Positions 1 to 64,000 of a stretch of DNA of 64,000 nucleotides are shown piece by piece. A program made the position numbers and the translations under genes. Numbering within the stretch: position 1 is the stretch's first letter; each line of letters begins with the position of its first letter. Under the pieces are notes generated by a model. It saw nothing but the letters and a program-made list of their open reading frames with translations. It made no database searches and was not told the DNA's origin. The DNA is from Verrucomicrobiia bacterium (GTDB lineage Bacteria > Verrucomicrobiota > Verrucomicrobiia > Limisphaerales > JADLHS01): assembly GCA_011525685.1 (NCBI GenBank), contig WYBW01000037.1, forward strand, positions 1-64,000, in the 5' to 3' direction.

Positions 1-37
1 AGCCAGGAACCGAGGGCGCTCCTTCGATTGGCCCATT

Positions 38-1279
38 GTGCTCACGGAACCGGCGCCTCGTCCTCCCAATCTCCTGATCCTGGGTGCATCGGGCCACGTT
101 GCGCAGGCGTTCTTGCAGCGGCTGACAGCCCGCCGGGGAGATTTTGGTCGGGTCGTGCTTCTTGACTTGGATGACGGCGTGCTCCGCAATCCATATCTCG
201 ACCATGAATTGTTGGACTACGAGTTCGTCCATCGTCGGCTTCGATTTCCCCACGACACAATGGATTATCACCGACTGCTGCGTCAGCACGGGATCAACGT
301 CGTGCTGGATGTGACGGATTTGGATACGCAACCCGTCTTGACCGCGACCGATGCCGTGGGTGTCTCTTATGTCAACACCGCGTTGAACGAGTCGGGCCGA
401 GGCATTGCCGAAGTGGTTTCAGATCTGCATCCAACACGCACCGAGCAACGCCGAGCGCCGCACATCCTCAGCTCGGGCATGAATCCCGGGTTGGTGAACC
501 TCTGGGTATGGCACGGATTCCAGCAGTACGGAGCGCCTTTGGAGATTGTGCATTTTGAATACGATACCTCAGTGCCGACAACCGGCTGGCGTCCCATGAT
601 CACGTGGTCACGAAAGGAGTTCCTGACGGAGACGGTTTGGGAGCGGACCGGGCAGGTGGTGAATGGAGCACTCCGCATGTGCTCGGGGAATGCAGTCCAA
701 CACCGGGAAGATCTGCGACCCATCATGCAGCCGTTGATTGAGTTGCCGGAGTATCCGCGCGGGATGCTCGTGTTGCACGAGGAGAACGTCAAGCTCGGGG
801 CAAAACTGGGAGCGTCCTCAAGGTACGTTTACGCGATCCATCCCCGAACCATGACCTATTTGGAGCAACTGCTCCGGCAGCGTGGCCGGGTTGACATTGG
901 CGATCTCGAACTCGGAGACAATACCTCCATCCCGCTCGCCGGCTCGGACACAATTGGCGTGTGCCTGCGATACGCGGACAGACGCGTTTACTACCTCAAC
1001 AGCCTGGCCAATAGCGAAGTGACCGGCACAAATGCCACCTGCGCCCAAGTGGCCGTAGGAGCGGATGCAGCATTACACGCTTTGTTCTCAGAAAGACTGG
1101 CACCGCGCATCTACTTTGCCAGCGACTTGTATGACACAGTGTATTCGGATGCCGTGTTCGGCGCCCTGCGCGTTGAATATTTCGTTTTCGAAAAGCTAAA
1201 CGGCTCGTCGATGCAGCGCCTGCACATTCCGCGATTGCGTCCAACGTTCGCGACTATCGGCGAGTCCCTCGCAGCATAA
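38..1279 (+). CDS. Saccharopine dehydrogenase / homospermidine synthase-like NAD(P)-binding enzyme
   Basis: The 413-residue protein begins with a Rossmann-type nucleotide-binding segment (LLILGASGHVAQ, about residues 12-23) followed by an acidic strand end (LLDLDD). A segment SSGMNPGLVN near residue 145 resembles the HGANPGMV region of homospermidine synthases and related saccharopine-dehydrogenase-fold enzymes. The substrate is not identifiable from sequence; carboxynorspermidine or homospermidine chemistry is possible. The GTG at 38 is the first start available, but the frame stays open to the window edge, so the gene may begin upstream. The stop lies 19 bp before glutamate dehydrogenase, which suggests co-transcription and a role in amino-acid or polyamine nitrogen metabolism (inference). 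Confidence 0.55.
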   Translation: MLTEPAPRPPNLLILGASGHVAQAFLQRLTARRGDFGRVVLLDLDDGVLRNPYLDHELLDYEFVHRRLRFPHDTMDYHRLLRQHGINVVLDVTDLDTQPVLTATDAVGVSYVNTALNESGRGIAEVVSDLHPTRTEQRRAPHILSSGMNPGLVNLWVWHGFQQYGAPLEIVHFEYDTSVPTTGWRPMITWSRKEFLTETVWERTGQVVNGALRMCSGNAVQHREDLRPIMQPLIELPEYPRGMLVLHEENVKLGAKLGASSRYVYAIHPRTMTYLEQLLRQRGRVDIGDLELGDNTSIPLAGSDTIGVCLRYADRRVYYLNSLANSEVTGTNATCAQVAVGADAALHALFSERLAPRIYFASDLYDTVYSDAVFGALRVEYFVFEKLNGSSMQRLHIPRLRPTFATIGESLAA

Positions 1280-1298
1280 CGAATGGAGTTGTCACCCA

Positions 1299-2642
1299 AT
1301 GAAAAGCTCAAAAGAACTGACAAAGATTCTGGACCTCCTCAAAGCGCGGTATCCCGCCGAGCCTGAGTTTCATCAGGCAGTGGCCGAGGTGCTGACGTCA
1401 ATCTGGCCCTTTGTTCGGAGTAATCCGAAGTACCAGGCTGCCCGGATTGTTGAGCGACTGATCGAACCGGAACGGGCGATTCTGTTCCGAGTTGCATGGA
1501 TGGACCGTCACGGGGCGGTGCAGGTCAATCGCGGTTACCGGGTCCAGATGAACAGTGCAATCGGTCCCTACAAAGGCGGTCTTCGGTTTCATCCAACCGT
1601 GACGTTGGGCACGCTCAAGTTTCTCGCTTTCGAGCAGGTTCTCAAGAATGCCCTGACCACCCTGCCGCTGGGCGGAGCCAAGGGCGGCTCGGATTTTGAC
1701 CCCAAGGGCAAATCGGAAGAAGAAGTCATGCGTTTCTGTCAGGCGTTCATGAGCGAGTTGCATCGGCACCTGGGCGATGACGTGGACGTGCCGGGTGGCG
1801 ACATCGGCGTGGGCACCCGTGAGATCGGTTATCTCTTCGGGCAATACCGACGATTGACCACGGAATTCAGCGGTTCATTTACCGGCAAGGGGCTTTATTG
1901 GGGCGGCAGCCGGATTCGTGAGGAGGCCACCGGCTATGGCCTGATTTACTTCGTCGAAGAAATGCTCCGGACACGCGGCAATTCAATTAACAAGAAGGTC
2001 ATCGCGATCTCCGGTTCGGGCAATGTCGCCCAATACGCTGCGGAACGGGCCATCGCCGTGGGCGCGAAGGTTATCACCCTTTCCGACTCCGACGGATTCA
2101 TTCATGACCCGGATGGCGTGAATGAAGAAAAACTCGCGTTCGTGAAAGAACTGAAAAACATCCGGCGCGGACGGATCAAGGAATTCGCGCAGAAATTCAA
2201 GTGTGATTATCATCCGGGCAAGCGGCCCTGGGGTGTGAAATGCCAGATCGCTCTGCCTTGCGCGACGCAGAACGAATTGGATGGACGGGATGCGGACAGC
2301 TTGCTGCGCCACGGTTGCATCTGCGTCGCGGAAGGCGCCAACATGCCATGCACCCACGACGCCATTTCCACATTTGTTGATAGGAGAATCCTGTTCGGTC
2401 CAGGCAAAGCCGCCAATGCCGGCGGCGTGTCGGTGGGCGGGCTGGAGATGACGCAGAACAGCATGGGCTTACAATGGACACGCGACGATGTGGATCGGCG
2501 GCTTCGGGAAATCATGCGAGCCATCCACAGTCAATGCGTGCGGTTCGGCGAGCAGAAAGGTTTCGTCAACTATGTGGTCGGCGCCAACATTGCCGGATTC
2601 CGCAAAGTGGCCGAGGCCATGCTCGAACAGGGCGTAGTTTGA
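1299..2642 (+). CDS. gdhA: NADP-type glutamate dehydrogenase
   Basis: This 447-residue protein matches the hexameric bacterial glutamate dehydrogenase family along its whole length, which is the normal size. It interconverts 2-oxoglutarate plus ammonium and glutamate in the cytoplasm. The glutamate-binding and catalytic stretch is intact: GGLRFHP near residue 93 and PLGGAKGG at about 123-130 with the catalytic lysine near 128. A Rossmann segment (AISGSGNVAQ) follows near residue 235. The ATG follows the upstream enzyme by 19 bp. The long family-specific motifs make the identity secure; NADP rather than NAD preference is inferred from the family type, not from a diagnostic residue. Confidence 0.93.
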   Translation: MKSSKELTKILDLLKARYPAEPEFHQAVAEVLTSIWPFVRSNPKYQAARIVERLIEPERAILFRVAWMDRHGAVQVNRGYRVQMNSAIGPYKGGLRFHPTVTLGTLKFLAFEQVLKNALTTLPLGGAKGGSDFDPKGKSEEEVMRFCQAFMSELHRHLGDDVDVPGGDIGVGTREIGYLFGQYRRLTTEFSGSFTGKGLYWGGSRIREEATGYGLIYFVEEMLRTRGNSINKKVIAISGSGNVAQYAAERAIAVGAKVITLSDSDGFIHDPDGVNEEKLAFVKELKNIRRGRIKEFAQKFKCDYHPGKRPWGVKCQIALPCATQNELDGRDADSLLRHGCICVAEGANMPCTHDAISTFVDRRILFGPGKAANAGGVSVGGLEMTQNSMGLQWTRDDVDRRLREIMRAIHSQCVRFGEQKGFVNYVVGANIAGFRKVAEAMLEQGVV

Positions 2643-3207
2643 TTCCGCCGATCCGTGCGACCTGGATGTCTGGCTGTTCGATCACAATCAACACCCCGCT
2701 GTTGAGGCGGGCTTCAGACACACGACTCCAGCGATGATCGGCACATTCCGGAGTATCCTCACTGCCTCGCGCGGGTCGCGCCGAGACAATTCCATCCGGT
2801 TGCGGTTTTAATTCGACCGCTGCGTGCGCACTCGAAGATTGCGCACGCAGGTTTCCTCCACAAAACGCGCACAAACGAGCGCGAAACTCCGCTGGCATGA
2901 ACCCAGCTAAAGAGAAAACTGAACCGAGACCAGGCTCACCGGATGAGCCGGTGTTACCAGAGAGCACTTATGAAAACAGCATGCAATCACTCGAGACCAG
3001 ATACGCCGTTGGATGTGGAGAGCCGCACGAAGCACAACCTCGGAGCAACTGATCAATCCGTTTGTGAAACCGCGCGATTCGTCCCATTCGGATTCAGGAT
3101 CAGCGCGCGTCCCGGGCGCGCGCCGAGGTTCTCTGCTCGCCGGTCGCGACGGGCGGGAGCAGCCAGTTTTTTTGAAGCGCTGACGCACATTTAACAGCAC
3201 CAAAGCA
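2643..3207. other. Intergenic region without a supported gene
   Basis: These 565 bases separate gdhA from the receiver/stress-protein cluster. Open frames here have no recognisable protein features and I do not call any of them. The only structure I notice is a short inverted repeat around 2937-2953 (arms CACCGG and CCGGTG around ATGAG), which has no T-run and no clear role. The region may hold the promoter for the gene at 3208. Confidence 0.5.
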
Positions 3208-3648
3208 ATGAAATACGAACACGCAAACAAACGAATACTTCTGGTCAGTGATGATCCCTCCGCCCGTGAGGCATTGGGAGAGATGCTGCGAGCTGCAGAC
3301 TTCACCGTCCTGCTCGCCGAAAGCGGACGCAGTGCCGCGAAAACGCTCGTCGCGAATCCGGTCAGCGTCATCGTCCTGGATTTCCGTACTCGCTTCGACG
3401 CTAAGGATTCCAACCTGCAAAAGTCAAAGACGCTGGCGGCACTGACCGATGTGGATCCATTCCTCCCCGTGATTCTCACGTGCGATGCGGCCGCCGAGTT
3501 GAATCACGAGACGGCGTTGATGGCTGACCTGGTGCTGAAACATCCGCTGGAACCGTCAGCCCTGTTGGATGGGGTTGATACGTTGCTCGGAGAATCCTTG
3601 CGGGAGCGGGTTTACCGGAAGTCGGACTATATCGCGACGCTGCGTTGA
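3208..3648 (+). CDS. Stand-alone receiver-domain protein
   Basis: The 146-residue protein is a single response-regulator receiver fold with no output domain. The acidic pair is at residues 15-16 (LLVSDDPSA), the candidate phospho-acceptor is D58 (VIVLDFR) and the conserved lysine is K111 (LVLKHPLEP). It probably accepts phosphate from a histidine kinase encoded elsewhere. It lies 24 bp upstream of a universal-stress-like protein and heads a four-gene run with a second receiver protein and a second USP. That context suggests stress or redox signalling; the partner kinase is unknown. Confidence 0.75.
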   Translation: MKYEHANKRILLVSDDPSAREALGEMLRAADFTVLLAESGRSAAKTLVANPVSVIVLDFRTRFDAKDSNLQKSKTLAALTDVDPFLPVILTCDAAAELNHETALMADLVLKHPLEPSALLDGVDTLLGESLRERVYRKSDYIATLR

Positions 3649-3672
3649 ATCGCATGCAACTGGAAAACAGAC

Positions 3673-4728
3673 ATGATTCTGCCAACCAACATCGAACCCG
3701 CCCATCGAGTCACCCCGTTTGGAAAATTGCCAAACGGTACCAGGATCTCGTGGATGGAGCCATTAGTCGAGTCTCCCAGAACCAGGGAGCGCTGGCTGGC
3801 GGTTGCTGATTCGGAGGATTCCGAATCGCAATGTGTGAGCTTCATCCGGCGATTCGCGAAACGTGATGCTGAGCTTCATCTGGCAAAACCGTTGGGACCT
3901 GATTCCGCAGATCATGTGCGTCGCTTGGCGATCGCGCTGGAAACCGACTGGCTCTGTATGGTTGCAGAACGCGGCATGGGACTGATGTCGCTCTTTCTGC
4001 GAAGTGACGTTGCGAAAATTGTGCGAGCCGCACCATGCCCGGTGGTCTGCATTCCGGAATCATCCCTGCGAATTGGCGAGCTCGAATCAATGAACAAGAA
4101 GGCGAACCCAGTTCATCGGGTTTTGGCTCCAATAAGGTTTCCATTGTCGAATCGGGGGCAGGTGGAGAACGCAGTTTCGGTGGCGGAGCGATTCGAAGCC
4201 AAGCTCGATCTGTTGGGTGTTGATGAACTTCTGCGGAAGCCTGAATACTTGCGGACTCTCAGGCCCCATGAGGCGAAACGGCTGCAAATCCGAGCCATGA
4301 AGGAGGAACTGTCGAATCAGGCCGATGAGCTGATTCCGAACCGCATGCGCGGTCGCCTGCTCGTCAGCGTGGGATTGCCGCTCTTTTATGCGACTACTCG
4401 CTGGGCTCGGGAACTTGAATCGCACCTTGTCATGCTCGCTGCACCAACGCGACTGTGGATCAGCGAAGGGCGGATTGACGGAGGCACGGAGCGGATTCTG
4501 CATGGAGTAGGATGCCCGGTGATATGCATTCCTGAGCACAGCGAACTCAGCACGAGATCACATAAGCCTGTGGGCGCGGTCAGGCAATGTCATCGGCGCA
4601 GAGACCGGCACACTCCGTCACGACTCTCATTGGGGTTAGTTCCGGAGTGTAAAGACCTGAGGGGCACGCGCCACGAGTTATTTGCTTCCACCATTAACCG
4701 AAAACGTTTTGATGCTTATGAAACATAA
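3673..4728 (+). CDS. Tandem universal stress protein-like protein
   Basis: The 351-residue protein looks like two degenerate UspA-type halves. The first ends with the typical APCPVVCIPES strand near residue 118. The second starts near residue 141 (HRVLAPIRFP) and ends with GCPVICIPEHS near 285. The C-terminal 60 residues after the second half are rich in basic residues and match nothing I recognise. It sits between two receiver-domain genes, and its stop overlaps the start region of the next gene (ATG codons at 4712 and 4718), so the two are probably translationally coupled. ATP binding is uncertain because the glycine motif is weak. Confidence 0.65.
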   Translation: MILPTNIEPAHRVTPFGKLPNGTRISWMEPLVESPRTRERWLAVADSEDSESQCVSFIRRFAKRDAELHLAKPLGPDSADHVRRLAIALETDWLCMVAERGMGLMSLFLRSDVAKIVRAAPCPVVCIPESSLRIGELESMNKKANPVHRVLAPIRFPLSNRGQVENAVSVAERFEAKLDLLGVDELLRKPEYLRTLRPHEAKRLQIRAMKEELSNQADELIPNRMRGRLLVSVGLPLFYATTRWARELESHLVMLAAPTRLWISEGRIDGGTERILHGVGCPVICIPEHSELSTRSHKPVGAVRQCHRRRDRHTPSRLSLGLVPECKDLRGTRHELFASTINRKRFDAYET

Positions 4729-5338
4729 AATCCTGGTAGTTGATGATGATCGTCCGGTTCTTGAATCGTTGACGAAGCTGTTGAGGGCCGAACATTACGA
4801 AGTCTATCCGGCGCGAGATGCCATTGAAGCGATCGATTGCTTCAACTCCAAGCGTTTTGATCTGGTTGTGCTCGACATCAACCTCGGCGCGGATAACGGC
4901 TGGAGGGTTTTTGAAACGATGACGGCCACCAATCCATTCGTGCCCACCATTGTCATTACGGCGGAATGGGGACAACGAGAGAAAGCGGTGACACTGGGAG
5001 TCGAGGGGCTGATTGAAAAGCCGATTGATGTCCCCGTCTTCCTAAAAATGATCCGCGAACTCCTTGCCGAAACCACGGAGGCAAAGCTGAAGCGGATTTG
5101 CGGCAACGACGCCTACTGTCGTTATGTAGGCCGGCACTACGAACCGTATCTGCGGATGTTGCAGGAGCGCTACAACGCACCGTTGAGGACCGGCGCTTCG
5201 CATTTAGACTCGTCAGGTGCGGACGCCGTCTTACCCACGGCGATTGTCGCCTCCTCGGACCTGCCCGGAGCAACCGAGGAAGTCGCGGTCTGCTCACAAG
5301 GTGACGACCGAGATGAACGGAAGGAGGAGCTCTCATGA
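4718..5338 (+). CDS. Response regulator, receiver domain with undefined tail
   Basis: I chose the ATG at 4718, giving MKHKILVVDDD; 4712 is an equally possible ATG two codons upstream. Numbered from 4718, residues 9-11 are the acidic cluster, D53 (VVLDINLG) is the phospho-acceptor, a threonine follows at ITAEW and a lysine at IEKPID. After about residue 120 there is an 85-residue tail without a helix-turn-helix, GGDEF or other output domain that I recognise. The start overlaps the end of the upstream USP-like gene and the stop overlaps the ATG of the next USP by four bases (ATGA), so this is a tight operon. Confidence 0.8.
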   Translation: MKHKILVVDDDRPVLESLTKLLRAEHYEVYPARDAIEAIDCFNSKRFDLVVLDINLGADNGWRVFETMTATNPFVPTIVITAEWGQREKAVTLGVEGLIEKPIDVPVFLKMIRELLAETTEAKLKRICGNDAYCRYVGRHYEPYLRMLQERYNAPLRTGASHLDSSGADAVLPTAIVASSDLPGATEEVAVCSQGDDRDERKEELS

Positions 5339-5919
5339 AGACAGTTTCATCCGACAGAACAATCCATCCGGATTGGAATGCTCGGCGCGGTTGCAGGCCG
5401 AACAAAGTTGCGAAACCGCGCCGGCGCCGATTTTTAGATTCGCGCCAACGAACGATCCTTGTGCCGATGGATTTCACTGAGGCGTCTGATCGAGCGTTGG
5501 ATTATGCCCTCTCAATGGCGGATTGTCTTAGAGCGTCGGTTGCAGTTCTTCACGTGGTGGAGCGAATGTATGCGGAGGGTTTTCTGGATACCCCCGCAAA
5601 GTCGACGCTGAGAACGGAAGCTCATGACGAAGCAAAGAAAAGGCTGGATGCCGTTGTGGAAAGAAAACCGGATTGTTTAGCACCAATCAAACGGATCGTT
5701 AGCAGAGGCATACCGCAACATGAGATTCTTCGTTTCGCAGAATTTATGGGGGTGGACCTGATCATTCTCGGCCGCCGTCGCCGGACTCTGCTGAGCAGGT
5801 GGCTTTGGGGTAGCGTGAGCAATGACATCGTTGACATGGCTCCGTGTCCGGTGCTGGTGGTAAAACCTTCTGGTTTCGATTCCCAGCCATTAAGGGGAAG
5901 CAAAACGAGCGAGCCTTGA
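5335..5919 (+). CDS. Universal stress protein (UspA family)
   Basis: The 194-residue protein has a basic, probably disordered N-terminal 40 residues and then a single Usp domain. The domain starts with ILVPMDFTEASDRALDYA, includes AVLHVVE, and ends with MAPCPVLVVKP. The ATP-binding glycine motif is imperfect (LGRRRRTLL followed by WGSVSND). It is translationally coupled to the preceding response regulator through ATGA. An FNR-like box for the next operon begins at its stop codon. Confidence 0.85.
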   Translation: MKTVSSDRTIHPDWNARRGCRPNKVAKPRRRRFLDSRQRTILVPMDFTEASDRALDYALSMADCLRASVAVLHVVERMYAEGFLDTPAKSTLRTEAHDEAKKRLDAVVERKPDCLAPIKRIVSRGIPQHEILRFAEFMGVDLIILGRRRRTLLSRWLWGSVSNDIVDMAPCPVLVVKPSGFDSQPLRGSKTSEP

Positions 5920-5929
5920 CTCAGGTCAA
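5916..5929 (+). promoter_or_regulatory. FNR/DNR-type box upstream of the TetR-exporter operon
   Basis: The site reads TTGAC-TCAG-GTCAA, a perfect five-base inverted repeat with a four-base spacer. It fits the TTGAY-N4-RTCAA pattern bound by Crp/FNR-family regulators of anaerobic and NO metabolism. Its centre (5922.5) is about 41 bp upstream of the start expected from a candidate -10 TATTGT at 5952-5957, the classic class II activator spacing. No FNR-family gene lies in this window, so the regulator is unidentified. Confidence 0.55.
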
Positions 5930-5952
5930 ATCCTTCAACGTCGTTTGCTCTT

Positions 5953-5974
5953 ATTGTGAATGCAGATTCACAAT
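5953..5974 (+). promoter_or_regulatory. TetR-type operator palindrome
   Basis: A perfect inverted repeat has nine-base arms ATTGTGAAT and ATTCACAAT around the spacer GCAG. It covers the candidate -10 and transcription start and lies directly upstream of the TetR-family gene, so autorepression is the natural reading. Because it spans the alternative GTG start at 5956, it also argues that the TetR gene begins at the ATG at 5989 instead. Confidence 0.75.
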
Positions 5975-5988
5975 CGGATCAGCAAGCT

Positions 5989-6582
5989 ATGCGAGCCAGG
6001 AAAACCAATACCGAGGTCCGACAGGAACAAATTGCGCAAGCAGCGCTAGGCGTCGTGGAACGACACGGGCTGCGCGGCTTGAACGTCGCCCGGGTGGCCA
6101 AGGCGGTCGGCGTCGTGCCCTCCGGGCTTTACCGGCATTACCCGGGCAAGGACGGCGTGCTCGACACCGTGCTCGATTTGATAGCCGAGCGTATGGAGTC
6201 CAACGTCGTGCAGGCGCGGGCAAACGGCGACCGTGCGCTGGATCGCTTACACGGTTTGCTCACGCGCCATGTGGAACTCATCCGCCGCAACTCGGCCATC
6301 CCACGAGTGGTGTTTTCCGAGGAACTCCTTCATGGCCGGCCCGCGCAGCGTCGCCGGATGTATGAGATCATTCGTGGCTACTTGCGGCGGGTAGAGCAGG
6401 TCATCCGCGACGGCCAGCGCGAGGGAAATATTCGCGAGGACGTTGATCCTGAAGCGGCGTCGGTGCTGTTCCTCGGCTTGATTCAACCGGGCGTTGTGCT
6501 CTGGGCTATGAGCGGCGGCGAGTTTGATATCGCCGCGCATGCCGAGGCCGGCTGGAGGCTTTTTGTGAAGGCCGTTGGCTAA
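5989..6582 (+). CDS. TetR/AcrR-family transcriptional regulator
   Basis: The 197-residue protein has an N-terminal TetR helix-turn-helix (about residues 10-55: RQEQIAQAALGVVERHG followed by VARVAKAVGVVPSGLYRHYPGKDGVL), the family hallmark. The C-terminal ligand domain is variable, as usual. I start at the ATG at 5989 because the upstream GTG at 5956 lies inside the operator palindrome. The gene heads a co-directional run encoding a secreted protein, a membrane protein and a three-part ABC exporter, so it most likely represses that operon and responds to the exported compound, which is unknown. Confidence 0.85.
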   Translation: MRARKTNTEVRQEQIAQAALGVVERHGLRGLNVARVAKAVGVVPSGLYRHYPGKDGVLDTVLDLIAERMESNVVQARANGDRALDRLHGLLTRHVELIRRNSAIPRVVFSEELLHGRPAQRRRMYEIIRGYLRRVEQVIRDGQREGNIREDVDPEAASVLFLGLIQPGVVLWAMSGGEFDIAAHAEAGWRLFVKAVG

Positions 6583-6634
6583 ACGCGGCGACTTCACTTT
6601 GAACACCAAACCAAACACGAAAGGAAGAACGAAC

Positions 6635-7276
6635 ATGAAAACCAACAGAAGCAAATTCATCGCCGCCGGCGTGTTCTCGGCCGCCTGGCTTTGGATGGCT
6701 GCGCCGGCTTTTGCTCATTGCGACACGCTGGACGGGCCGGTCGTTACCGACGCCAAAACCGCGCTAGCGAAGAAGGACCTCACGCCCGTGCTGAAATGGA
6801 TCAAGCCCGATCACGAGGCGGAATTGAAAACGGCCTTTGCACGGACGCTCGTCGTGCGTGCGCAAAGCAGCGAGGCGCGTGAACTCGCCGACCAATTCTT
6901 TTTCGAAACGCTGGTCCGTGTACATCGCGCCGGCGAAGGCGCACCCTACACCGGCCTTAAGCCCGCTGGGACGAAAGTCGAGCCCGCCATCGCCGCCGCC
7001 GACCGGGCGCTGGAAAGCGGCAAGGCCGACGCCTTGATCAAGACGGTGACCGACGAAGCCGCCGCCGGCATCCGACAGCGATTCGCCGAGGCGATCGAGA
7101 AGCAGAAACACGCCGAGCTTAATGTGGAGGCCGGACGCGAATACGTGGCCGCCTATGTCGAGTTCGTCCACTACGTCGAGGCATTGGATGCAACTGCCAC
7201 ACGGCCGGCGTCCGCGCACGAGCACGGTGAGGCCGTTGCTCAACCAGCGAAAGCGGCGCACGAGCATAACCAATGA
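6635..7276 (+). CDS. Secreted DUF6448-like protein
   Basis: I start at the ATG at 6635, preceded by AAAGGAAG, giving a 213-residue protein with a clear Sec signal peptide (basic MKTNRSK, hydrophobic core, cleavage near APAFA-HC). The mature part is mostly helical, with HCDTLDGPVV at its start and a histidine-rich end (HEHGE, HEHNQ). It resembles the DUF6448 family, for which I know no biochemical role. The histidines could bind metal (inference). It lies between the TetR gene and a small membrane protein of the exporter operon. Confidence 0.6.
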   Translation: MKTNRSKFIAAGVFSAAWLWMAAPAFAHCDTLDGPVVTDAKTALAKKDLTPVLKWIKPDHEAELKTAFARTLVVRAQSSEARELADQFFFETLVRVHRAGEGAPYTGLKPAGTKVEPAIAAADRALESGKADALIKTVTDEAAAGIRQRFAEAIEKQKHAELNVEAGREYVAAYVEFVHYVEALDATATRPASAHEHGEAVAQPAKAAHEHNQ

Positions 7277-7292
7277 AGTCAAGACCAAGCTT

Positions 7293-7760
7293 ATGAATTC
7301 GGCGCATCTTCATCTGATGTTGAACCATTTCCCGGTCGTGGGACTGGTGTTTACACTGGCACTGCTTGGCTGGGGCGCGCTTCGGAAAAATCCTTCACTG
7401 ACGAAAGCCGGCTTTATGGCGTTGGTCTTCGTAGCGCTGTTAACCGTTCCGACTTTTCTCACCGGCGAACCCGCCGAAAAAGTTGCTGAACCTCTGCCCG
7501 GTGTTTCCCACCCCATCATCGAGCAACACGAAGACGCGGCAAAGGCTGCGTTCATCGTGACACTGGTGGCTGGCGTCGCGGCGCTGCTGGGACTATGGCT
7601 GACGCGCGGCAAAGCCGTTGCAGCCTGGTGCGCCTCGTCGGTGCTGCTCGTCGCCTTGGTGGCGGCGGGTCTGATGGCGTGGGCGGCGAACCTCGGCGGT
7701 AAGGTGCGGCACACGGAAATCCGTGGGTCTGCACCGGTTGCCAGCGCCCACGAGGATTGA
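7293..7760 (+). CDS. Four-helix membrane protein (DUF2231-like)
   Basis: Starting at the ATG at 7293, the protein has 155 residues and about four hydrophobic helices, with a histidine-rich opening (NSAHLHLMLNHFPVVG). The HLMLNHFPV pattern and helix layout resemble the DUF2231-type membrane proteins, some of which are thought to be redox or haem-linked; function here is unknown. An earlier in-frame start at 7122 would overlap the preceding gene heavily and is not supported. Its stop is 23 bp upstream of the HlyD-type adaptor start. Confidence 0.6.
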   Translation: MNSAHLHLMLNHFPVVGLVFTLALLGWGALRKNPSLTKAGFMALVFVALLTVPTFLTGEPAEKVAEPLPGVSHPIIEQHEDAAKAAFIVTLVAGVAALLGLWLTRGKAVAAWCASSVLLVALVAAGLMAWAANLGGKVRHTEIRGSAPVASAHED

Positions 7761-7783
7761 CGAATCAAACTACTCCTGTCCCC

Positions 7784-8950
7784 ATGAATTCACCGCGCTT
7801 GTCTGCCACGCTTCGCAAATCCGCCAAATGGCTGGTTCTCGTCATCATCGTTGCGGCCGTGCTTTACCGCGTGAAGTTCGCGGCTGTGCCGGTGGAGGCG
7901 TTTGAAGTGCAACCGGGCGTCGTGATCGGCGAAGTGATGGGCACAGGCACGCTTGAAGCGCGCGTCAAGACAACCATCAGTCCCCGCATTCAGGAACGGC
8001 TCGCGGAGGTGCTCGCGGATCAAAATGACTTCGTCAAAGCCGGTCAATTCCTGGCGCGCCTCGATGACGGTGAACTCAAGCGGCAAGTGGAAGTCGCTGA
8101 AGCTTCGCTCGCCGCCGCCAAGTCCACTGCCGAGCGGGTACGCGTGGATGAAGCTCGCGCCCAAGCTGTCGAACAACAGGCGCGGCAAGAGCACAAACGC
8201 GTCTCCGATTTGCTCGCCACCAAGGTCAGTTCGGCATCCGAAATGGACAAGGCCGTCGAGCAACTGCACATCGCGGAAGCGGATTCGCAGCGCGCACACG
8301 CCGCCACGGCGGAAGCCGAAAAGCAAATCATCACTGCGAAGCGGAATCTGGACTACCAGCAGGAACGTCTGAGCTTCACGCGGATTGTCAGCCCCTACGA
8401 CGGGCTGGTCACGCGCCGCGACCGCGACCCCGGCGGCGTGGTCGTTCCGGGCAGTTCCATCCTGCAGATCATCGCCACCAACGAGCTATGGGTTTCGGCT
8501 TGGGTGGATGAAACCGCCGCGACCGCGCTGACCGCCGGTCAATCAGCGCGTGTCGTGTTCCGTTCCCAGCCGGATAAGAGTTATCCCGGCGAGGTTGCCC
8601 GCCTCGGTCGCGAAACCGACCGCGAGACGAGAGAGTTTCTGGTGGACGTGCGCGTGCGCGAGCTGCCGCCCAACTGGACCATCGGCCAGCGCGCAGAGGT
8701 GTTCATCGAAACGGGTCGCAACGCCAAGGCGCTCGCCGTTCCGCAGCGTTTTGTTCAATGGCAGCAGGGCAAATCCGGCGTATGGGTTGCGCATCATAGC
8801 AAGGCAACTTGGCGCGAAGTCACGCTCGGTTTGCGTGGGCGCGAAACAGTGGATGTCGTGCAAGGGTTGACCGCCGGACAGAAAGTTGTCGCACCGAGAG
8901 AGCCGACACAGCCGCCACTAAAAGCCGCCGAGCGCATCGCCATGAAATGA
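7784..8950 (+). CDS. HlyD/MacA-type periplasmic adaptor of an ABC exporter
   Basis: I choose the ATG at 7784, giving 388 residues; a TTG at 7757 is the only upstream alternative. A single N-terminal membrane anchor (KWLVLVIIVAAVLY) is followed by a lipoyl-like half, a long alpha-helical hairpin (about residues 85-195, rich in E, K, Q and A), the second half starting at RIVSPYDGLVTRRDRDPGG, and a beta-barrel part. This is the standard membrane-fusion-protein layout. It overlaps the permease gene by four bases (ATGA) and would link the inner-membrane permease to an outer-membrane channel not encoded here. Confidence 0.85.
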   Translation: MNSPRLSATLRKSAKWLVLVIIVAAVLYRVKFAAVPVEAFEVQPGVVIGEVMGTGTLEARVKTTISPRIQERLAEVLADQNDFVKAGQFLARLDDGELKRQVEVAEASLAAAKSTAERVRVDEARAQAVEQQARQEHKRVSDLLATKVSSASEMDKAVEQLHIAEADSQRAHAATAEAEKQIITAKRNLDYQQERLSFTRIVSPYDGLVTRRDRDPGGVVVPGSSILQIIATNELWVSAWVDETAATALTAGQSARVVFRSQPDKSYPGEVARLGRETDRETREFLVDVRVRELPPNWTIGQRAEVFIETGRNAKALAVPQRFVQWQQGKSGVWVAHHSKATWREVTLGLRGRETVDVVQGLTAGQKVVAPREPTQPPLKAAERIAMK

Positions 8951-10158
8951 ATCTCGCCGCGAAAGACATCCGCCACAACCTCGGGCGGTTTGCGCTGACC
9001 ACCGTCGGCATCGGCCTTCTGCTGATGGTCGTGCTGGGCATGAGTGGGATTTACCGGGGCATGATTGACGACGCCCTCGTAGTCGTGGACCACATCGGCG
9101 CGGATTTATGGGTCGTGCAACGTGGCACGCGTGGGCCGTTCGCGGAGATTTCCCGGCTGCCAGCCAACCTCGAACATCGCCTGCGTGCCGTTCCAGGCGT
9201 GGCCAGCGCACGGACCTTTGTTTCTCATAACGTCCAGCGTGAGCATCGCGGACAGCCGTTGCGCATGAACGTTCACGGCCTCGCGTGGCCCGAGGACAAG
9301 GGAGAATGGGTCAAGCTCATCGCTGGACGTCCACTCGGGCAGGCACATTACGAAATGATTGCCGATGCGTCGCTGGGGCTGACGCTGGGAGAGAAGTTGG
9401 CGCTCGGCAAAGACAGCTACACGGTGGTGGGTGTGAGTCGAGGCATGGTTTCCTCCGGCGGCGATGGCATAGCGTTCTTCACCACGCAGGACGCGCAGGC
9501 GATTCAGTTCGACCTGCCGGGCGAAGCCATTCGGTTGGAACGCGCGGCGCGGGTGCAACGGGCCGTCGGTCAGGACATCGGCCAGGTCCAACCGCTGTTG
9601 CTGGAGCGCGGCGCAGGCAATTCTGCCGGCCTTCCCGCGTTGGCGCGGCCGATGGTGAGTGCCGTTACCGTGCGCGTCGCTGCGGGATTTGATCCTGCCA
9701 CGGTCGCCGCAACCATCGCTGCCTGGCCGGACGTGACGGTTTACACTCGTGATAGCCAAAGCGAGTTGCTGGTTCATGGCATGATTGACAAGGCGCGCCG
9801 ACAGATCGGCTTGTTCCGCGCTCTGCTGGTGATCATTTCCACCATCATCATGGCGCTGATTCTCTACACGCTCACGCTCGACAAGATTCACGACATCGCG
9901 ATGCTCAAACTCATGGGGGCGCGGAACACGATGATTGCCGGCCTCATCTTGCAACAAGCCATTCTCCTGGGCGCGCTCGGTTTCGGACTGGCTTGGTATC
10001 TGGGCGGCTGGGTTTTTCCGAGATTCCCACGCCGGGTGCTCATTGCACCCGAGGATTTGTGGGGATTGGCTCTGGTTGTGACCGCCATTTCCATTCTCGC
10101 CAGCCTGCTCGGGATCTGGAAGGCCATGCGCATCGAACCGAACAAGGTATTGTCGTGA
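8947..10158 (+). CDS. FtsX/DevC-like ABC exporter permease
   Basis: The ATG at 8947 overlaps the adaptor stop; the resulting protein has 403 residues. It has one N-terminal helix (LTTVGIGLLLMVVLGMSGIY), a large extracytoplasmic domain (about residues 40-275), and three C-terminal helices starting at LFRALLVIISTIIMALILYTL, the FtsX/MacB/DevC topology. The gene order adaptor-permease-ATPase matches DevBCA-type exporters. Export of a lipid, peptide or drug is expected from the family; the substrate is unknown. The stop overlaps the GTG start of the ATPase. Confidence 0.85.
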   Translation: MNLAAKDIRHNLGRFALTTVGIGLLLMVVLGMSGIYRGMIDDALVVVDHIGADLWVVQRGTRGPFAEISRLPANLEHRLRAVPGVASARTFVSHNVQREHRGQPLRMNVHGLAWPEDKGEWVKLIAGRPLGQAHYEMIADASLGLTLGEKLALGKDSYTVVGVSRGMVSSGGDGIAFFTTQDAQAIQFDLPGEAIRLERAARVQRAVGQDIGQVQPLLLERGAGNSAGLPALARPMVSAVTVRVAAGFDPATVAATIAAWPDVTVYTRDSQSELLVHGMIDKARRQIGLFRALLVIISTIIMALILYTLTLDKIHDIAMLKLMGARNTMIAGLILQQAILLGALGFGLAWYLGGWVFPRFPRRVLIAPEDLWGLALVVTAISILASLLGIWKAMRIEPNKVLS

Positions 10159-10874
10159 TTGCCGACGCCAATAATTCACCTGCCGTTGAAGCCCTCGGCC
10201 TGACGAAAATCTACGGCGCGGGCAACACCGAGGTCGTGGCGATGAAAGACGTTTCCGTTCGTCTGGCGCGCGGCGAAGTAGTGGCGCTGCTTGGCCCGAG
10301 TGGCGCGGGCAAATCCACATTCCTTACCGCTGTAGGGCTGATCAATCCGCCCACGTCGGGCCGAATTGTCATCGGCGGCAAACCGGTGATGGACGGTCCG
10401 CGCGCACTGGTGGACTTGCGCGCGTTCCGACGACGGCATCTCGGATTTGTTTTCCAGAAAGCCAACCTGATTCCGTTTCTAAACGCGGCGGAAAACGTCG
10501 CCGTGGCGCTGGAGATCAACGACGCCGCTCCGCGAGCTGCCCGCAAGCGCGCCTTGGAACTGCTCGACTACCTCGGCGTGGCCGAACGCGCGAACAACCT
10601 GCCTGACGCCCTCTCCGGCGGACAGCAGCAACGTGTCGCCGTCGCCCGTGCGCTGGCGAATGAGCCGAGTCTGATTCTGGCGGACGAACCTACGGCAGCA
10701 CTCGACAGCCATCGCGGCCGACAGGTGATGGTGTTGTTCCGCAAGGTTGCCCACGAACGCGGCTCGGCGGTCATTGTCGTCACGCACGATCATCGGTCAC
10801 TGGACGTCTTTGATCGCACGTACGAGATGGAGGACGGCGAACTGCGTCCGGCGGCGGCCGATCATGCGCCCTGA
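10155..10874 (+). CDS. ABC exporter ATPase (DevA/LolD/MacB-like)
   Basis: The GTG at 10155 overlaps the permease stop (GTGA) and gives 239 residues. Walker A is GPSGAGKST near residue 52, the Q-loop is GFVFQKANLIPF, the signature is LSGGQQQRVAVARAL, and Walker B is LILADEPTAALD, with the switch histidine in VTHDH. It belongs to the LolD/MacB-like class of ATPases that energise FtsX-type permeases. It is the last gene of the TetR-controlled operon, followed by 164 bp and a convergent MarR gene. Confidence 0.93.
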   Translation: MIADANNSPAVEALGLTKIYGAGNTEVVAMKDVSVRLARGEVVALLGPSGAGKSTFLTAVGLINPPTSGRIVIGGKPVMDGPRALVDLRAFRRRHLGFVFQKANLIPFLNAAENVAVALEINDAAPRAARKRALELLDYLGVAERANNLPDALSGGQQQRVAVARALANEPSLILADEPTAALDSHRGRQVMVLFRKVAHERGSAVIVVTHDHRSLDVFDRTYEMEDGELRPAAADHAP

Positions 10875-11038
10875 TGCGCTATCGGCGCTTGTTCTTTGCC
10901 TCATCGTCTGAGGGGTTAATGAATGTTCTCTCGGCAAGCGTTACGTTAGGCTGCGGCCCGGTTGACTTCCTTCCCTGCGAGTCACTTGTCGCGTGACCTA
11001 GAAAACGCGCAAACCGAAGGCGGAGGTCATCGCGTAGA

Positions 11039-11470
11039 TCAGCCCGTTTCTGCGCTCCCATTCAGCTCGCTGAGCAGACGGGTGAGTTGCGGGCCGATGC
11101 GGCGCAATTGTTCACGGTGGGCTTCGGACAACTTTTCGAGCACCCGCTCGCCGCGCGCCGTCAGGCCGATGACTACCTTTCGGCCATCCGACTCATCCGG
11201 CTTGCGTTTGACCAAAGCTTCATTTTCCAGACGGTCAATCAACTCCACTGCCGAGTGATGCCGTAATTGCAGCCGCTCAGCCAGTTCGCTGACGTTGACG
11301 GTGTCGCGTCCGGGAAAACCTTTGATGGCCAGCAGCGTCTGATGTTGTTGAGGCGTGAGGTTCTCCGTCTGGGCGGCTTCCTCGCTGAAGCGAAGGAACT
11401 GGCGCAACGCAAAGCGCAGCGCCGCCAGCATTTCATACTCGGCTTTCGTGAGTGGTTTTCGGGCGCGCAT
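11039..11470 (-). CDS. MarR-family transcriptional regulator
   Basis: The 143-residue protein has the MarR winged-helix core (LTPQQHQTLLAIKG, VSELAERLQLRHHSAVELIDRLE, then the DESDGRKVVIGLTARGERVLEKL wing). It reads away from the ClC gene on the other strand, and a perfect palindrome inside a strong promoter lies between the two. A closely similar MarR gene occurs at 60.1-60.5 kb, but that copy is frameshifted. Ligand unknown. Confidence 0.85.
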   Translation of the reverse strand: MRARKPLTKAEYEMLAALRFALRQFLRFSEEAAQTENLTPQQHQTLLAIKGFPGRDTVNVSELAERLQLRHHSAVELIDRLENEALVKRKPDESDGRKVVIGLTARGERVLEKLSEAHREQLRRIGPQLTRLLSELNGSAETG

Positions 11471-11593
11471 TTGGGTTGTTTCCGGTTCGGTTCAATCCGA
11501 AGTCCGAATCAGAACAGGGAGCGCGCCCGCGGGAAAACGCCCGGGGCGAGCGTGCTCTCCAAACTTCGGAATTTCAGGTTCAATTCACGCCGG

Positions 11594-11620
11594 TTGACTT
11601 ATATCGTTCTGCGATATAAT
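11594..11620 (+). promoter_or_regulatory. Promoter with embedded palindrome upstream of ClC gene
   Basis: TTGACT at 11594-11599 and a perfect TATAAT at 11615-11620 form a sigma70-type promoter with a 15 bp spacer. A perfect inverted repeat with arms TTATATCG (11599-11606) and CGATATAA (11612-11619) fills the spacer and -10. A repressor bound there would block transcription. The adjacent divergent MarR protein is the obvious candidate (inference). The short spacer is suboptimal, so activation by DNA distortion is also conceivable. Confidence 0.65.
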
Positions 11621-11632
11621 CTGCGCGCCTTG

Positions 11633-13438
11633 ATGTTGCAACCGAATTCCACCTCCTGGACGGCCCACGGCGAATCAGTGGCCGGCGAAGCGCATCTGGA
11701 CGCGGGCCTCTCGGATTTCAGCACGGACCGGCGCGTGCTGGTGTTGTCGGTGATGGCGGTGGTCGTTGGGGTGATCAGTTCGATGGTGGCGTATGCGCTG
11801 CTCTGGTTGATTGCGACGATCACCAATCTCGCGTTCTTCCAGCGATTCTCTTATGTGCCGGCCACGCCGCAAGAACATCATCTTGGAGCGTGGGTAATCG
11901 TCGTGCCGGTGATTGGCGCACTGATCATCGGCCTGATGGCGCGTTATGGTTCGGAAAAAATTCGCGGTCACGGAATTCCCGAGGCACTCGAAGCCATTCT
12001 GCTGGGCCGGAGCAAAATTCAGCCGAAGGTGGCGATCCTCAAGCCCATCTCCGCCGCCATCTCCATCGGAACGGGTGGGCCATTCGGTGCGGAAGGCCCA
12101 ATCATCATGACCGGCGGCGCGTTCGGCTCGATCTTCGCGCAGCAGTTCCATCTCAGTGCGGCGGAGCGCAAGACGCTGCTGGTGGCGGGCGCGGCGGCGG
12201 GCATGTCCGCGGTGTTTGCCACGCCGGTTGCGGCGGTGTTGCTGGCGGTGGAGTTGCTGTTGTTCGAGTGGAAGCCGCGGAGTTTTATTCCGGTCACAAT
12301 CGCGGCGATTGTCGCGTCGGCGTTGCGTGTGCCGTTGCTGGGACAAGGCCCGATCTTTCCCATCGCAACGCATGGAGCAATGTCCGCAAGCGAACTCGCG
12401 TTCGCGGTGATCGTTGGAATTCTCGCGGGTTTCGGATCGGGCGCTCTGACCAGCCTGGTTTACGCTTGCGAAGATGTTTTTCAGAAACTCCCGTTGCACT
12501 GGATGTGGTGGCCGGCCATCGGCGCGGTCGTTATCGGAGTGGGCGGAGTTATCGAACCGCGCGTGCTGGGTGTGGGCTACGATACCATTCACGGTCTCTT
12601 GCGCGGTGACATGATCGGCCTCGCGGTCATCAGTCTCATAGTGTGCAAAGCGGTGGTGTGGTCGGTCGCGTTGGGTTCGGGCACATCCGGCGGCGTGCTC
12701 GCGCCCTTGCTCATCATGGGCGGCGCGCTGGGAGCATTGGTGGCAAAGTGGATTCCGGCGGGCGACGCCGGTTTGTGGGCCATGACCGGGATGGCGGCCA
12801 TGATGGGCGGCACGATGCGTTCACCACTGACGGCCACGATTTTTGCGGTCGAGTTGACACGGGATTTCAACGCGCTTCCCGTAGCGTTGATTGGCAGTGT
12901 GGCGGCGTTGGGTGTCACGGTGTTACTCATGCGCCGCTCCATTCTCACGGAAAAACTCGCGCGGCGCGGTCATCATATCACGCGCGAATACGCGGTGGAT
13001 TTGTTCGAGTTGATGCGCGTTCGCGAAGTCATGGACACCGACCCGCCCTGCGTGCCCGCGACGCTCACGGTGTCGGAACTTTCCGACCGAATTGCCCAGA
13101 ACGACCCGGTCCTCTCGCGCCGACAAGGCACGCTGATCGTGGATGAACAGCAACGTCTCGCTGGAATTATCACGCGCGGCGACATCGTGCGGGCGCTGCG
13201 CCATTCCGAAAAGACGGACATGGTCGTCACCGAAGCCGGCTGCACTAAACTCATCGTTACTTACCCGGATGAACCATTGCACACGGCGCTCTCGAAGATG
13301 TTGAAGCGAAACATTGGCCGTCTGCCCGTGGTGGACCGAAATGATCCCACGCGCTTGCTGGGTTACCTCGGGCGGACCGCGATTCTGTCCGCTCGCGCCA
13401 AGTTGCACGATGAGGAACACGTCCGGCAAAAAGGCTGA
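11633..13438 (+). CDS. ClC-family chloride channel/transporter with CBS domains
   Basis: From the ATG at 11633 the protein has 601 residues. The ClC core carries the ion-path motifs GHGIPEA (variant of GSGIPE), GTGGPFGAEGP and GSGTSGGVLAPLL, with about ten or more hydrophobic helices up to residue 440. The C-terminal 150 residues look like a pair of CBS domains (VREVMDTDPPCVPATLTVSEL; LIVTYPDEPLHTALSKMLKR). It moves chloride or fluoride/nitrate-like anions across the inner membrane, with CBS nucleotide control expected from the family. Transcription probably starts at the palindrome-containing promoter just upstream. Confidence 0.9.
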   Translation: MLQPNSTSWTAHGESVAGEAHLDAGLSDFSTDRRVLVLSVMAVVVGVISSMVAYALLWLIATITNLAFFQRFSYVPATPQEHHLGAWVIVVPVIGALIIGLMARYGSEKIRGHGIPEALEAILLGRSKIQPKVAILKPISAAISIGTGGPFGAEGPIIMTGGAFGSIFAQQFHLSAAERKTLLVAGAAAGMSAVFATPVAAVLLAVELLLFEWKPRSFIPVTIAAIVASALRVPLLGQGPIFPIATHGAMSASELAFAVIVGILAGFGSGALTSLVYACEDVFQKLPLHWMWWPAIGAVVIGVGGVIEPRVLGVGYDTIHGLLRGDMIGLAVISLIVCKAVVWSVALGSGTSGGVLAPLLIMGGALGALVAKWIPAGDAGLWAMTGMAAMMGGTMRSPLTATIFAVELTRDFNALPVALIGSVAALGVTVLLMRRSILTEKLARRGHHITREYAVDLFELMRVREVMDTDPPCVPATLTVSELSDRIAQNDPVLSRRQGTLIVDEQQRLAGIITRGDIVRALRHSEKTDMVVTEAGCTKLIVTYPDEPLHTALSKMLKRNIGRLPVVDRNDPTRLLGYLGRTAILSARAKLHDEEHVRQKG

Positions 13439-13471
13439 CCGCCCATCACGGCAAATCATGCAATTCCCAAT

Positions 13472-13549
13472 ATGATCACACTGAAATTGATTCTGTTGAA
13501 ACTGTTGATCGCCGCGCTGGCTGGCACAGTTATCATGGCGCTGCTATGA
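13472..13549 (+). CDS. 25-residue single-helix membrane microprotein
   Basis: An ATG at 13472 opens a 25-codon frame encoding an almost wholly hydrophobic peptide (MITLKLILLK, then LIAALAGTVIMALL). Its TGA overlaps the ATG of the following membrane-protein gene (ATGA at 13546), the same coupling used by the next two genes. The arrangement suggests a real coupled microprotein, or at least a leader that feeds ribosomes to the next gene. There is no homologue that I recognise. Confidence 0.4.
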   Translation: MITLKLILLKLLIAALAGTVIMALL

Positions 13550-13926
13550 AACGGTTTGGTTATTGGCGCGACCCGTTGTTCGTGGCGTGCTGCGCGCTTT
13601 ATGTGCTGAACCGGTGGGTGATCAAGCCACACGTTCACTGCGCTTTCCTTCATGGCCAGTTCAACGACCTGCTGCTCGTCCCCTGCGCGCTGCCGCTGGT
13701 GCTGTGGCTACAACGCCGTCTGGGACTCCGCCCCAGCAATGCCATGCCCGCCTGGGGTGAAATCGGATTTCATGTGGTCGTTTGGAGTGTGCTCTTTGAA
13801 GTCATCGGCCCACATCTCATGCGCGTCACCGGCGACCCGTTGGATGCGCTGGCCTATGTCGCTGGTGGAATCATGGCGGGAATCTGGTGGCACATCGAGT
13901 CGCGACAGCCATTGCCAGCGCGATGA
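13546..13926 (+). CDS. Small multi-pass membrane protein
   Basis: The 126-residue protein has about four hydrophobic helices with several histidines at their ends (KPHVHCAFLHGQFND; IGPHLMRVTGDPLDALAYVAGG). The DPxDxxAYxxGG segment recalls VanZ-like membrane proteins, but the match is not strong enough for a name. It is coupled at both ends: ATGA overlap with the microprotein upstream and with the methyltransferase downstream. Confidence 0.65.
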   Translation: MKRFGYWRDPLFVACCALYVLNRWVIKPHVHCAFLHGQFNDLLLVPCALPLVLWLQRRLGLRPSNAMPAWGEIGFHVVVWSVLFEVIGPHLMRVTGDPLDALAYVAGGIMAGIWWHIESRQPLPAR

Positions 13927-14564
13927 GTTTTGATCGCCTCGCGCCGCATTACCGCTGGATGGAGGCGGTGCTGGCGGGCGGATTATTGCAACGCTGCCGC
14001 ACGCGCTGGCTGACGGATGTCGGACAACCACGGTGTGCGCTGCTGGTGGGTGAAGGGAACGGTCGAATGCTGGTGGAATGCGCCCGCGCTCTGCCAGGAT
14101 GTGAGTTTTTAGTGCTCGATCAAAGCCAAGCGATGCTCGCGCAAGCGCGTCGCAATTGGGAACAGACCGGGGCAAACCAAAGCGTTGTTTTTCAACAGGC
14201 CGATCTTCGTGAATGGCGGGCTGGTAGCGCCCGCTTCGATCTGTTGATCACCAATTTCTTTCTGGATTGTTTCTCGCCCACGGAATTGCGGCGCGTCGTT
14301 GCGAACCTCAGCGCCGCCGCGTTGCCAAACGCGCGATGGTTGCTGGCCGATTTTACTGTGCCCGCGACTGGCTGGCCGCGTCTGCGTGCCCGGGCGGTGC
14401 TGGCGCTGGCTTATGGTTTCTTCCGGTGCGCCACCGGCATCTCGGCGAGTCGCGTCGCTGATCCCGGCGAATTACTACGCGCGGAAGGTTTTCTTTTGCA
14501 GCGTCAGGAACGATTCAACCACGGCCTGTTGCACGCGGATTTATGGATGCGCCACGAAAAATAG
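13923..14564 (+). CDS. Class I SAM-dependent methyltransferase
   Basis: The ATG at 13923 overlaps the upstream stop and gives 213 residues. The SAM-binding motif is LLVGEGNGRML near residue 40, followed by an acidic strand end (FLVLDQSQAML) and FQQADLREW before LLITNFFLDCF. MSFDRLAPHYRWME at the start is typical of UbiE-like or phospholipid methyltransferases. The substrate is unknown. It ends 63 bp before the convergent last gene of the nos operon. Confidence 0.8.
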   Translation: MSFDRLAPHYRWMEAVLAGGLLQRCRTRWLTDVGQPRCALLVGEGNGRMLVECARALPGCEFLVLDQSQAMLAQARRNWEQTGANQSVVFQQADLREWRAGSARFDLLITNFFLDCFSPTELRRVVANLSAAALPNARWLLADFTVPATGWPRLRARAVLALAYGFFRCATGISASRVADPGELLRAEGFLLQRQERFNHGLLHADLWMRHEK

Positions 14565-14627
14565 GGACTCCCGCATCGGCAGGGCAAGACTTGCCGGTTG
14601 ATTTCTGCCGGACGATAGTTCTCCCCG

Positions 14628-15755
14628 TCAGCGGATTGAATTCGACTTTGGAGGAAAGCTGAAACCAAATACCATGTTCAGCAGAAACAGACCTACGGCC
14701 GCCGCGTTGCCCAGTGCTCCCCACAGTCGCAGGGTGGGCAGGCTTGCCAGGTCGCCGAGCAGTCGCAGCAACAGCGAAACGTGCAACACCGCCAGCGGCA
14801 CGTAGGAGGTCCAACGGAATTGAACCGGCAACCCGAGCACAGCGGGAAAGATCACCGGTGCGTGGCCGAAGATCATGGAGAACACAAACCCAACGAAGAA
14901 CGTGTGCAGAGTGACGTCGTACATCAATCCGCTGGTTTGCGGCCACTTGAGGAGGACGAACACAGCGGTGGCGAACAGCCAGGCGTATCCACTCAACAAA
15001 CAGACCGCCATGAAGCGAGGCAGTCCCGGATGCCGGATGGTGCGCCAGGCCAAATCGAAGCGCGTCAGCCATGCGGCGAGAGCGAGGAGTGCGAGTCCTA
15101 TCACCACACCTCCGGTGCGCGGAGAAATCCAGGCGGATGCCAATCCTGCGCTCAAGAGGACGAGCGCCGTTAGCAGCCACGGGCGCGACCACGGTGAGGG
15201 CTTCTGGAAGCGCGTCAATTCGATACGCTCACCCGTGATGGTCAGCAGCAGAAACGTCAACCACCACAACACGACTTGGGGAATTTCGTGGCCGCGCGTC
15301 CAGAGCCAGTTCCCACCGGTCCACGCCACCGCGCCCAGGCCCATCACGCCATTGGACAGGTTGGGTTGAATGAACAGAATGCGCACGGCGACCACGACGA
15401 ACAGCACGCTGCCAGCGGTCAGCGCCCATCGCGGCCAGGGGGCGAGCACGCCCGCCGCAATGGCCGCCGCGCCGACGCCAGTCAGGAGCGGGACGAGATA
15501 CGTCCAAAGCGACCGCAGGCCCACGGCGCGTTCGAGGCTGATCACCGTGCCGAGAAAACCGCACACCATCAGCGGCCCATGAAAGCTGATCCAGTTGGCG
15601 TGGCTGACCGGCAGTGGCAGGGCGACCGGCACGCGCAGTAATCCACCCCAGATGCCGGTGATGAGACAACTCATGCCCAGCAGCAACAGGACGACCCGTC
15701 CGAGGCGATGGCGGAGTTGCAGCGGAGTGATGGTGGAGGACTGGGATATGGGCAT
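14628..15755 (-). CDS. Multi-pass membrane protein at the end of the nos operon
   Basis: The 375-residue protein is almost entirely hydrophobic, with about 11-12 helices and conserved-looking histidines (HANWISFHGPLMVCGFLG; LHTFFVGFVFSMIFGHAPVIF). The size, histidine placement and operon position recall NnrS-like haem/copper membrane proteins of denitrifiers, but I see no diagnostic NnrS motif. It starts at 15755, with ATG overlapping the stop of a degraded DUF3088 fragment (TGATG). It is the last gene of the minus-strand operon that begins at 26897. Confidence 0.65.
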   Translation of the reverse strand: MPISQSSTITPLQLRHRLGRVVLLLLGMSCLITGIWGGLLRVPVALPLPVSHANWISFHGPLMVCGFLGTVISLERAVGLRSLWTYLVPLLTGVGAAAIAAGVLAPWPRWALTAGSVLFVVVAVRILFIQPNLSNGVMGLGAVAWTGGNWLWTRGHEIPQVVLWWLTFLLLTITGERIELTRFQKPSPWSRPWLLTALVLLSAGLASAWISPRTGGVVIGLALLALAAWLTRFDLAWRTIRHPGLPRFMAVCLLSGYAWLFATAVFVLLKWPQTSGLMYDVTLHTFFVGFVFSMIFGHAPVIFPAVLGLPVQFRWTSYVPLAVLHVSLLLRLLGDLASLPTLRLWGALGNAAAVGLFLLNMVFGFSFPPKSNSIR

Positions 15756-15853
15756 CAGTGCGGAATTCCGGTGCTGTGAACGTGCGCCAAGTAGTTTGCT
15801 ATCTCATCTGCGCCTTCAACAAACCGGCGACCCTTGGCTTCAAGAGATCCAAT
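15755..15853 (-). pseudogene. Truncated DUF3088 gene remnant
   Basis: Read on the minus strand, this stretch encodes GRRFVEGADEIANYLAHVH then STGIPH and a stop. That closely matches the C-terminus of the complete DUF3088 gene at 26091-26438 (RRWFVEGTDGIARYLAHAH, then GIGIPH). Only about the last 30 codons are recognisable; sequence further upstream shows no DUF3088 similarity and I see no start with a ribosome site. It looks like the leftover of a duplicated gene that was once coupled to the downstream membrane protein. Confidence 0.7.
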
Positions 15854-15941
15854 CAGTCGCGATGCATGGAGAGTGTGAAGCGGTTTGAAACGGATGCGCC
15901 AGCTTGCACAGCAACGGGGCTCGGCAATGTATTTGGATGAT

Positions 15942-16877
15942 TCACGGGTTTTTTTGAGCTGCGACGTATTTGTCTCCGGTCAGTGTTTCACGAACCATGC
16001 GTTGCACCTCGTAGGGAGTCCAAACGTTGCTCTTCCAAAGATGCACCAGCCGTCCGTCTGGGCCGATGAGCGCTGTGCGCAAGTCATGAGAGATCAGTCC
16101 GTTTTCCTTCACGTAATACAGCCCGATCAATCCCGCGACGAGCTTGATTTGTTCGGCGTCGCCGGTAGCGAAAGTCCAATCCTTCGCGTTGGCGTTGTAG
16201 CGCGCCGCATACTCCTTGAGCACTTCCGGCGTATCGAAATCAGAATCCATGCTCACACTTAAGAGTTGATACCGGTTAGTAAACTCCGCGCTCAAGCGCT
16301 CCTCAAGCTGGGAGAAGTTCTTTGACATCAGGGGGCAGAAATTGGGGAGCGGGCAGCGCGTGTAAATGAACGTCAGCACGACGGCCTTGCCGCGAAAATC
16401 GCTCAGGTGAATCACGCGCCCATTCTGGTCGGTGAGCGTGAAATCGGGCACAATCTCTCCAATTTGAACCCGTTCGGCTTCGCGATCTTGTAATGACAAG
16501 GTCGTCTGTTCGGCCTTTACTGGCTCGACTGGCGTATCGGTGTGAATTTTTTCAATACGAGCAATCCATGAATCGTCGTCGGTTACCACCAGCTCGAATT
16601 GCACGCTGTCACCGGCGGCCAATCCTCTCAAGAGCGCGGCGTTCTTCACTGGGAACGGCATCGTCATGGCCGGCATGTAATCGGGAATTTCCTCGTGTGT
16701 AATGCGGAGGGTTTTCTTACTGGCGTCCACGCTGCGGATTTGGCCATGCACTTCAAACGTCCTCGCGCCGGCAATGGCCATCGCCGATGGGTGATTGCGA
16801 TGGTGGAGCGCCACGACTGAAAGCACAGCTGTCAGCGTCAGGGCGCACAGGATAGTCAGGACTATTTTCAGTTTCAT
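15942..16877 (-). CDS. SCO1/SenC copper chaperone fused to a CusF-like domain
   Basis: The 311-residue protein has an N-terminal membrane anchor/signal, then a CusF-like domain (about residues 38-112: HGQIRSVDASKKTLRITHEEI, PDYMPAMTMPFPV), and a thioredoxin-fold SCO domain (from about 137: GEIVPDFTLTDQNGRVIHLSDFRG). The copper site is FIYTRCPLPNFCPLM: five residues separate the two cysteines instead of the usual three. A distal histidine is in LISHDLRTAL. It probably delivers copper to NosZ or the CuA-like cytochrome. Its ATG overlaps the NosY stop. No NosL gene is seen in the cluster, so it may fill that role (inference). Confidence 0.85.
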   Translation of the reverse strand: MKLKIVLTILCALTLTAVLSVVALHHRNHPSAMAIAGARTFEVHGQIRSVDASKKTLRITHEEIPDYMPAMTMPFPVKNAALLRGLAAGDSVQFELVVTDDDSWIARIEKIHTDTPVEPVKAEQTTLSLQDREAERVQIGEIVPDFTLTDQNGRVIHLSDFRGKAVVLTFIYTRCPLPNFCPLMSKNFSQLEERLSAEFTNRYQLLSVSMDSDFDTPEVLKEYAARYNANAKDWTFATGDAEQIKLVAGLIGLYYVKENGLISHDLRTALIGPDGRLVHLWKSNVWTPYEVQRMVRETLTGDKYVAAQKNP

Positions 16878-17863
16878 AAATCAGTTCTGTTGAATCGCCA
16901 GGCAGATGCGCCCAGTGGGAATGCCAGCCAGAGCGCCACCGCCAGCGCCGCGGTGAGCGCAGATACTCGAATGCCGGTTTGCGCGGGAAGGTTCATCGCG
17001 CGGAATAAATCCACGGGATTCATCGCCAGCCAGGCCATGGACGTTGTTGTGCCGGCGGCAACCGCTCGCGCGGGCTCGTCAGCCACATTGTTGTAGGCGG
17101 AATGCAAATCTGCCGCCGGGTTGACATGTGTGGCGTCGCAGACGAATTCGATTTCTTGGGCCGCCGCTGCGGACCTCGTCGAAACCAAAATTCCCAACAC
17201 GATCAGGTCGAACACAAACACAGCCAGACACCAGGTCAACAGCGCCAGGACGAGCGCTTGCACACGTGTGCGGCTGAAAGTGGAAATCATGAGACCAAGG
17301 CCGAGAAACAGAATCCCCAAACCCAGGCCTGAAAGCGCGAGTTTGAGGAATGGACCGAAGCCGTTGTCCCTGGCGGCCAGACCGATGACCGCGCCGGCAA
17401 CGGCGAAGCCGAGTGTCAACGGCACGGCCAGAGTGAGACAACCGCCTAGGAACTTGCCCAGCAGCAGTCGCGTCCGGCTGATTCCGCCAGCCACAATCAT
17501 ACGCAGTGTTTGCTCTTCCTTTTCGCTGACGACGAGATCGTAGCCCAAAAGCAGGCCGAGCAACGGGACGACGTATTGCACGAGGTTTAGCAAACTGATG
17601 ACCGTGCGTTGGTATCCTTGCATCCCGATCTGGCCGATTTGCAGCATCCCGAAGAAGCTCGTCAATCCGATTGCGCCCAGCCAGACCAGCACGCAAGCGA
17701 TTACCCAACCGCTGCGGAAACGGTCACTGAAGTCCTTCGCGGCAATGATCGACACCTGCCGGAAAGATCCGATATCACGAAACGTGTTCTTCTCGGCGGC
17801 GGCATCCATAGCCGCATCACGCTTGGTGGCGCAAACGAAAGGAATGGTCGAATCTGGCATCAT
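16874..17863 (-). CDS. nosY: NosY-like ABC transporter permease
   Basis: The ATG at 17863 overlaps the NosF stop (ATGA) and gives 329 residues. The protein is of the ABC-2/NosY type: an N-terminal cytoplasmic stretch (IIAAKDFSDRFRSGWVI), then about six helices including VPLLGLLLGYDLVVSEKEEQTLRMIVAGGISR. With NosF and NosD it forms the NosDFY module needed to assemble the copper centres of N2O reductase. Its own stop overlaps the SCO start. Confidence 0.9.
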   Translation of the reverse strand: MMPDSTIPFVCATKRDAAMDAAAEKNTFRDIGSFRQVSIIAAKDFSDRFRSGWVIACVLVWLGAIGLTSFFGMLQIGQIGMQGYQRTVISLLNLVQYVVPLLGLLLGYDLVVSEKEEQTLRMIVAGGISRTRLLLGKFLGGCLTLAVPLTLGFAVAGAVIGLAARDNGFGPFLKLALSGLGLGILFLGLGLMISTFSRTRVQALVLALLTWCLAVFVFDLIVLGILVSTRSAAAAQEIEFVCDATHVNPAADLHSAYNNVADEPARAVAAGTTTSMAWLAMNPVDLFRAMNLPAQTGIRVSALTAALAVALWLAFPLGASAWRFNRTDL

Positions 17864-18594
17864 GCGAAAACCCCTTCGGTCTCGTGCTGCTGCCGCGCGA
17901 TGCGATGATAAATCGCCTCCAGCGAGTCGCCTTCGCCATGTTTGGCGCGCAGTTCTTGAATCGTGCCTGAAGCCGCCAGTCGGCCTTGCAGCAGGATTGC
18001 CACGTGCGTTGCCAGCGGCTCGACTGCGGACATGGTGTGAGTGGAAATCAGCAAGGTCGCGCCGCGCTCGTTTTCCTCGCACAGGATGGATTGCAGCGTG
18101 TCGAGCAACGCGGGATCAAGGCCGTTGAATGGCTCGTCGAGCACGAGCAATTCCGGCCGACCACAAAGCGCAATGGCCAATCCGAGTCGTTGCAACATGC
18201 CTTTGGACAACTGGCGCACCTGGCGGTTGCGCGCATGTTGCAATCCCACGCGCTCAAGCTGCTGCTCGACTTCGGCAACCGGTTGGCCTTTGAGCCGAAC
18301 GAAGAAAGTGGCGTTCTCCGCGACCGTTCGTTGCGGATACAGTGAAACGCGCTCGGCAACGTAACCAAACCGGGCGCGAGCGGCGTCAGTGAATGGCTGA
18401 CCTTGAAACAGGATGTTTCCGCTGGTGCGCCGGGTCAGCCCCAGCAGGCAGCCGAACAGCGTGGACTTGCCCGCACCGTTCGGTCCAAGCAGCGCCAAAA
18501 CGTTTCCTCGTTCGACGCGCAGGTTAACGTCCTCCAACGCGCGGGTTGTGCCGTAGAGTTTCGTCAAACGGGAGATTTCGAGATACGAGTTCAT
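17860..18594 (-). CDS. nosF: NosF-like ABC transporter ATPase
   Basis: The 244-residue protein has Walker A GPNGAGKST near residue 37, signature LSKGMLQRLGLAIAL, Walker B LLVLDEPFNGLDP and switch histidine ISTHTMS. LSKGM in the signature is typical of NosF-class ATPases. Energised by ATP, it drives the NosY permease in NosZ maturation. It overlaps NosD upstream and NosY downstream by four bases each. Confidence 0.92.
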   Translation of the reverse strand: MNSYLEISRLTKLYGTTRALEDVNLRVERGNVLALLGPNGAGKSTLFGCLLGLTRRTSGNILFQGQPFTDAARARFGYVAERVSLYPQRTVAENATFFVRLKGQPVAEVEQQLERVGLQHARNRQVRQLSKGMLQRLGLAIALCGRPELLVLDEPFNGLDPALLDTLQSILCEENERGATLLISTHTMSAVEPLATHVAILLQGRLAASGTIQELRAKHGEGDSLEAIYHRIARQQHETEGVFA

Positions 18595-19901
18595 TTTGTG
18601 GTCGTAACAGCCGACGTGAGGGATCTCTGCCTGATGTCGCTTTCCGCTTTCAGCTTGAGCCTCATTACTTCGGCGGCTACGGGTTGCATCAATGGTGCAA
18701 GGTCCGTCACGCCGGTTGTGTCCAGCAGCGGCATCAACTCCTCGCCTTTGCGCAATACTGCAAGGGCGGGACTGAGCGCGAGCACTCGCGCCGCCGGGTG
18801 GCGATCCACGATATAACCGAATACATCAGTCTCGTGATAAGGGGTGTCACCAATGCCATCGTGATTGCGGTCGCTGCCGGTGTAGTCACTCCAGTAGTTC
18901 CCGCGCCCGTGCTCCGAGAAACTATTTGGCCCTTTGCGACCCTGGTCGGTCTCAAAGGGCGGCTGCCAGACCTGGTCCGTGTTCCTGAGGAAAGCGTTGC
19001 CGACAAAAACATTCTCCTCCGAAGCGTTGCTCAGATAGAGACCGATGTCGTTCGTGGCGATGATATTTCCCTCGAAACGATTTTGATTCGCTTGTTGGAC
19101 GAAGAAGCCTCTGTTCTGGCCGGCAACGACGTTGCGCAGGATTCTCGAGTCGTCGATTTGCTTGAGCACCAAGCCGTGTCGGCGGTTGCCAGCCAGAATG
19201 TTCCCTTCCACGAGCAACTGCCGGCCGAACATGAGGGTCGCGCCGACCGCGTTGTCGGCCAGTGAATTCGTCAGCAACCGGTTCTGGTGCGAATACATGT
19301 AATGGATGCCGAAGCGCGTGTCCCAAACCCGATTGCCCGCAATGACGCTGTCGTCCGCATAGGAAAGGTAAACGCCGTCGCGCTTGTCGTGAATGATATT
19401 CCCAACGATACGGTCACGTTTCGTTTTCCAGAGGTGAATTCCATTGCCGCGTTTTGCTGCTGCGAGATCTTTGCTGCCGAAAATCTCGTTCTGCTCCACT
19501 ACGCAGTCGTTGCTGCCGCGCACGTAAATACCGAACGCATCGCTCTCAATGCGGCAATCATGCACCCGTGTGCGCGGGGCGTTGACGAGGATGCCACAGT
19601 CAAAGGCCACCAGATCGCGACCGGAATTGCGAACCACAATGCCACTGACTTCGACATCTGCCACGGCAATGGTCACGGGTTTTCCTGAACCACCGCCGTC
19701 AATGACCGGCGAATTCGTGCCGAGCAGATGAATGGACTTGCCGATGACGATACGCTCATGAAACACCATCGGACCAGACACAAGCACGGTGTCGCCTGCC
19801 TGCGCTCGCGCGATGGCGCTACTAATTGAATCGGTAACCGGCACGGTCGCGGCGCAGGCAACCAATGCGGAGCAGAAGGAAATTGTCAGGGTCAGTTTCA
19901 C
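18591..19901 (-). CDS. nosD: NosD-like periplasmic copper-processing protein
   Basis: I start at the GTG at 19901, which overlaps the upstream stop (GTGA); the protein then has 436 residues with a lipoprotein-like signal (FCSALVAC). The body is a right-handed beta-helix of CASH/NosD repeats, visible as recurring asparagine-glycine turns (VVEQNEIFGS, IVGNIIHDK, VIAGNRVWDT, LVEGNILAGN, FEGNIIATN) about every 23 residues. The C-terminal NYWSDYTGSDRNHDGIGD stretch is a NosD signature. Role: periplasmic partner of NosFY in NosZ copper-site assembly. Confidence 0.93.
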   Translation of the reverse strand: MKLTLTISFCSALVACAATVPVTDSISSAIARAQAGDTVLVSGPMVFHERIVIGKSIHLLGTNSPVIDGGGSGKPVTIAVADVEVSGIVVRNSGRDLVAFDCGILVNAPRTRVHDCRIESDAFGIYVRGSNDCVVEQNEIFGSKDLAAAKRGNGIHLWKTKRDRIVGNIIHDKRDGVYLSYADDSVIAGNRVWDTRFGIHYMYSHQNRLLTNSLADNAVGATLMFGRQLLVEGNILAGNRRHGLVLKQIDDSRILRNVVAGQNRGFFVQQANQNRFEGNIIATNDIGLYLSNASEENVFVGNAFLRNTDQVWQPPFETDQGRKGPNSFSEHGRGNYWSDYTGSDRNHDGIGDTPYHETDVFGYIVDRHPAARVLALSPALAVLRKGEELMPLLDTTGVTDLAPLMQPVAAEVMRLKLKAESDIRQRSLTSAVTTTK

Positions 19902-21430
19902 AATTGCGCAACCGCAGGTCCGGTATTGCCACCCAACGCCGAGAGCACCGTGAACACGACCGAGTTGATGACCCGGGTGTGATCGAACGCGATCAGCACG
20001 GCTACCGTGATCATCACGGTCGCGCCGGTCCATTGCAGGCCGCGCGTGAGCCAGGGACGATGCACGAATTGCCAGCTCCAGTTCCCAACCGCGACCGCGA
20101 TGATCGCCATGGGAATCGCCAAAGCCAGCGAGTAAGTGCCGAGAATCAGCGCGCCCCAATACCAGGTGGAAGTGCCCACGAAGATAAGCAGCGGATAAAG
20201 AATCGCGCCGCCCATGCAGGTGAGACAACTGACGGAAAGGCCCAGCCCGGCACAGAATGAATTGGCCGCCGTGATGTTGCCCGGCTGGCGCATGCTCAAT
20301 CCGGGCGCGCGGATGATGGCGGCGCGTTTGGGTGAAACCAACCCCACCACTGCGGCGAGGCCCACGCGAAATTTCCGTCCCCATTGGCCGAGCCAGACAA
20401 AACATTGCCCGCCACGCTTCAACACGCCAACCGACTTGAGCGCGAAATAAATCAGGAACGAAGCGCCCAGCCAGTTCGCGTAACGCGTCCACGCTCCCAA
20501 ACCCGCACCGTGATTCATGTGACCGCCTTTTTCGGGGGGAGCGGCCGTGATCGCCGCGTTCATCTCGCTCGGCGGCGTTCCGCAGAACACTTCCGTAAGC
20601 GTTGCACCCGATTGGAGCTTTGCCTGCATGCCAAGCAATTGCCGGCCCATCAATGCCACCGTCGCGCCGCTGGCCATGTAGAGGATGGTGAACCCGGCAA
20701 CAAACGCGGCGAGGTTTCGCAGGATGCGTCCGCGCACTTCCAGTGGCATTCGCGCGCCCCGTTCCGCGATGGCGGCGGAACTGACGACGCCCGCAATGAT
20801 GCCGGTGTAGTAGCTGGTCAGTTCAATCGCGCACGGACTGAGAATCACCATCAACGCCCCAATCACGCTGAGCACGAGCATTAGCGTGCTGGCGATAGTG
20901 CGGGCGGCAGCGGGTTCAACAACCGGCAATTTCCACTCAAAGACGCGCTCGGAAGTTTTGCCGACACCCTCCACGATGAGGCGGAAATGCCCGCGCTTGG
21001 CATCGAAGATCGGTTTGCCGTAATTATCCAACAAAGGAAAGACGACCAGATACATATTGTGATGTTCACTCAACACGACCGGCGTGCCGAGCGACGGATA
21101 GCGGTCGCCATTGTTGTCTTCGATGAGAACTTTGTTACGTAGATCGAGATCGGCGATTGTGCCAACGTGCGTATTGATGCCAATAAGGAACGGTTGAGCA
21201 CGGCCTTCCCATTGCTGGAGGTAGGGTTCGAGCTTCACGCGCTTCACAAATTCCGGCGTGGCGTAAGTGGCATCCACGAACACATCTGACAACGACACCC
21301 GCGACGCGTCGCTCTGCCGCGCTGTGGCCGGGCTGCCGGACTGGAGCTTCGGCACGATGTAAATGCCCACCACGAACACCGCCAGCAGCAGAGTGATTCC
21401 AGAGAGAAAAAGGATTCGAGTGGCTCTCAC
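19898..21430 (-). CDS. CcdA/DsbD-like membrane protein of the nos cluster
   Basis: The 510-residue protein has an N-terminal membrane helix, an extracytoplasmic domain to about residue 180, then about eight helices. Two cysteine-containing helix motifs, VILSPCAIELTSYYTG and SVSCLTCMGGAILYPLL, resemble the CcdA/DsbD family that carries electrons across the membrane by thiol exchange. It could supply reductant for periplasmic cysteine or copper handling (SCO, CuA sites), which is inference. It is seven bases downstream of the NosB-like gene and overlaps nosD. Confidence 0.65.
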   Translation of the reverse strand: MRATRILFLSGITLLLAVFVVGIYIVPKLQSGSPATARQSDASRVSLSDVFVDATYATPEFVKRVKLEPYLQQWEGRAQPFLIGINTHVGTIADLDLRNKVLIEDNNGDRYPSLGTPVVLSEHHNMYLVVFPLLDNYGKPIFDAKRGHFRLIVEGVGKTSERVFEWKLPVVEPAAARTIASTLMLVLSVIGALMVILSPCAIELTSYYTGIIAGVVSSAAIAERGARMPLEVRGRILRNLAAFVAGFTILYMASGATVALMGRQLLGMQAKLQSGATLTEVFCGTPPSEMNAAITAAPPEKGGHMNHGAGLGAWTRYANWLGASFLIYFALKSVGVLKRGGQCFVWLGQWGRKFRVGLAAVVGLVSPKRAAIIRAPGLSMRQPGNITAANSFCAGLGLSVSCLTCMGGAILYPLLIFVGTSTWYWGALILGTYSLALAIPMAIIAVAVGNWSWQFVHRPWLTRGLQWTGATVMITVAVLIAFDHTRVINSVVFTVLSALGGNTGPAVAQL

Positions 21431-21437
21431 GATCGTG

Positions 21438-22100
21438 TCACGTCAAAGTGTTTACCGCGGAAGCGCCAAGGCGCGGAGAAGCCGAAACCAATTTTTCGCT
21501 GCGTCTCGGCGTCTCGGCGGTGAGTTTTCGTTGCCGGCTCAATCCCGCCGCTCCGAGTTGCAGTGCCAGCGCAGCACCGATCAACCACGCGCCCAAACCA
21601 AAACGCGAGCCGACTTCAAACTGGGCAATCCTGGTCGTGCCGAGAAACGGCGGGGTGAAATCCTTCACGCCGACCAATATCGTGTGCTGATCGCGGTTGT
21701 GGCCGATGTCATGCATCTGAAACATGGCCTGAACCGCGGCCACGGCGAGTGCGGTGGCCAGCAAAATGACCACGACGATCAGCGCCCGGCGGCGAATCAC
21801 CAGCGGCAAAAGGACGGCGATCGGTCCAAGAACTGCGCCTGCGAACAGCGTCGCGGGCAACCACTTGAACTGGGGAAGCGATGGCGGGATATGGACGCCA
21901 ATATAACGATCGAGCACGGTCAATTCCCCAAGGTCGCCTCGGAATGCGTTTGGATGAACCGCGATTTTGAGAGCTTCTGCATCGCGATACTGCGGGGCTT
22001 CCATCCGCATCTGCCAGAGCGGCAGTTTCAGACTGACGAGGAGCAAGGCAGCGGCAGCGACGACGAGCGAAAAGCTGGCGATCCTTCGACTGCGTGGCAT
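21438..22100 (-). CDS. NosB-like membrane protein with repeat-derived C-terminus
   Basis: From the ATG at 22100 the protein has 220 residues and about four helices. A periplasmic loop between helices 1 and 2 contains LPLWQMRMEAPQYRDAEAL and GDLGELTVLDRYIGVH, a pattern seen in the small membrane protein (NosB) next to clade II nosZ. An earlier start at 22136 would overlap nosZ. The last 24 or so codons (AETPRRSEKLVSASPRLGAS region) are encoded by a dispersed-type inverted repeat at 21454-21521 and are probably not ancestral. Function of NosB is not established beyond a link to N2O respiration. Confidence 0.7.
   Translation of the reverse strand: MPRSRRIASFSLVVAAAALLLVSLKLPLWQMRMEAPQYRDAEALKIAVHPNAFRGDLGELTVLDRYIGVHIPPSLPQFKWLPATLFAGAVLGPIAVLLPLVIRRRALIVVVILLATALAVAAVQAMFQMHDIGHNRDQHTILVGVKDFTPPFLGTTRIAQFEVGSRFGLGAWLIGAALALQLGAAGLSRQRKLTAETPRRSEKLVSASPRLGASAVNTLT
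21454..21521. repeat. Palindromic dispersed-type repeat (68 bp)
   Basis: The plus strand starts ACCGCGGAAGCGCCAAGGCG and ends CTCGGCGTCTCGGCGGT. The two ends are imperfect inverted repeats of about 24 bases, rich in the ACCGC(G/C)GA-GC/ACGCC pattern common in small mobile hairpin repeats of planctomycete/verrucomicrobial genomes. Only one copy is visible in this window. It lies inside the 3' end of the NosB-like frame, just before its stop. Confidence 0.6.
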
Positions 22101-22110
22101 AGATGGGGTG

Positions 22111-23943
22111 CTATTCAAAGGACGACTCCTTTCCACCGACGCTGCCGGCTTTTTCCGCCTTGGTAATCGGACCGACGGTTTCGTTGAGTTCCGCCCCGAC
22201 GGGTTTGACCAGCATCCGTCCGCGCATTTCCAAATGCAGCGCGGAGCAGAACCAGGTGCAGTAATACCAATACGTGCCCAGTTTATCCGCGACGAACGTC
22301 GTTTCGGTCGTCAGTCCGGGATCAACGGCGACGTTGATGCCATAGCGGGACAGCGCAAGCCCATGTGTCATGTCGCGAACGGTCTCGACATTCGTCAGGT
22401 GGAGTTTCACTTCATCTCCCTGATGCACTTCAAATTGCTCCGGCACAAACTTGGATCGGATGCAGGTCATATAGACCTCCACCTTGTTGCCGTTGCGAAC
22501 GACTTTTTCCTCGCCCAGCTTGACCGCCGTCGGCTGCTGTTCGTAGGTTTGCACCACATGGTTTTCCAGAGTCGTCCGGGGAATCATCACTGCATCATGC
22601 GGTTCAGGAAGTGACGGGAACGCCGCGACGACTCGCATCTTTTCGCCGGAGATATCGATGAGTTCCTGCGATTCCGGCATGGCCGGGCCGACCGGCAGAA
22701 ACATTCCCTTGCTGAGCTTGTTCAGCGAAATCAGCCAATCGCCGTTGGGATAGCTGGAATCAGCGCCCGCCGCCTTGGTGTGCCCGACATTGTAGTGAAC
22801 GTCCACCCGGTCCACGATGTAATCCGGTTCGCCCTTGATCGCTTTCTCGATGTTCCACTTCACAATCTGCGAATCCACAAACAGCGAGGTGTAGGCATTG
22901 CCGCGGTTGTCGAACGTCGTATGCAGCGGGCCGAGGCCGACCTCCGGTTCAGCGATTGTTCTCAGCGTGTGCGCGTCAATGATGCTGACCGTCGGAGAAA
23001 GTTTGCCGCTCGCCAAAACGTATTTGCCGTCGGGTGTGACGTTGCAGCCGTGCGGATTCTTAGGCACGGGAATGAGCGTCAGCACGCCGGGCACTTTTTC
23101 TGATTCGATCACAGGCACGCCGTTGATTTTGGTGAATTTGCCCTCCGCCACCGCCTTTTCGGCCAACGGCACGTCAATTGCGCCCACGGCGTCACGATCG
23201 CGCTCGATCATGCCTTCGGAGGACACCGCGTTCTCGGTGTTATACATCGTTGAGAACACATAACGGCCATCCTTGCCGGAGGTCGCGATGTCCGCGTTGC
23301 CCACAAAGCTGACTTCGAATTTCGTCTCCAACGTCTGCGCGTCGAGGAAAGCGATGGCCGAGCGATACTTTTCCATGTCGGTTGAATTGCCTGCGGCGTC
23401 AGTTTCGAGTTCGCCGTTGACGAAGACGTACTTGCAGGACGGCAGATACGTGGCCAGTCCGTGCGCGCCCTGAAGGTTCGGCACGAGCTTGATCTCGGCG
23501 ACTTCGAAGGTGCGCAAATCAATCTTCGCCACACGATCGTTGGCCTTGTCATTGATCCAGAGCCAGTGCCCATCGTAGCGCCCGTCGGTCTGGCTTAACA
23601 CCGGATGATGCGTGTCGCCCCAAAGCGGGCCGGTCGCGGCGAGGCGTTTGTAGGTTTCCGATCCCGGATTGTTCGCATAGCCGAGGGCCGCCCGCGGTTC
23701 AAAGATGGGAATCTCCTTGATGAACCGGCAGGACGGAATGCCGAACACGAACACACTGCCGCTCTGGCCGCCGCTCAATAGAGCGTAGTAATCGTCGAGT
23801 TTTCCTGGCGGCACATAAACCCGCTCGGCGGCTGATTTATTCTGCGCGGCTTCCTTCTCCTTTTTTGCGGTCGTATCGGAATTGCAGCCGGCAAGAAGAA
23901 TCGAGGCAAAGGATGCGAGGATTACGAAATGTGTGGTCTTCAT
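22111..23943 (-). CDS. nosZ: Nitrous-oxide reductase, clade II type
   Basis: From the ATG at 23943 the enzyme has 610 residues and reduces N2O to N2 in the periplasm. It has a Sec lipoprotein signal (SILLAGC, lipid cysteine near 20), not a Tat signal, as in clade II NosZ. The seven-bladed propeller carries CuZ ligands, including DTHH near 110-113 and further histidines (HGLA, NPHGCN, LHTTFD, HYNVGHTKA, PEPHD). The C-terminal cupredoxin has the CuA site C562-x3-C566-x3-H570-x2-M573 (CTWFCSALHLEM). The gene directly follows the diheme/CuA-like cytochrome gene (20 bp gap), its likely electron donor. An alternative GTG at 23967 would overlap that gene. Confidence 0.96.
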   Translation of the reverse strand: MKTTHFVILASFASILLAGCNSDTTAKKEKEAAQNKSAAERVYVPPGKLDDYYALLSGGQSGSVFVFGIPSCRFIKEIPIFEPRAALGYANNPGSETYKRLAATGPLWGDTHHPVLSQTDGRYDGHWLWINDKANDRVAKIDLRTFEVAEIKLVPNLQGAHGLATYLPSCKYVFVNGELETDAAGNSTDMEKYRSAIAFLDAQTLETKFEVSFVGNADIATSGKDGRYVFSTMYNTENAVSSEGMIERDRDAVGAIDVPLAEKAVAEGKFTKINGVPVIESEKVPGVLTLIPVPKNPHGCNVTPDGKYVLASGKLSPTVSIIDAHTLRTIAEPEVGLGPLHTTFDNRGNAYTSLFVDSQIVKWNIEKAIKGEPDYIVDRVDVHYNVGHTKAAGADSSYPNGDWLISLNKLSKGMFLPVGPAMPESQELIDISGEKMRVVAAFPSLPEPHDAVMIPRTTLENHVVQTYEQQPTAVKLGEEKVVRNGNKVEVYMTCIRSKFVPEQFEVHQGDEVKLHLTNVETVRDMTHGLALSRYGINVAVDPGLTTETTFVADKLGTYWYYCTWFCSALHLEMRGRMLVKPVGAELNETVGPITKAEKAGSVGGKESSFE

Positions 23944-23963
23944 GGTCTTGAAATTGGGAGGGT

Positions 23964-25214
23964 TCACTTTGCGGAAGCAGATTGTTTGGCGGTATCATCC
24001 TCTACGATGAATGTGCCGTTCATGAGCGGATGAAGTTTTTCAGTCGAGCATTGCGTTGCGCAGTAAAAGGTGAATTGGCCGGCGCGATCCGCGCGAAACT
24101 TCACAGTCTTGGGCGCGCCAACCATCGCGCCATTCAGGAAGGCAACTTCATCATAGCTGCTGATGGCGAATCCATGCCCGACGCCCAAGCCGTTGTCGGT
24201 CGGCTCGAACGTCACTTCGACGATCTGGCCTTTCTTCACGCGGATGACTGCGGGGTCGTATTTCCAGGCGCGTTCAATCAGGTTGACACGCACATCGGGG
24301 TCGCCCAGCTTTTCGCGCTCGAGAAAATTCTGCGACGCGCGAACGATGGCCGCCGGTGGAGCGGCCTTGACGAAAGTTTCAACGTAGTAAGCGAGCTTCC
24401 ACGCGTCCTGGTCCTGAATCGTGCCGTGAAATCCAAGCATCGGTGTGCCGTTGAATCCCGTCTGGATGGTGCGAACAATCTCCTTGGTGGAATACCCGGA
24501 CTTGAAGAGTCCCGGTTTGGAAAAGTCACGCGGCTTGATACGAATGTTGCTATCGTCAACCAAGCCCGCTGCTGAAGTCCCGTCGCCGTGACCGGACTCG
24601 CCGTGGCAGGTGATGCAAGCCATTTTCGTGAAGAGCGCCTTCCCCTCGGCGAGTGTCGTTTCGTTGCGCGCTGGTGGAGTGCCCAAACTCACCGCGCTCC
24701 GGTCTTCGTTGCTGTCTGCAAAACGCGGCGAGAACGTCTTAATGTAATCGACCACCGCCCAACGATCCTTGTCGCTGAGATGGATTCTCCACGGCGGCAT
24801 CGGCGTCCCCGCCATGCCTATGGAAACGGAGCGGAACAAATCCGCGTCCGTCGGAAGATGGCCGATCGGAGTTGAGCGCAGGCGATAGTTTGCTTGAACG
24901 AAGTTTCGTGGTTTCGGGAGCAGGAACGCGGCGGCATCGCCTTTTCCGTCTCCCTTCGCACCGTGGCACGCCAGGCAATTTTGTTCGTAAACGGTTTTGC
25001 CGTGCGCGACCAACTGAGCGGTCGCTTCCGGTTCCGGCGGCACGGGCAGGTCCAAGAAGGTGATCTTGGAAGCCGGGGCAACCGAGGCGGAGTTCGCCGT
25101 TTGAATTCGGTTCGGCGGCGCTGGCGCCTCCGTCGAGGGTTTGCAACCGGCGGCTAGCAAACCCAACCCCACCACAATCGAAATGGATCCAATAGTTTCT
25201 GTCGTTACACGCAT
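23964..25214 (-). CDS. Diheme cytochrome c fused to a CuA-like cupredoxin domain
   Basis: The 416-residue lipoprotein (LAAGC, cysteine 24) has two c-type haem sites: C80-LA-C83-H84 and C200-IT-C203-H204. A C-terminal cupredoxin domain (about 300-405) ends with FYCATQCSTEKLHPLM: C385-x3-C389-x5-H395-x2-M398. This is a CuA-like loop with two extra residues before the histidine relative to cytochrome oxidase subunit II or NosZ. It is immediately upstream of nosZ and probably passes electrons from the quinone/cytochrome pool to NosZ; whether the copper site is binuclear cannot be judged from sequence. Confidence 0.85.
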   Translation of the reverse strand: MRVTTETIGSISIVVGLGLLAAGCKPSTEAPAPPNRIQTANSASVAPASKITFLDLPVPPEPEATAQLVAHGKTVYEQNCLACHGAKGDGKGDAAAFLLPKPRNFVQANYRLRSTPIGHLPTDADLFRSVSIGMAGTPMPPWRIHLSDKDRWAVVDYIKTFSPRFADSNEDRSAVSLGTPPARNETTLAEGKALFTKMACITCHGESGHGDGTSAAGLVDDSNIRIKPRDFSKPGLFKSGYSTKEIVRTIQTGFNGTPMLGFHGTIQDQDAWKLAYYVETFVKAAPPAAIVRASQNFLEREKLGDPDVRVNLIERAWKYDPAVIRVKKGQIVEVTFEPTDNGLGVGHGFAISSYDEVAFLNGAMVGAPKTVKFRADRAGQFTFYCATQCSTEKLHPLMNGTFIVEDDTAKQSASAK

Positions 25215-25218
25215 AAAA

Positions 25219-26064
25219 TTATGAGGCCCGGCCCAACACCGCGGTTCGAGGTTTGACGGCGATGAAGGCGACGGCGGCGAGATGGTGGCGGTGCTTGCGG
25301 AACAAACGACGCATGGAAAGAACGCGACTCCGCGCCGCCGGCCTTCGCGCGACGTTGAGCATAAACTTCAGTGCGCGGAGGAAGCCTTCGTCCCGAAACA
25401 GCCGGCGCGGTTCGAGAAGATGCATCGGCGCGGTGGCTTGGGATTGAATTTTGAAGCCCGCATTTTCGAGCACCTCCCGCCATTCACGCGCCGTCAAGGG
25501 CTGCGCGCCGACGTGGATGTTGCGGGACATTTCCCGGCTGACGTCCGCTTGAACCGCCTCCGGCAGATCATCGGGCGTGAGGGCCAATTCATGAATGCCG
25601 TAGCGTCCGCCGGGTTTGAGCAGGCGAAAGGCTTCGCCCACGATGCGGCACTTTTGTTCGGACCCTTGCATGGTCAGCATCGCTTCGCCGTACACCACGG
25701 TGGCGGAGGCGTCGGGCAACCCGGTCTGCTCCGCGCCGGCAACGCGACAATTCTGCCGGTGACCCTTCAGGTATTTTCGGACTTCGGCAGCGGCAGTTTC
25801 CTCCCGTTCGATGGCCGTGTAGGAGTCGGGGCGCCGGGCCAGCGTCAGGCGCGCGGTCACGCCCAAGCCCGGCGCAAATTCAACCACCGAATCGTTCGAT
25901 TGAATGTTCAGCCTGTCGAGCATGACGCGGGTGAGTTCGACTCCGCCGGGGCGCAGGACGCGTTTGCCCAAACTGGCGAGCAGCCAGTGCCCAGGCATCT
26001 TGTGAGTCTGGTCCGCGGAGGGCCCCTGAGTTTCGGAGAGGTGAGTGCAGACGGTGGAGTTCAT
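25219..26064 (-). CDS. SAM-dependent methyltransferase in the nos operon
   Basis: Starting at the ATG at 26064 (26094 is an alternative), the protein has 281 residues. A SAM motif VVEFAPGLGVTARL lies near residue 60, with an acidic strand end (YTAIERE) and GGRYGIHELAL further on. The long arginine/histidine-rich C-terminus (SRVLSMRRLFRKHRHHLAAVAF) is unusual. Methyltransferases of this kind occur in several clade II nos clusters, but the substrate is unknown. It lies four bases upstream of the cytochrome gene. Confidence 0.75.
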   Translation of the reverse strand: MNSTVCTHLSETQGPSADQTHKMPGHWLLASLGKRVLRPGGVELTRVMLDRLNIQSNDSVVEFAPGLGVTARLTLARRPDSYTAIEREETAAAEVRKYLKGHRQNCRVAGAEQTGLPDASATVVYGEAMLTMQGSEQKCRIVGEAFRLLKPGGRYGIHELALTPDDLPEAVQADVSREMSRNIHVGAQPLTAREWREVLENAGFKIQSQATAPMHLLEPRRLFRDEGFLRALKFMLNVARRPAARSRVLSMRRLFRKHRHHLAAVAFIAVKPRTAVLGRAS

Positions 26065-26090
26065 AATGAGACAGTTTTTGGTTAAAAACA

Positions 26091-26438
26091 TCAATGCGGA
26101 ATGCCGATGCCATGGGCGTGCGCAAGATAACGGGCGATTCCGTCCGTTCCTTCAACGAACCAACGACGCTTTGCCTGCTGAAGCAGAGCGGCTGAAGGCA
26201 CACCGGTCGGCGCACTGTTCAACACGAGCACGGGACAGCTTTGGTTTTCCTCGCCGAGCAGTTCAATCAGTTCGGGACGCGGGCGCGGGAAATCGAGCCA
26301 GCGCACCTCCACGTGCCGTTTGAGCGCCGGATAAAATTCCAGCAGCCCGACCATTTGCGCGCAGCCGGGACAGAAATACGGTCCCTGGCCCGCATCCATG
26401 AAATGCGGTTTCAGGAGGTAGAGTCGGTCGGGTTTCAT
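26091..26438 (-). CDS. DUF3088-like thioredoxin-fold protein
   Basis: From the ATG at 26438 the protein has 115 residues: KPDRLYLLKPHFMD, a CxxC motif in YFCPGCAQM, the FPRPRPELIELLGEENQSCPVLVL core and a FVEGTDGIARYLAHAHG end. This matches DUF3088, which looks thioredoxin/glutaredoxin-like; no function is established. Its position between the NsrR-like regulator and nos genes suggests a thiol-redox role under denitrifying conditions. A degraded second copy of its 3' end lies at 15.75-15.85 kb. Confidence 0.75.
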   Translation of the reverse strand: MKPDRLYLLKPHFMDAGQGPYFCPGCAQMVGLLEFYPALKRHVEVRWLDFPRPRPELIELLGEENQSCPVLVLNSAPTGVPSAALLQQAKRRWFVEGTDGIARYLAHAHGIGIPH

Positions 26439-26465
26439 AGCGATGGGTGCGAGACGGTTTATCAT

Positions 26466-26897
26466 TCAGAGTTTAAGCACTGCGCGCATCTTTGAGGGTT
26501 GTTTCACCAAGTCGGCAAGAGTGTATCCGTCCAGCACCGCGAAGAATGCCGCTGCCGCCTCAGCCAACACGCCTTTCAAGCGGCAGCATGGGAGCAGCCG
26601 GCAGATGCGATTGCTCCGGTCCCTGCAATCAATCACCGTCTCGGATTCCTCCCCGAGGCGGACGATGTCGCCCAGGCGAACCTCCTCGGGCGGACGAGCG
26701 AGCGTGAATCCGCCGCCAATCCCGCGGCGCGTTTCAAGATAGCCGCTGCGACCGAGATCATGGACCACCTTGACCAGATGGTGGCGGGAAATGCCGAACG
26801 TCTCGGCAACTTCATCCACCGTGACTCGCTCGGGCACGCGCAGGGCCGCCTGCATCAGCACGCGGAACGCGTAATCGGAATAAGCGCTCAGTCGCAT
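26466..26897 (-). CDS. nsrR: Rrf2-family NsrR-like nitric-oxide sensor (copy 1)
   Basis: From the ATG at 26897 (MRLSAYSDYAFRVL) the protein has 143 residues, the NsrR/IscR size. The winged helix-turn-helix is at 28-70 (DEVAETFGISRHHLVKVVHDL). Three cysteines that would bind an iron-sulfur cluster are in VIDCRDRSNRICRLLPCCRLKG, spaced like NsrR, and the end (FFAVLDGYTLADLVKQP) strongly resembles E. coli NsrR. It heads the nos operon and reads away from pdhA, with an 11-1-11 palindrome between them. A second paralogue (about 80% identical by eye) lies at 47.2-47.7 kb. Confidence 0.87.
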   Translation of the reverse strand: MRLSAYSDYAFRVLMQAALRVPERVTVDEVAETFGISRHHLVKVVHDLGRSGYLETRRGIGGGFTLARPPEEVRLGDIVRLGEESETVIDCRDRSNRICRLLPCCRLKGVLAEAAAAFFAVLDGYTLADLVKQPSKMRAVLKL

Positions 26898-26938
26898 CGC
26901 AACCAAGATGCAGTAGCGTCGGCAAGGACACAAGGTTA

Positions 26939-26961
26939 AAAATGTATTTGAAATACAGCTT
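26939..26961. promoter_or_regulatory. NsrR-type 11-1-11 operator between nsrR/nos and pdhA
   Basis: Read on the minus strand the arms are AAGCTGTATTT and AAATACATTTT around one C; nine of eleven positions pair, and the core TGTATTT-G-AAATACA (26943-26957) is perfect. It resembles the published NsrR consensus AAGATGYATTT-N-AAATRCATCTT. On the plus strand TTGAAA (26948-26953) could be a -35 hexamer with TACCAT (26971-26976) as -10, spacing 17, for pdhA. It also lies 42 bp upstream of the nsrR start, so it could control both directions. Confidence 0.75.
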
Positions 26962-27001
26962 TAGCTCACCTACCATTGAATACGTTGTTTGATGCACTCT
27001 T

Positions 27002-28078
27002 ATGGAAACGACCTTAGAGACGATTCCTTCCGCTGCTGCGGAAATAAATCACGCCTTGGAGGCGCAGGAAAAGACTCAGTTTCTGCGCCAGATGCTGCGT
27101 ATTCGGCGATTCGAGCAGGCGGCGCTCAAGCAATATCAGACCAGCGGCCAGATTGGCGGCTTCTTGCATCTTTGCATCGGTCAGGAATCCGTCGCCGTCG
27201 GCACGATGTCGCTCTGCGGTGACGACGACCATATCATCACCGGCTATCGTAATCACGGACATGCCCTGGCGGCAGGCATGAGCATGAACGAATGCATGGC
27301 GGAATTGTTCGGCAAGGCCACGGGTTGTTCCAAAGGGAAAGGTGGTTCGATGCACTTTTTCGCCCCGGACAAGAATTTCTGGGGCGGGCACGGCATTGTG
27401 GCAGGGCAGACCCCGCTCGGCCTCGGCCTGGCCTTCGCGTTGAAATACAAAGGCATCAAGGGCTGCTGCCTTTGCTACCTCGGCGACGGCGCGGTCAATC
27501 AAGGCGTTTACCAAGCGTCGCTCAATCTAGCCTCACTCTGGAGTCTGCCGGTGATTTACGTCATCGAAAACAACCAATATTCGATGGGCACGAGCCAGGA
27601 ACGTTCCTCCGCCTATCGGGATTGCCTGGCAGCAAGGGCCGAGGCTTACGACATCGAGTGGGATCGGTTTAACGGCGAGGACATTTACGAAGTGCGCGCC
27701 AAAACTTTGCCGGCGATTCTGCGCGCCCGCGAGGAATCACGGCCGACGGTTCTCGAAATCGCCACCTACCGTTACTATGGTCACTCGGTCTCCGACGCCA
27801 ATGCCAAGAAATACCGCAGTCCGGAGGAAATTGAAAAATACCGCAAGCTGCACGACCCGATTCAGCTTTGGCAAAGGCGATTGTTGGACGAAGGCGTTTT
27901 GACCGCGGAGCAGGCCGAGGAGTTGGACGCGGCGGCAACGGCCGAGGCCGCCGAGTCGGTGCGCTTTGCCCAAGAGAGTCCGTTGCCGGAAAAGGCCGAC
28001 ATTTTCGCGGATGTTTACTGCGAAGTGGACCGGCAGACCGCAGCCGGCCGAACCGGAAAATTCTTCTTTAACGATTAA
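27002..28078 (+). CDS. pdhA: Pyruvate dehydrogenase E1 component, alpha subunit
   Basis: The 358-residue protein is the thiamine-diphosphate-binding E1 alpha chain of the alpha2beta2 type. The ThDP motif runs from GDGAVNQGVYQASLNLASLW to ENNQYSMGT (about residues 163-197), and the phosphorylation-loop-like region (YGHSVSDANAKKYRS) follows near 260. GYRNHGHALAAG near 81 is typical of pyruvate-specific E1 alpha. It is the first of four PDH genes and starts 41 bp after the NsrR-type operator. Confidence 0.92.
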   Translation: METTLETIPSAAAEINHALEAQEKTQFLRQMLRIRRFEQAALKQYQTSGQIGGFLHLCIGQESVAVGTMSLCGDDDHIITGYRNHGHALAAGMSMNECMAELFGKATGCSKGKGGSMHFFAPDKNFWGGHGIVAGQTPLGLGLAFALKYKGIKGCCLCYLGDGAVNQGVYQASLNLASLWSLPVIYVIENNQYSMGTSQERSSAYRDCLAARAEAYDIEWDRFNGEDIYEVRAKTLPAILRAREESRPTVLEIATYRYYGHSVSDANAKKYRSPEEIEKYRKLHDPIQLWQRRLLDEGVLTAEQAEELDAAATAEAAESVRFAQESPLPEKADIFADVYCEVDRQTAAGRTGKFFFND

Positions 28079-28090
28079 CCGCGAATTTCC

Positions 28091-29065
28091 ATGCCTGTCA
28101 TCACTTATCGCAAAGCCTTGAACGACGCGCTGGCGGAGGAACTGGCGCGCGATGAAAACGTTTTCATCATCGGCGAGGAGGTCGCGCAATACAACGGCGC
28201 TTACAAGGTGACCGAAGGCTTGTGGCAGCGGTTTGGCGATAAGCGCGTGCTGGACACACCAATCACCGAAGCGGCGTTCATCGGCCTGAGTGTCGGCGCT
28301 TCGATGCTGGGGCTGCGGCCGGTCGTTGAACTGATGTTTTGGAGCTTTGCCTACGTGGCTTACGACCAGATCGTCAACAATGCCGGCTGCATCCGCTACA
28401 TGTCCGGCGGCCAGATCAATCTGCCACTGGTCATTCGCGGCCCGGCTAACGGCGGCACCAACGTCGGCGCCACGCACTCGCACACGCCAGAAAGCATCCT
28501 GGCGAACAACCCTGGCGTGAAGGTCGTTTGCCCCGCCACGGCCTACGACGCGAAGGGATTGATGAAAACCGCCATCCGCGACAACGACCCGGTATTTGTA
28601 ATGGAAAACACCCTGCTCTACGGCGAGACGTGGGAAGTGCCGGAGGAGGAATACTTGATTCCGCTAGGCGTCGCCGACGTGAAACGCGAGGGTTCCGACA
28701 TTTCGCTCGTAGCCCACGGACGCGCGGTCATCACGAGCTTGCAGGCCGCGGACATTCTGGCGCACGAACACAACATCCGCGCCGAGGTCGTGGATTTGCG
28801 CTCCATCCGCCCGCTCGATGAAGAAACTCTCCTTCGCTCCGTGCGAAAAACCCACCGCGCCGTGCTGGTGGACGAGAACAAACCCTTTTGCGCCGTGAGC
28901 GCCCAAATCGCCACGACGATCCAGGAAAAAGCGTTCGACGATCTGGATGCGCCGGTCCTGCGCGTTTGCACGCTGGACGCGCCGGCGATTTACAGTCCGC
29001 CGCTCGAAAAAATTCAACTGCCCACGCCGGAGCGCATCGTGGGAAAAGTTTTAAGCATTGCCTGA
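28091..29065 (+). CDS. pdhB: Pyruvate dehydrogenase E1 component, beta subunit
   Basis: The 324-residue protein matches E1 beta chains over its full length: ITYRKALNDALAEELARDENV at the start, GEEVAQYNGAYKVTEGL near 31, DTPITEAAFIGLSVGASMLGLRPVVE near 58, and the C-terminal transketolase domain (LRSIRPLDEETLLRSVRKTHRAVLVDE). It pairs with the alpha subunit encoded 12 bp upstream to decarboxylate pyruvate and acetylate the lipoyl group of E2. Confidence 0.94.
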   Translation: MPVITYRKALNDALAEELARDENVFIIGEEVAQYNGAYKVTEGLWQRFGDKRVLDTPITEAAFIGLSVGASMLGLRPVVELMFWSFAYVAYDQIVNNAGCIRYMSGGQINLPLVIRGPANGGTNVGATHSHTPESILANNPGVKVVCPATAYDAKGLMKTAIRDNDPVFVMENTLLYGETWEVPEEEYLIPLGVADVKREGSDISLVAHGRAVITSLQAADILAHEHNIRAEVVDLRSIRPLDEETLLRSVRKTHRAVLVDENKPFCAVSAQIATTIQEKAFDDLDAPVLRVCTLDAPAIYSPPLEKIQLPTPERIVGKVLSIA

Positions 29066-29072
29066 TGCCGTT

Positions 29073-30311
29073 ATGCCCTACATTGAAATGCCCAAACTGA
29101 GCGACACGATGACCGAAGGCACCGTGGTCAAGTGGCGCAAGGCCGTTGGCGAGCCGGTCGGCATTGGCGACGTCATTGCTGAAATCGAAACGGACAAGGC
29201 AGTGATGGAACTCGAAGCCTTCGACGGCGGAACGCTCCAGGAAATCTATGTCAGTGAAGGCGGCAAGGCACCGATCGGCGAAAAACTGGCGTTGCTGCTG
29301 GCGGCTGGGGAAGACGCGCCACAAAAGGACCATCGGGCTGCCAAAACTCAACAGGTCAATCCGCTGGCCGTGAGTCCGAGCCGGAGATCTCCGGCTCCAG
29401 CCAAAGCGGAGAAAGCAACCGCACCCGTTTCACGTGGCCGCGTGAAAGCCTCGCCGTTGGCGAAGAAAATTGCCGGCGCAAAAAGCGTGGACCTGGCTTT
29501 GATTCAAGGTTCCGGCCCAGGTGGACGCATCGTTGCCCGCGACGTAGAGTCGGCTCCCGTTACGCCGGCGGCGATCCCAACAGCGGCGGCAACAATTCCC
29601 GTCTTGCCGCCTGGCCTAGGCGACCGGCGCATACCGCTTACTGGAATGCGCAAAATCATTGCCGAGCGGTTGCTCGCCAGCAAAACGCAAATTCCGCATT
29701 TCTACCTTAACATTGAAGTGGACGCGGGTGAACTTGTCCGGCTGCGGGCCCATTTGAACGAGCACTTGGAAAAGTCCGGCCAGGGCAAACTGACGTTCAA
29801 TGATTTCATTTTGAAAGCCGTGGTCGCTGCCGTCACGAAAGTGCCGCGCGTCAATGCGTCCTTCGCGGGCGACGCCGTTATCGAATACAGCGACATTCAC
29901 CTTTCAGTGGCGGTGGCCGTCGAGGATGGTTTGGTGACGCCGGTCATCCGGCAAGCGCAGAAGAAATCACTGCGCGAAATCAGCGAAGCGGTGAAAGACC
30001 TGGCCACGCGCGCCCGCAGCAAGAAACTCAAGCCGGAGGAATATCAGGGTGGCACGCTCACCGTGTCGAATCTGGGCAGCTACGGCATTGATGGCTTTTC
30101 GGCGGTCATCAATCCGCCGCAGGCCGTCATCCTCTCGATTGGCGCCATCGTGAAAAAGCCGGTGCTCAACGCACAGGACCAGATCGTTCCGGGCCATCGC
30201 CTCGCCATCGGTTTGAGCGCAGATCATCGTGTGGTGGATGGCGCCATCGGCGCGCAATATCTCGCGGAACTGCGCGGGCTACTGGAGAATCCAGCCGCGT
30301 TGTTGCTCTAA
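29073..30311 (+). CDS. pdhC: Dihydrolipoamide acetyltransferase (PDH E2)
   Basis: I use the ATG at 29073 (412 residues); a TTG at 29058 is an upstream alternative overlapping pdhB. One lipoyl domain has the modified lysine K42 in IETDKAVMELEAF. A proline/alanine linker leads to the E3/E1-binding domain (KASPLAKKIAGAKSVDLALI). The catalytic domain ends with the acetyltransferase motif SADHRVVDG. Single-lipoyl E2 proteins are common outside enterobacteria. It forms the core of the PDH complex with the flanking gene products. Confidence 0.92.
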   Translation: MPYIEMPKLSDTMTEGTVVKWRKAVGEPVGIGDVIAEIETDKAVMELEAFDGGTLQEIYVSEGGKAPIGEKLALLLAAGEDAPQKDHRAAKTQQVNPLAVSPSRRSPAPAKAEKATAPVSRGRVKASPLAKKIAGAKSVDLALIQGSGPGGRIVARDVESAPVTPAAIPTAAATIPVLPPGLGDRRIPLTGMRKIIAERLLASKTQIPHFYLNIEVDAGELVRLRAHLNEHLEKSGQGKLTFNDFILKAVVAAVTKVPRVNASFAGDAVIEYSDIHLSVAVAVEDGLVTPVIRQAQKKSLREISEAVKDLATRARSKKLKPEEYQGGTLTVSNLGSYGIDGFSAVINPPQAVILSIGAIVKKPVLNAQDQIVPGHRLAIGLSADHRVVDGAIGAQYLAELRGLLENPAALLL

Positions 30312-30321
30312 TTGAATTTTT

Positions 30322-31698
30322 ATGAACTATGATCTGATTGTCATTGGCGGCGGTCCCGCCGGCTATGTTGGCGCCATTCGCGCCGCGCAACTGGGCAAAC
30401 GCGTCGCCTGTGTCGAAAAAGAGCGGGCCGGCGGCACCTGCCTTAACTGGGGCTGCATCCCCACCAAATCGCTGTTGCGCAACGCCGAACTGTTTCACCT
30501 GATGAAGCATCGTGGCGGCGAGTTCGGTTTCAGCTTTGAGAACCTGCGGTTCGACTGGAGCAAAATCATCAAACGTTCACGGGACATCGCCGACAAAAAC
30601 GCCGCCGGCATCGAGTATTTGTTCAAGAAGAACAAGGTGGAGTATGTTCGCGGTGAAGCGTCGCTCACCGAAGCGGGTGCGGTGACGGTAAACAGCGCCG
30701 ATGGGAAAACTCGGGAACTCGAAGCCGCGAAAATCCTGATAGCCACCGGCGTCGTGTCGCGGCCGTTGTCCGGTTTTCCGTTCAACGGGCGAACCGTGAT
30801 TGGCAGCCGCGAAGCGATGGTTTTGGAAAAGCAACCCAAAGACATCATCATCATCGGGGCCGGTGCGATTGGTGTTGAGTTCGCCTACTTCTTCAACGCC
30901 TTCGGGACGAAGGTCACGCTGCTAGAGATGATGCCGAACATTCTGCCGCTCGAAGACACCGAAGTTTCGCAAACACTGGAAAAGGCCTTCGCCAAACAGG
31001 GCATCAACGTTCTAGCCGGAACCAAAGTGGTCAAAGCCGAAGCCGATGCCAGCGGTGTTAGAATCTCGGTCGAAGGCAAAAAATCAGAATCACTGGAAGC
31101 CGAAGTTTGTCTCGTGGCGATTGGCGTGCAACCGTTGCTGCCTGCTGGCCTATCACTTCAACTCACCCCGCGCAATTTCATCCAGACGACGGATCGTTAC
31201 CAGACGAGTGTGGCGGGCGTCTTCGCCGCCGGCGACATCATCGGGCCGCCGTTGCTGGCGCACACCGCGAGCTACGAAGCGATTCAAGCAGTCGAGGGAA
31301 TGTTCACCGATCACGTCCCAAAAAGAATCAATGCCTTTCCAAGTTGCACCTATTGCCAGCCGCAAGTGGCGAGCGTCGGCTTGACCGAGCGCGCGGCGCG
31401 GGAACAGGGACTGAAACTCCGGATCGGTAAATTCCCCTTCAGCGCCAGCGGCAAGGCCCGCGCCGCGGGCGAAGTGGACGGCTTCGTCAAACTGCTTTTC
31501 GGCGAGCCTTACGGCGAACTGCTCGGCGCGCACATCATCGGCGCGGAAGCGACGGAGATGATCGCCGAACTGGGTTTGGCGCTCACACTCGAAGCAACTC
31601 ATGAGGACATCGAGGCCAGCATTCATGCCCATCCGACTCTCAGCGAAGCCGTGCACGAAGCGACCGGCCAGGCCTTCGGGACCGCGATTCATCTTTGA
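30322..31698 (+). CDS. lpdA: Dihydrolipoamide dehydrogenase (E3)
   Basis: The 458-residue flavoprotein has the FAD site LIVIGGGPAGYVGAIRAAQLG, the redox disulfide GGTCLNWGCIPTKSLL (cysteines near 40 and 45), the NAD site IIIGAGAIGVEFAYFF, and the C-terminal active-site HAHPTLSEAV. It reoxidises the lipoyl groups of PDH and probably also of the 2-oxoglutarate dehydrogenase encoded at 40.8-44.8 kb, which has no E3 gene beside it. Confidence 0.95.
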   Translation: MNYDLIVIGGGPAGYVGAIRAAQLGKRVACVEKERAGGTCLNWGCIPTKSLLRNAELFHLMKHRGGEFGFSFENLRFDWSKIIKRSRDIADKNAAGIEYLFKKNKVEYVRGEASLTEAGAVTVNSADGKTRELEAAKILIATGVVSRPLSGFPFNGRTVIGSREAMVLEKQPKDIIIIGAGAIGVEFAYFFNAFGTKVTLLEMMPNILPLEDTEVSQTLEKAFAKQGINVLAGTKVVKAEADASGVRISVEGKKSESLEAEVCLVAIGVQPLLPAGLSLQLTPRNFIQTTDRYQTSVAGVFAAGDIIGPPLLAHTASYEAIQAVEGMFTDHVPKRINAFPSCTYCQPQVASVGLTERAAREQGLKLRIGKFPFSASGKARAAGEVDGFVKLLFGEPYGELLGAHIIGAEATEMIAELGLALTLEATHEDIEASIHAHPTLSEAVHEATGQAFGTAIHL

Positions 31699-31940
31699 GA
31701 ATTGAGGAAGGACAGCGCTTGAGCCAAAACGATCAGGCAAATGCGACGCAGCCGCCGAATGCGGACATCCGGTGTGATGTCTGCGGACAATTCGGCGCCG
31801 TTCGCGTCGGCGACCGCGCGCTCTGTCAGGATTGTTACACCGGCAGCGGCTCCTGCTGTCCGGAGTTCGGCAAAGACGATTTGTGGACTTTCCCGGAAGA
31901 ACAGTCGAGGGAATCGAACCGATCCTCCAATCCCCAATGA
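31695..31940 (+). CDS. Small cysteine-rich (zinc-ribbon-like) protein
   Basis: Up to 81 residues if the TTG at 31695, overlapping the lpdA stop, is used; a TTG near 31719 would give a shorter form. The core has two CxxC-like knuckles, IRCDVCGQFG and ALCQDCYTGSGSCCPEFG, as in small zinc ribbons. The ends are polar and low in structure. It lies between lpdA and a ferredoxin gene in the same direction, and function is unknown. No ATG start is available, which lowers confidence. Confidence 0.5.
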   Translation: MRIEEGQRLSQNDQANATQPPNADIRCDVCGQFGAVRVGDRALCQDCYTGSGSCCPEFGKDDLWTFPEEQSRESNRSSNPQ

Positions 31941-31967
31941 AGCGCATAGAGAGAAAGGCAAAACATC

Positions 31968-32315
31968 ATGGCCGACAAGAATAGCCGATTGCCACAGAAT
32001 GCATCGGGACCTTGGTATGTGGATTCCAATTGCATTGATTGCGATTTGTGCCGCGAAACCGCGCCCAGCGTCTTTCGGCGCGACGAAGACAATGGCAACA
32101 GCATCGTGTTTCACCAGCCGGAAACCGAGGAAGAGCGGGCGCTCGCCGAGGAGGCCAGAAATGGATGTCCGGTGGAAGCGATTGGAAACGATGGGGCGCC
32201 GGCCACGGGCAGGCCAGACGAGACGAGCGCGCCGGCATCCGCGGCGACCGCCGAGTCTGCGCAGCCGGCGGGCATGGCGCCGTCGGCTAACACCGCTGGC
32301 GACTCGCACCAGTAA
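31968..32315 (+). CDS. Single-cluster ferredoxin with low-complexity tail
   Basis: The 115-residue protein has an N-terminal ferredoxin domain: CIDCDLC (cysteines at about 22, 25 and 28) plus a fourth cysteine in EARNGCPVEAI near 67, enough for one [4Fe-4S] (or [3Fe-4S]) cluster. After residue 75 there is a 40-residue tail of alanine, proline, serine and threonine without structure. It sits between the PDH genes and nirK and may carry electrons in this run; partner not known. Confidence 0.8.
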   Translation: MADKNSRLPQNASGPWYVDSNCIDCDLCRETAPSVFRRDEDNGNSIVFHQPETEEERALAEEARNGCPVEAIGNDGAPATGRPDETSAPASAATAESAQPAGMAPSANTAGDSHQ

Positions 32316-32353
32316 CAGACAGCTCTTGAACTTTTCGTGAACAAGTCGAAGCT

Positions 32354-33361
32354 ATGAAAATGAAACCATTCCCCCTTGCGCTGGCCGGGAGCATTGCCCT
32401 GGCACACTGCCCAGTTGCCGCGCTGCCTCATGTACAAGCCACATTGACGTATGCGCCCGAGGTCCCGCCGCCCATCACGCGACAGGAACCAGCCATCGTG
32501 GAAGTCAATTTGACCTCCACGCACAAGGTGATCCCGCTGACGTCTTTCGAGGATTACACGTTCTGGACCTTCAATGATCACGTGCCGGGGCCTTTCATCC
32601 GCGCGCGGGTTGGTGACTGGCTTCAGGTGCGGATTTCGAACACCGATCCGAGCGGCATGCCGCATAACGTGGATTTCCACGCCGTGATCGGTCCGGGCGG
32701 TGGCGCGGACGTGTTGACGGTGACGCCGGGCACGACGAACGTGGCCTGGTTTCATCTCCGACACGCGGGTTTGTTCGCCTATCACTGCGCCGTGCCACCC
32801 ATGATTGATCATGTCGCCAACGGCATGTTTGGGCTCATCATGGTGGATCCGACGAACGGATTGCCGCGCGCCGACCAGGAGTTTTATGTCGTGCAATGTG
32901 AATTTTACACCACGAACAATCCCAACGGTGGGCGGCTGCTTGGCTTTTCGCACGAGCGCGCCATGGCGGAGCAACCGACTTACGTGGTGTTTAACGGCGA
33001 GTCCGGCTCCATGATCTTCAAGGATGCGTTGTCAGCCCGAGCCGCCGGGCGCATTCGCATTTACTTTGGCAACGCCGGGCCGAACCTGATCTCGTCCTTC
33101 CATATCATTGGAACGGTCATGGACGATGTTTATCATGCGGGCAGCCTGGCCAACCCGGCGGCTCACGGCTTGCAAACGGTAACCGTGCCGCCCGGTTCGT
33201 CCGCGATCATTGACTTCACGCCCATCGTGCCCGGCATTTACACCTTTCTGGATCACGACATGGCCCACTCTGAAAAAGGCGCGATGGGTCAGATCAAAGT
33301 CACCGGCGCGCCGCGACCGGACATTTACCGATCGGCACAGGATGGCCCGCCGGAGAACTGA
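32354..33361 (+). CDS. nirK: Copper nitrite reductase (NO-forming)
   Basis: The 335-residue protein has a signal peptide (cleavage near ALPHVQA) and two cupredoxin domains. Type 1 copper ligands: H104, C145, H153 and M158 (MPHNVDFHA; AYHCAVPPMIDHVANGM). Type 2 copper ligands: H109, H144 and H301. The catalytic aspartate (D107) and histidine (H250 in SSFHIIGT) are present, so it should reduce nitrite to NO in the periplasm. It is shorter than many NirK proteins, with no haem or extra cupredoxin extension. It follows the PDH-ferredoxin genes in the same direction. Confidence 0.92.
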   Translation: MKMKPFPLALAGSIALAHCPVAALPHVQATLTYAPEVPPPITRQEPAIVEVNLTSTHKVIPLTSFEDYTFWTFNDHVPGPFIRARVGDWLQVRISNTDPSGMPHNVDFHAVIGPGGGADVLTVTPGTTNVAWFHLRHAGLFAYHCAVPPMIDHVANGMFGLIMVDPTNGLPRADQEFYVVQCEFYTTNNPNGGRLLGFSHERAMAEQPTYVVFNGESGSMIFKDALSARAAGRIRIYFGNAGPNLISSFHIIGTVMDDVYHAGSLANPAAHGLQTVTVPPGSSAIIDFTPIVPGIYTFLDHDMAHSEKGAMGQIKVTGAPRPDIYRSAQDGPPEN

Positions 33362-33407
33362 ATCGGCGGCGGCCAACCAGTCTTCCCAGACGACGGACGC
33401 TCGAAAC

Positions 33408-34715
33408 ATGCCAGTTCAGGCCGAAAACGTGAAGCGCGTGCTGGTGCTGGGCGCGGGCTTCGGAGGCCTGACCTTTTGCCAGGCTTTCAACTGCCCGCGC
33501 GCCCACGTCACATTGCTGGATCGGCAGAACCACCACTTGTTTCAACCGTTGTTGTATCAAGTGGCCACCGCCGGTTTGTCGGCGCCAGAGATTGCGCAAC
33601 CGATTCGCTCGATAGTCAGTCGAAGAAAGAATGTCAGTGTGCTGCTGGAGAACGTCGCGGGCGTGGACCTCGCGCGTCGGCAAGTGCGGCTCGATCACAC
33701 TGTGTTGACCTACGATAATCTGGTGCTGGCCCTCGGCGGCGTGACCAGTTACTTCGGCCATCCGGAGTGGGAGCAGCATGCGCCGGGACTTAAAACGCTG
33801 GACGATGCCCTGCGGATTCGCCGGCAAATCCTGCTCGCGTTCGAACGGGCGGAAACCACTGCCGACGCCGCCCAACAGGCACGCTTGATGACCATCATTG
33901 TGGTGGGCGGCGGAGCGACCGGAGTTGAACTCGCCGGTGCGTTTGCCGAACTGGCCCGCCGGGTGTTAAAGCGCGATTTTCGTCGCATTGACCCTCGGCA
34001 GGCGCGTGTGATTTTGTTGGAGGCGGGTCCGCAGATATTGCCTCAATTCTCACCGCGTCTGGCAGCGAAAGCAGTGGCGCATTTGAACTCACTAGGCGTG
34101 GAGGTTCGCACCCGCACCCGCGTCGGGGCAATCGATGATGGCTTCCTGCTGCTGACCAACGGGGAGCGGATTGAAAGCGCCAATATGATTTGGGCGGCAG
34201 GGGTCGCGGCTCATCCGTTGGCCCAAACGCTAAACGCTGAATTGGACCGTGTGGGGCGTGTGATCGTCGAACCCGACCTCAGCGTGCCCGGTCATCCGGA
34301 AGTTTTTGTCATTGGCGATATGGCGCTGGTTCGGGACGAGAATGGCCAGTCTGTGCCTGGAGTGTCGCCGGCGGCGATGCAAATGGGCCGGCACGTCGCT
34401 CGCATCATCACGAGCGAATGTCGGACCGGGCCGGCGAGTCCGCCGGCGCGCCCGGTATTTCGGTATTGGAACAAGGGCTTGATGGCGACGATTGGCCGGT
34501 CGGCTGCCGTCGCGCAAATCGGGCGTTTGGAATTCTCCGGATGGCCGGCCTGGGCCGCGTGGCTGCTCATACACTTGGTTTTCCTCATCGGTTTTCGTAA
34601 CCGGGCGGCCGTGCTGCTGCAATGGACCTACTCATATTTCACCTACAAACGAGGCGCTCGTATTATCACGGGCTTGGAGGGTTCGCGGGAGCTTCTGACC
34701 TCGAATCATCTGTAA
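33408..34715 (+). CDS. ndh: Type II NADH:quinone oxidoreductase
   Basis: From the ATG at 33408 the protein has 435 residues. FAD site: VLVLGAGFGGLTFCQAF near 12; NAD site: IIVVGGGATGVELAGAFAEL near 162; FAD-contact segment FVIGDMALVRDENG near 304. The C-terminal amphipathic/hydrophobic region (AWAAWLLIHLVFLIGF) and YKRGARIITG ending are typical of membrane-attached NDH-2. It passes NADH electrons to quinone without pumping protons. Position downstream of PDH and nirK suggests it feeds quinol to denitrification enzymes. Confidence 0.92.
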   Translation: MPVQAENVKRVLVLGAGFGGLTFCQAFNCPRAHVTLLDRQNHHLFQPLLYQVATAGLSAPEIAQPIRSIVSRRKNVSVLLENVAGVDLARRQVRLDHTVLTYDNLVLALGGVTSYFGHPEWEQHAPGLKTLDDALRIRRQILLAFERAETTADAAQQARLMTIIVVGGGATGVELAGAFAELARRVLKRDFRRIDPRQARVILLEAGPQILPQFSPRLAAKAVAHLNSLGVEVRTRTRVGAIDDGFLLLTNGERIESANMIWAAGVAAHPLAQTLNAELDRVGRVIVEPDLSVPGHPEVFVIGDMALVRDENGQSVPGVSPAAMQMGRHVARIITSECRTGPASPPARPVFRYWNKGLMATIGRSAAVAQIGRLEFSGWPAWAAWLLIHLVFLIGFRNRAAVLLQWTYSYFTYKRGARIITGLEGSRELLTSNHL

Positions 34716-35017
34716 TCCGCGAACCAGCCTGTGCTGGCCGCCGAAATCGCTGCGAGATGAGACTCTTTCAAGAATCCTGGCGAATGGGAGGCTCTGGCTG
34801 ACAAGGGCAACCAGAGCGCCTGTGAATCTCCTTTGCGCGCGATTTCCTCGCCCAAAGCCCAAGCCATGATGCTGGTGCAATATGCGGATTGGGTGAAGTA
34901 GCTTGGTGAGACAGTGTTCTTTCGCGACCATTTGCTATCGTATGGTGTGGTTCACGTGCTTGGAAGTTGACAATTCTTCGCGTTGCCCGGCGGGAGTTCT
35001 TCCGGCAGGTTGGCGGG
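34716..35017. other. Intergenic region upstream of ilvD
   Basis: About 300 bases with no supported gene. A TTGACA hexamer at 34967-34972 has no convincing -10 at the right distance. A small inverted repeat (CCAGC/GCTGG near 34724-34737) follows the ndh stop but lacks a T-run. The ilvD promoter presumably lies here. Confidence 0.4.
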
Positions 35018-36754
35018 ATGAAAAAGAATATTTCCGATGGCAAGCAAATCACCCGCCGCCCATTCTCCAGCATCCTCGTGGACGGACCGGAACGCGCCGC
35101 CGCGCGCGCCATGCTTTATCCCGTCGGCTTTAAGGACGAAGATTTCTCGAAGCCTATAATCGGCATCGCATCAACGTGGAGCAACGTCACCCCGTGCAAC
35201 ATGCACATTGATAAACTCGCGCTCGAAGCCGAGAAAGGCACGAACGAGAACGGCGGCAAGGCAATCGTCTTCAACACCATCACCATCTCCGACGGCATCT
35301 CGATGGGCAGCGAAGGCATGAAGTATTCGCTCGTCTCGCGCGAAGTCATCGCCGACTCCATCGAAACCGTCGTGGGCTGCGCGGGGATGGACGGCTACGT
35401 GGCCATCGGCGGTTGCGACAAAAACATGCCCGGCGCACTGATCGCCATGGCGCGCATGAATCGCGCGGCCGTGTTCGTTTACGGCGGAACAATTCTCCCC
35501 GGCTGCCTCACGAATCCCGCGTCTGCAAACAACGGCAAAGAACTCGACATCGTTTCCGTGTTCGAAGCCGTGGGCCAACACGCCGCCGGCAAACTCGATG
35601 ACACCGGTCTGCACGATGTTGAAACTTGCGCCATTCCCGGACCAGGTTCATGCGGCGGCATGTACACCGCCAACACCATGGCCAGCGCCGTCGAAGCGCT
35701 CGGCATGAGTTTGCCCAACAGCTCCGCGCAAAACGCCGTTTCACCCGCCAAGATGGACGATTGCCGCCGCGCCGGTGCAGCCGTCGTCGAGATGTTGCGT
35801 AAAGGCATTCGCCCGCGCGACATCCTCACGAAGAAAGCTTTTGAGAACGCCATCACCGTCGTCGTCGCGCTCGGCGGTTCGACCAATGCCGTGTTGCATT
35901 TGCTCGCCATCGCGAGCGCTGCAAACGTGAAGCTCACCATTGACGACTTCACGCGCATCGGCAAACGCGTGCCCGTGCTCGCCGACCTCAAGCCCAGCGG
36001 CAAATACAGCATGAGCGCGCTCGTCGCCATCGGCGGCATCCGCCCGCTCATGAAGACGCTGCTCGACGCCGGATTGCTCCACGGCGATTGCCTCACCGTC
36101 ACTGGCCAGACCATGGCCGAGACGTTGCGCGACGTGCAGCCGTATCCCAACGGCCAGCAAATCATCCGCCCGCTCGACAACCCGATCAAAAAGGACAGCC
36201 ACCTCGTCATCTTCTACGGCAACCTCGCGAGTCAGGGAGCAGTGGGGAAAATTTCGGGAAAAGAAGGACTCCGATTCGAGGGCAAGGCGCGCGTGTTCAA
36301 CTCCGAAGAATCCGCGCTGGAAAAAATCCTCGATGGCACAATCAAAAAAGGCGACGTGGTTGTGATTCGCTACGAAGGGCCGCGTGGTGGGCCGGGAATG
36401 AGAGAAATGTTATCTCCAACCTCCGCCATCATGGGACGCGGACTTGGAAAAGACGTGGCCTTGATCACCGATGGCCGCTTCTCTGGCGGAAGTCATGGAT
36501 TCGTGGTTGGTCACATCACGCCGGAAGCTTATGTAGGCGGAACGATTGCGCTGGTGAAAAATGGCGACCCCATCACGATTGACGCGGAAAAGCGAACCAT
36601 CACCTTGGGCGTCTCCACCAAAGAACTCGCCGCCCGCCGCAAAACTTGGAAATCAATCAAACCTCGCTACACTCGTGGCGTGCTGGCGAAATACGCCGCG
36701 CATGTGACCAGCGCATCCGAAGGCGCAGTGACGGACAAAGATTTGAAGCTGTGA
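35018..36754 (+). CDS. ilvD: Dihydroxy-acid dehydratase
   Basis: The ATG at 35018 gives 578 residues, normal for IlvD. The iron-sulfur cysteines are in [18 protein letters not shown] and [15 protein letters not shown], and the C-terminal [20 protein letters not shown] is the family signature. It dehydrates dihydroxy-acids in valine and isoleucine synthesis. Its iron-sulfur cluster is known in other bacteria to be NO-sensitive, which is relevant to the neighbourhood. Use of an earlier start at 34967 is unlikely. Confidence 0.95.
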
Positions 36755-36798
36755 GGTAGCGCGGGAAACACTATTCGCAACCGTGAAAGATTGCAGCC

Positions 36799-37218
36799 AT
36801 GACAGCCTTAATCATCCCATGCTTCATAAAATCAAGGTGGGACATTGAGTGCCTGAACAGATTGTGCGGCAGCATTCAGAGGCAATCGCAGCCTTTCGAT
36901 AAGGTTTATTTGGTGGACGATGCAAGTCCGGTGAAACACAAAGTTCACCATGACTTCGTTGAAGAAATTTTTCTCAACGAAAATGGCGGGCCGGCGAGAG
37001 CCAGAAACATCGGCATCAACAACGCCATCAGTTCAGGTGCAGAGTATCTTTTGTTCACTGACCACGACTGCATATTAGACCCGGACTGGGCCAAGGAAAT
37101 GACTTCATTTCTTGCGACAACGGAGTTTGGAGCAGTCGGCGGCATGACATACTCGTGGGGCAAAACTTTTCTTGACCGTTATCACGACCTCAACGGAACG
37201 CTTGCAGGCAAGTTGAGA
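36799..37218 (+). pseudogene. Family 2 glycosyltransferase, 5' part, split by an IS element
   Basis: The first 140 codons encode the N-terminal nucleotide-binding half of a GT-A glycosyltransferase: TALIIPCFI, VYLVDDASP, ENGGPARARNIGINNAI and FTDHDCILDPDW (the DxD-like metal site). The frame runs into the IS3 element at 37219 and stops at 37248. The remaining part resumes in the same frame after the element, so the two pieces were one gene of about 302 codons. Base composition is lower in GC than flanking genes. Confidence 0.75.
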
Positions 37219-37282
37219 TGTACCCCGTTTTTTAGACCACTGGTGTAGGTGGATTTTTTGGTGTCTGCTCCTGGCTTGCTCG

Positions 37283-37618
37283 ATGAACGAGCGAGTCAAA
37301 AAGCAAGAAAGGACAGACAGCAAAATGAGAGCGAAGCGAAGACGGTTGGAAGCGGGCTTCAAGGCCAAAGTGGGGCTTGAGGCATTGAAAGGAATCAAGA
37401 CGGTGGCGCAGATTGCGCGGGAGTATCAGGTGCATCCCAATCAGGTCAGCCAGTGGAAGAGCGAGGTCAGCCGGTGCCTGCCCGAAGTGTTCGAGAACGG
37501 GCCGAGCGTGCAAATCCAGGAGAGCGAGAAAGAGATCGAGCGGCTGGAACGCAAGGTGGGGCAGTTGACCATGGAACTGGACTGGCTCAAAAAAAAGTCC
37601 AGACAACTGGGCTTGTGA
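37283..37618 (+). CDS. IS3-family transposase OrfA
   Basis: The 111-residue protein has an N-terminal helix-turn-helix (KAKVGLEALKGIKTVAQIAR, EYQVHPNQVSQWKSEV) and a C-terminal coiled coil (IQESEKEIERLERKVGQLTM), the standard OrfA layout for binding the IS ends and multimerising. Its stop overlaps a GTG start of orfB (GTGA at 37615), and an A-run near its 3' end permits -1 frameshifting into orfB. Confidence 0.9.
   Translation: MNERVKKQERTDSKMRAKRRRLEAGFKAKVGLEALKGIKTVAQIAREYQVHPNQVSQWKSEVSRCLPEVFENGPSVQIQESEKEIERLERKVGQLTMELDWLKKKSRQLGL
37591..37597 (+). promoter_or_regulatory. -1 frameshift heptamer in the IS3 element
   Basis: Within a run of eight A residues (37589-37596), A-AAA-AAG sits in the correct phase of orfA for programmed -1 slippage into the orfB frame. 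IS3 elements use this signal to make the OrfAB transposase. No pseudoknot was checked. Confidence 0.65.
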
Positions 37619-38502
37619 AGGAGCGCGTGGAACTGGTGGAAAACCTTCCCGCGGGACTCTCATTGCGGACGCAATGCGAGTTGCTGGGCATTTCGCGCGG
37701 AGCGTATTACTACGAGCCGCGGCCCGAGAGCGCCGAGAACCTGGCGATCTTGCGCCGGCTGGACGAGCTGCATTTGGAGCGTCCGGTCTTCGGGAGTTTG
37801 CGGCTGGCCGCGCTATTGCGCCGGGAGGGTTGGGAGATCAATCGCAAGCGAGTCCAGCGCCTGATGTCGGTGCTGGGCATCCGGGCGATCTATCCGCAGA
37901 AGGACACCAGCCGGCCGGAGCCGGGACACGAGATCTACCCGTATTTACTGCGTGGGAAAGAGATCACGGGACCGGATCAAGCGTGGTGCGCCGACATCAC
38001 TTACATCCCGATGCGCCACGGATTCATGTATCTGGTGGCGGTGATGGATTGGTGGAGTCGGTATGTGCTGGCGTGGCGTTTGAGCAACACGTTGGAGGCG
38101 GCCTTTTGTGTGGGGGCGTGGCAGGCGGCGCTCAAGAATGGCACGCGAGCGCCGTTGCTCGGCAACACGGATCAGGGTTCGCAGTTCACCTCGCTGGCCT
38201 ACATCGAGGCGGTGGAGCAAGCGGGCACGTGGGTGAGCATGGATGGCCGGGGCCGCTGTCTGGACAACGTGTTCGTGGAACGGCTGTGGCGCAGCCTCAA
38301 GTATGAGGACATCTACCTGCGCGACTACGAGGACGGGCTGGAGTTGGAGAACGGCATGTTCCACTGGTTCGCCCATTACAACGACGAGCGACCGCATCAG
38401 GCCCTGGGCTACGCGACGCCCCGGGAAGTGTATCGCTTCCCCGAATCGCACGGTGCCAGGCCCGCGAAGTGGGAGTTGAAAAGCGACCGCCTGCGGCGGT
38501 AA
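37615..38502 (+). CDS. IS3-family transposase OrfB (DDE integrase core)
   Basis: From the GTG at 37615 the protein has 295 residues. The HTH_21-like region (LRRLDELHLERPVFGSLRLA) precedes the rve integrase core with catalytic D in WCADITYIP, D in GNTDQGSQFTS and E in VFVERLWRSLKYE. YNDERPHQALGYATP near the end is an IS3-family hallmark. It is probably made mainly as an OrfAB fusion through the A-run. Intact reading frame suggests recent insertion. Confidence 0.93.
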   Translation: MKERVELVENLPAGLSLRTQCELLGISRGAYYYEPRPESAENLAILRRLDELHLERPVFGSLRLAALLRREGWEINRKRVQRLMSVLGIRAIYPQKDTSRPEPGHEIYPYLLRGKEITGPDQAWCADITYIPMRHGFMYLVAVMDWWSRYVLAWRLSNTLEAAFCVGAWQAALKNGTRAPLLGNTDQGSQFTSLAYIEAVEQAGTWVSMDGRGRCLDNVFVERLWRSLKYEDIYLRDYEDGLELENGMFHWFAHYNDERPHQALGYATPREVYRFPESHGARPAKWELKSDRLRR

Positions 38503-38530
38503 GATGACGGTGCCTAAACAAAACGGGAGA

Positions 38531-39019
38531 GAGGAGGCCGGCGCCTGGCGTCGCCTTCTCTTTTCCAAAATGATTCTGTGCGCAGAGCAGACAACAGAAA
38601 CAAACAAAAAATGCGGACCCAGGAAATCACACCTTATTTTCTGCGGTCAGTGGTTTGAAGATGGGGTCCAGCTCAAGTGGCTGCTCCCGGACCGGAAGGA
38701 ATTGTGGTATATGCCTTCTCTGAATTTCGGGATGAAGAGTTTCGTTGCGGAGCAGTTCCAGTTTGACGAAAGGTTTCCAACGGCTGCCGGAGAAGACGTG
38801 GATGTGTGCTTGCGCTTGCGGAGCAAATACAAAATCGGGTTTTGCCAACGCGCGAAACTGTGGCACGACTACGGATACAAAAATTCCATCGTTGATTTCA
38901 ACAAGTTCCTCAAGCTGTTCAAAAAATACAAAAGTTCCAGCGCAACCGTTTACGAGGGGCACACAGTTTTGATGTGGGATTCGTCGGAATCAATCTACGA
39001 AGGAAACATGAAACCATGA
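38531..39019 (+). pseudogene. Family 2 glycosyltransferase, 3' part, split by an IS element
   Basis: The frame reads GQWFEDGVQLKWLLPDRKEL, then WYMPSLNFGMKSFVAE and the catalytic-loop region TAAGEDVDVCLRLRSKYKIG, which is the acceptor/catalytic half of a GT2 enzyme (ED in GEDVD is the usual general-base region). It is in frame with the 5' part if the IS and one target copy are removed. The first 30 or so codons include a GC-rich hairpin-like stretch (38529-38562) that looks unlike GT sequence. The stop overlaps the ATG of the radical SAM gene. Confidence 0.7.
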
Positions 39020-40038
39020 GTCTCATCTACAAACGCAACGCCAACGAGCCCAGCGTGACTCACGTAATCCATGATTACCTGGGCGAAATGCGCCCGTTCG
39101 CAAAGCGGGTGCGGAATCCACTTTTGGTGATTCCGATGCTCGTTTTGAAGTCGCTGGAGTGGGGCATCTACCGCTGGTATCAAACTCCAATTAGGCGATT
39201 CTATGGCGTCAAAGGCAACGAGTTGATTTACATGATTACCAACGCTTGCAATGACCGCTGCCCCAAGTGCGGAATTTGGGAACGACCAGAACCCAAAGCC
39301 CAACACTTGATGATTTCCCATTTCATTAACTGTCTGAAGAGGCTTCATCACAACTTGTATCAGGTTACTCTGACAGGCGGTGAACCCATGCTTTTCAAAA
39401 AGGATGTGATGCTGATCGCCGAAGAAGCGAAAAAGCTGAATGTGCCAATGGTGATGGTTACGAACGCACGACTCCTCGATGAGCCGTTCTTGAAGCGGTA
39501 TAAAGAGCTGGGGCATATCCTTGTGATTTCAGTGGACTCGGTTGAACGGGAAAAATGGAACGAGTTCAGAGGGAGACAAAGCTTTGATGTTGTCTTCCCC
39601 AAAATCATGCTCGCGAAGGAGATTTTGGGAGACCAGTTAAGGATTCAATCCGTGCTTGCAAAGGAATCAGCCAAAGAAATTCCGAAAGTCATCGAATGGT
39701 GCAAACAGCAAGGCATTCAGCACAACACGCAACTGTATCAGGACTTTGGCGCTTACAACTGGCACAATGAAGTTTCGGAGAAAGTGATGGTTGACGATGG
39801 CACTCCGTGCGCGGCGAGAAAAAACATCTGCATCTATCCGAACGGCGACGTTGTAAAGTGTTTTGACCACCGCAGAATTCCATTGGCAAAAGAGCCGCTG
39901 GGAAATATCGCCAAGCAAGACATCATTGAAATTCTCTGCACCAAGCGTTCGACTGAGATTTCAAAGATAATGAAGAGCTGCAATTTGCCCTGCAAAAACA
40001 TGTCGTGCAATAAACCGCAGAGCCTTTTGTTCAACTGA
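39016..40038 (+). CDS. Radical SAM protein with SPASM-like C-terminus
   Basis: The ATG at 39016 overlaps the preceding stop (ATGA) and gives 340 residues. The radical SAM cluster cysteines are C78, C82 and C85 (NACNDRCPKCGIW), followed by TGGEPML. The C-terminus has seven more cysteines (PCAARKNICIYPNGDVVKCF, CNLPCKNMSC), as in SPASM/Twitch proteins holding auxiliary clusters. It is between a glycosyltransferase and a P-loop kinase, all translationally linked. Substrate unknown; peptide or sugar-linked modification are both possible. Confidence 0.85.
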   Translation: MSLIYKRNANEPSVTHVIHDYLGEMRPFAKRVRNPLLVIPMLVLKSLEWGIYRWYQTPIRRFYGVKGNELIYMITNACNDRCPKCGIWERPEPKAQHLMISHFINCLKRLHHNLYQVTLTGGEPMLFKKDVMLIAEEAKKLNVPMVMVTNARLLDEPFLKRYKELGHILVISVDSVEREKWNEFRGRQSFDVVFPKIMLAKEILGDQLRIQSVLAKESAKEIPKVIEWCKQQGIQHNTQLYQDFGAYNWHNEVSEKVMVDDGTPCAARKNICIYPNGDVVKCFDHRRIPLAKEPLGNIAKQDIIEILCTKRSTEISKIMKSCNLPCKNMSCNKPQSLLFN

Positions 40039-40586
40039 TGCAGGCAAAGCCCACCGACATAATAATCCTTCGAGGCGCGCCCGGCTCTGGCAAATCACAG
40101 ACGGCAAAAAGTTTGTCACAGTTCTTTCCCAAAGGCGTGAGGATGGAAGTTGACACCATTCGCCAAATGGTTGTTTCAGTGGATTGGAAGAACCAAGAGG
40201 AGCATATCAACATGCTTCAAGCGTCCGCAGGGCTGGCTTGTGACTTTCTAAAGCGCGGCTTCAGCCCCGTCATCGTGGTTGACACATTTAGCGGGGATAA
40301 GGTTTTCGGATTCATGGATAGAATCCGCCAATTCGACCGCAATATCACAATCAGTGCGTTCGGGCTGTTCGCAACAGACGATGAATTGGAAAGGAGATTG
40401 GCGTTGCGTCAGAACGGAGAATCCAAAGATGTCGCAATCTGCAAAAAACTGAACGCCGACGTTCTAAAAATAAAACACGAGACGGAATTGCAGATAGACA
40501 CCACAGGTTTATTGCCGCCGCAGACAGCGCGAAAGATTTACGAGCACTTATCTTTTCGCGGGCCGGTTGAACCGAGTGTTCATTGA
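40038..40586 (+). CDS. P-loop kinase-like protein (AAA_33/zeta-like)
   Basis: The 182-residue protein has a clear Walker A, LRGAPGSGKSQTAKSL, near residue 15, a possible acidic residue in MEVDTIR, and VIVVDTFS near 76. The fold pattern matches small P-loop nucleotide kinases or zeta-toxin-like kinases; I cannot tell which. Its ATG shares one base with the stop of the radical SAM gene. It is the third gene of the lower-GC cassette. Confidence 0.75.
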   Translation: MQAKPTDIIILRGAPGSGKSQTAKSLSQFFPKGVRMEVDTIRQMVVSVDWKNQEEHINMLQASAGLACDFLKRGFSPVIVVDTFSGDKVFGFMDRIRQFDRNITISAFGLFATDDELERRLALRQNGESKDVAICKKLNADVLKIKHETELQIDTTGLLPPQTARKIYEHLSFRGPVEPSVH

Positions 40587-40754
40587 GCAAGCGAGCGGCA
40601 TTTGATTCAATGCGTTCACCGAGTTCACCGGGAATTTTTACGCGAGTTGAATTTGAAAAGTTTAACGCCAGTTCTGGCACGTTCACGCCGCCGCTTTCCC
40701 AGTCTCGCGATGCGGGACGCGGGCGAAAAACTTTGCGGCAATGGGACGGCTGTG

Positions 40755-42017
40755 TCAGATCTCCAAGAGCATCCGCGCCGGGTTCTCCACGGCATCCTTG
40801 ATGCGCCGCAGAAACAACACCGACTCCTTGCCGTCCACAATGCGATGATCGTAGGTCAACGCCACATACATCATGGGCCGAATCACCACCTGGCCGGCCA
40901 GTGCAATGGGGCGCTCTTGAATGGCGTGCATCCCGAGGATGCCGCTCTGAGGCGGATTCACCAGCGGCGTCGAAAGCAACGACCCGAAAACTCCGCCGTT
41001 AGTGATAGTGAACGTGCCGCCTTGCAGTTCCTCCGGTTTGAGTTTGTTTTCCCGGGCGCGCTGGGCGAAATCGGCAACTGTCCGCTCGATCTCCGCAAAG
41101 CTCAAACGGTCCGCCTCGCGCAACACCGGCACGACCAAACCGCGGTCGGTGCTGACGGCCACGCCGATGTCGTGGTAGTTGCGATAGACGATGTCCGTGC
41201 CGCGGATTTCGGCGTTCAACTGCGGAATCTGTTTCAGCGCATCAATCACTGCCTTGACGAAGAACGACATGAAACCCAGCTTCACGCCGTATTTCTTTTG
41301 GAATACCTCCTGATATTGCTGGCGCAGCGCAAGAATGGCAGACATGTCCACTTCGTTGAACGTCGTGAGCAAGGCCGCCATGTGTTGCGCTTCCACCAAC
41401 CGCCTGGCGAGGGTGCGCCGCAGCAAACTCATGCGGACCACTTGCTCTTCGCGAGCGGACGGTGCTGATTTCGCTGGCGGCGCGGGCGCGGTCGGAGCGG
41501 GCGGCGTCGTTTCTTTTTCTGGCCGCTGCTCCACGTGGCGCACGACGTCTTGCTTCGACACTCGGCCGCCGGGCCCGGTCGCGGACACTTCGTCGGCGCG
41601 CAGGCCATGCTCAGCCAAAACCTTTTCGGCCAAGGGGGTGGCGCGAGTCCGCGCCGGCGTCTTGGACGGTGGTGGTCCTTCGCCACTTTGACGGCTTTCG
41701 GAAGTTCGTTCCAAAGCGCCAGACGACTGGCGCGCTCCCAGACCTGGTGGCGGTTCGGAAGCGCTCTTGGTCTCTGTGCTCCCCGCTTCGAGAAGGCCGA
41801 TGGTCTCGCCCACCTTGGCGGATTCGCCGGTTTTTTTCAGAATCCGGCCAAGCTTGCCGGCTGCGGGCGCGGGCAACTCCACGGTGGCTTTCTCGGATTC
41901 GATGACCACCACAGGTTCGTCTTTCGCCACGGCCGCACCTTCGGCTTTCAGCCACTCGCCGATTTCGACTTCAGTGATGGATTCGCCCACCGACGGGACT
42001 TTCAACTCGATGGTCAT
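40755..42017 (-). CDS. sucB: Dihydrolipoamide succinyltransferase (OGDH E2)
   Basis: The 420-residue protein starts [20 protein letters not shown], the typical E2o lipoyl domain, with lipoyl lysine K43 in [13 protein letters not shown]. The E3-binding domain ([19 protein letters not shown]) follows a proline-rich linker, and the catalytic domain has [13 protein letters not shown]. It transfers succinyl groups in the 2-oxoglutarate dehydrogenase complex. The gene starts two bases after sucA. No lpd gene accompanies it, so E3 probably comes from lpdA at 30.3 kb. Confidence 0.94.
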
Positions 42018-42019
42018 GG

Positions 42020-44815
<2,796 letters not shown>

Positions 44816-44922
44816 GTCGTCACCGCATACAGTTGGCCGCTCGCTTTCAAACCTATGAGAGGGTCAATGGCGTCTGCGGGGTAATCGTCCGCTTCAATAC
44901 GGGAGACATGAAGCTCATTTGT

Positions 44923-47220
44923 TTACGCTGTTCTTGGGGGTTTGGCATCCAGGAACTGTTCTGCCACGGCATCGGGTTTATCTGTCAATGACCAGCCGGT
45001 CTTGATGCCCAACACGAACCAGCCCAGCACTACAACGCCAATGCCGAAGATCGTATCACCGATCACTCGCAGCCAGCGCAGCGTGTTCATCAAGTCCGTC
45101 TGCATAAACTCCGCCGAACGCGCCCACCACATCCCCTCGTTGACGCTGGCTACGGTTTGCATCAGGCCGCGCGGCAGGTCGGAGAGCAGCACCATAAGCG
45201 CGAGGCCGATGTTGATGGACCAGAACGCGAACGAGAGTGGTCGCGTCCGCCATGTGTGATGGACGGTGAGTCCTTTGAGACAGAAGAGCATCAGGCCGAT
45301 GCCCAACATGCCGTAAACACCGAACAACGCCGTGTGCCCGTGGACGGCGGTCGTATTGAGGCCCTGCATATAATACAGCGCAATCGGCGGGTTGATGAGA
45401 AAGCCAAACAACCCGGCGCCGACCAGGTTCCAGAACGCGACTGCTACGAAGCAGTAGATCGGCCAGCGATAGGCCGACACCCATTTTCGCGCGCGGGAGA
45501 GTGTGAGGTTTTCATAGGCTTCAAAACCGATAAGCACCAATGGCACAACTTCCAAAGCACTGAATGTCGCGCCTAAAGCCATCACCGCGACTGGTGTGCC
45601 GCTGAAATACAAGTGATGAAAGGTTCCAAGGATTCCGCCCGAGAGAAAGATCGTGGTTGAAAACAAAACCGCCGCCGTGGCGGTGACCGTTCGCAATAGT
45701 CCCATTCGTGTGAAGAGAAAGGCGATGACGACGGTAGCAAACACTTCAAAGAATCCTTCCACCCACAAATGCACCACCCACCAGCGCCAATACTCGGCGA
45801 TCGCGTAGTGGGTTTGTCTTCCCCACATCAGTCCGGCGCCGTAGAACAACGCAATGGCGGTCGAGGCGATCAGGAACAACGCCAGCAGGTGCCGGTGTTC
45901 GCCCGGTTTTTTGAATGCGGGCCACATGGCGCGGCCCATGAGCAACAGCCAGACCCACAAACCCACAAACAGGAAGAGTTGCCAGAATCGTCCAAGGTCC
46001 ACGTATTCGTAGCCTTGGTGACCGAACCAGAAGTTCATTTCGTAGCCCATCCGCTGGCGCGTCCCGTACCACGTGCCAAACATCGAGCCGACCACGATGA
46101 CCAACAGGCAAACGAAGAGGAAATTGACGCCAGCACGCTGAAACTTCGGCTCATGTCCGGACACGGCGGGCGCGATGAACAACCCGGTCGCCAGCCACGC
46201 CGTCGCGATCCAGAAAATGGCCAACTGGGTGTGCCAGGTGCGCGTGACAGAATACGGCAGCCATTCGGCCAGCGGGATGCCGTAGAAGCCGCTGCCTTCC
46301 ACACCGTAGTGGGCGGTCACCACACCCATGATGACTTGGGCCAGGATCAACGCCGCCACAACCCAGAAGTATTTCAGGGTCGCGCGCATCGAAGGCGTTG
46401 GCTGCAGTCCGAGCAACGGGTCTTTCTCCGGGAGATCATGAGGTTGCTCTTCTTTGGTTTTGAGCACGGCGTGATACCAGGCGAGCGCCCCAATGCCAGC
46501 CAGGAGCAGGACAAAGCTGACGACGGACCACAGAACGCTGGAGCCAGTCGGCACGTTGGCGACGAGCGGCTCGGGCGGCCAGTTCTGGGTGTAACTGATG
46601 GTTTCACCGGGACGATCCGCAGCGCAGGCCCAAGCGGCCCAGAAGAAGAATCCGGTCATCTGATGCCGTCGCTCCGCATCGCGCAGCACATTCCCGGGAA
46701 TCGCGTAAGCCTTGCGCAATTCGGACAGCTCCGGTGCGTCGCTGAAAAGTTTGCTGTAATGCTCCGCCACCGCGCGAATGGCCGCCGCGCGATCGACCGA
46801 TACGATTAACTCACCAGTTTCCGGTTTGTAAGTGTTGGTGCGAAGCTCGGCCTGCAACTTTGCCCGCAAGGCCGCTTGGTCGGTCGCTGGAATGTCCCTG
46901 TAAGCCTTACCGAACTGCTGGTTTGCCCAATGATCCAGCAGCCAGACCGATTCGCGATGCAGCCAGTCCGCTGACCAATCCGGCGCGACATACGCGCCGT
47001 GTCCCCACACGGAGCCCATTTGCTGCCCGCCGGCGGACTGCCAGACATTCTGGCCGTCGCGGATTTCCTGACCAGTGAAAAGGACCTTGCCGTCGGCTGT
47101 GACCACCTTTTCGGGAAGGGGCGGCATTTTGTGATAAATGTCGTTGCCGAAATAGATCAGCACGGCGAACGACGCGACAATAACGACGGACAAACTGATC
47201 CAAAGTTTTCGATAGTTCAT
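44923..47220 (-). CDS. norZ: Quinol-dependent nitric-oxide reductase (qNOR)
   Basis: From the ATG at 47220 the protein has 765 residues, the size of qNOR, in which the NorC-like extension is fused to NorB. After one helix, the N-terminal periplasmic domain contains DGQNVWQSAGGQQMGSVWGH. About 13 further helices carry the haem/FeB ligands: HLWVEGFFEVFATV (H and E), FHHLYFSG (two histidines), HGHTALFG. It reduces two NO to N2O using quinol. Its start is 20 bp downstream of the NsrR-like gene (copy 2), with which it should be co-transcribed. Confidence 0.95.
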   Translation of the reverse strand: MNYRKLWISLSVVIVASFAVLIYFGNDIYHKMPPLPEKVVTADGKVLFTGQEIRDGQNVWQSAGGQQMGSVWGHGAYVAPDWSADWLHRESVWLLDHWANQQFGKAYRDIPATDQAALRAKLQAELRTNTYKPETGELIVSVDRAAAIRAVAEHYSKLFSDAPELSELRKAYAIPGNVLRDAERRHQMTGFFFWAAWACAADRPGETISYTQNWPPEPLVANVPTGSSVLWSVVSFVLLLAGIGALAWYHAVLKTKEEQPHDLPEKDPLLGLQPTPSMRATLKYFWVVAALILAQVIMGVVTAHYGVEGSGFYGIPLAEWLPYSVTRTWHTQLAIFWIATAWLATGLFIAPAVSGHEPKFQRAGVNFLFVCLLVIVVGSMFGTWYGTRQRMGYEMNFWFGHQGYEYVDLGRFWQLFLFVGLWVWLLLMGRAMWPAFKKPGEHRHLLALFLIASTAIALFYGAGLMWGRQTHYAIAEYWRWWVVHLWVEGFFEVFATVVIAFLFTRMGLLRTVTATAAVLFSTTIFLSGGILGTFHHLYFSGTPVAVMALGATFSALEVVPLVLIGFEAYENLTLSRARKWVSAYRWPIYCFVAVAFWNLVGAGLFGFLINPPIALYYMQGLNTTAVHGHTALFGVYGMLGIGLMLFCLKGLTVHHTWRTRPLSFAFWSINIGLALMVLLSDLPRGLMQTVASVNEGMWWARSAEFMQTDLMNTLRWLRVIGDTIFGIGVVVLGWFVLGIKTGWSLTDKPDAVAEQFLDAKPPRTA

Positions 47221-47240
47221 AGGTTCAATAGCGCATCGTT

Positions 47241-47672
47241 TTAGAGTTTTAGCGCGGCGCGCATTCGGGACGGCTGCTTCACGAGATCGGCCAACGTGTA
47301 GCTGTCCAGCACCGCGAAAAATGCCGCCGCCGCTTCGTCCAACACGCCCTTCAAACGGCACGCCGGAAAGAGCCGGCACAGGCGGCCGGGCTGGTCCGCA
47401 CAGTCTATCACAGTGTCCGATTCTTCGCCAAGCCGGACAATGTCGCCCAGCCGGATTTGCTCCGGCGGTCTGCCCAGCGTGAACCCGCCGCCGATGCCGC
47501 GCTGCGTTTGCAGATAACCGTTGCGACCGAGGTCATGGACGACTTTCACCAGATGATGGCGTGAAATGCCATACGTGTCGGCGACCTCGTCCACGGTGAC
47601 TCTTTCGGGACTGCGCAACGCGGCGTGCATGAGCACGCGGATCGAATAATCGGAATAGGTGCTCAGTCGCAT
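47241..47672 (-). CDS. nsrR: Rrf2-family NsrR-like nitric-oxide sensor (copy 2)
   Basis: The 143-residue protein is the same length as copy 1 and very similar along its whole length. It keeps the helix-turn-helix (VADTYGISRHHLVKVVHDL) and three cysteines in VIDCADQPGRLCRLFPACRLKG, spaced as in NsrR, with the FAVLDSYTLADLVKQP ending. It is upstream of norZ on the same strand and divergent from the hemerythrin/RIC genes; a palindrome lies between. By family, an NO-labile [4Fe-4S] repressor. Confidence 0.9.
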   Translation of the reverse strand: MRLSTYSDYSIRVLMHAALRSPERVTVDEVADTYGISRHHLVKVVHDLGRNGYLQTQRGIGGGFTLGRPPEQIRLGDIVRLGEESDTVIDCADQPGRLCRLFPACRLKGVLDEAAAAFFAVLDSYTLADLVKQPSRMRAALKL

Positions 47673-47714
47673 CGGGAAGCAAGATGCTTGAGCGGGAGAG
47701 CGGATTCAAGACTA

Positions 47715-47737
47715 AAGATGTATTTGCCATACAGCTT
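47715..47737. promoter_or_regulatory. NsrR-type 11-1-11 operator between nsrR-norZ and hemerythrin
   Basis: On the minus strand the arms are AAGCTGTATGG and AAATACATCTT around one C; the second arm matches the NsrR half-site AAATRCATCTT exactly, and eight of eleven positions pair. On the plus strand TTGCCA (47724-47729) and TATTCT (47747-47752) form a candidate promoter with 17 bp spacing for the hemerythrin gene. It lies 42 bp upstream of the nsrR start, the same distance as in copy 1. Confidence 0.75.
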
Positions 47738-47772
47738 TTGATCGATTATTCTTTTGTCCGACGATTGCGCCT

Positions 47773-48213
47773 ATGAACACCGCAAGCATCAACGAGCACT
47801 ACACGCACGATCATGACCGGCTGGATGAACTCTTTCACCAGTTCCAAACCCTCAAGACCTCCGACCGCGTGCAGGCGGCCAACAATTTCCGAGAATTCAA
47901 AGCCGGCCTAGAACAACATATCGTGTGGGAGGAGGAGATTCTCTTTCCTTCCTTTGAAACGAAATTCGGGCTTCCCGGCGGGCCAACCGAAGTCATGCGC
48001 TGGGAACATCGGGAAATCCGGAAATACCTGGACGCCATCGCGGATAAACTGGCGCGCGGCGAATTCGACACAGCCGGCGAAGAATCCGGTTTGTTGGCGG
48101 TGTTGTGTCCGCACAACCAGAAGGAAGAAGGCATCCTCTACCCGATGATTGACCAGGTCACGGGAGCAGAAGAACGCGCCGGGATTTTTGCCCGGATGAG
48201 CGCACGCGCCTAA
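47773..48213 (+). CDS. Hemerythrin-domain protein
   Basis: The 146-residue protein is a single four-helix hemerythrin-like bundle. Di-iron ligands are recognisable: HYTHDHDRLDELFHQF, HIVWEEEILFPSFE, RWEHREIRKYL and CPHNQKEEGILYPM. Proteins of this kind bind O2 or NO or protect iron centres. It is the first gene after the NsrR-type operator and precedes two RIC-type genes, so a nitrosative-stress role is likely. Confidence 0.87.
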   Translation: MNTASINEHYTHDHDRLDELFHQFQTLKTSDRVQAANNFREFKAGLEQHIVWEEEILFPSFETKFGLPGGPTEVMRWEHREIRKYLDAIADKLARGEFDTAGEESGLLAVLCPHNQKEEGILYPMIDQVTGAEERAGIFARMSARA

Positions 48214-48259
48214 ACCGGTTTGTCCGTAAATCACGTTTGAATACCGAAATTGAAAAATT

Positions 48260-48961
48260 ATGAAAACCATCACACCTGAAACCACCGTTGGGGAAATCGT
48301 CCGCGCCATGCCGATTCGGTCGCGGATTTTCGAAAAACTCGGCATTGACTATTGTTGCGGCGGCAAGAAGCCGCTCGACGAAGTCTGTCGCGGCAAAGGA
48401 CTCGATCCGGCAACCGTCATCGCGATGTTGGCCGCGCTTGATGGCGCGCCGGAATCGGCGAGCGCCAATCCGGACACGATGAGCCTGAGCGAGCTTTGCG
48501 ATCATATCGAGCGGGCGCATCACGATTATTTGCGCGAGGAACTGCCGCGGCTGGATTTCATGACCCGCAAAGTCGCCGCGGTCCACGGCGACCACGAGAT
48601 TCGCCTGCGTGAAGTGCGTGCCATTTTCGAGTCGTTCAGCGAAAAGATGACTTCGCACACCAAGGAGGAAGAAGAAATTGTGTTTCCCAAAATCCGCCAA
48701 TTGGAGAAAGACAGGCAGGACAAACCCATCCTCGCGGCCGATCTCAAGGACATTCTTGCGAAATTGGAATCCGAGCACGATGGCGCGGGCGCTGCCTTGG
48801 TGCGCTTCCGGGAGTTAACCGACAACTACACGCCACCGGAGTGGGCGTGCAACACGTTCCGGGCGCTCTACGACGGCTTGGAGCGGCTGGAAAAGGAAAC
48901 GCACCAACACGTCCACAAGGAGAACAACGTGCTCTTTCCGAAAGCGCTGGCCGCGGCATAG
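48260..48961 (+). CDS. ytfE: RIC/YtfE/ScdA iron-sulfur cluster repair di-iron protein
   Basis: The 233-residue protein has the ScdA_N domain with the paired cysteines C32-C33 (LGIDYCCGGKKPLDEVC), then a hemerythrin domain with ligands H (DHIERAHHDYL), H-x3-E (HTKEEEEIVFPKI), H (ESEHDGAG) and H-x3-E (HVHKENNVLFP). This is the complete set for RIC proteins, which restore NO- and oxidant-damaged iron-sulfur clusters. It is 46 bp downstream of the hemerythrin gene in the predicted NsrR regulon. Confidence 0.94.
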   Translation: MKTITPETTVGEIVRAMPIRSRIFEKLGIDYCCGGKKPLDEVCRGKGLDPATVIAMLAALDGAPESASANPDTMSLSELCDHIERAHHDYLREELPRLDFMTRKVAAVHGDHEIRLREVRAIFESFSEKMTSHTKEEEEIVFPKIRQLEKDRQDKPILAADLKDILAKLESEHDGAGAALVRFRELTDNYTPPEWACNTFRALYDGLERLEKETHQHVHKENNVLFPKALAAA

Positions 48962-48991
48962 CCGCCGCGACAAACCAACCAACGGACAAAC

Positions 48992-49732
48992 ATGCCAACG
49001 GCTTCGATTGATCCGAATACGACGTTGAGGCAGTTGCTGTCTGTCGCGCCGGAGCACGGACCGGTTTTGGAACGTCTCGAGATCAATGCAACCCGCGACG
49101 GACACAGGACGCTCGCGAAAGTCTGCGTGTCGCGCGGATTGGAAGCGCGCACCGTCGCCCGCGTGTTGGCGGCGACGCGGGACGCGCGGCAACCAGATCC
49201 CGTCGTCTGCGTGGAACTGATGACACTCGCTGAGTTGTGCGATCATCTGGAGCGCGCCCACCGCAATCTTCGCGACGAGCTGAAGCGACTCGACCGGCTG
49301 ACCAAGACGCTGGCGAAAGAGAATGCCGCGGAGAATCCGAAGCTGCTGGTGATCCGGAAACGCTTCGTGGTGTTCCAAAGACAGTTCAAAGCGCATCTGC
49401 GCAAAGAGTCCAGGCAATTGTTTCCTGTTTGCCGCCGGTGGGCGGCCAGCCGCAACGAAACCGGGCACGCCCGCTTTTCATTCAAGTCACCGCTGGCGCG
49501 ATTGCAGCGGGAACATACGCAAGCCGACGAAGCCCTCGCCGATTTGCGGAGTTTGACTGCGGGCGATGTCTCATCCGCTTCAGCGGAGGCAGCCGTGCAA
49601 ACCATCGCCGACGCGGTTGCCCGCCTGGAGCACGCCGTCCACGAACAAATCTACAAGGAAAACCGCGTCCTTTTTCCGAGGGCCTTGCCGCTGCAAACGG
49701 CGGCGCGGGCCAGAAGACGGAACTTTTCGTGA
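48992..49732 (+). CDS. Divergent RIC-like paralogue lacking the Cys pair
   Basis: The 246-residue protein aligns with the preceding RIC throughout: TLRQLLSVAPEHGPVLERLEI matches the ScdA_N start, but the paired cysteines are replaced (INATRDGHRT). In the hemerythrin part the helix motifs CDHLERAHRNLRDEL, HLRKESRQLFPV and QREHTQADEAL keep ligands, while the last H-x3-E site reads QIYKENRVLFP, with glutamine at the histidine position. It therefore may have lost repair activity or gained another role. The basic C-terminus (RARRRNF) is unusual. It begins 30 bp after ytfE. Confidence 0.75.
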   Translation: MPTASIDPNTTLRQLLSVAPEHGPVLERLEINATRDGHRTLAKVCVSRGLEARTVARVLAATRDARQPDPVVCVELMTLAELCDHLERAHRNLRDELKRLDRLTKTLAKENAAENPKLLVIRKRFVVFQRQFKAHLRKESRQLFPVCRRWAASRNETGHARFSFKSPLARLQREHTQADEALADLRSLTAGDVSSASAEAAVQTIADAVARLEHAVHEQIYKENRVLFPRALPLQTAARARRRNFS

Positions 49733-49818
49733 AGGGCTTTTGCCCCCGCGCAGCCAACGCTGTACGTTTCATTTGGCGAACCACCTTGAAATAGAAGGAT
49801 CAAGCAACGGAAAGGAAT

Positions 49819-50277
49819 ATGAAAAGTCGAATGGACTACAAAACCACGGCCCCCGAGGGCATCAAAGCCATGTGGGGATTGGAAAAATACGTTCACCAGT
49901 GCGGCCTGGAGCCGTCGCTGCTGGAGCTGGTCAAGACGCGCGCCTCGCAGATCAACGGTTGCGCCTATTGCCTGGACATGCACACGAAAGACGCGCGGGC
50001 ACAGGGCGAAACGGAGCAGCGCCTTTACACGCTGTCGGCCTGGGAGGAAACGCCGTTCTTCACGGAACGCGAGCGCGCCGCGCTGGCGTGGACCGAAGCG
50101 GTCACGCGCGTGGCGGACACGCATGTTCCCGACGCGGTGTTTGAGTCTGCGCGCCGGCATTTCACGGAAAAAGAGTTGGTGGATCTCACGCTGGCAGTTG
50201 TGGCTATCAACGGTTGGAACCGCCTGGCCATCTCCTTCAGGGCCGAGCCGGGAACCTATCAGCGGCCGACACATTAA
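49819..50277 (+). CDS. AhpD/carboxymuconolactone decarboxylase-family protein
   Basis: The 152-residue protein starts at the ATG at 49819, with AAAGGAA just upstream. The CMD domain has the AhpD-type redox motif GCAYCLDMHTKDAR (CxxC then histidine, near 52-59), implying thiol peroxidase activity. AINGWNRLAISF is typical of the family end. It follows the RIC paralogue in the same direction and may belong to the same stress unit, although there is an 86 bp gap. Confidence 0.85.
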   Translation: MKSRMDYKTTAPEGIKAMWGLEKYVHQCGLEPSLLELVKTRASQINGCAYCLDMHTKDARAQGETEQRLYTLSAWEETPFFTERERAALAWTEAVTRVADTHVPDAVFESARRHFTEKELVDLTLAVVAINGWNRLAISFRAEPGTYQRPTH

Positions 50278-50291
50278 GAGCAAAGCCAGAA

Positions 50292-51128
50292 ATGCACTCA
50301 GACGACCAACGCTCCCGCGCCGCACGACTTCGCGATTTGCATCGCGGGCCGAAAATCCTTGTGCTGCCGAATGCCTGGGACTGCGTCAGCGCGCGTTTGT
50401 TTGAACAGGCGGGCTTTCCGGCCATCGCGACCACCAGCGGCGGTATTGCCGCCATGTTGGGTTATCCCGATGGCCAGCGCATCAGCCCGCGCGAGATGTT
50501 GCAGATCGTTGGACGAATCGCCGCGTCGGTTTCCGCGCCCGTGACTGCGGATTTGGAAGCCGGTTACGGGCAGGCGACGGCGGAAGTCGCGGAAACGATG
50601 CGGCAGGCAATGGCCCTGGGCGTGGCGGGCGCGAATCTCGAAGACGGACGCGGCCCGACCCAGCCGCTCGCTGAAATCGCTTATCAAACCGACATCATCA
50701 AAGCGGTCCGCGAAGTCACCGCGGCTTGTGACATCCCGTTGGTTCTCAACGCCAGAGTTGATGTTTATTTGCATGGTGTCGGAAATGATACGGACAGTTT
50801 TAACCAGGCCGTTGAGCGTGCCATCGCTTATCGCGATGCGGGCGCAGACTGCGTTTTCCCGATTGGCTTGAAGGACCGCGAAACCATCGCTCGATTCGTC
50901 CGCGAAGTGGCTTGCCCGGTGAACATCATGGCGGGACACGGTGCGCCGGGGATTTCCGAATTAGAGAGCATCGGAGTGCGGCGTGTGACGTTTGGCAGCG
51001 GAATGATGCGCGCCCTTTTGCCGTTCGTGCAGAGAATGGCGAAGGAGCTGCGCGCGTCCGGCCAATCGGATTTGTTGGAGCAGACTGAATTTTCCCACGC
51101 GACGGTGAATCAACTTTTCAAGGTATGA
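50292..51128 (+). CDS. Isocitrate lyase/PEP mutase superfamily protein
   Basis: From the ATG at 50292 the protein has 278 residues. The fold markers are LPNAWDCVSARLFEQAGFPAIATTSGG at the start, ADLEAGYG near 92 (metal-binding acidic loop), NLEDGRG near 118 and NARVDVYLHG near 153. It lacks the KKCGH lyase cysteine motif of true isocitrate lyase, so it is probably an oxaloacetate-decarboxylase or phosphonomutase-like member. The substrate is not predictable. It starts 15 bp after the AhpD-like gene. Confidence 0.8.
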   Translation: MHSDDQRSRAARLRDLHRGPKILVLPNAWDCVSARLFEQAGFPAIATTSGGIAAMLGYPDGQRISPREMLQIVGRIAASVSAPVTADLEAGYGQATAEVAETMRQAMALGVAGANLEDGRGPTQPLAEIAYQTDIIKAVREVTAACDIPLVLNARVDVYLHGVGNDTDSFNQAVERAIAYRDAGADCVFPIGLKDRETIARFVREVACPVNIMAGHGAPGISELESIGVRRVTFGSGMMRALLPFVQRMAKELRASGQSDLLEQTEFSHATVNQLFKV

Positions 51129-51225
51129 GATTGGCTCCCAAATCAATGGTGAACTCCTATTTCCGTCATAATCCACCGCCCTGCACGGTTCGCGAGCGGG
51201 GTGTCCGAGTGTGCCAAGTACCTGC

Positions 51226-52584
51226 ATGAACAATCTTCAGCTCTCCGTTCAGTTTTTTCTTCAGATCGCCGTCATTCTGCTTTTCTGCCGGTTCGTCGGA
51301 GCCATTGCCCGACGGCTTGGGCAGCCACAAGTGGTCGCGGAGATGATCGCGGGGGTGCTGCTCGGCCCGTCGCTGTTTGGGCTGGTCTTTCCCGAAGCGC
51401 AGACGTGGCTGTTTCCGTGGGACCCGGCACAAAAGTCCCGCGACACCCAGAGCTACCTCTTCCCAGCGTCGCAGCTTGGGCTGGCGCTTTACATGTTCGT
51501 CGTGGGAATGGAATTTCGCGTGGACATCGTGGCAAAACGGTTCAAGAGCGCGATTGCCGTGTCCGTTGCGGGCATGCTGGTGCCGTTTGGGCTCGGCGTC
51601 GGGCTGGCCTGGGTCTTCTTCCACCACACCACGCTTTTCCCGGAAAAGACCAAATTGTCGGAGGCGATGCTCTTCCTCGGCGCGTCCATGTGCATCACCG
51701 CGTTTCCCATGCTCGCGCGGATCATCGATTTCAAAAAGCTCGCAGGCACAACGATGGGCACCGTGGCACTCGGCGCCGGGGCCATTGATGACGCGACGGC
51801 CTGGTGCCTGCTCGCCGTGGTGCTGGCCAGCTTCGACAACAACTGGAACCACGCGCTGGCCAATATCGGCGGCGGCGCGGCTTATGTGGTGTTCACCCTG
51901 CTCGTGGTGCGGCGGCTGTTCGCGCGGGTAAAATCATTCCTGGTCCATGACGATGCGCTCACCGAGGCGGGGTTGGTGGTGAGTCTGGCGCTGATGGCGT
52001 TGGGCGCCTGGTTCACTGATCTCATCGGGCTGCACGCTGTTTTCGGCGCGTTCATCATGGGCGCGGCCATGCCGCGGGGTGTGGTGGCCCGCGATCTCAT
52101 CAAACGCATTCAACCGCTCACCGTGGCGTTGTTGCTGCCGCTCTTTTTCACCTACTCAGGGCTGAACACGAAGATCGGCCTGCTCAACACCGGCTTTCTC
52201 TGGCTGATGTGCGGCGCCGTGCTGGCCGCCGCCGTGCTGGGCAAAGGCGTGGCGTGCTGGTTCGCGGCGCGGGCGACGGGCATCTCCAATCGCGAGGCGC
52301 TCGGCATCGGCACGCTGATGAATTCGCGCGGGCTGATGGAGTTGATCATCATCAATATCGGCTTGCAACGCGGGATCATTTCCGACGGGTTGTTCGCGGT
52401 CCTGGTCATCATGGCGGTGGTGACCACGCTTATGGCGTCGCCGATTTTTGACCGGCTTGTCGGCGCAGGTCTGGACGATGCCAGACGCGAACCCAAGTCC
52501 GAGGACTCCGCACTTACTGCATCACCGCTGAACGCCCCTGACGGCGATACCTTTCGCCTCGGCGGCGATCTGTTAAAACGTTGA
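51226..52584 (+). CDS. Cation:proton antiporter (CPA2 family)
   Basis: From the ATG at 51226 the protein has 452 residues and about 12-13 helices. Typical CPA2 features: FCRFVGAIARRLGQPQVVAEMIAGVLLGPS at the start, QLGLALYMFVVGMEF near 91, ALGAGAIDDATAWCLL with the paired acidic residues near 187-188, and MNSRGLMELIIINIG. It would exchange Na+ or K+ for H+. There is no C-terminal TrkA-N domain, unlike KefB/KefC. An FNR-like box for the next operon begins 13 bp after its stop. Confidence 0.9.
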   Translation: MNNLQLSVQFFLQIAVILLFCRFVGAIARRLGQPQVVAEMIAGVLLGPSLFGLVFPEAQTWLFPWDPAQKSRDTQSYLFPASQLGLALYMFVVGMEFRVDIVAKRFKSAIAVSVAGMLVPFGLGVGLAWVFFHHTTLFPEKTKLSEAMLFLGASMCITAFPMLARIIDFKKLAGTTMGTVALGAGAIDDATAWCLLAVVLASFDNNWNHALANIGGGAAYVVFTLLVVRRLFARVKSFLVHDDALTEAGLVVSLALMALGAWFTDLIGLHAVFGAFIMGAAMPRGVVARDLIKRIQPLTVALLLPLFFTYSGLNTKIGLLNTGFLWLMCGAVLAAAVLGKGVACWFAARATGISNREALGIGTLMNSRGLMELIIINIGLQRGIISDGLFAVLVIMAVVTTLMASPIFDRLVGAGLDDARREPKSEDSALTASPLNAPDGDTFRLGGDLLKR

Positions 52585-52596
52585 CCTTGACCGACC

Positions 52597-52610
52597 TTGA
52601 CCTAGGTCAA
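52597..52610 (+). promoter_or_regulatory. FNR/DNR-type box upstream of the HemN-like gene
   Basis: A perfect 14-base palindrome TTGACCTAGGTCAA fits TTGAY-N4-RTCAA. A candidate -10 TAGAAT at 52632-52637 would start transcription at about 52644, placing the box at -41 (class II activator geometry). Just upstream, CCTTGACC is repeated directly (52585-52592 and one half of the palindrome). HemN genes are classic FNR targets, which supports the reading. The transcript would begin almost at the ATG, so it may be nearly leaderless. Confidence 0.65.
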
Positions 52611-52645
52611 AGTCGGAGCGGCTTGCAGCCGTAGAATTTTAGTTT

Positions 52646-53983
52646 ATGATTGCCCCGACCGTCCCGGACCTGCCGTCCCAACGGGCACCGGTCAATGAGC
52701 CGGTGGCCGGGAATTATTTTGTGGCGGCTTATCCCCCGTTCTCGGCTTGGGACGCGGCGCACTCCCCTGGTCTGCACAAAGCCTTGGAACGACCCGCGCC
52801 GGCCACGCCGCTCGGGCTTTATATCCATCTCCCCTTTTGCCAGAAGAAATGCGACTACTGTTACTATCTCTCCTACATCGCGCAGCCGGCGGCGGTGGTG
52901 GATCAATACCTGGAGACGGTGGTGCGGGAGTGCGCGCTTTATGCGGAGCAACCCGGAGTGAAGGGACGTTCACTTTCCTTTGCGTATTTCGGCGGGGGAA
53001 CGCCTTCCTCACTCAGTTCAACCCAAGTCCGCCAGTTGGTGGACGGGCTGCGACGAGAGTTTTTTTGGGACGGGATCGAGGAAGTCACCTTCGAGTGCGC
53101 GCCCCGGTCGGTGCGCCCGGAGTTTTTGGAAACCTTGCGGGAGGTTGGCGTCACCCGCCTGAGCATGGGGGTGCAGAGTTTTGATGACGAATTGCTCCGG
53201 CTCAACGGCCGGGTTCACCTGGCCGAAGATGTCGTGCGCGCTTACGCACTCATTCGGCAGACGGATTTCGCCTGGGTAAATCTTGACCTGATGTGCGGCC
53301 TCCTGGGCGAGACGGAGGCGCAGTGGCGTGAGTCCATCCGGCGGGTCATTGCCCTCGCGCCGGACGGCGTCACCATTTACCAGACTGAGATTCCACACAA
53401 CACGCAGCTCTATCGCGACGTTAAAGCCGGCGTCTTGCCGGTCGCACCGCTTTCCTGGGACACCAAGCGCGCCCGACTCGACGAAGGCTTCCGGGAATTG
53501 GAGCGGGCCGGTTACACCATCGTCAGCGCCTACAACGCCGTGAAAGAACCGCAGCGACATCGCTTCCTTTATCAGGAGTACCTGTGGCGCGGTGAGGATA
53601 TGCTGGGGCTGGGCGTGGCGGCGTTCGGCTATTTTGGCGGCGTTCACGCCCAGAACGAAATCACCCTGGAGCAATATGAGGCCGCCGTCGCGCGGGGAGA
53701 ATTGCCAGTCAAGCGCGCCTTCAAACTCTCGGAGCACGACCAAGTGGTGCGCGAGTTTGTCCTCCAACTCAAACTCGGTGAAGTGCCGCTCGCGCCGTTT
53801 CGTGAACGGTTTGGTGTGGATCTCGGGATCGAATTTGCCAAACCGCTGCAAGCGTTGGCGGCGGAAGGCTGGCTCATCGTTTGCCGGGAGTTCGTGCGCT
53901 TGACCCGCCCGGGCTTGCTGCGCGTGGACCGCCTCTTGTCGCATTTCTACGACTCCCAATTTCAAGACATCCGTTACACCTGA
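52646..53983 (+). CDS. HemN-like radical SAM protein
   Basis: The 445-residue protein has the HemN-type cluster motif C65-x3-C69-x2-C72 (HLPFCQKKCDYCYY), then FGGGTPSSLSSTQVRQL near 115 and MGVQSFDDELLRLNGR near 173, and a C-terminal HemN-like winged part. True coproporphyrinogen dehydrogenases have CxxxCxFC and a recognisable N-terminal tripwire; this one has Y at the aromatic position, so it could be HemN or a HemW/HutW-like relative. It is the first gene of a three-gene operon behind an FNR-like box. Confidence 0.8.
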   Translation: MIAPTVPDLPSQRAPVNEPVAGNYFVAAYPPFSAWDAAHSPGLHKALERPAPATPLGLYIHLPFCQKKCDYCYYLSYIAQPAAVVDQYLETVVRECALYAEQPGVKGRSLSFAYFGGGTPSSLSSTQVRQLVDGLRREFFWDGIEEVTFECAPRSVRPEFLETLREVGVTRLSMGVQSFDDELLRLNGRVHLAEDVVRAYALIRQTDFAWVNLDLMCGLLGETEAQWRESIRRVIALAPDGVTIYQTEIPHNTQLYRDVKAGVLPVAPLSWDTKRARLDEGFRELERAGYTIVSAYNAVKEPQRHRFLYQEYLWRGEDMLGLGVAAFGYFGGVHAQNEITLEQYEAAVARGELPVKRAFKLSEHDQVVREFVLQLKLGEVPLAPFRERFGVDLGIEFAKPLQALAAEGWLIVCREFVRLTRPGLLRVDRLLSHFYDSQFQDIRYT

Positions 53984-54004
53984 ACCTCACCATTCCTAAA
54001 TCCC

Positions 54005-55297
54005 ATGAACAACCCTCATACTTCCCCAACCAACTCCACCTACGACGTTGCCATCATCGGCGGCGGCCCGGGCGGCGCGGCACTGGCGACTTTCCTGGCC
54101 AAGGCCGGACATCGCTGCATCGTGTTCGAGCAGGCAAAATATCCGCGCTACCACATTGGCGAATCGCTCGTGCCGCACACCTACGGCATCTTTGAGCGGC
54201 TCGGGATGCTCCCACAACTGCGGGCGTCCGCCTTCCCGGTGAAACACAGCGTGCGCTTCGTGTCGCCTGATGGGAAGGCGTCGTTGCCCTTCTATTTCAC
54301 GGAAACAATCAAGGGCGACGGCGCGCGCACCTGGCAGGTGGAGCGTAAGCAGTTCGATGTCCTGATGCTCGACCACGCGCGTGCCAACGGCGTCGAGGTT
54401 CACGAACAATCCGCCGTTCAGGAAGTAATCTTTGAAGGTGAACAGGCCGTGGGCGTGCGAATCGCCTCTCAAAACGGCGCGCCGACCGAGGTGCGGGCGA
54501 AGGTCGTGGTGGACGCCTCGGGCCATGCCTGTGTCATCGGCCGGCAGTTGAACCTGCTGTGCAAGTTGCCGGAACTGCGGAAAGCAACCGTGTGGAGTTA
54601 TTATCGCGGCGGCAAACGGCTTCCGGGCATTGACGCGGGCGAGACCACGATGTTCCTGATTCCGGGCGGCGGCTGGTTCTGGTACATCCCGCTGCCGGAC
54701 GACGTCGTCAGCGTGGGTCTCGTGGCGGATCCCGAATATGTCTTTTCGGAATCCGATGACATGGAGACGGCGTATCTCCGCGAGGTCGCGCGCTGCGCAT
54801 CCTTGAGCGAGCGACTGGTCACCGCGGAACGGTTCGGGCCGGTGCGCGGCTCGCGCCATCTGGCTTACGTGAACCGACGGACCTGCGGCGACGGTTGGGT
54901 GATGATCGGCGACGCGCGCGCGTTTCTCGATCCGATCTATTCGTCGGGGTTGTTCCTCGCGCTCGGTTCCGCCGAGCTGGCGGCGCAATGCATTGATGAG
55001 GCGTTGAAATCTGGCGATGTCTCCGCCGCCCGACTGGGCCGCTTCGAGGGACCGCTGATGAAAGGGGTGGAATCGGTCCGTCGCCTCATTCACGCGTTCT
55101 ACGATCCGAAGTTCAGCTTCATGGAATTTGCCAAGCGTTTTCCCGAGCAGCGCCGCGCGCTCATTGACTGTCTCGTGGGCGACGTCATCAAGGATATGAG
55201 CGCCTTCACCAACGCGCTGGCCCAAATGACGCCGCCGCCGCCGCCCTTGGGCTCCAACCTGCCACCACCGTCCACGCCGGCACCGGTCAATGCGTAG
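54005..55297 (+). CDS. FAD-dependent oxidoreductase, flavin halogenase-like
   Basis: The 430-residue protein has the FAD site VAIIGGGPGGAALATFLAKAG near 15, the PRYHIGESLVP segment near 47, and a WFWYIPLPDD segment (WxWxIP) near 222, the last two being signatures of the flavin-dependent halogenase/monooxygenase group. GDARAFLDPIYSSG near 300 contacts FAD. The lysine expected for true halogenases was not verified. The tail is proline-rich (PPPPPLGSNLPPPSTPAP). It lies between two radical SAM genes and overlaps the second; substrate unknown. Confidence 0.75.
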   Translation: MNNPHTSPTNSTYDVAIIGGGPGGAALATFLAKAGHRCIVFEQAKYPRYHIGESLVPHTYGIFERLGMLPQLRASAFPVKHSVRFVSPDGKASLPFYFTETIKGDGARTWQVERKQFDVLMLDHARANGVEVHEQSAVQEVIFEGEQAVGVRIASQNGAPTEVRAKVVVDASGHACVIGRQLNLLCKLPELRKATVWSYYRGGKRLPGIDAGETTMFLIPGGGWFWYIPLPDDVVSVGLVADPEYVFSESDDMETAYLREVARCASLSERLVTAERFGPVRGSRHLAYVNRRTCGDGWVMIGDARAFLDPIYSSGLFLALGSAELAAQCIDEALKSGDVSAARLGRFEGPLMKGVESVRRLIHAFYDPKFSFMEFAKRFPEQRRALIDCLVGDVIKDMSAFTNALAQMTPPPPPLGSNLPPPSTPAPVNA

Positions 55298-57272
55298 CAC
55301 CACGGTAGCCAATCTATTCATGCAAAAAAAAGTCCTCCTTACCAGCGTCTGCCGACCACTCGGGCCGGAATACGGCGATGCCCCTTCGGTCGGTTACGAA
55401 CTCCTGTACCGACAGGTGCTGCGCGCGCAAGGCATCTTCAGCCCGCGCACGGTCAACATTCATTTCGGCCTCGAATACATCGCGGAGAATCTCGACGTGC
55501 CGACGGTGGTGCTGCAATATCCATCGAAACGCGAACTCATCAAGGAACTCAAGAAGGGTTACGATTACGTGGGCGTTTCCTTCCTGATGGCGGTCATGCA
55601 CAAGATGAAGGAGGTCGTGGCCCTGATCCGCAAGCATTCGCCCAACAGCAAGATCGTGCTCGGCGGTTATGGGACGATCCTCAAGGACGAGGTGCTCAAG
55701 CCGTACGGCGATTACATCTGCCGCGAGGAAGGCGTGGCGTTCTTCCGGCGGCTGTTGGGCGAGCCGGAAATTCCCATGCCCTACAAGCACCCACTCATCG
55801 TGAGCTGGCTGAAGCTCTTTGGCATCAAAGTGTCCGGCACGGGCAAAATCTTTGCCGGCCTCGGCTGCCCCAACGGCTGCGACTTCTGCTGCACCTCGCA
55901 CTTCTTTTCCCGCAAGCACATCAAGCTGCTGCCCACGGGCCGGGACATTTACGCGGTCGCCGAGCGTTACCTCGATCTGGACCCCAGCCTGGTGTTCCTG
56001 ATTCTGGACGAGGATTTTCTGCTGAACAAGAAACGGGCGATGGAGTTTCGCGATTGCGTAATGAAAGGCGGCAAGAAGCTTTCCATCTTCGCCTTCTCCA
56101 GCATCAAGGCGATCAGTCAATACACAGTGGAGGAAATTCTGGAGATGGGCATTGACGGTTTCTGGATCGGCTACGAGGGCACACGGTCGAATTACGCCAA
56201 GCAACAGGGCCGGCCCATCGCGGAGATTCTCACCGAATTCCGCGAACACGGCCTCACGGTGTTGACCTCCATGATCGTGGGGTTTGATTACCAAACGCCG
56301 GAAGTCGTGGCCGAGGAACTGGCCGGGCTGATGAAGCTCAAACCGGCGCTGGCGCAATTCCTGATTTACGGTCCCGTGCCCGGCACGCCGTTTCACGAGC
56401 GGGTCATCAAGGAAAATCTGTTGCACGATATTTACACGACCGACAAGGATTTGTTCTACCGGCGCGCGGATGGCTTCCGCACGATGATGAAACACCCGAC
56501 GCTTTCGCCGGAGCAGATCGAGGACATGCAACGTTGGTGCTTCGAGCAGGATTTTCAAAGGCTCGGTCCCAGCATCTACCGGGTGCTCGAAGCGCGATTA
56601 CTTGGCTACCAGAAGTTGAAGGATTCACCGAACCCGATCCTGCGCGCCAAGGCCGAATACTACGCGACGGAGTTGCGCGTTGCTTACCCGGTGTTCCTCG
56701 TGGGCCGTTTGCTTGGACCGAACGCCGCCGTGGGACGATGGATTGGCGATTTGGAACAACGCATCCACGCAGAGTTGGGCCGTCCGGCTTTCGGCGAAAG
56801 CTTCAAATCCGTGTTGGCGGTGGGCGCGGCGTTTTGGACGGCGCTCACGCTGAAGCTGAATTGGTTTCAGCACCCCAAATTGATCCGCACTACGTACCGC
56901 CTGCCGGAAGAGCAATGGAGCGGCTTTGAAATGTGGGAGGGACTTCAGCGCAAGGTCGCCTCGCCGGATTTCTCCATCCAGGTCGAATTACAGCACGCGA
57001 AGCAACAAGTCTGGATGCGCCTGGAAGGCGCGATCTCCGCCCGCCACGCCGAAGGGTTGGCGCATCGCCTCAGCGAATCCCTGGCCCGGAGCAGAAACCA
57101 GCTCGTGCTCGACCTTAAAAAGCTGCATTGGGACAAGGCTACAGATTTGAAGCCGTTGCGGGAGAAACTGGCGGAGTATCGTTCGCGCATCCGCGTGGTG
57201 CTGCCCAAGTTGGCCGCCGCGCATCCCGAAGTGATCCTGGTGGCCGGCATGTTTCACCATTATCACGGATGA
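55290..57272 (+). CDS. B12-binding-type radical SAM protein with STAS-like C-terminal domain
   Basis: The 660-residue frame starts at the ATG at 55290, overlapping the upstream stop; 55320 (MQKKVLLTSV) is an equally good ATG. Residues 10-160 resemble a cobalamin-binding Rossmann domain (YDYVGVSFLMAV, KIVLGGYGTI) but no DxHxxG motif is seen. The radical SAM cysteines are C193, C197 and C200 (GCPNGCDFCC). Residues about 565-660 (QVWMRLEGAISARHAEGLA, LVLDLKKLHWDKATDLKPL) look like a STAS domain, an unusual fusion. Function unknown; it should act with the preceding flavoprotein. Confidence 0.75.
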   Translation: MRSTTVANLFMQKKVLLTSVCRPLGPEYGDAPSVGYELLYRQVLRAQGIFSPRTVNIHFGLEYIAENLDVPTVVLQYPSKRELIKELKKGYDYVGVSFLMAVMHKMKEVVALIRKHSPNSKIVLGGYGTILKDEVLKPYGDYICREEGVAFFRRLLGEPEIPMPYKHPLIVSWLKLFGIKVSGTGKIFAGLGCPNGCDFCCTSHFFSRKHIKLLPTGRDIYAVAERYLDLDPSLVFLILDEDFLLNKKRAMEFRDCVMKGGKKLSIFAFSSIKAISQYTVEEILEMGIDGFWIGYEGTRSNYAKQQGRPIAEILTEFREHGLTVLTSMIVGFDYQTPEVVAEELAGLMKLKPALAQFLIYGPVPGTPFHERVIKENLLHDIYTTDKDLFYRRADGFRTMMKHPTLSPEQIEDMQRWCFEQDFQRLGPSIYRVLEARLLGYQKLKDSPNPILRAKAEYYATELRVAYPVFLVGRLLGPNAAVGRWIGDLEQRIHAELGRPAFGESFKSVLAVGAAFWTALTLKLNWFQHPKLIRTTYRLPEEQWSGFEMWEGLQRKVASPDFSIQVELQHAKQQVWMRLEGAISARHAEGLAHRLSESLARSRNQLVLDLKKLHWDKATDLKPLREKLAEYRSRIRVVLPKLAAAHPEVILVAGMFHHYHG

Positions 57273-57345
57273 ACCGGACGCGGCTCTGTTCGCGCTGACA
57301 AGAACGAGTTGAAACCCAACCTCTATTCGAGAAAGGAACAAAACC

Positions 57346-57732
57346 ATGAGTCAATTCGAAGGTGTTTATCGTGAAGTGATCGAGAAATCCGAGTGGGTGG
57401 CGATTGCAACCACCGGGCCGGATGGGCCGCACCTGGCTGGATGCTGGACGCGTTACGCGCTCGCGCTGGGAATCCAGGACGATGAAATCGTCTTTCCCGC
57501 CGGCGGATACCAAAAGACGAGCGAAAACCTTCGGCGTGACCCACGCATCGAACTGCTTTTCGCCACCGGTGCTGTGGCGCGCGCGAAAGGTCAAGGACAG
57601 GGCTGCACCGTGAGGGGCACGGGCGAGTTGCTAACGTCCGGCCCGAAAGTGGACAAAGCCAAAGCGCAGTTTCCCTGGGCGCGCGGCGCGCTCGTCGTCA
57701 AAGTCACCGGCTTGAGAACTCATCTGTCGTGA
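57346..57732 (+). CDS. Pyridoxamine-phosphate-oxidase-like FMN-binding protein
   Basis: The 128-residue protein has the split-barrel pattern of the PNPOx-like family: EWVAIATTGPDGPHLAGCW, DDEIVFPAGGYQKTSENLRRDPRIELLFA and GCTVRGTGELL. These small proteins bind FMN or F420 and reduce varied substrates. It follows the radical SAM operon by 73 bp and has its own ribosome site (GAAAGGAAC). Specific role unknown. Confidence 0.75.
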   Translation: MSQFEGVYREVIEKSEWVAIATTGPDGPHLAGCWTRYALALGIQDDEIVFPAGGYQKTSENLRRDPRIELLFATGAVARAKGQGQGCTVRGTGELLTSGPKVDKAKAQFPWARGALVVKVTGLRTHLS

Positions 57733-57860
57733 ATCGTATTACCCAAAACGACATTGGAGCAGGCGCGCCGACCGATTGAGCGAATGCTGGAGATTTCCAC
57801 ACGTTGAATGCACGCGCAGGAGGCTTTGCTGCGGTTAATTCATGGTATAGGATTGGCATC

Positions 57861-58832
57861 ATGCGCCAACTGCCGATACTCATGATCTGGATGACCGCGT
57901 TTCCTCTGACGAGCACCGCGACAGATAGTCGTGTGGTTTTTACCGGCATCTGCGACGCCTCGGCCGCAGCGGCGGTGAACTCGGACCTGTTTGTGGTGGC
58001 GAACGATGAGGACAATCTTCTGCGGTTTTATCGGTTGAGCCGACCTGGACCGCCAGTCCACGTATATGCCGTCGAGCCGCCCGCCCGCAAAAAGAAGCAA
58101 CCGCCGGAGATGGATGTTGAGGGCGCCGCGCGGATAGGTAATCGAGTGTTCTGGATCGGCTCGCACGGACGGAATGCCGACGGTGAGTTCGCGCCGAATC
58201 GTCACCGATTGTTTGCGCTGGATATCTCGGATAACCGTGATGGCGTGCGCGTGCGTCCGGTCGGCTCGCCCTACACCAATCTGGTGGCCGACATGAGCCG
58301 AGACCCCAGGCTCGCCCGGTTTCGGCTGCAACACGCGGCACAAGTGAAACCAAAAGCGCCCGACGGACTGAACATCGAAGCCTTGACGGATACACCCGAG
58401 GGAACGTTGCTCATCGGCTTTCGCAATCCGGTTCCCCAAAATCGCGCCTTGTTGGTGCCTTTGCTGAATCCTAACAAAGTCTTAACTGGCGAATCCGCGC
58501 AATTTGGCAATCCCATACTGCTGGACCTCGGCGGCTTGGGACTGCGCGGTATCGGCTCCACCCAACGCGGCTATTATCTGATCGCCGGTCCGGCGCTGGG
58601 CGACGCTGAAAGCCGACTCTTCTTTTGGCCGGGTGGCGACGCCGTTCCGGAGCTGGTTTCCAATGTTACGCTCGCCGGCCTCAACCCGGAGGGAATTTGT
58701 TTTCATGATTCCGATGATCGCACGGATTTTCTTCTGTTGAGCGATGACGGAACGCGCAATTTGCATGGTAAGGATTGCAAGGACTTGCCAACATCGGAGC
58801 GACAGTTCCGGGCCGTCAGGATTCCGAGGTAG
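57861..58832 (+). CDS. DUF3616-like secreted protein
   Basis: From the ATG at 57861 the protein has 323 residues with a signal peptide (LPILMIWMTAFPLTSTATDS). The mature part reads as a beta-propeller-like series: VANDEDNLLRFYRL, MDVEGAARIGNRVFWIGSHGR, GLNIEALTDTPEGTLLIGFRNP, GLRGIGSTQRGYYLIAGP, GLNPEGICF. It matches DUF3616, with no established activity. Upstream 128 bp hold no other gene. Confidence 0.75.
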   Translation: MRQLPILMIWMTAFPLTSTATDSRVVFTGICDASAAAAVNSDLFVVANDEDNLLRFYRLSRPGPPVHVYAVEPPARKKKQPPEMDVEGAARIGNRVFWIGSHGRNADGEFAPNRHRLFALDISDNRDGVRVRPVGSPYTNLVADMSRDPRLARFRLQHAAQVKPKAPDGLNIEALTDTPEGTLLIGFRNPVPQNRALLVPLLNPNKVLTGESAQFGNPILLDLGGLGLRGIGSTQRGYYLIAGPALGDAESRLFFWPGGDAVPELVSNVTLAGLNPEGICFHDSDDRTDFLLLSDDGTRNLHGKDCKDLPTSERQFRAVRIPR

Positions 58833-58903
58833 AAGTCTCGTGTCCAGCTACCGTCGAGATTTGGCAATTTGCTGGATGATTCTGATCAAGCCCTGACGTC
58901 ACG

Positions 58904-60109
58904 ATGAACGATATGAAAGTTAACCGACCCGAACCCGACTGGAATCCGACTTCGCGGGAAGTGCTGCGCGACCAGCGCGCTGCTTACGACGAGATGCGAC
59001 GCCGTTGTCCCGTCGCTTATAGCGAGTTCCTGGGGTGGTCGCTGTTCCGGCACGAGGACGTGATGCGTGTGCTGCTCGATCACGAGACTTTCAGCAGCGC
59101 TGTGTCGCAGCACCTCTCCGTGCCCAGCGGAATGGATCAGCCAGAACACACGGCATACCGGCGCATCCTTGAACCCTACTTTTCCACAAAGCGGATGGAG
59201 GCTTTCGAACCGAACTGTCGCGAGATCGCGACGAGACTGGTGCAGGGCATGAGTGCGAATCAGGAAGTGGAATTCATGGCGGACGTAGCCTTGCCCTTTG
59301 CGGTTCAGGTCCAATGCGCTTTTCTCGGTTGGCCAGCGGCGCTTCAAGAACCGCTCGTGCGATGGACTCGCAAGAACCATGAGGCCACGCTCGCGCAGGA
59401 CCGCAAAGCGATGTCCGAAATCGCGCTGGAATTCGAGGGCATCATTGACGACCTGCTGGAAACCCGGCTTCAAGCGGGCGCCGGCCCGGAATCCGATCTC
59501 ACCGCCGCGTTGATGCACGAAAAGGTCTGGGGACGTCCGTTGAGCAACGAGGAAGTCGCCAGCATCCTGCGCAATTGGACCGTCGGCGAAATCGGCACGA
59601 TCTCGGCCGGCGTAGGTATTCTGGCGCATTATCTGGCTGAACACGCCGTGTTGCAAAAACAACTGCGCGTCGAGCCGGAGTTGTTACCGTCAGCAATCGA
59701 GGAAATCCTCCGTATTCACGGCCCGCTCGTGGCCAACCGGCGGGTCACAACGCAGCCGGTGGAAATCGGCGGTCGAAAGATCAACGCTGGCGAACGCATC
59801 ACACTTATGTGGATCGCGGCCAACCGCGACGAGCGCGTCTTTGAAGACCCGGATTCATTCCGCTTGGATCGCGATCAGAGTAAGAATCTCCTGTGGGGCG
59901 CGGGCATTCACGCGTGTCCCGGCGCACCGCTGGCGCGGCTGGAAATGCGCGTGTTCATGGAAGAACTTCTATCCCGTACCAGCGAAATCGCCCTGACGCC
60001 GGAGAAAGCGCCAACGCCTGAAGTTTACCCCGCCAGCGGATTTGCCAGACTGCCACTGCGAGCCAGGCCCGCAGCCGTCAGCAATGCGCCGAACGCAACG
60101 CGGCAGTAA
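58904..60109 (+). CDS. Cytochrome P450
   Basis: The 401-residue soluble bacterial P450 has the ExxR pair in EEILRIHG near 268, the PERF-like region DPDSFRLDRDQ and the haem-binding loop LLWGAGIHACPGAPLARLEM, with the axial cysteine at about 338. The I-helix segment VGEIGTISAGVGI lacks the usual acid-threonine pair of (A/G)GxD/ET, so oxygen activation may be non-classical (peroxide-driven or NO-related chemistry is possible, but inference). Its 3' end overlaps the convergent MarR-like gene by 32 bases. Confidence 0.85.
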   Translation: MNDMKVNRPEPDWNPTSREVLRDQRAAYDEMRRRCPVAYSEFLGWSLFRHEDVMRVLLDHETFSSAVSQHLSVPSGMDQPEHTAYRRILEPYFSTKRMEAFEPNCREIATRLVQGMSANQEVEFMADVALPFAVQVQCAFLGWPAALQEPLVRWTRKNHEATLAQDRKAMSEIALEFEGIIDDLLETRLQAGAGPESDLTAALMHEKVWGRPLSNEEVASILRNWTVGEIGTISAGVGILAHYLAEHAVLQKQLRVEPELLPSAIEEILRIHGPLVANRRVTTQPVEIGGRKINAGERITLMWIAANRDERVFEDPDSFRLDRDQSKNLLWGAGIHACPGAPLARLEMRVFMEELLSRTSEIALTPEKAPTPEVYPASGFARLPLRARPAAVSNAPNATRQ

Positions 60110-60482
60110 TCCTCGTTCCGCACGTGGTTCGCGCCAAGCCGCAGACCAGGTATTCTGCGATGGAAGTCAAGCGATCCAACAGCATGCTCAGCTTTGGCCC
60201 GATGCGCCGCAGTTGCTCTTCGTGAGCCGAGGAGAGCTTGTCGAGAACTTGTTCTCCACGCGACGTTAGATGCACGTTCACGTGCCGGCGATCGGCGACC
60301 GACTGCTCGCGGGTGACCAGCTTCAAGTCTCCCAGTCGGTCCAGAAGTTCATCGGTGCTATGATGACGAAGCTGCAATCGTTCGGCCAACTCGCTCACCG
60401 TCACCGTATCACGCCCGGAAAACCCTTTGATGGCCAGCAACGCTTGATGTTGCTGTGGCGTCAGAACCGCGCGCTTGGCCAT
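60078..60482 (-). CDS. MarR-family regulator, N-terminus frameshifted
   Basis: The open frame from the ATG at 60482 encodes a 134-residue MarR winged-helix domain (LTPQQHQALLAIKGFSGRDT, VSELAERLQLRHHSTDELLDRL) very like the gene at 11.0-11.5 kb. Upstream, the expected helix 1 (DALRQLLRFSQ) is found in another frame: between the paralogue's RFS codons and the LTPQQ codons this copy has 22 bases rather than 24. Either a two-base deletion broke the gene, or translation starts at 60482 and helix 1 is lost, which would disturb dimerisation. The C-terminus runs about 20 residues beyond the paralogue, into the P450 gene. Confidence 0.65.
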   Translation of the reverse strand: MAKRAVLTPQQHQALLAIKGFSGRDTVTVSELAERLQLRHHSTDELLDRLGDLKLVTREQSVADRRHVNVHLTSRGEQVLDKLSSAHEEQLRRIGPKLSMLLDRLTSIAEYLVCGLARTTCGTRITAALRSAHC

Positions 60483-60595
60483 CCTGGCTGAAGCGAAGCA
60501 ATTGTCGCAGCGCGTCCCGTGAACGACCCCGGAAGCGGCAACCGTTCTCCTGAGGTGGCCTTGAGTTTGCAGACTCTGGGCGCAAAATCTGCACA

Positions 60596-60618
60596 AATCT
60601 GTATTGGCAATACAGCTT
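60596..60618. promoter_or_regulatory. Third NsrR-like palindrome, upstream of the amidotransferase operon
   Basis: On the minus strand the arms are AAGCTGTATTG and AATACAGATT with preceding C, around one C; ten of eleven positions pair and the core TGTATTG-G-CAATACA is perfect. On the plus strand TTGGCA (60604-60609) with TATCCT (60628-60633), spacing 18, is a candidate promoter for the gene at 60647. It shares AGCTTT after the core with the two NsrR-type sites. The neighbouring MarR-like protein is a competing candidate for binding. Confidence 0.6.
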
Positions 60619-60646
60619 TGTTCCGGCTATCCTCCTGCCTGAACTG

Positions 60647-61480
60647 ATGAGCGCCGTGTGCATCATTCAACACGTGGCTGTGGAAACGCCCGGTCTGATT
60701 GCCGGGGCGCTCAAGGCTCACCATATCTCCCTCGACTTCATTCGTCCTTTCGCGGGCGAGCGGATTCCGCGTCGCATCGGCGATCATGCCGGCCTGGTCG
60801 TGATGGGCGGGCCGATGGGCGTTGATGAACAAGGCAAGTATCCGTTCCTGCGGCGGGAAATCCATTTGATCCAAGATGCCTTGAGCGAGCGTCGCCCCGT
60901 TTTGGGCATCTGCCTCGGCAGTCAGCTTCTCGCCGCTGCGCTCGGTGCATCGGTAATGCGTGGACGGCAGAAGGAGATCGGCTGGCATTCCGTGACCTTG
61001 AACCAAGCCACTGCATCCGATGCGCTGTGGCGCGGCTTGCCCAAGTCCTTTACCGCGTTCCACTGGCATGGCGATGTTTTCCAACTGCCCCACGCCGCCA
61101 CATCGCTGGCGTCGTCAAGGCTGACCGAACACCAAGCCTTCTGCCATGGAGAATCCGCCTACGGACTTCTTTTTCATCTGGAAATGACGGAGCAAGTCAT
61201 CCGGCGAATGACGCGGATGTTTCGGGGCGAGTTGCACGAGGCTGGCTTGAGCGAACGCCCCGTGCTCGACCGCGTGGCGGCGCAGCTGCCGGCATTGCAC
61301 ACGATTGGTCGTGCGGTCTTCGGGCGTTGGGCGGCGCTGGTCAACGGCCAAACCGACACGCCGTCGAACCGGCTGGGAAGCCGAATCAAGGGCGTTAACG
61401 AACCGCCGGCCGCCGCTGACGATGAACCGTGCGAACCTTCCAGCCCGCCGTGCTATTTGAGCGAGTTCAAAGATCAGTGA
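60647..61480 (+). CDS. Class I glutamine amidotransferase (GuaA-like)
   Basis: The 277-residue protein has the nucleophile elbow GICLGSQLLAAALGA (catalytic cysteine near 88), the oxyanion region VVMGGPMGVDE, and the histidine/glutamate end (FHWHGDVF; LLFHLEMTEQV). It matches the stand-alone GMP-synthase-like GATase group. Residues after about 240 are polar and probably disordered. It is first in a four-gene run controlled by a palindrome-containing promoter. Ammonia acceptor unknown. Confidence 0.85.
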   Translation: MSAVCIIQHVAVETPGLIAGALKAHHISLDFIRPFAGERIPRRIGDHAGLVVMGGPMGVDEQGKYPFLRREIHLIQDALSERRPVLGICLGSQLLAAALGASVMRGRQKEIGWHSVTLNQATASDALWRGLPKSFTAFHWHGDVFQLPHAATSLASSRLTEHQAFCHGESAYGLLFHLEMTEQVIRRMTRMFRGELHEAGLSERPVLDRVAAQLPALHTIGRAVFGRWAALVNGQTDTPSNRLGSRIKGVNEPPAAADDEPCEPSSPPCYLSEFKDQ

Positions 61481-61490
61481 ACCTACCGCC

Positions 61491-61889
61491 ATGAAACTCC
61501 ACATCAAACGCGCCTACGAACCGGCCGCGCCCGAGGATGGCGAGCGCTTTCTGGTGGACCGGCTCTGGCCGCGCGGCGTGCGCAAAGAAGCGCTGCGCCC
61601 CACCGGCTGGCTCAAGGAAGTCGCGCCGAGCGATGCGTTGCGGCGCTGGTTTGGGCATGACCCGGAGCGGTGGGTGGAGTTTCGCCGCCGCTACCGCGAG
61701 GAATTGAAATCGCAGCGGACGGCGCTGCTACCGCTGCGCGATGCCCTGAAGCGCGGACCGGTGACTTTGGTGTATTCCGCGCATGACGAAGCACATAACC
61801 AGGCGGTGGTGTTGCGCGAGTTTCTTCTGAAGGCATCCTCTGCTGCGCGCAAGCATCGCCAACCTGCATCAAAACGACATGAACGCTGA
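61491..61889 (+). CDS. DUF488-family protein
   Basis: The 132-residue protein has the DUF488 pattern: IKRAYEPAAPEDGERFLVDR, LWPRGVRKEALRPTGWLKEVAPSDALRRWFGHDPERW and VYSAHDEAHNQAVVLREFL. The family has no settled function. It starts 10 bp after the amidotransferase and overlaps the next gene by 11 bases, so it belongs to this operon. Confidence 0.85.
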   Translation: MKLHIKRAYEPAAPEDGERFLVDRLWPRGVRKEALRPTGWLKEVAPSDALRRWFGHDPERWVEFRRRYREELKSQRTALLPLRDALKRGPVTLVYSAHDEAHNQAVVLREFLLKASSAARKHRQPASKRHER

Positions 61890-63045
61890 TTCACTCCATT
61901 TCGGCGCATCCACTCTCAGTGTCCATGCCGGCACTCATCGTGATGAAAGCACCGGTGGTGCGAACAGTCCCATTTACACCTCCACGGCCTACGCGTTTCC
62001 GAATCCAACCAACGAAAACATTTATCCGCGCTACTTCAACACCCCCAACCAGCGCGTGATCGCCCGCAAGCTCGCGGCGCTGGAACAGGGCGAGGACGCG
62101 CTCGTGTTCGGCTCGGGTATGGCGGCGATCTCGACGCTGCTTTTCGCTTATTTGAAGCCCGGCGGCCACGCCGCGTTTCAAGCCGACCTTTACGGCGGCA
62201 CACAGCAGTTGGTGACGAAGGAACTGGCGAGTTTTGGCGTTGAGATCTCCTTCTGCCGAACGGCGGAGGAATTCGCCGCAGCCCTCCGGCCCAACACGCG
62301 ACTCATCTACGTCGAGTCGCCATCCAATCCGCTGCTGCGATGCGTGGACCTCTCCGCGGTCGCCAAACTCGGGCGCGAGCGCGGTGTGTTGACCGTGATT
62401 GACAACACCTTTGCCACTCCGATCAATCAGAACCCGATTCCGTTGGGCTTCGACGCCGTCATTCACAGTGCCACGAAATATCTCAATGGCCACAGCGATG
62501 TGAACGCAGGCGTGGTGGTTTCCTCCACGGGCGTGATTCGCCGCCTCACCGAATGTGCCACGAATTACGGCGGTATGTTGGACGCGCACGCGTGTTACCA
62601 ACTCGAACGCGGTCTGAAGACGCTCGCGTTGCGGATGCGCCAGCACAATGAGAACGCTGACCACCTCGCGCGCTTTCTGCAAAAACACCCCGCCGTGGCG
62701 CGCGTGAACTACCCCGGGCTGCCCGACCACCCCGACCACGCTATCGCTGCGCGGCAGATGCGCGGCTTCGGTGGGATGCTGTCCTTCGAGTTGCGCGATC
62801 CAGCCCAGGTGGACCAATTCTTAAGCCGCTTGCGTGTGGTCATGCCCGCCTTGAGTCTGGGCGGAGTTGAAAGTCTCGTATGCGTTCCCAGCCGCACTTC
62901 GCATCGCTTGCTGACGCCTGTCGAACGCCAGCGCGCCGGCATCAGCGACGGGCTGGTGCGTATCTCGGTGGGTATCGAGGATACCAAGGACTTGATCAAA
63001 GACTTTCAACAGGCTCTGGCTGCCGAATCGGGAACGGCGTTATGA
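61879..63045 (+). CDS. PLP-dependent trans-sulfuration enzyme (Cys/Met metabolism family)
   Basis: The 388-residue protein is a full-length Cys/Met-metabolism PLP enzyme: GANSPIYTSTAYAFPN, LVFGSGMAAISTLLFA, YVESPSNPLLRCVDL, VIDNTFATPINQNP, and the Schiff-base lysine in VIHSATKYLNGHSDVNAG. It could be a cystathionine beta/gamma-lyase, cystathionine gamma-synthase or methionine gamma-lyase; sequence alone does not decide. Its 3' end overlaps the GNAT gene (ATGA). Confidence 0.9.
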   Translation: MNADSLHFGASTLSVHAGTHRDESTGGANSPIYTSTAYAFPNPTNENIYPRYFNTPNQRVIARKLAALEQGEDALVFGSGMAAISTLLFAYLKPGGHAAFQADLYGGTQQLVTKELASFGVEISFCRTAEEFAAALRPNTRLIYVESPSNPLLRCVDLSAVAKLGRERGVLTVIDNTFATPINQNPIPLGFDAVIHSATKYLNGHSDVNAGVVVSSTGVIRRLTECATNYGGMLDAHACYQLERGLKTLALRMRQHNENADHLARFLQKHPAVARVNYPGLPDHPDHAIAARQMRGFGGMLSFELRDPAQVDQFLSRLRVVMPALSLGGVESLVCVPSRTSHRLLTPVERQRAGISDGLVRISVGIEDTKDLIKDFQQALAAESGTAL

Positions 63046-63338
63046 GTTCTCCGCTTCCTGTTGTCCATAACGCCAGCCTTCGGCGCTTTGAAGACCAGAC
63101 CGGTGATGGGCCTTCGTTCCTCAGCTACACGTTTGAGGGCGATTGCGTCGTGTTCGATCACACGTTTGTTCCAGACGCACTTCGCGGTCGTGGCATTGCA
63201 GCAAAACTGGCCCGCGCCGCGCTGGAGGAGGCAAGGCAACGACGATGGAAGGTCGTTCCCCGCTGTTCGTATGTCGCCGCATTCATCAACCGGCATCCCG
63301 AATTTGCCGATTTGGTGGTCCGGGAATCACGGCCGTGA
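63042..63338 (+). CDS. Small GNAT-type N-acetyltransferase (YjdJ-like)
   Basis: From the ATG at 63042 the protein has 98 residues. The acetyl-CoA loop is VPDALRGRGIAAKLARAALEEAR (the RGxGIA pattern), preceded by FDHTFVPD and followed by VVPRCSYVAAFINRHPEF, the pattern of the small YjdJ-like acetyltransferase group. Its start overlaps the PLP-enzyme stop. Role unknown. Confidence 0.85.
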   Translation: MSSPLPVVHNASLRRFEDQTGDGPSFLSYTFEGDCVVFDHTFVPDALRGRGIAAKLARAALEEARQRRWKVVPRCSYVAAFINRHPEFADLVVRESRP

Positions 63339-63410
63339 GCTTTGATGCCCTGCACAAGGCCATTGCGGGTACGCAAGAGTTGATTACGCTTTGTTTTGGA
63401 TGAATCTGCC

Positions 63411-64000
63411 ATGACGAGCCAAAAAACGATTTTAAAGCGCCGACGCCGTGCGTCCGGCACTCAAGCTGGGCGCCGTTCCGGTGAAAGGTCCATTGATACA
63501 CCGAAGCAAATTAGCAGTTCCGCCGACAAATCCCGCCTCGCGGCCATTGTTGAGTCTAGCAACGACGCCATCATCAGCTACACGCAGAAGGGTATCATAA
63601 ACAGTTGGAACCGGGGTGCGGAGCGGCTCTATGGCTACTCCGCTGCAGAGGCTATCGGAAAATCGGTCACCATGCTTATCCCATCGCACCAAGCGGGGGA
63701 GGAAGCGAAAATTCTTCAAAAGGTCCGGCGTGGCGAGGGGGTGGACCATTATGAGACGCAGCGTTTGGCCAAGGACGGCAGACTTGTGGACATCGCACTC
63801 ACAGTCTCGCCGATCAAGGATGCACACGGGGCATTCGTCGGCGTTTCGGCAGTGGGGCATGACATCGCGGAACGGAAACGAGCTGAGTGCGAGCGTGGTC
63901 GGCTCGTTCGCCAACTGAGTGAGCGCGTCAAGGAACTCACCGTGATGTACAGCGTGGCGCACCTGGCGCAAATGGAGGAAAAGTCAACGCTGGCGTTAAT
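63411..64000 (+). CDS. PAS-domain sensor protein, cut by the window end
   Basis: An ATG at 63411 opens a frame that runs without a stop to the window edge (196 codons). After a basic N-terminus there is a PAS domain: IVESSNDAIISYTQKGIINS, GAERLYGYSAAEAIGKSV and IALTVSPIKDAHGAFVGVSA followed by HDIAERKRAE. Such domains usually lead into a histidine kinase or diguanylate cyclase; the output part is beyond the window. The ligand or signal is unknown. Confidence 0.8.
   Translation, partial: MTSQKTILKRRRRASGTQAGRRSGERSIDTPKQISSSADKSRLAAIVESSNDAIISYTQKGIINSWNRGAERLYGYSAAEAIGKSVTMLIPSHQAGEEAKILQKVRRGEGVDHYETQRLAKDGRLVDIALTVSPIKDAHGAFVGVSAVGHDIAERKRAECERGRLVRQLSERVKELTVMYSVAHLAQMEEKSTLAL

Follow-up and report, generated by a model that had tools for sequence, protein, structure and literature searches.

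The stretch of DNA analysed here, 64,000 nucleotides from a Verrucomicrobiota bacterium and called the window below, carries at positions 26939–26961 a 23-mer, AAAATGTATTTGAAATACAGCTT (box 1, with no strand assigned), in the gap between two divergent gene runs. This is the arrangement that the initial annotation had described, with an nsrR-headed nos run on the minus strand and pdhA on the plus strand. The regulator gene nsrR1 (26466–26897, minus) encodes an Rrf2-type protein. Behind it on the same strand (14628–26465) stand genes for a DUF3088 protein, a methyltransferase and a cytochrome c/cupredoxin protein, then nosZ, nosD, an ABC transporter ATPase and permease, a SCO/CusF protein and a 375-aa membrane protein. 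From nsrR1 through the DUF3088, methyltransferase and cytochrome c/cupredoxin genes to nosZ, neighbouring genes touch or overlap, and with this run unbroken, transcription of nos would begin in the same divergent promoter region as that of nsrR1. The protein encoded at 23964–25214, beside NosZ, matches cytochrome c towards its N terminus and resembles the cupredoxin end of NosZ in a C-terminal stretch; this unusual fusion is possibly the electron donor of NosZ.

On the plus strand, pdhA, pdhB, pdhC and lpd (27002–31698) encode a pyruvate dehydrogenase complex and are separated by gaps of -8 to 12 nt. They are followed by a 73-codon cysteine-rich open reading frame with a TTG start (31719–31940), which returned no match in a Pfam search and is also present in a related genome, G080. 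A ferredoxin gene (31968–32315), nirK (32354–33361) and the gene ndh2 for an NDH-2-type dehydrogenase (ATG at 33408) complete the series, these three occupying 31968–34715. The eight genes from pdhA to ndh2 form one run with gaps of at most 46 nt, they keep the same order in G080, and no terminator-like site was found between lpd and nirK. A second copy of ilvD, for dihydroxy-acid dehydratase, lies behind ndh2 (34967–36754, plus) after a gap of its own of about 250 nt, and its membership of the run is uncertain. The idea that the ilvD of this island belongs to a separate, NO-specific clade was rejected, as sequence identities show none. Further on, judging from the translations only, a transposase-like gene pair (37283–38502) sits within an apparently interrupted glycosyltransferase gene (36799–37248 and 38504–39019).

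The sequence and coordinates first given for box 1 proved exact. Its description as a near-perfect 11-1-11 palindrome was slightly generous: the central G and the 11-nt arms are there, and the arms agree at 9 of 11 positions. Since 11-1-11 repeats with an arm agreement of at least 9/11 occur at 15 places in the window, symmetry proves nothing and was rejected as evidence for an operator; the unusual part is the sequence itself. Box 1 fits the inverted repeat gATGyAT-N5-ATrCATc, the published NsrR motif of 11-1-11 form (PMC1274295). With at most three mismatches, AANATGNATTTNAAATNCATNTT has 2 matches in the window as against 0.01 in dinucleotide shuffles. At the same tolerance, the strict pattern finds only three sites in the whole 6.73-Mb genome, all inside the window, and the reversed pattern, used as a control over the whole genome, finds none. 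A broader pattern applied order-wide at two mismatches was too noisy for defining a regulon and was abandoned.

A weight matrix was trained on 20 sites that neighbour nsrR or ytfE in genomes other than this one; no site came from the window or from a pdh operon. These sites had been picked by similarity to the pattern, so that the matrix is not blind to it and its independent part is the adjacency to nsrR or ytfE. Boxes 1, 2 and 3 score 36.3, 30.6 and 30.5 bits, the next best place in the window 9.6 bits, and the maximum over 100 random 64-kb sequences was 16.1 bits.

The other two boxes give box 1 its context. Box 2, AAGATGTATTTGCCATACAGCTT (47715–47737, no strand assigned), was found by both pattern and matrix between a second regulator gene, nsrR2 (47241–47672, minus; 83% identical to nsrR1), and a hemerythrin/YtfE run. 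It stands 35 and 42 nt from the two flanking starts, a geometry like that of box 1. Behind nsrR2 on the minus strand lies a gene for a quinol-type NO reductase with a NorB c-like domain and a COX1 domain (44923–47241). On the plus strand follow genes for a hemerythrin protein, a RIC/YtfE-family protein for Fe-S repair (240 bits against a cut-off of 205), a second YtfE-like protein and an AhpD-core protein (47773–50277). An NsrR-type box thus stands before other NO-response genes of this genome, those for NO reductase and YtfE, and with nsrR beside them the surroundings of box 2 are a classical NsrR setting.

The genes sucA and sucB, for the E1 and E2 components of 2-oxoglutarate dehydrogenase (40755–44815, minus), lie 107 nt behind the NO reductase gene on the same strand and may be co-transcribed with it. 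No other sucA-type E1 was found in this genome, and in another one, G212, sucA shares a contig with nsrR and pdhA. Box 3, AATCTGTATTGGCAATACAGCTT (60596–60618, no strand assigned), was likewise found by pattern and matrix, 28 nt before a run of genes for a glutamine amidotransferase, a DUF488 protein and a Cys/Met lyase. In two other genomes (G001 and G010) the DUF488 and Cys/Met lyase genes lie behind ytfE, beside an nsrR box, and in G080 the Cys/Met lyase gene and nsrR are opposed with a box between them. From these neighbourhoods, the Cys/Met lyase looks like a recurrent NsrR target.

The regulator itself was compared with characterised proteins. The Rrf2 domain spans the whole NsrR1 protein (PF02082, 118.5 bits, cut-off 30), and the closest solved structure is that of Streptomyces coelicolor NsrR (ScNsrR; E 1.3e-19). 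In alignments with ScNsrR and Escherichia coli NsrR, Asp8, Arg12 and the three cluster-holding cysteines of ScNsrR (PMC5411485) are all kept in NsrR1. The cysteines are spaced C-x7-C-x5-C, with a longer first loop than the C-x4-C-x5-C of the E. coli protein. NsrR1 scores 111.6 bits on the NCBIfam NsrR model, whose curated cut-off is 182; the proven ScNsrR (residues 1–135) reaches 91.5 and also falls below that value, which shows that the cut-off picks out no more than the enteric type. On the RirA model NsrR1 scores 107.4 bits, about 4 below the NsrR model, and because the two are nearly equal we call NsrR1 NsrR-type on protein, motif and neighbours jointly. With the matrix scores, boxes 2 and 3, the NO genes at box 2 and these features of the regulator, the prediction that the 23-mer at 26939–26961 is an NsrR-type operator is well supported. 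The initial annotation had recognised this operator while leaving unused the two nsrR paralogs and the three boxes of the window.

Box 1 lies 41 nt from the ATG of nsrR1 (26897) and 40 nt from that of pdhA (27002), too short a distance for a pdhA promoter to fit in without touching the box. A candidate -35 element inside the box, with a -10 element 17 nt away, had been proposed for pdhA and was found: TTGAAA (26948–26953) and TACCAT (26971–26976), 17 nt apart on the plus strand, are the sole promoter-like match in 26850–27050 and represent a consensus match only, at 9 of 12 positions (26948–26976). With the box 40–41 nt from each start codon and overlapping the only promoter-like match of pdhA, bound NsrR would block both promoters.

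Lack of conservation in relatives carrying the same gene pair had been named as a refuting outcome; this check was run, and in G080 and G039 it came out in favour of the pdh link. Counted at an identity of at least 75%, pdhA orthologs occur in 10 of 320 genomes of the order. Two of the nine besides the present one, G080 and G039, which belong to two other families, carry the identical 23-mer before pdhA, 40–41 nt from its ATG, so that the spacing is constant over three genomes. The flanks are 75% (G080) and 56% (G039) identical to those here, and at these rates all 23 positions would agree by chance with probabilities of 1e-3 and 2e-6, respectively. The genes on the other side of the box have fared differently in the two relatives. 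In G039 the nsrR beside the box is a pseudogene, with about the first 45 and the last 21 codons recognisable in different frames and more than 200 nt missing from the middle; 8 kb off there is another nsrR, intact and with a box of its own. The decayed gene (L041:9976-10400) has the intact box on one side and on the other a DUF3088 gene that is also intact. In G080 the nsrR beside the box is intact and the DUF3088 gene decayed. Thus pdhA is the only intact gene adjoining the box in all three genomes; a counter-point is that the intact DUF3088 gene in G039 and the intact nsrR in G080 could maintain the box.

The remaining seven of the ten pdhA orthologs have no box at pdhA. Four of these boxless pdh operons (G006, G208, G212 and G223) nevertheless have an nsrR or ytfE gene with a box no more than about 15 kb away, and this NsrR is carried by 8 of the 10 pdhA genomes compared with 44 of the 320 overall (p 2.6e-6, uncorrected for kinship). 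In a FastTree tree of PdhA-B-C-Lpd the boxed operons are not one clade; either the box is ancestral and was lost at least twice, or it was moved by recombination. A scan of 80 more named Verrucomicrobiota pdhA loci, in part from the same genomes, found none with the box upstream of pdhA, which confines the pdh link to a few Limisphaerales. In G131 and G030 a half-site, AAGATGTATTT, lies about 180 nt ahead of pdhA; it was set aside, as it scores 13.6 bits (G131), under the range of the training sites. In G223, a box at 3704–3726 (L097:1947-3726) lies between ilvD (minus) and ytfE (plus), an arrangement that suggests NsrR control of dihydroxy-acid dehydratase in that genome.

Comparative genomics, with the box kept before pdhA in G080 and G039, supports the proposed control of pdh by NsrR. 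The wider proposal, that one sensor governs both nos and pdh, stands unevenly: of the two sides, pdh/nirK is the one conserved together with the box, and the association with nos is seen in this genome alone. The nos genes of G080 (nosZ 87% identical) lie on another contig, where no box was found around them in the 20 kb read, and the G039 contig ends at nosZ; control of nos from box 1 is suggested by gene order in this one genome. On the strength of sequence comparison, we consider it likely that box 1 is an NsrR operator for two divergent units, with repression relieved by NO.

The switch might work as follows. NsrR1, NsrR2 or both, with an intact Fe-S cluster, would bind box 1 and repress both divergent promoters. 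NO arising from nitrite respiration would destroy the cluster, and NsrR would leave the box. On the plus side, pyruvate dehydrogenase, Lpd, ferredoxin, NirK and NDH-2 would then be made, provided that the operon is read through; the minus side would yield NsrR1 and the Nos proteins. Besides pyruvate dehydrogenase, the genome has genes for a PFOR-like protein (1237-codon frame) and two more POR-type proteins; the PFOR/POR family consists of Fe-S enzymes. Since NO harms Fe-S enzymes such as this pyruvate:ferredoxin oxidoreductase, the benefit could be that pyruvate dehydrogenase and NDH-2 offer a cluster-free route from pyruvate through NADH to quinone, feeding NirK, NO reductase and NosZ under NO. 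The sensitivity to NO of both PDH-type and Fe-S enzymes is published, the pyruvate dehydrogenase complex being sensitive through Lpd (PMC6221366). The sensitivity borne by Lpd and the presence of a 4Fe-4S-type ferredoxin in the operon weaken the reading as a cluster-free route.

The same regulation could instead serve to re-supply enzymes inactivated by reactive nitrogen, namely pyruvate dehydrogenase, 2-oxoglutarate dehydrogenase and IlvD. Exactly these three, the last as dihydroxy-acid dehydratase, are named as targets in the literature (PMC6221366), and the island has sucAB behind the NO reductase gene and a second ilvD behind ndh2, to which the box before ilvD in G223 may be added. However, the island ilvD copies form no distinct clade by identity, sucA was seen close to nsrR in just this genome and, at a distance of up to 15 kb, in G212, and both sucA and ilvD lack a box of their own in this genome; as an account of the benefit we find it rather doubtful. 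More unlikely is a defensive use, in which Lpd and the E2 of pyruvate dehydrogenase would feed an AhpD-type protein for peroxynitrite or peroxide reduction, by analogy with the Lpd-DlaT-AhpD-AhpC system of Mycobacterium tuberculosis, whose electron chain from NADH has been reviewed (PMC12028322). An AhpD-core protein is indeed encoded in the YtfE run behind box 2 (49819–50277), and in G039 an AhpD-core gene lies directly behind lpd (L041:15258-15719), but the match covers just the AhpD core domain and not the full AhpD model, and the presence of nirK and ndh2 in the operon speaks for respiration. All three readings of the benefit, the cluster-free route, enzyme re-supply and AhpD defence, are our inference. 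Tentatively, and with somewhat less doubt than for re-supply by itself, NsrR in some Limisphaerales may command NO removal together with metabolic enzymes that replace or bypass those damaged by NO, carbon oxidation being switched to an NO-compatible route during denitrification. Such a remodelling would involve the PDH-NirK-NDH-2 operon directly and 2-oxoglutarate dehydrogenase by its place behind NO reductase, and possibly also IlvD and the Cys/Met lyase.

Two further alternatives concern the regulation itself. Box 1 might serve autoregulation of nsrR1 and nos only, pdhA being a bystander with an NO-independent promoter. A box adjoins most nsrR genes of the order regardless of pdh, and seven pdhA orthologs do without one, as this alternative would have it; yet in G039 the box is unchanged next to an nsrR pseudogene, the constant 40–41 nt to the pdhA ATG in three genomes leave no space for a box-free promoter, and the only promoter-like match has its -35 within the box, all of which make it improbable. 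That the regulator is another cluster-bearing Rrf2 protein with RirA-like iron sensing, the operon answering to iron or cluster status, agrees with the close RirA and NsrR model scores (107.4 and 111.6) and with a cysteine spacing unlike that of E. coli NsrR, but it is very improbable given neighbours that are NO genes (NO reductase, YtfE, NirK and NosZ), a motif that fits the published NsrR gATGyAT-N5-ATrCATc (PMC1274295), ScNsrR as the top match among solved structures and the lower score (91.5) of this proven NsrR on the same model.

With box 1 read as an NsrR operator, NO probably controls how carbon enters respiration in this organism. The established role of NsrR is that of a guard turning on NO removal and a part of the denitrification genes. 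In this genome the switch appears to govern how pyruvate carbon is fed into respiration, with nitrite reductase encoded in the same operon; if so, electron supply would be tied to the presence of NO. The locus would be a concrete, testable case of NO steering central metabolism, in an environmental group that also has N2O reductase. We know of no NsrR-controlled pdh operon, and the open-access literature, to which the search extended, held no earlier report linking NsrR with pyruvate dehydrogenase, Verrucomicrobia or central metabolism.

Among known systems, the enterobacterial PdhR, mentioned in PMC10572922 and PMC3223726, controls pdhR-aceEF-lpd with pyruvate as its signal. Like the present case as predicted, that system has a dedicated repressor for a pdh operon with lpd among its genes; there the signal is pyruvate and the regulator unrelated, whereas here the sensor is predicted to respond to NO. 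ScNsrR (PMC5411485, PMC9338935) has in common with NsrR1 the residues Asp8, Arg12 and three cysteines and a 23-bp operator, but differs in its recognition helix, in the shorter loop between the cysteines and in having three targets only (hmpA1, hmpA2 and nsrR). The NsrR regulons of beta- and gamma-proteobacteria (PMC1274295; CFT073 ChIP-seq, PMC5320621) are built on the same Rrf2 NO sensor and the same 11-1-11 operator sequence, with boxes at ytfE/dnrN, norB, nirK and, in few species, nos (PMC1274295). The word "pyruvate" is absent from the text of Rodionov et al. 2005 (PMC1274295), and "aceE" from that of the E. coli CFT073 ChIP-seq study (PMC5320621). By contrast with these regulons, the box here is placed before a pdhABC-lpd operon with nirK and ndh2 among its further genes, and comparative genomics supports this operon as a predicted new kind of target for a known regulator.
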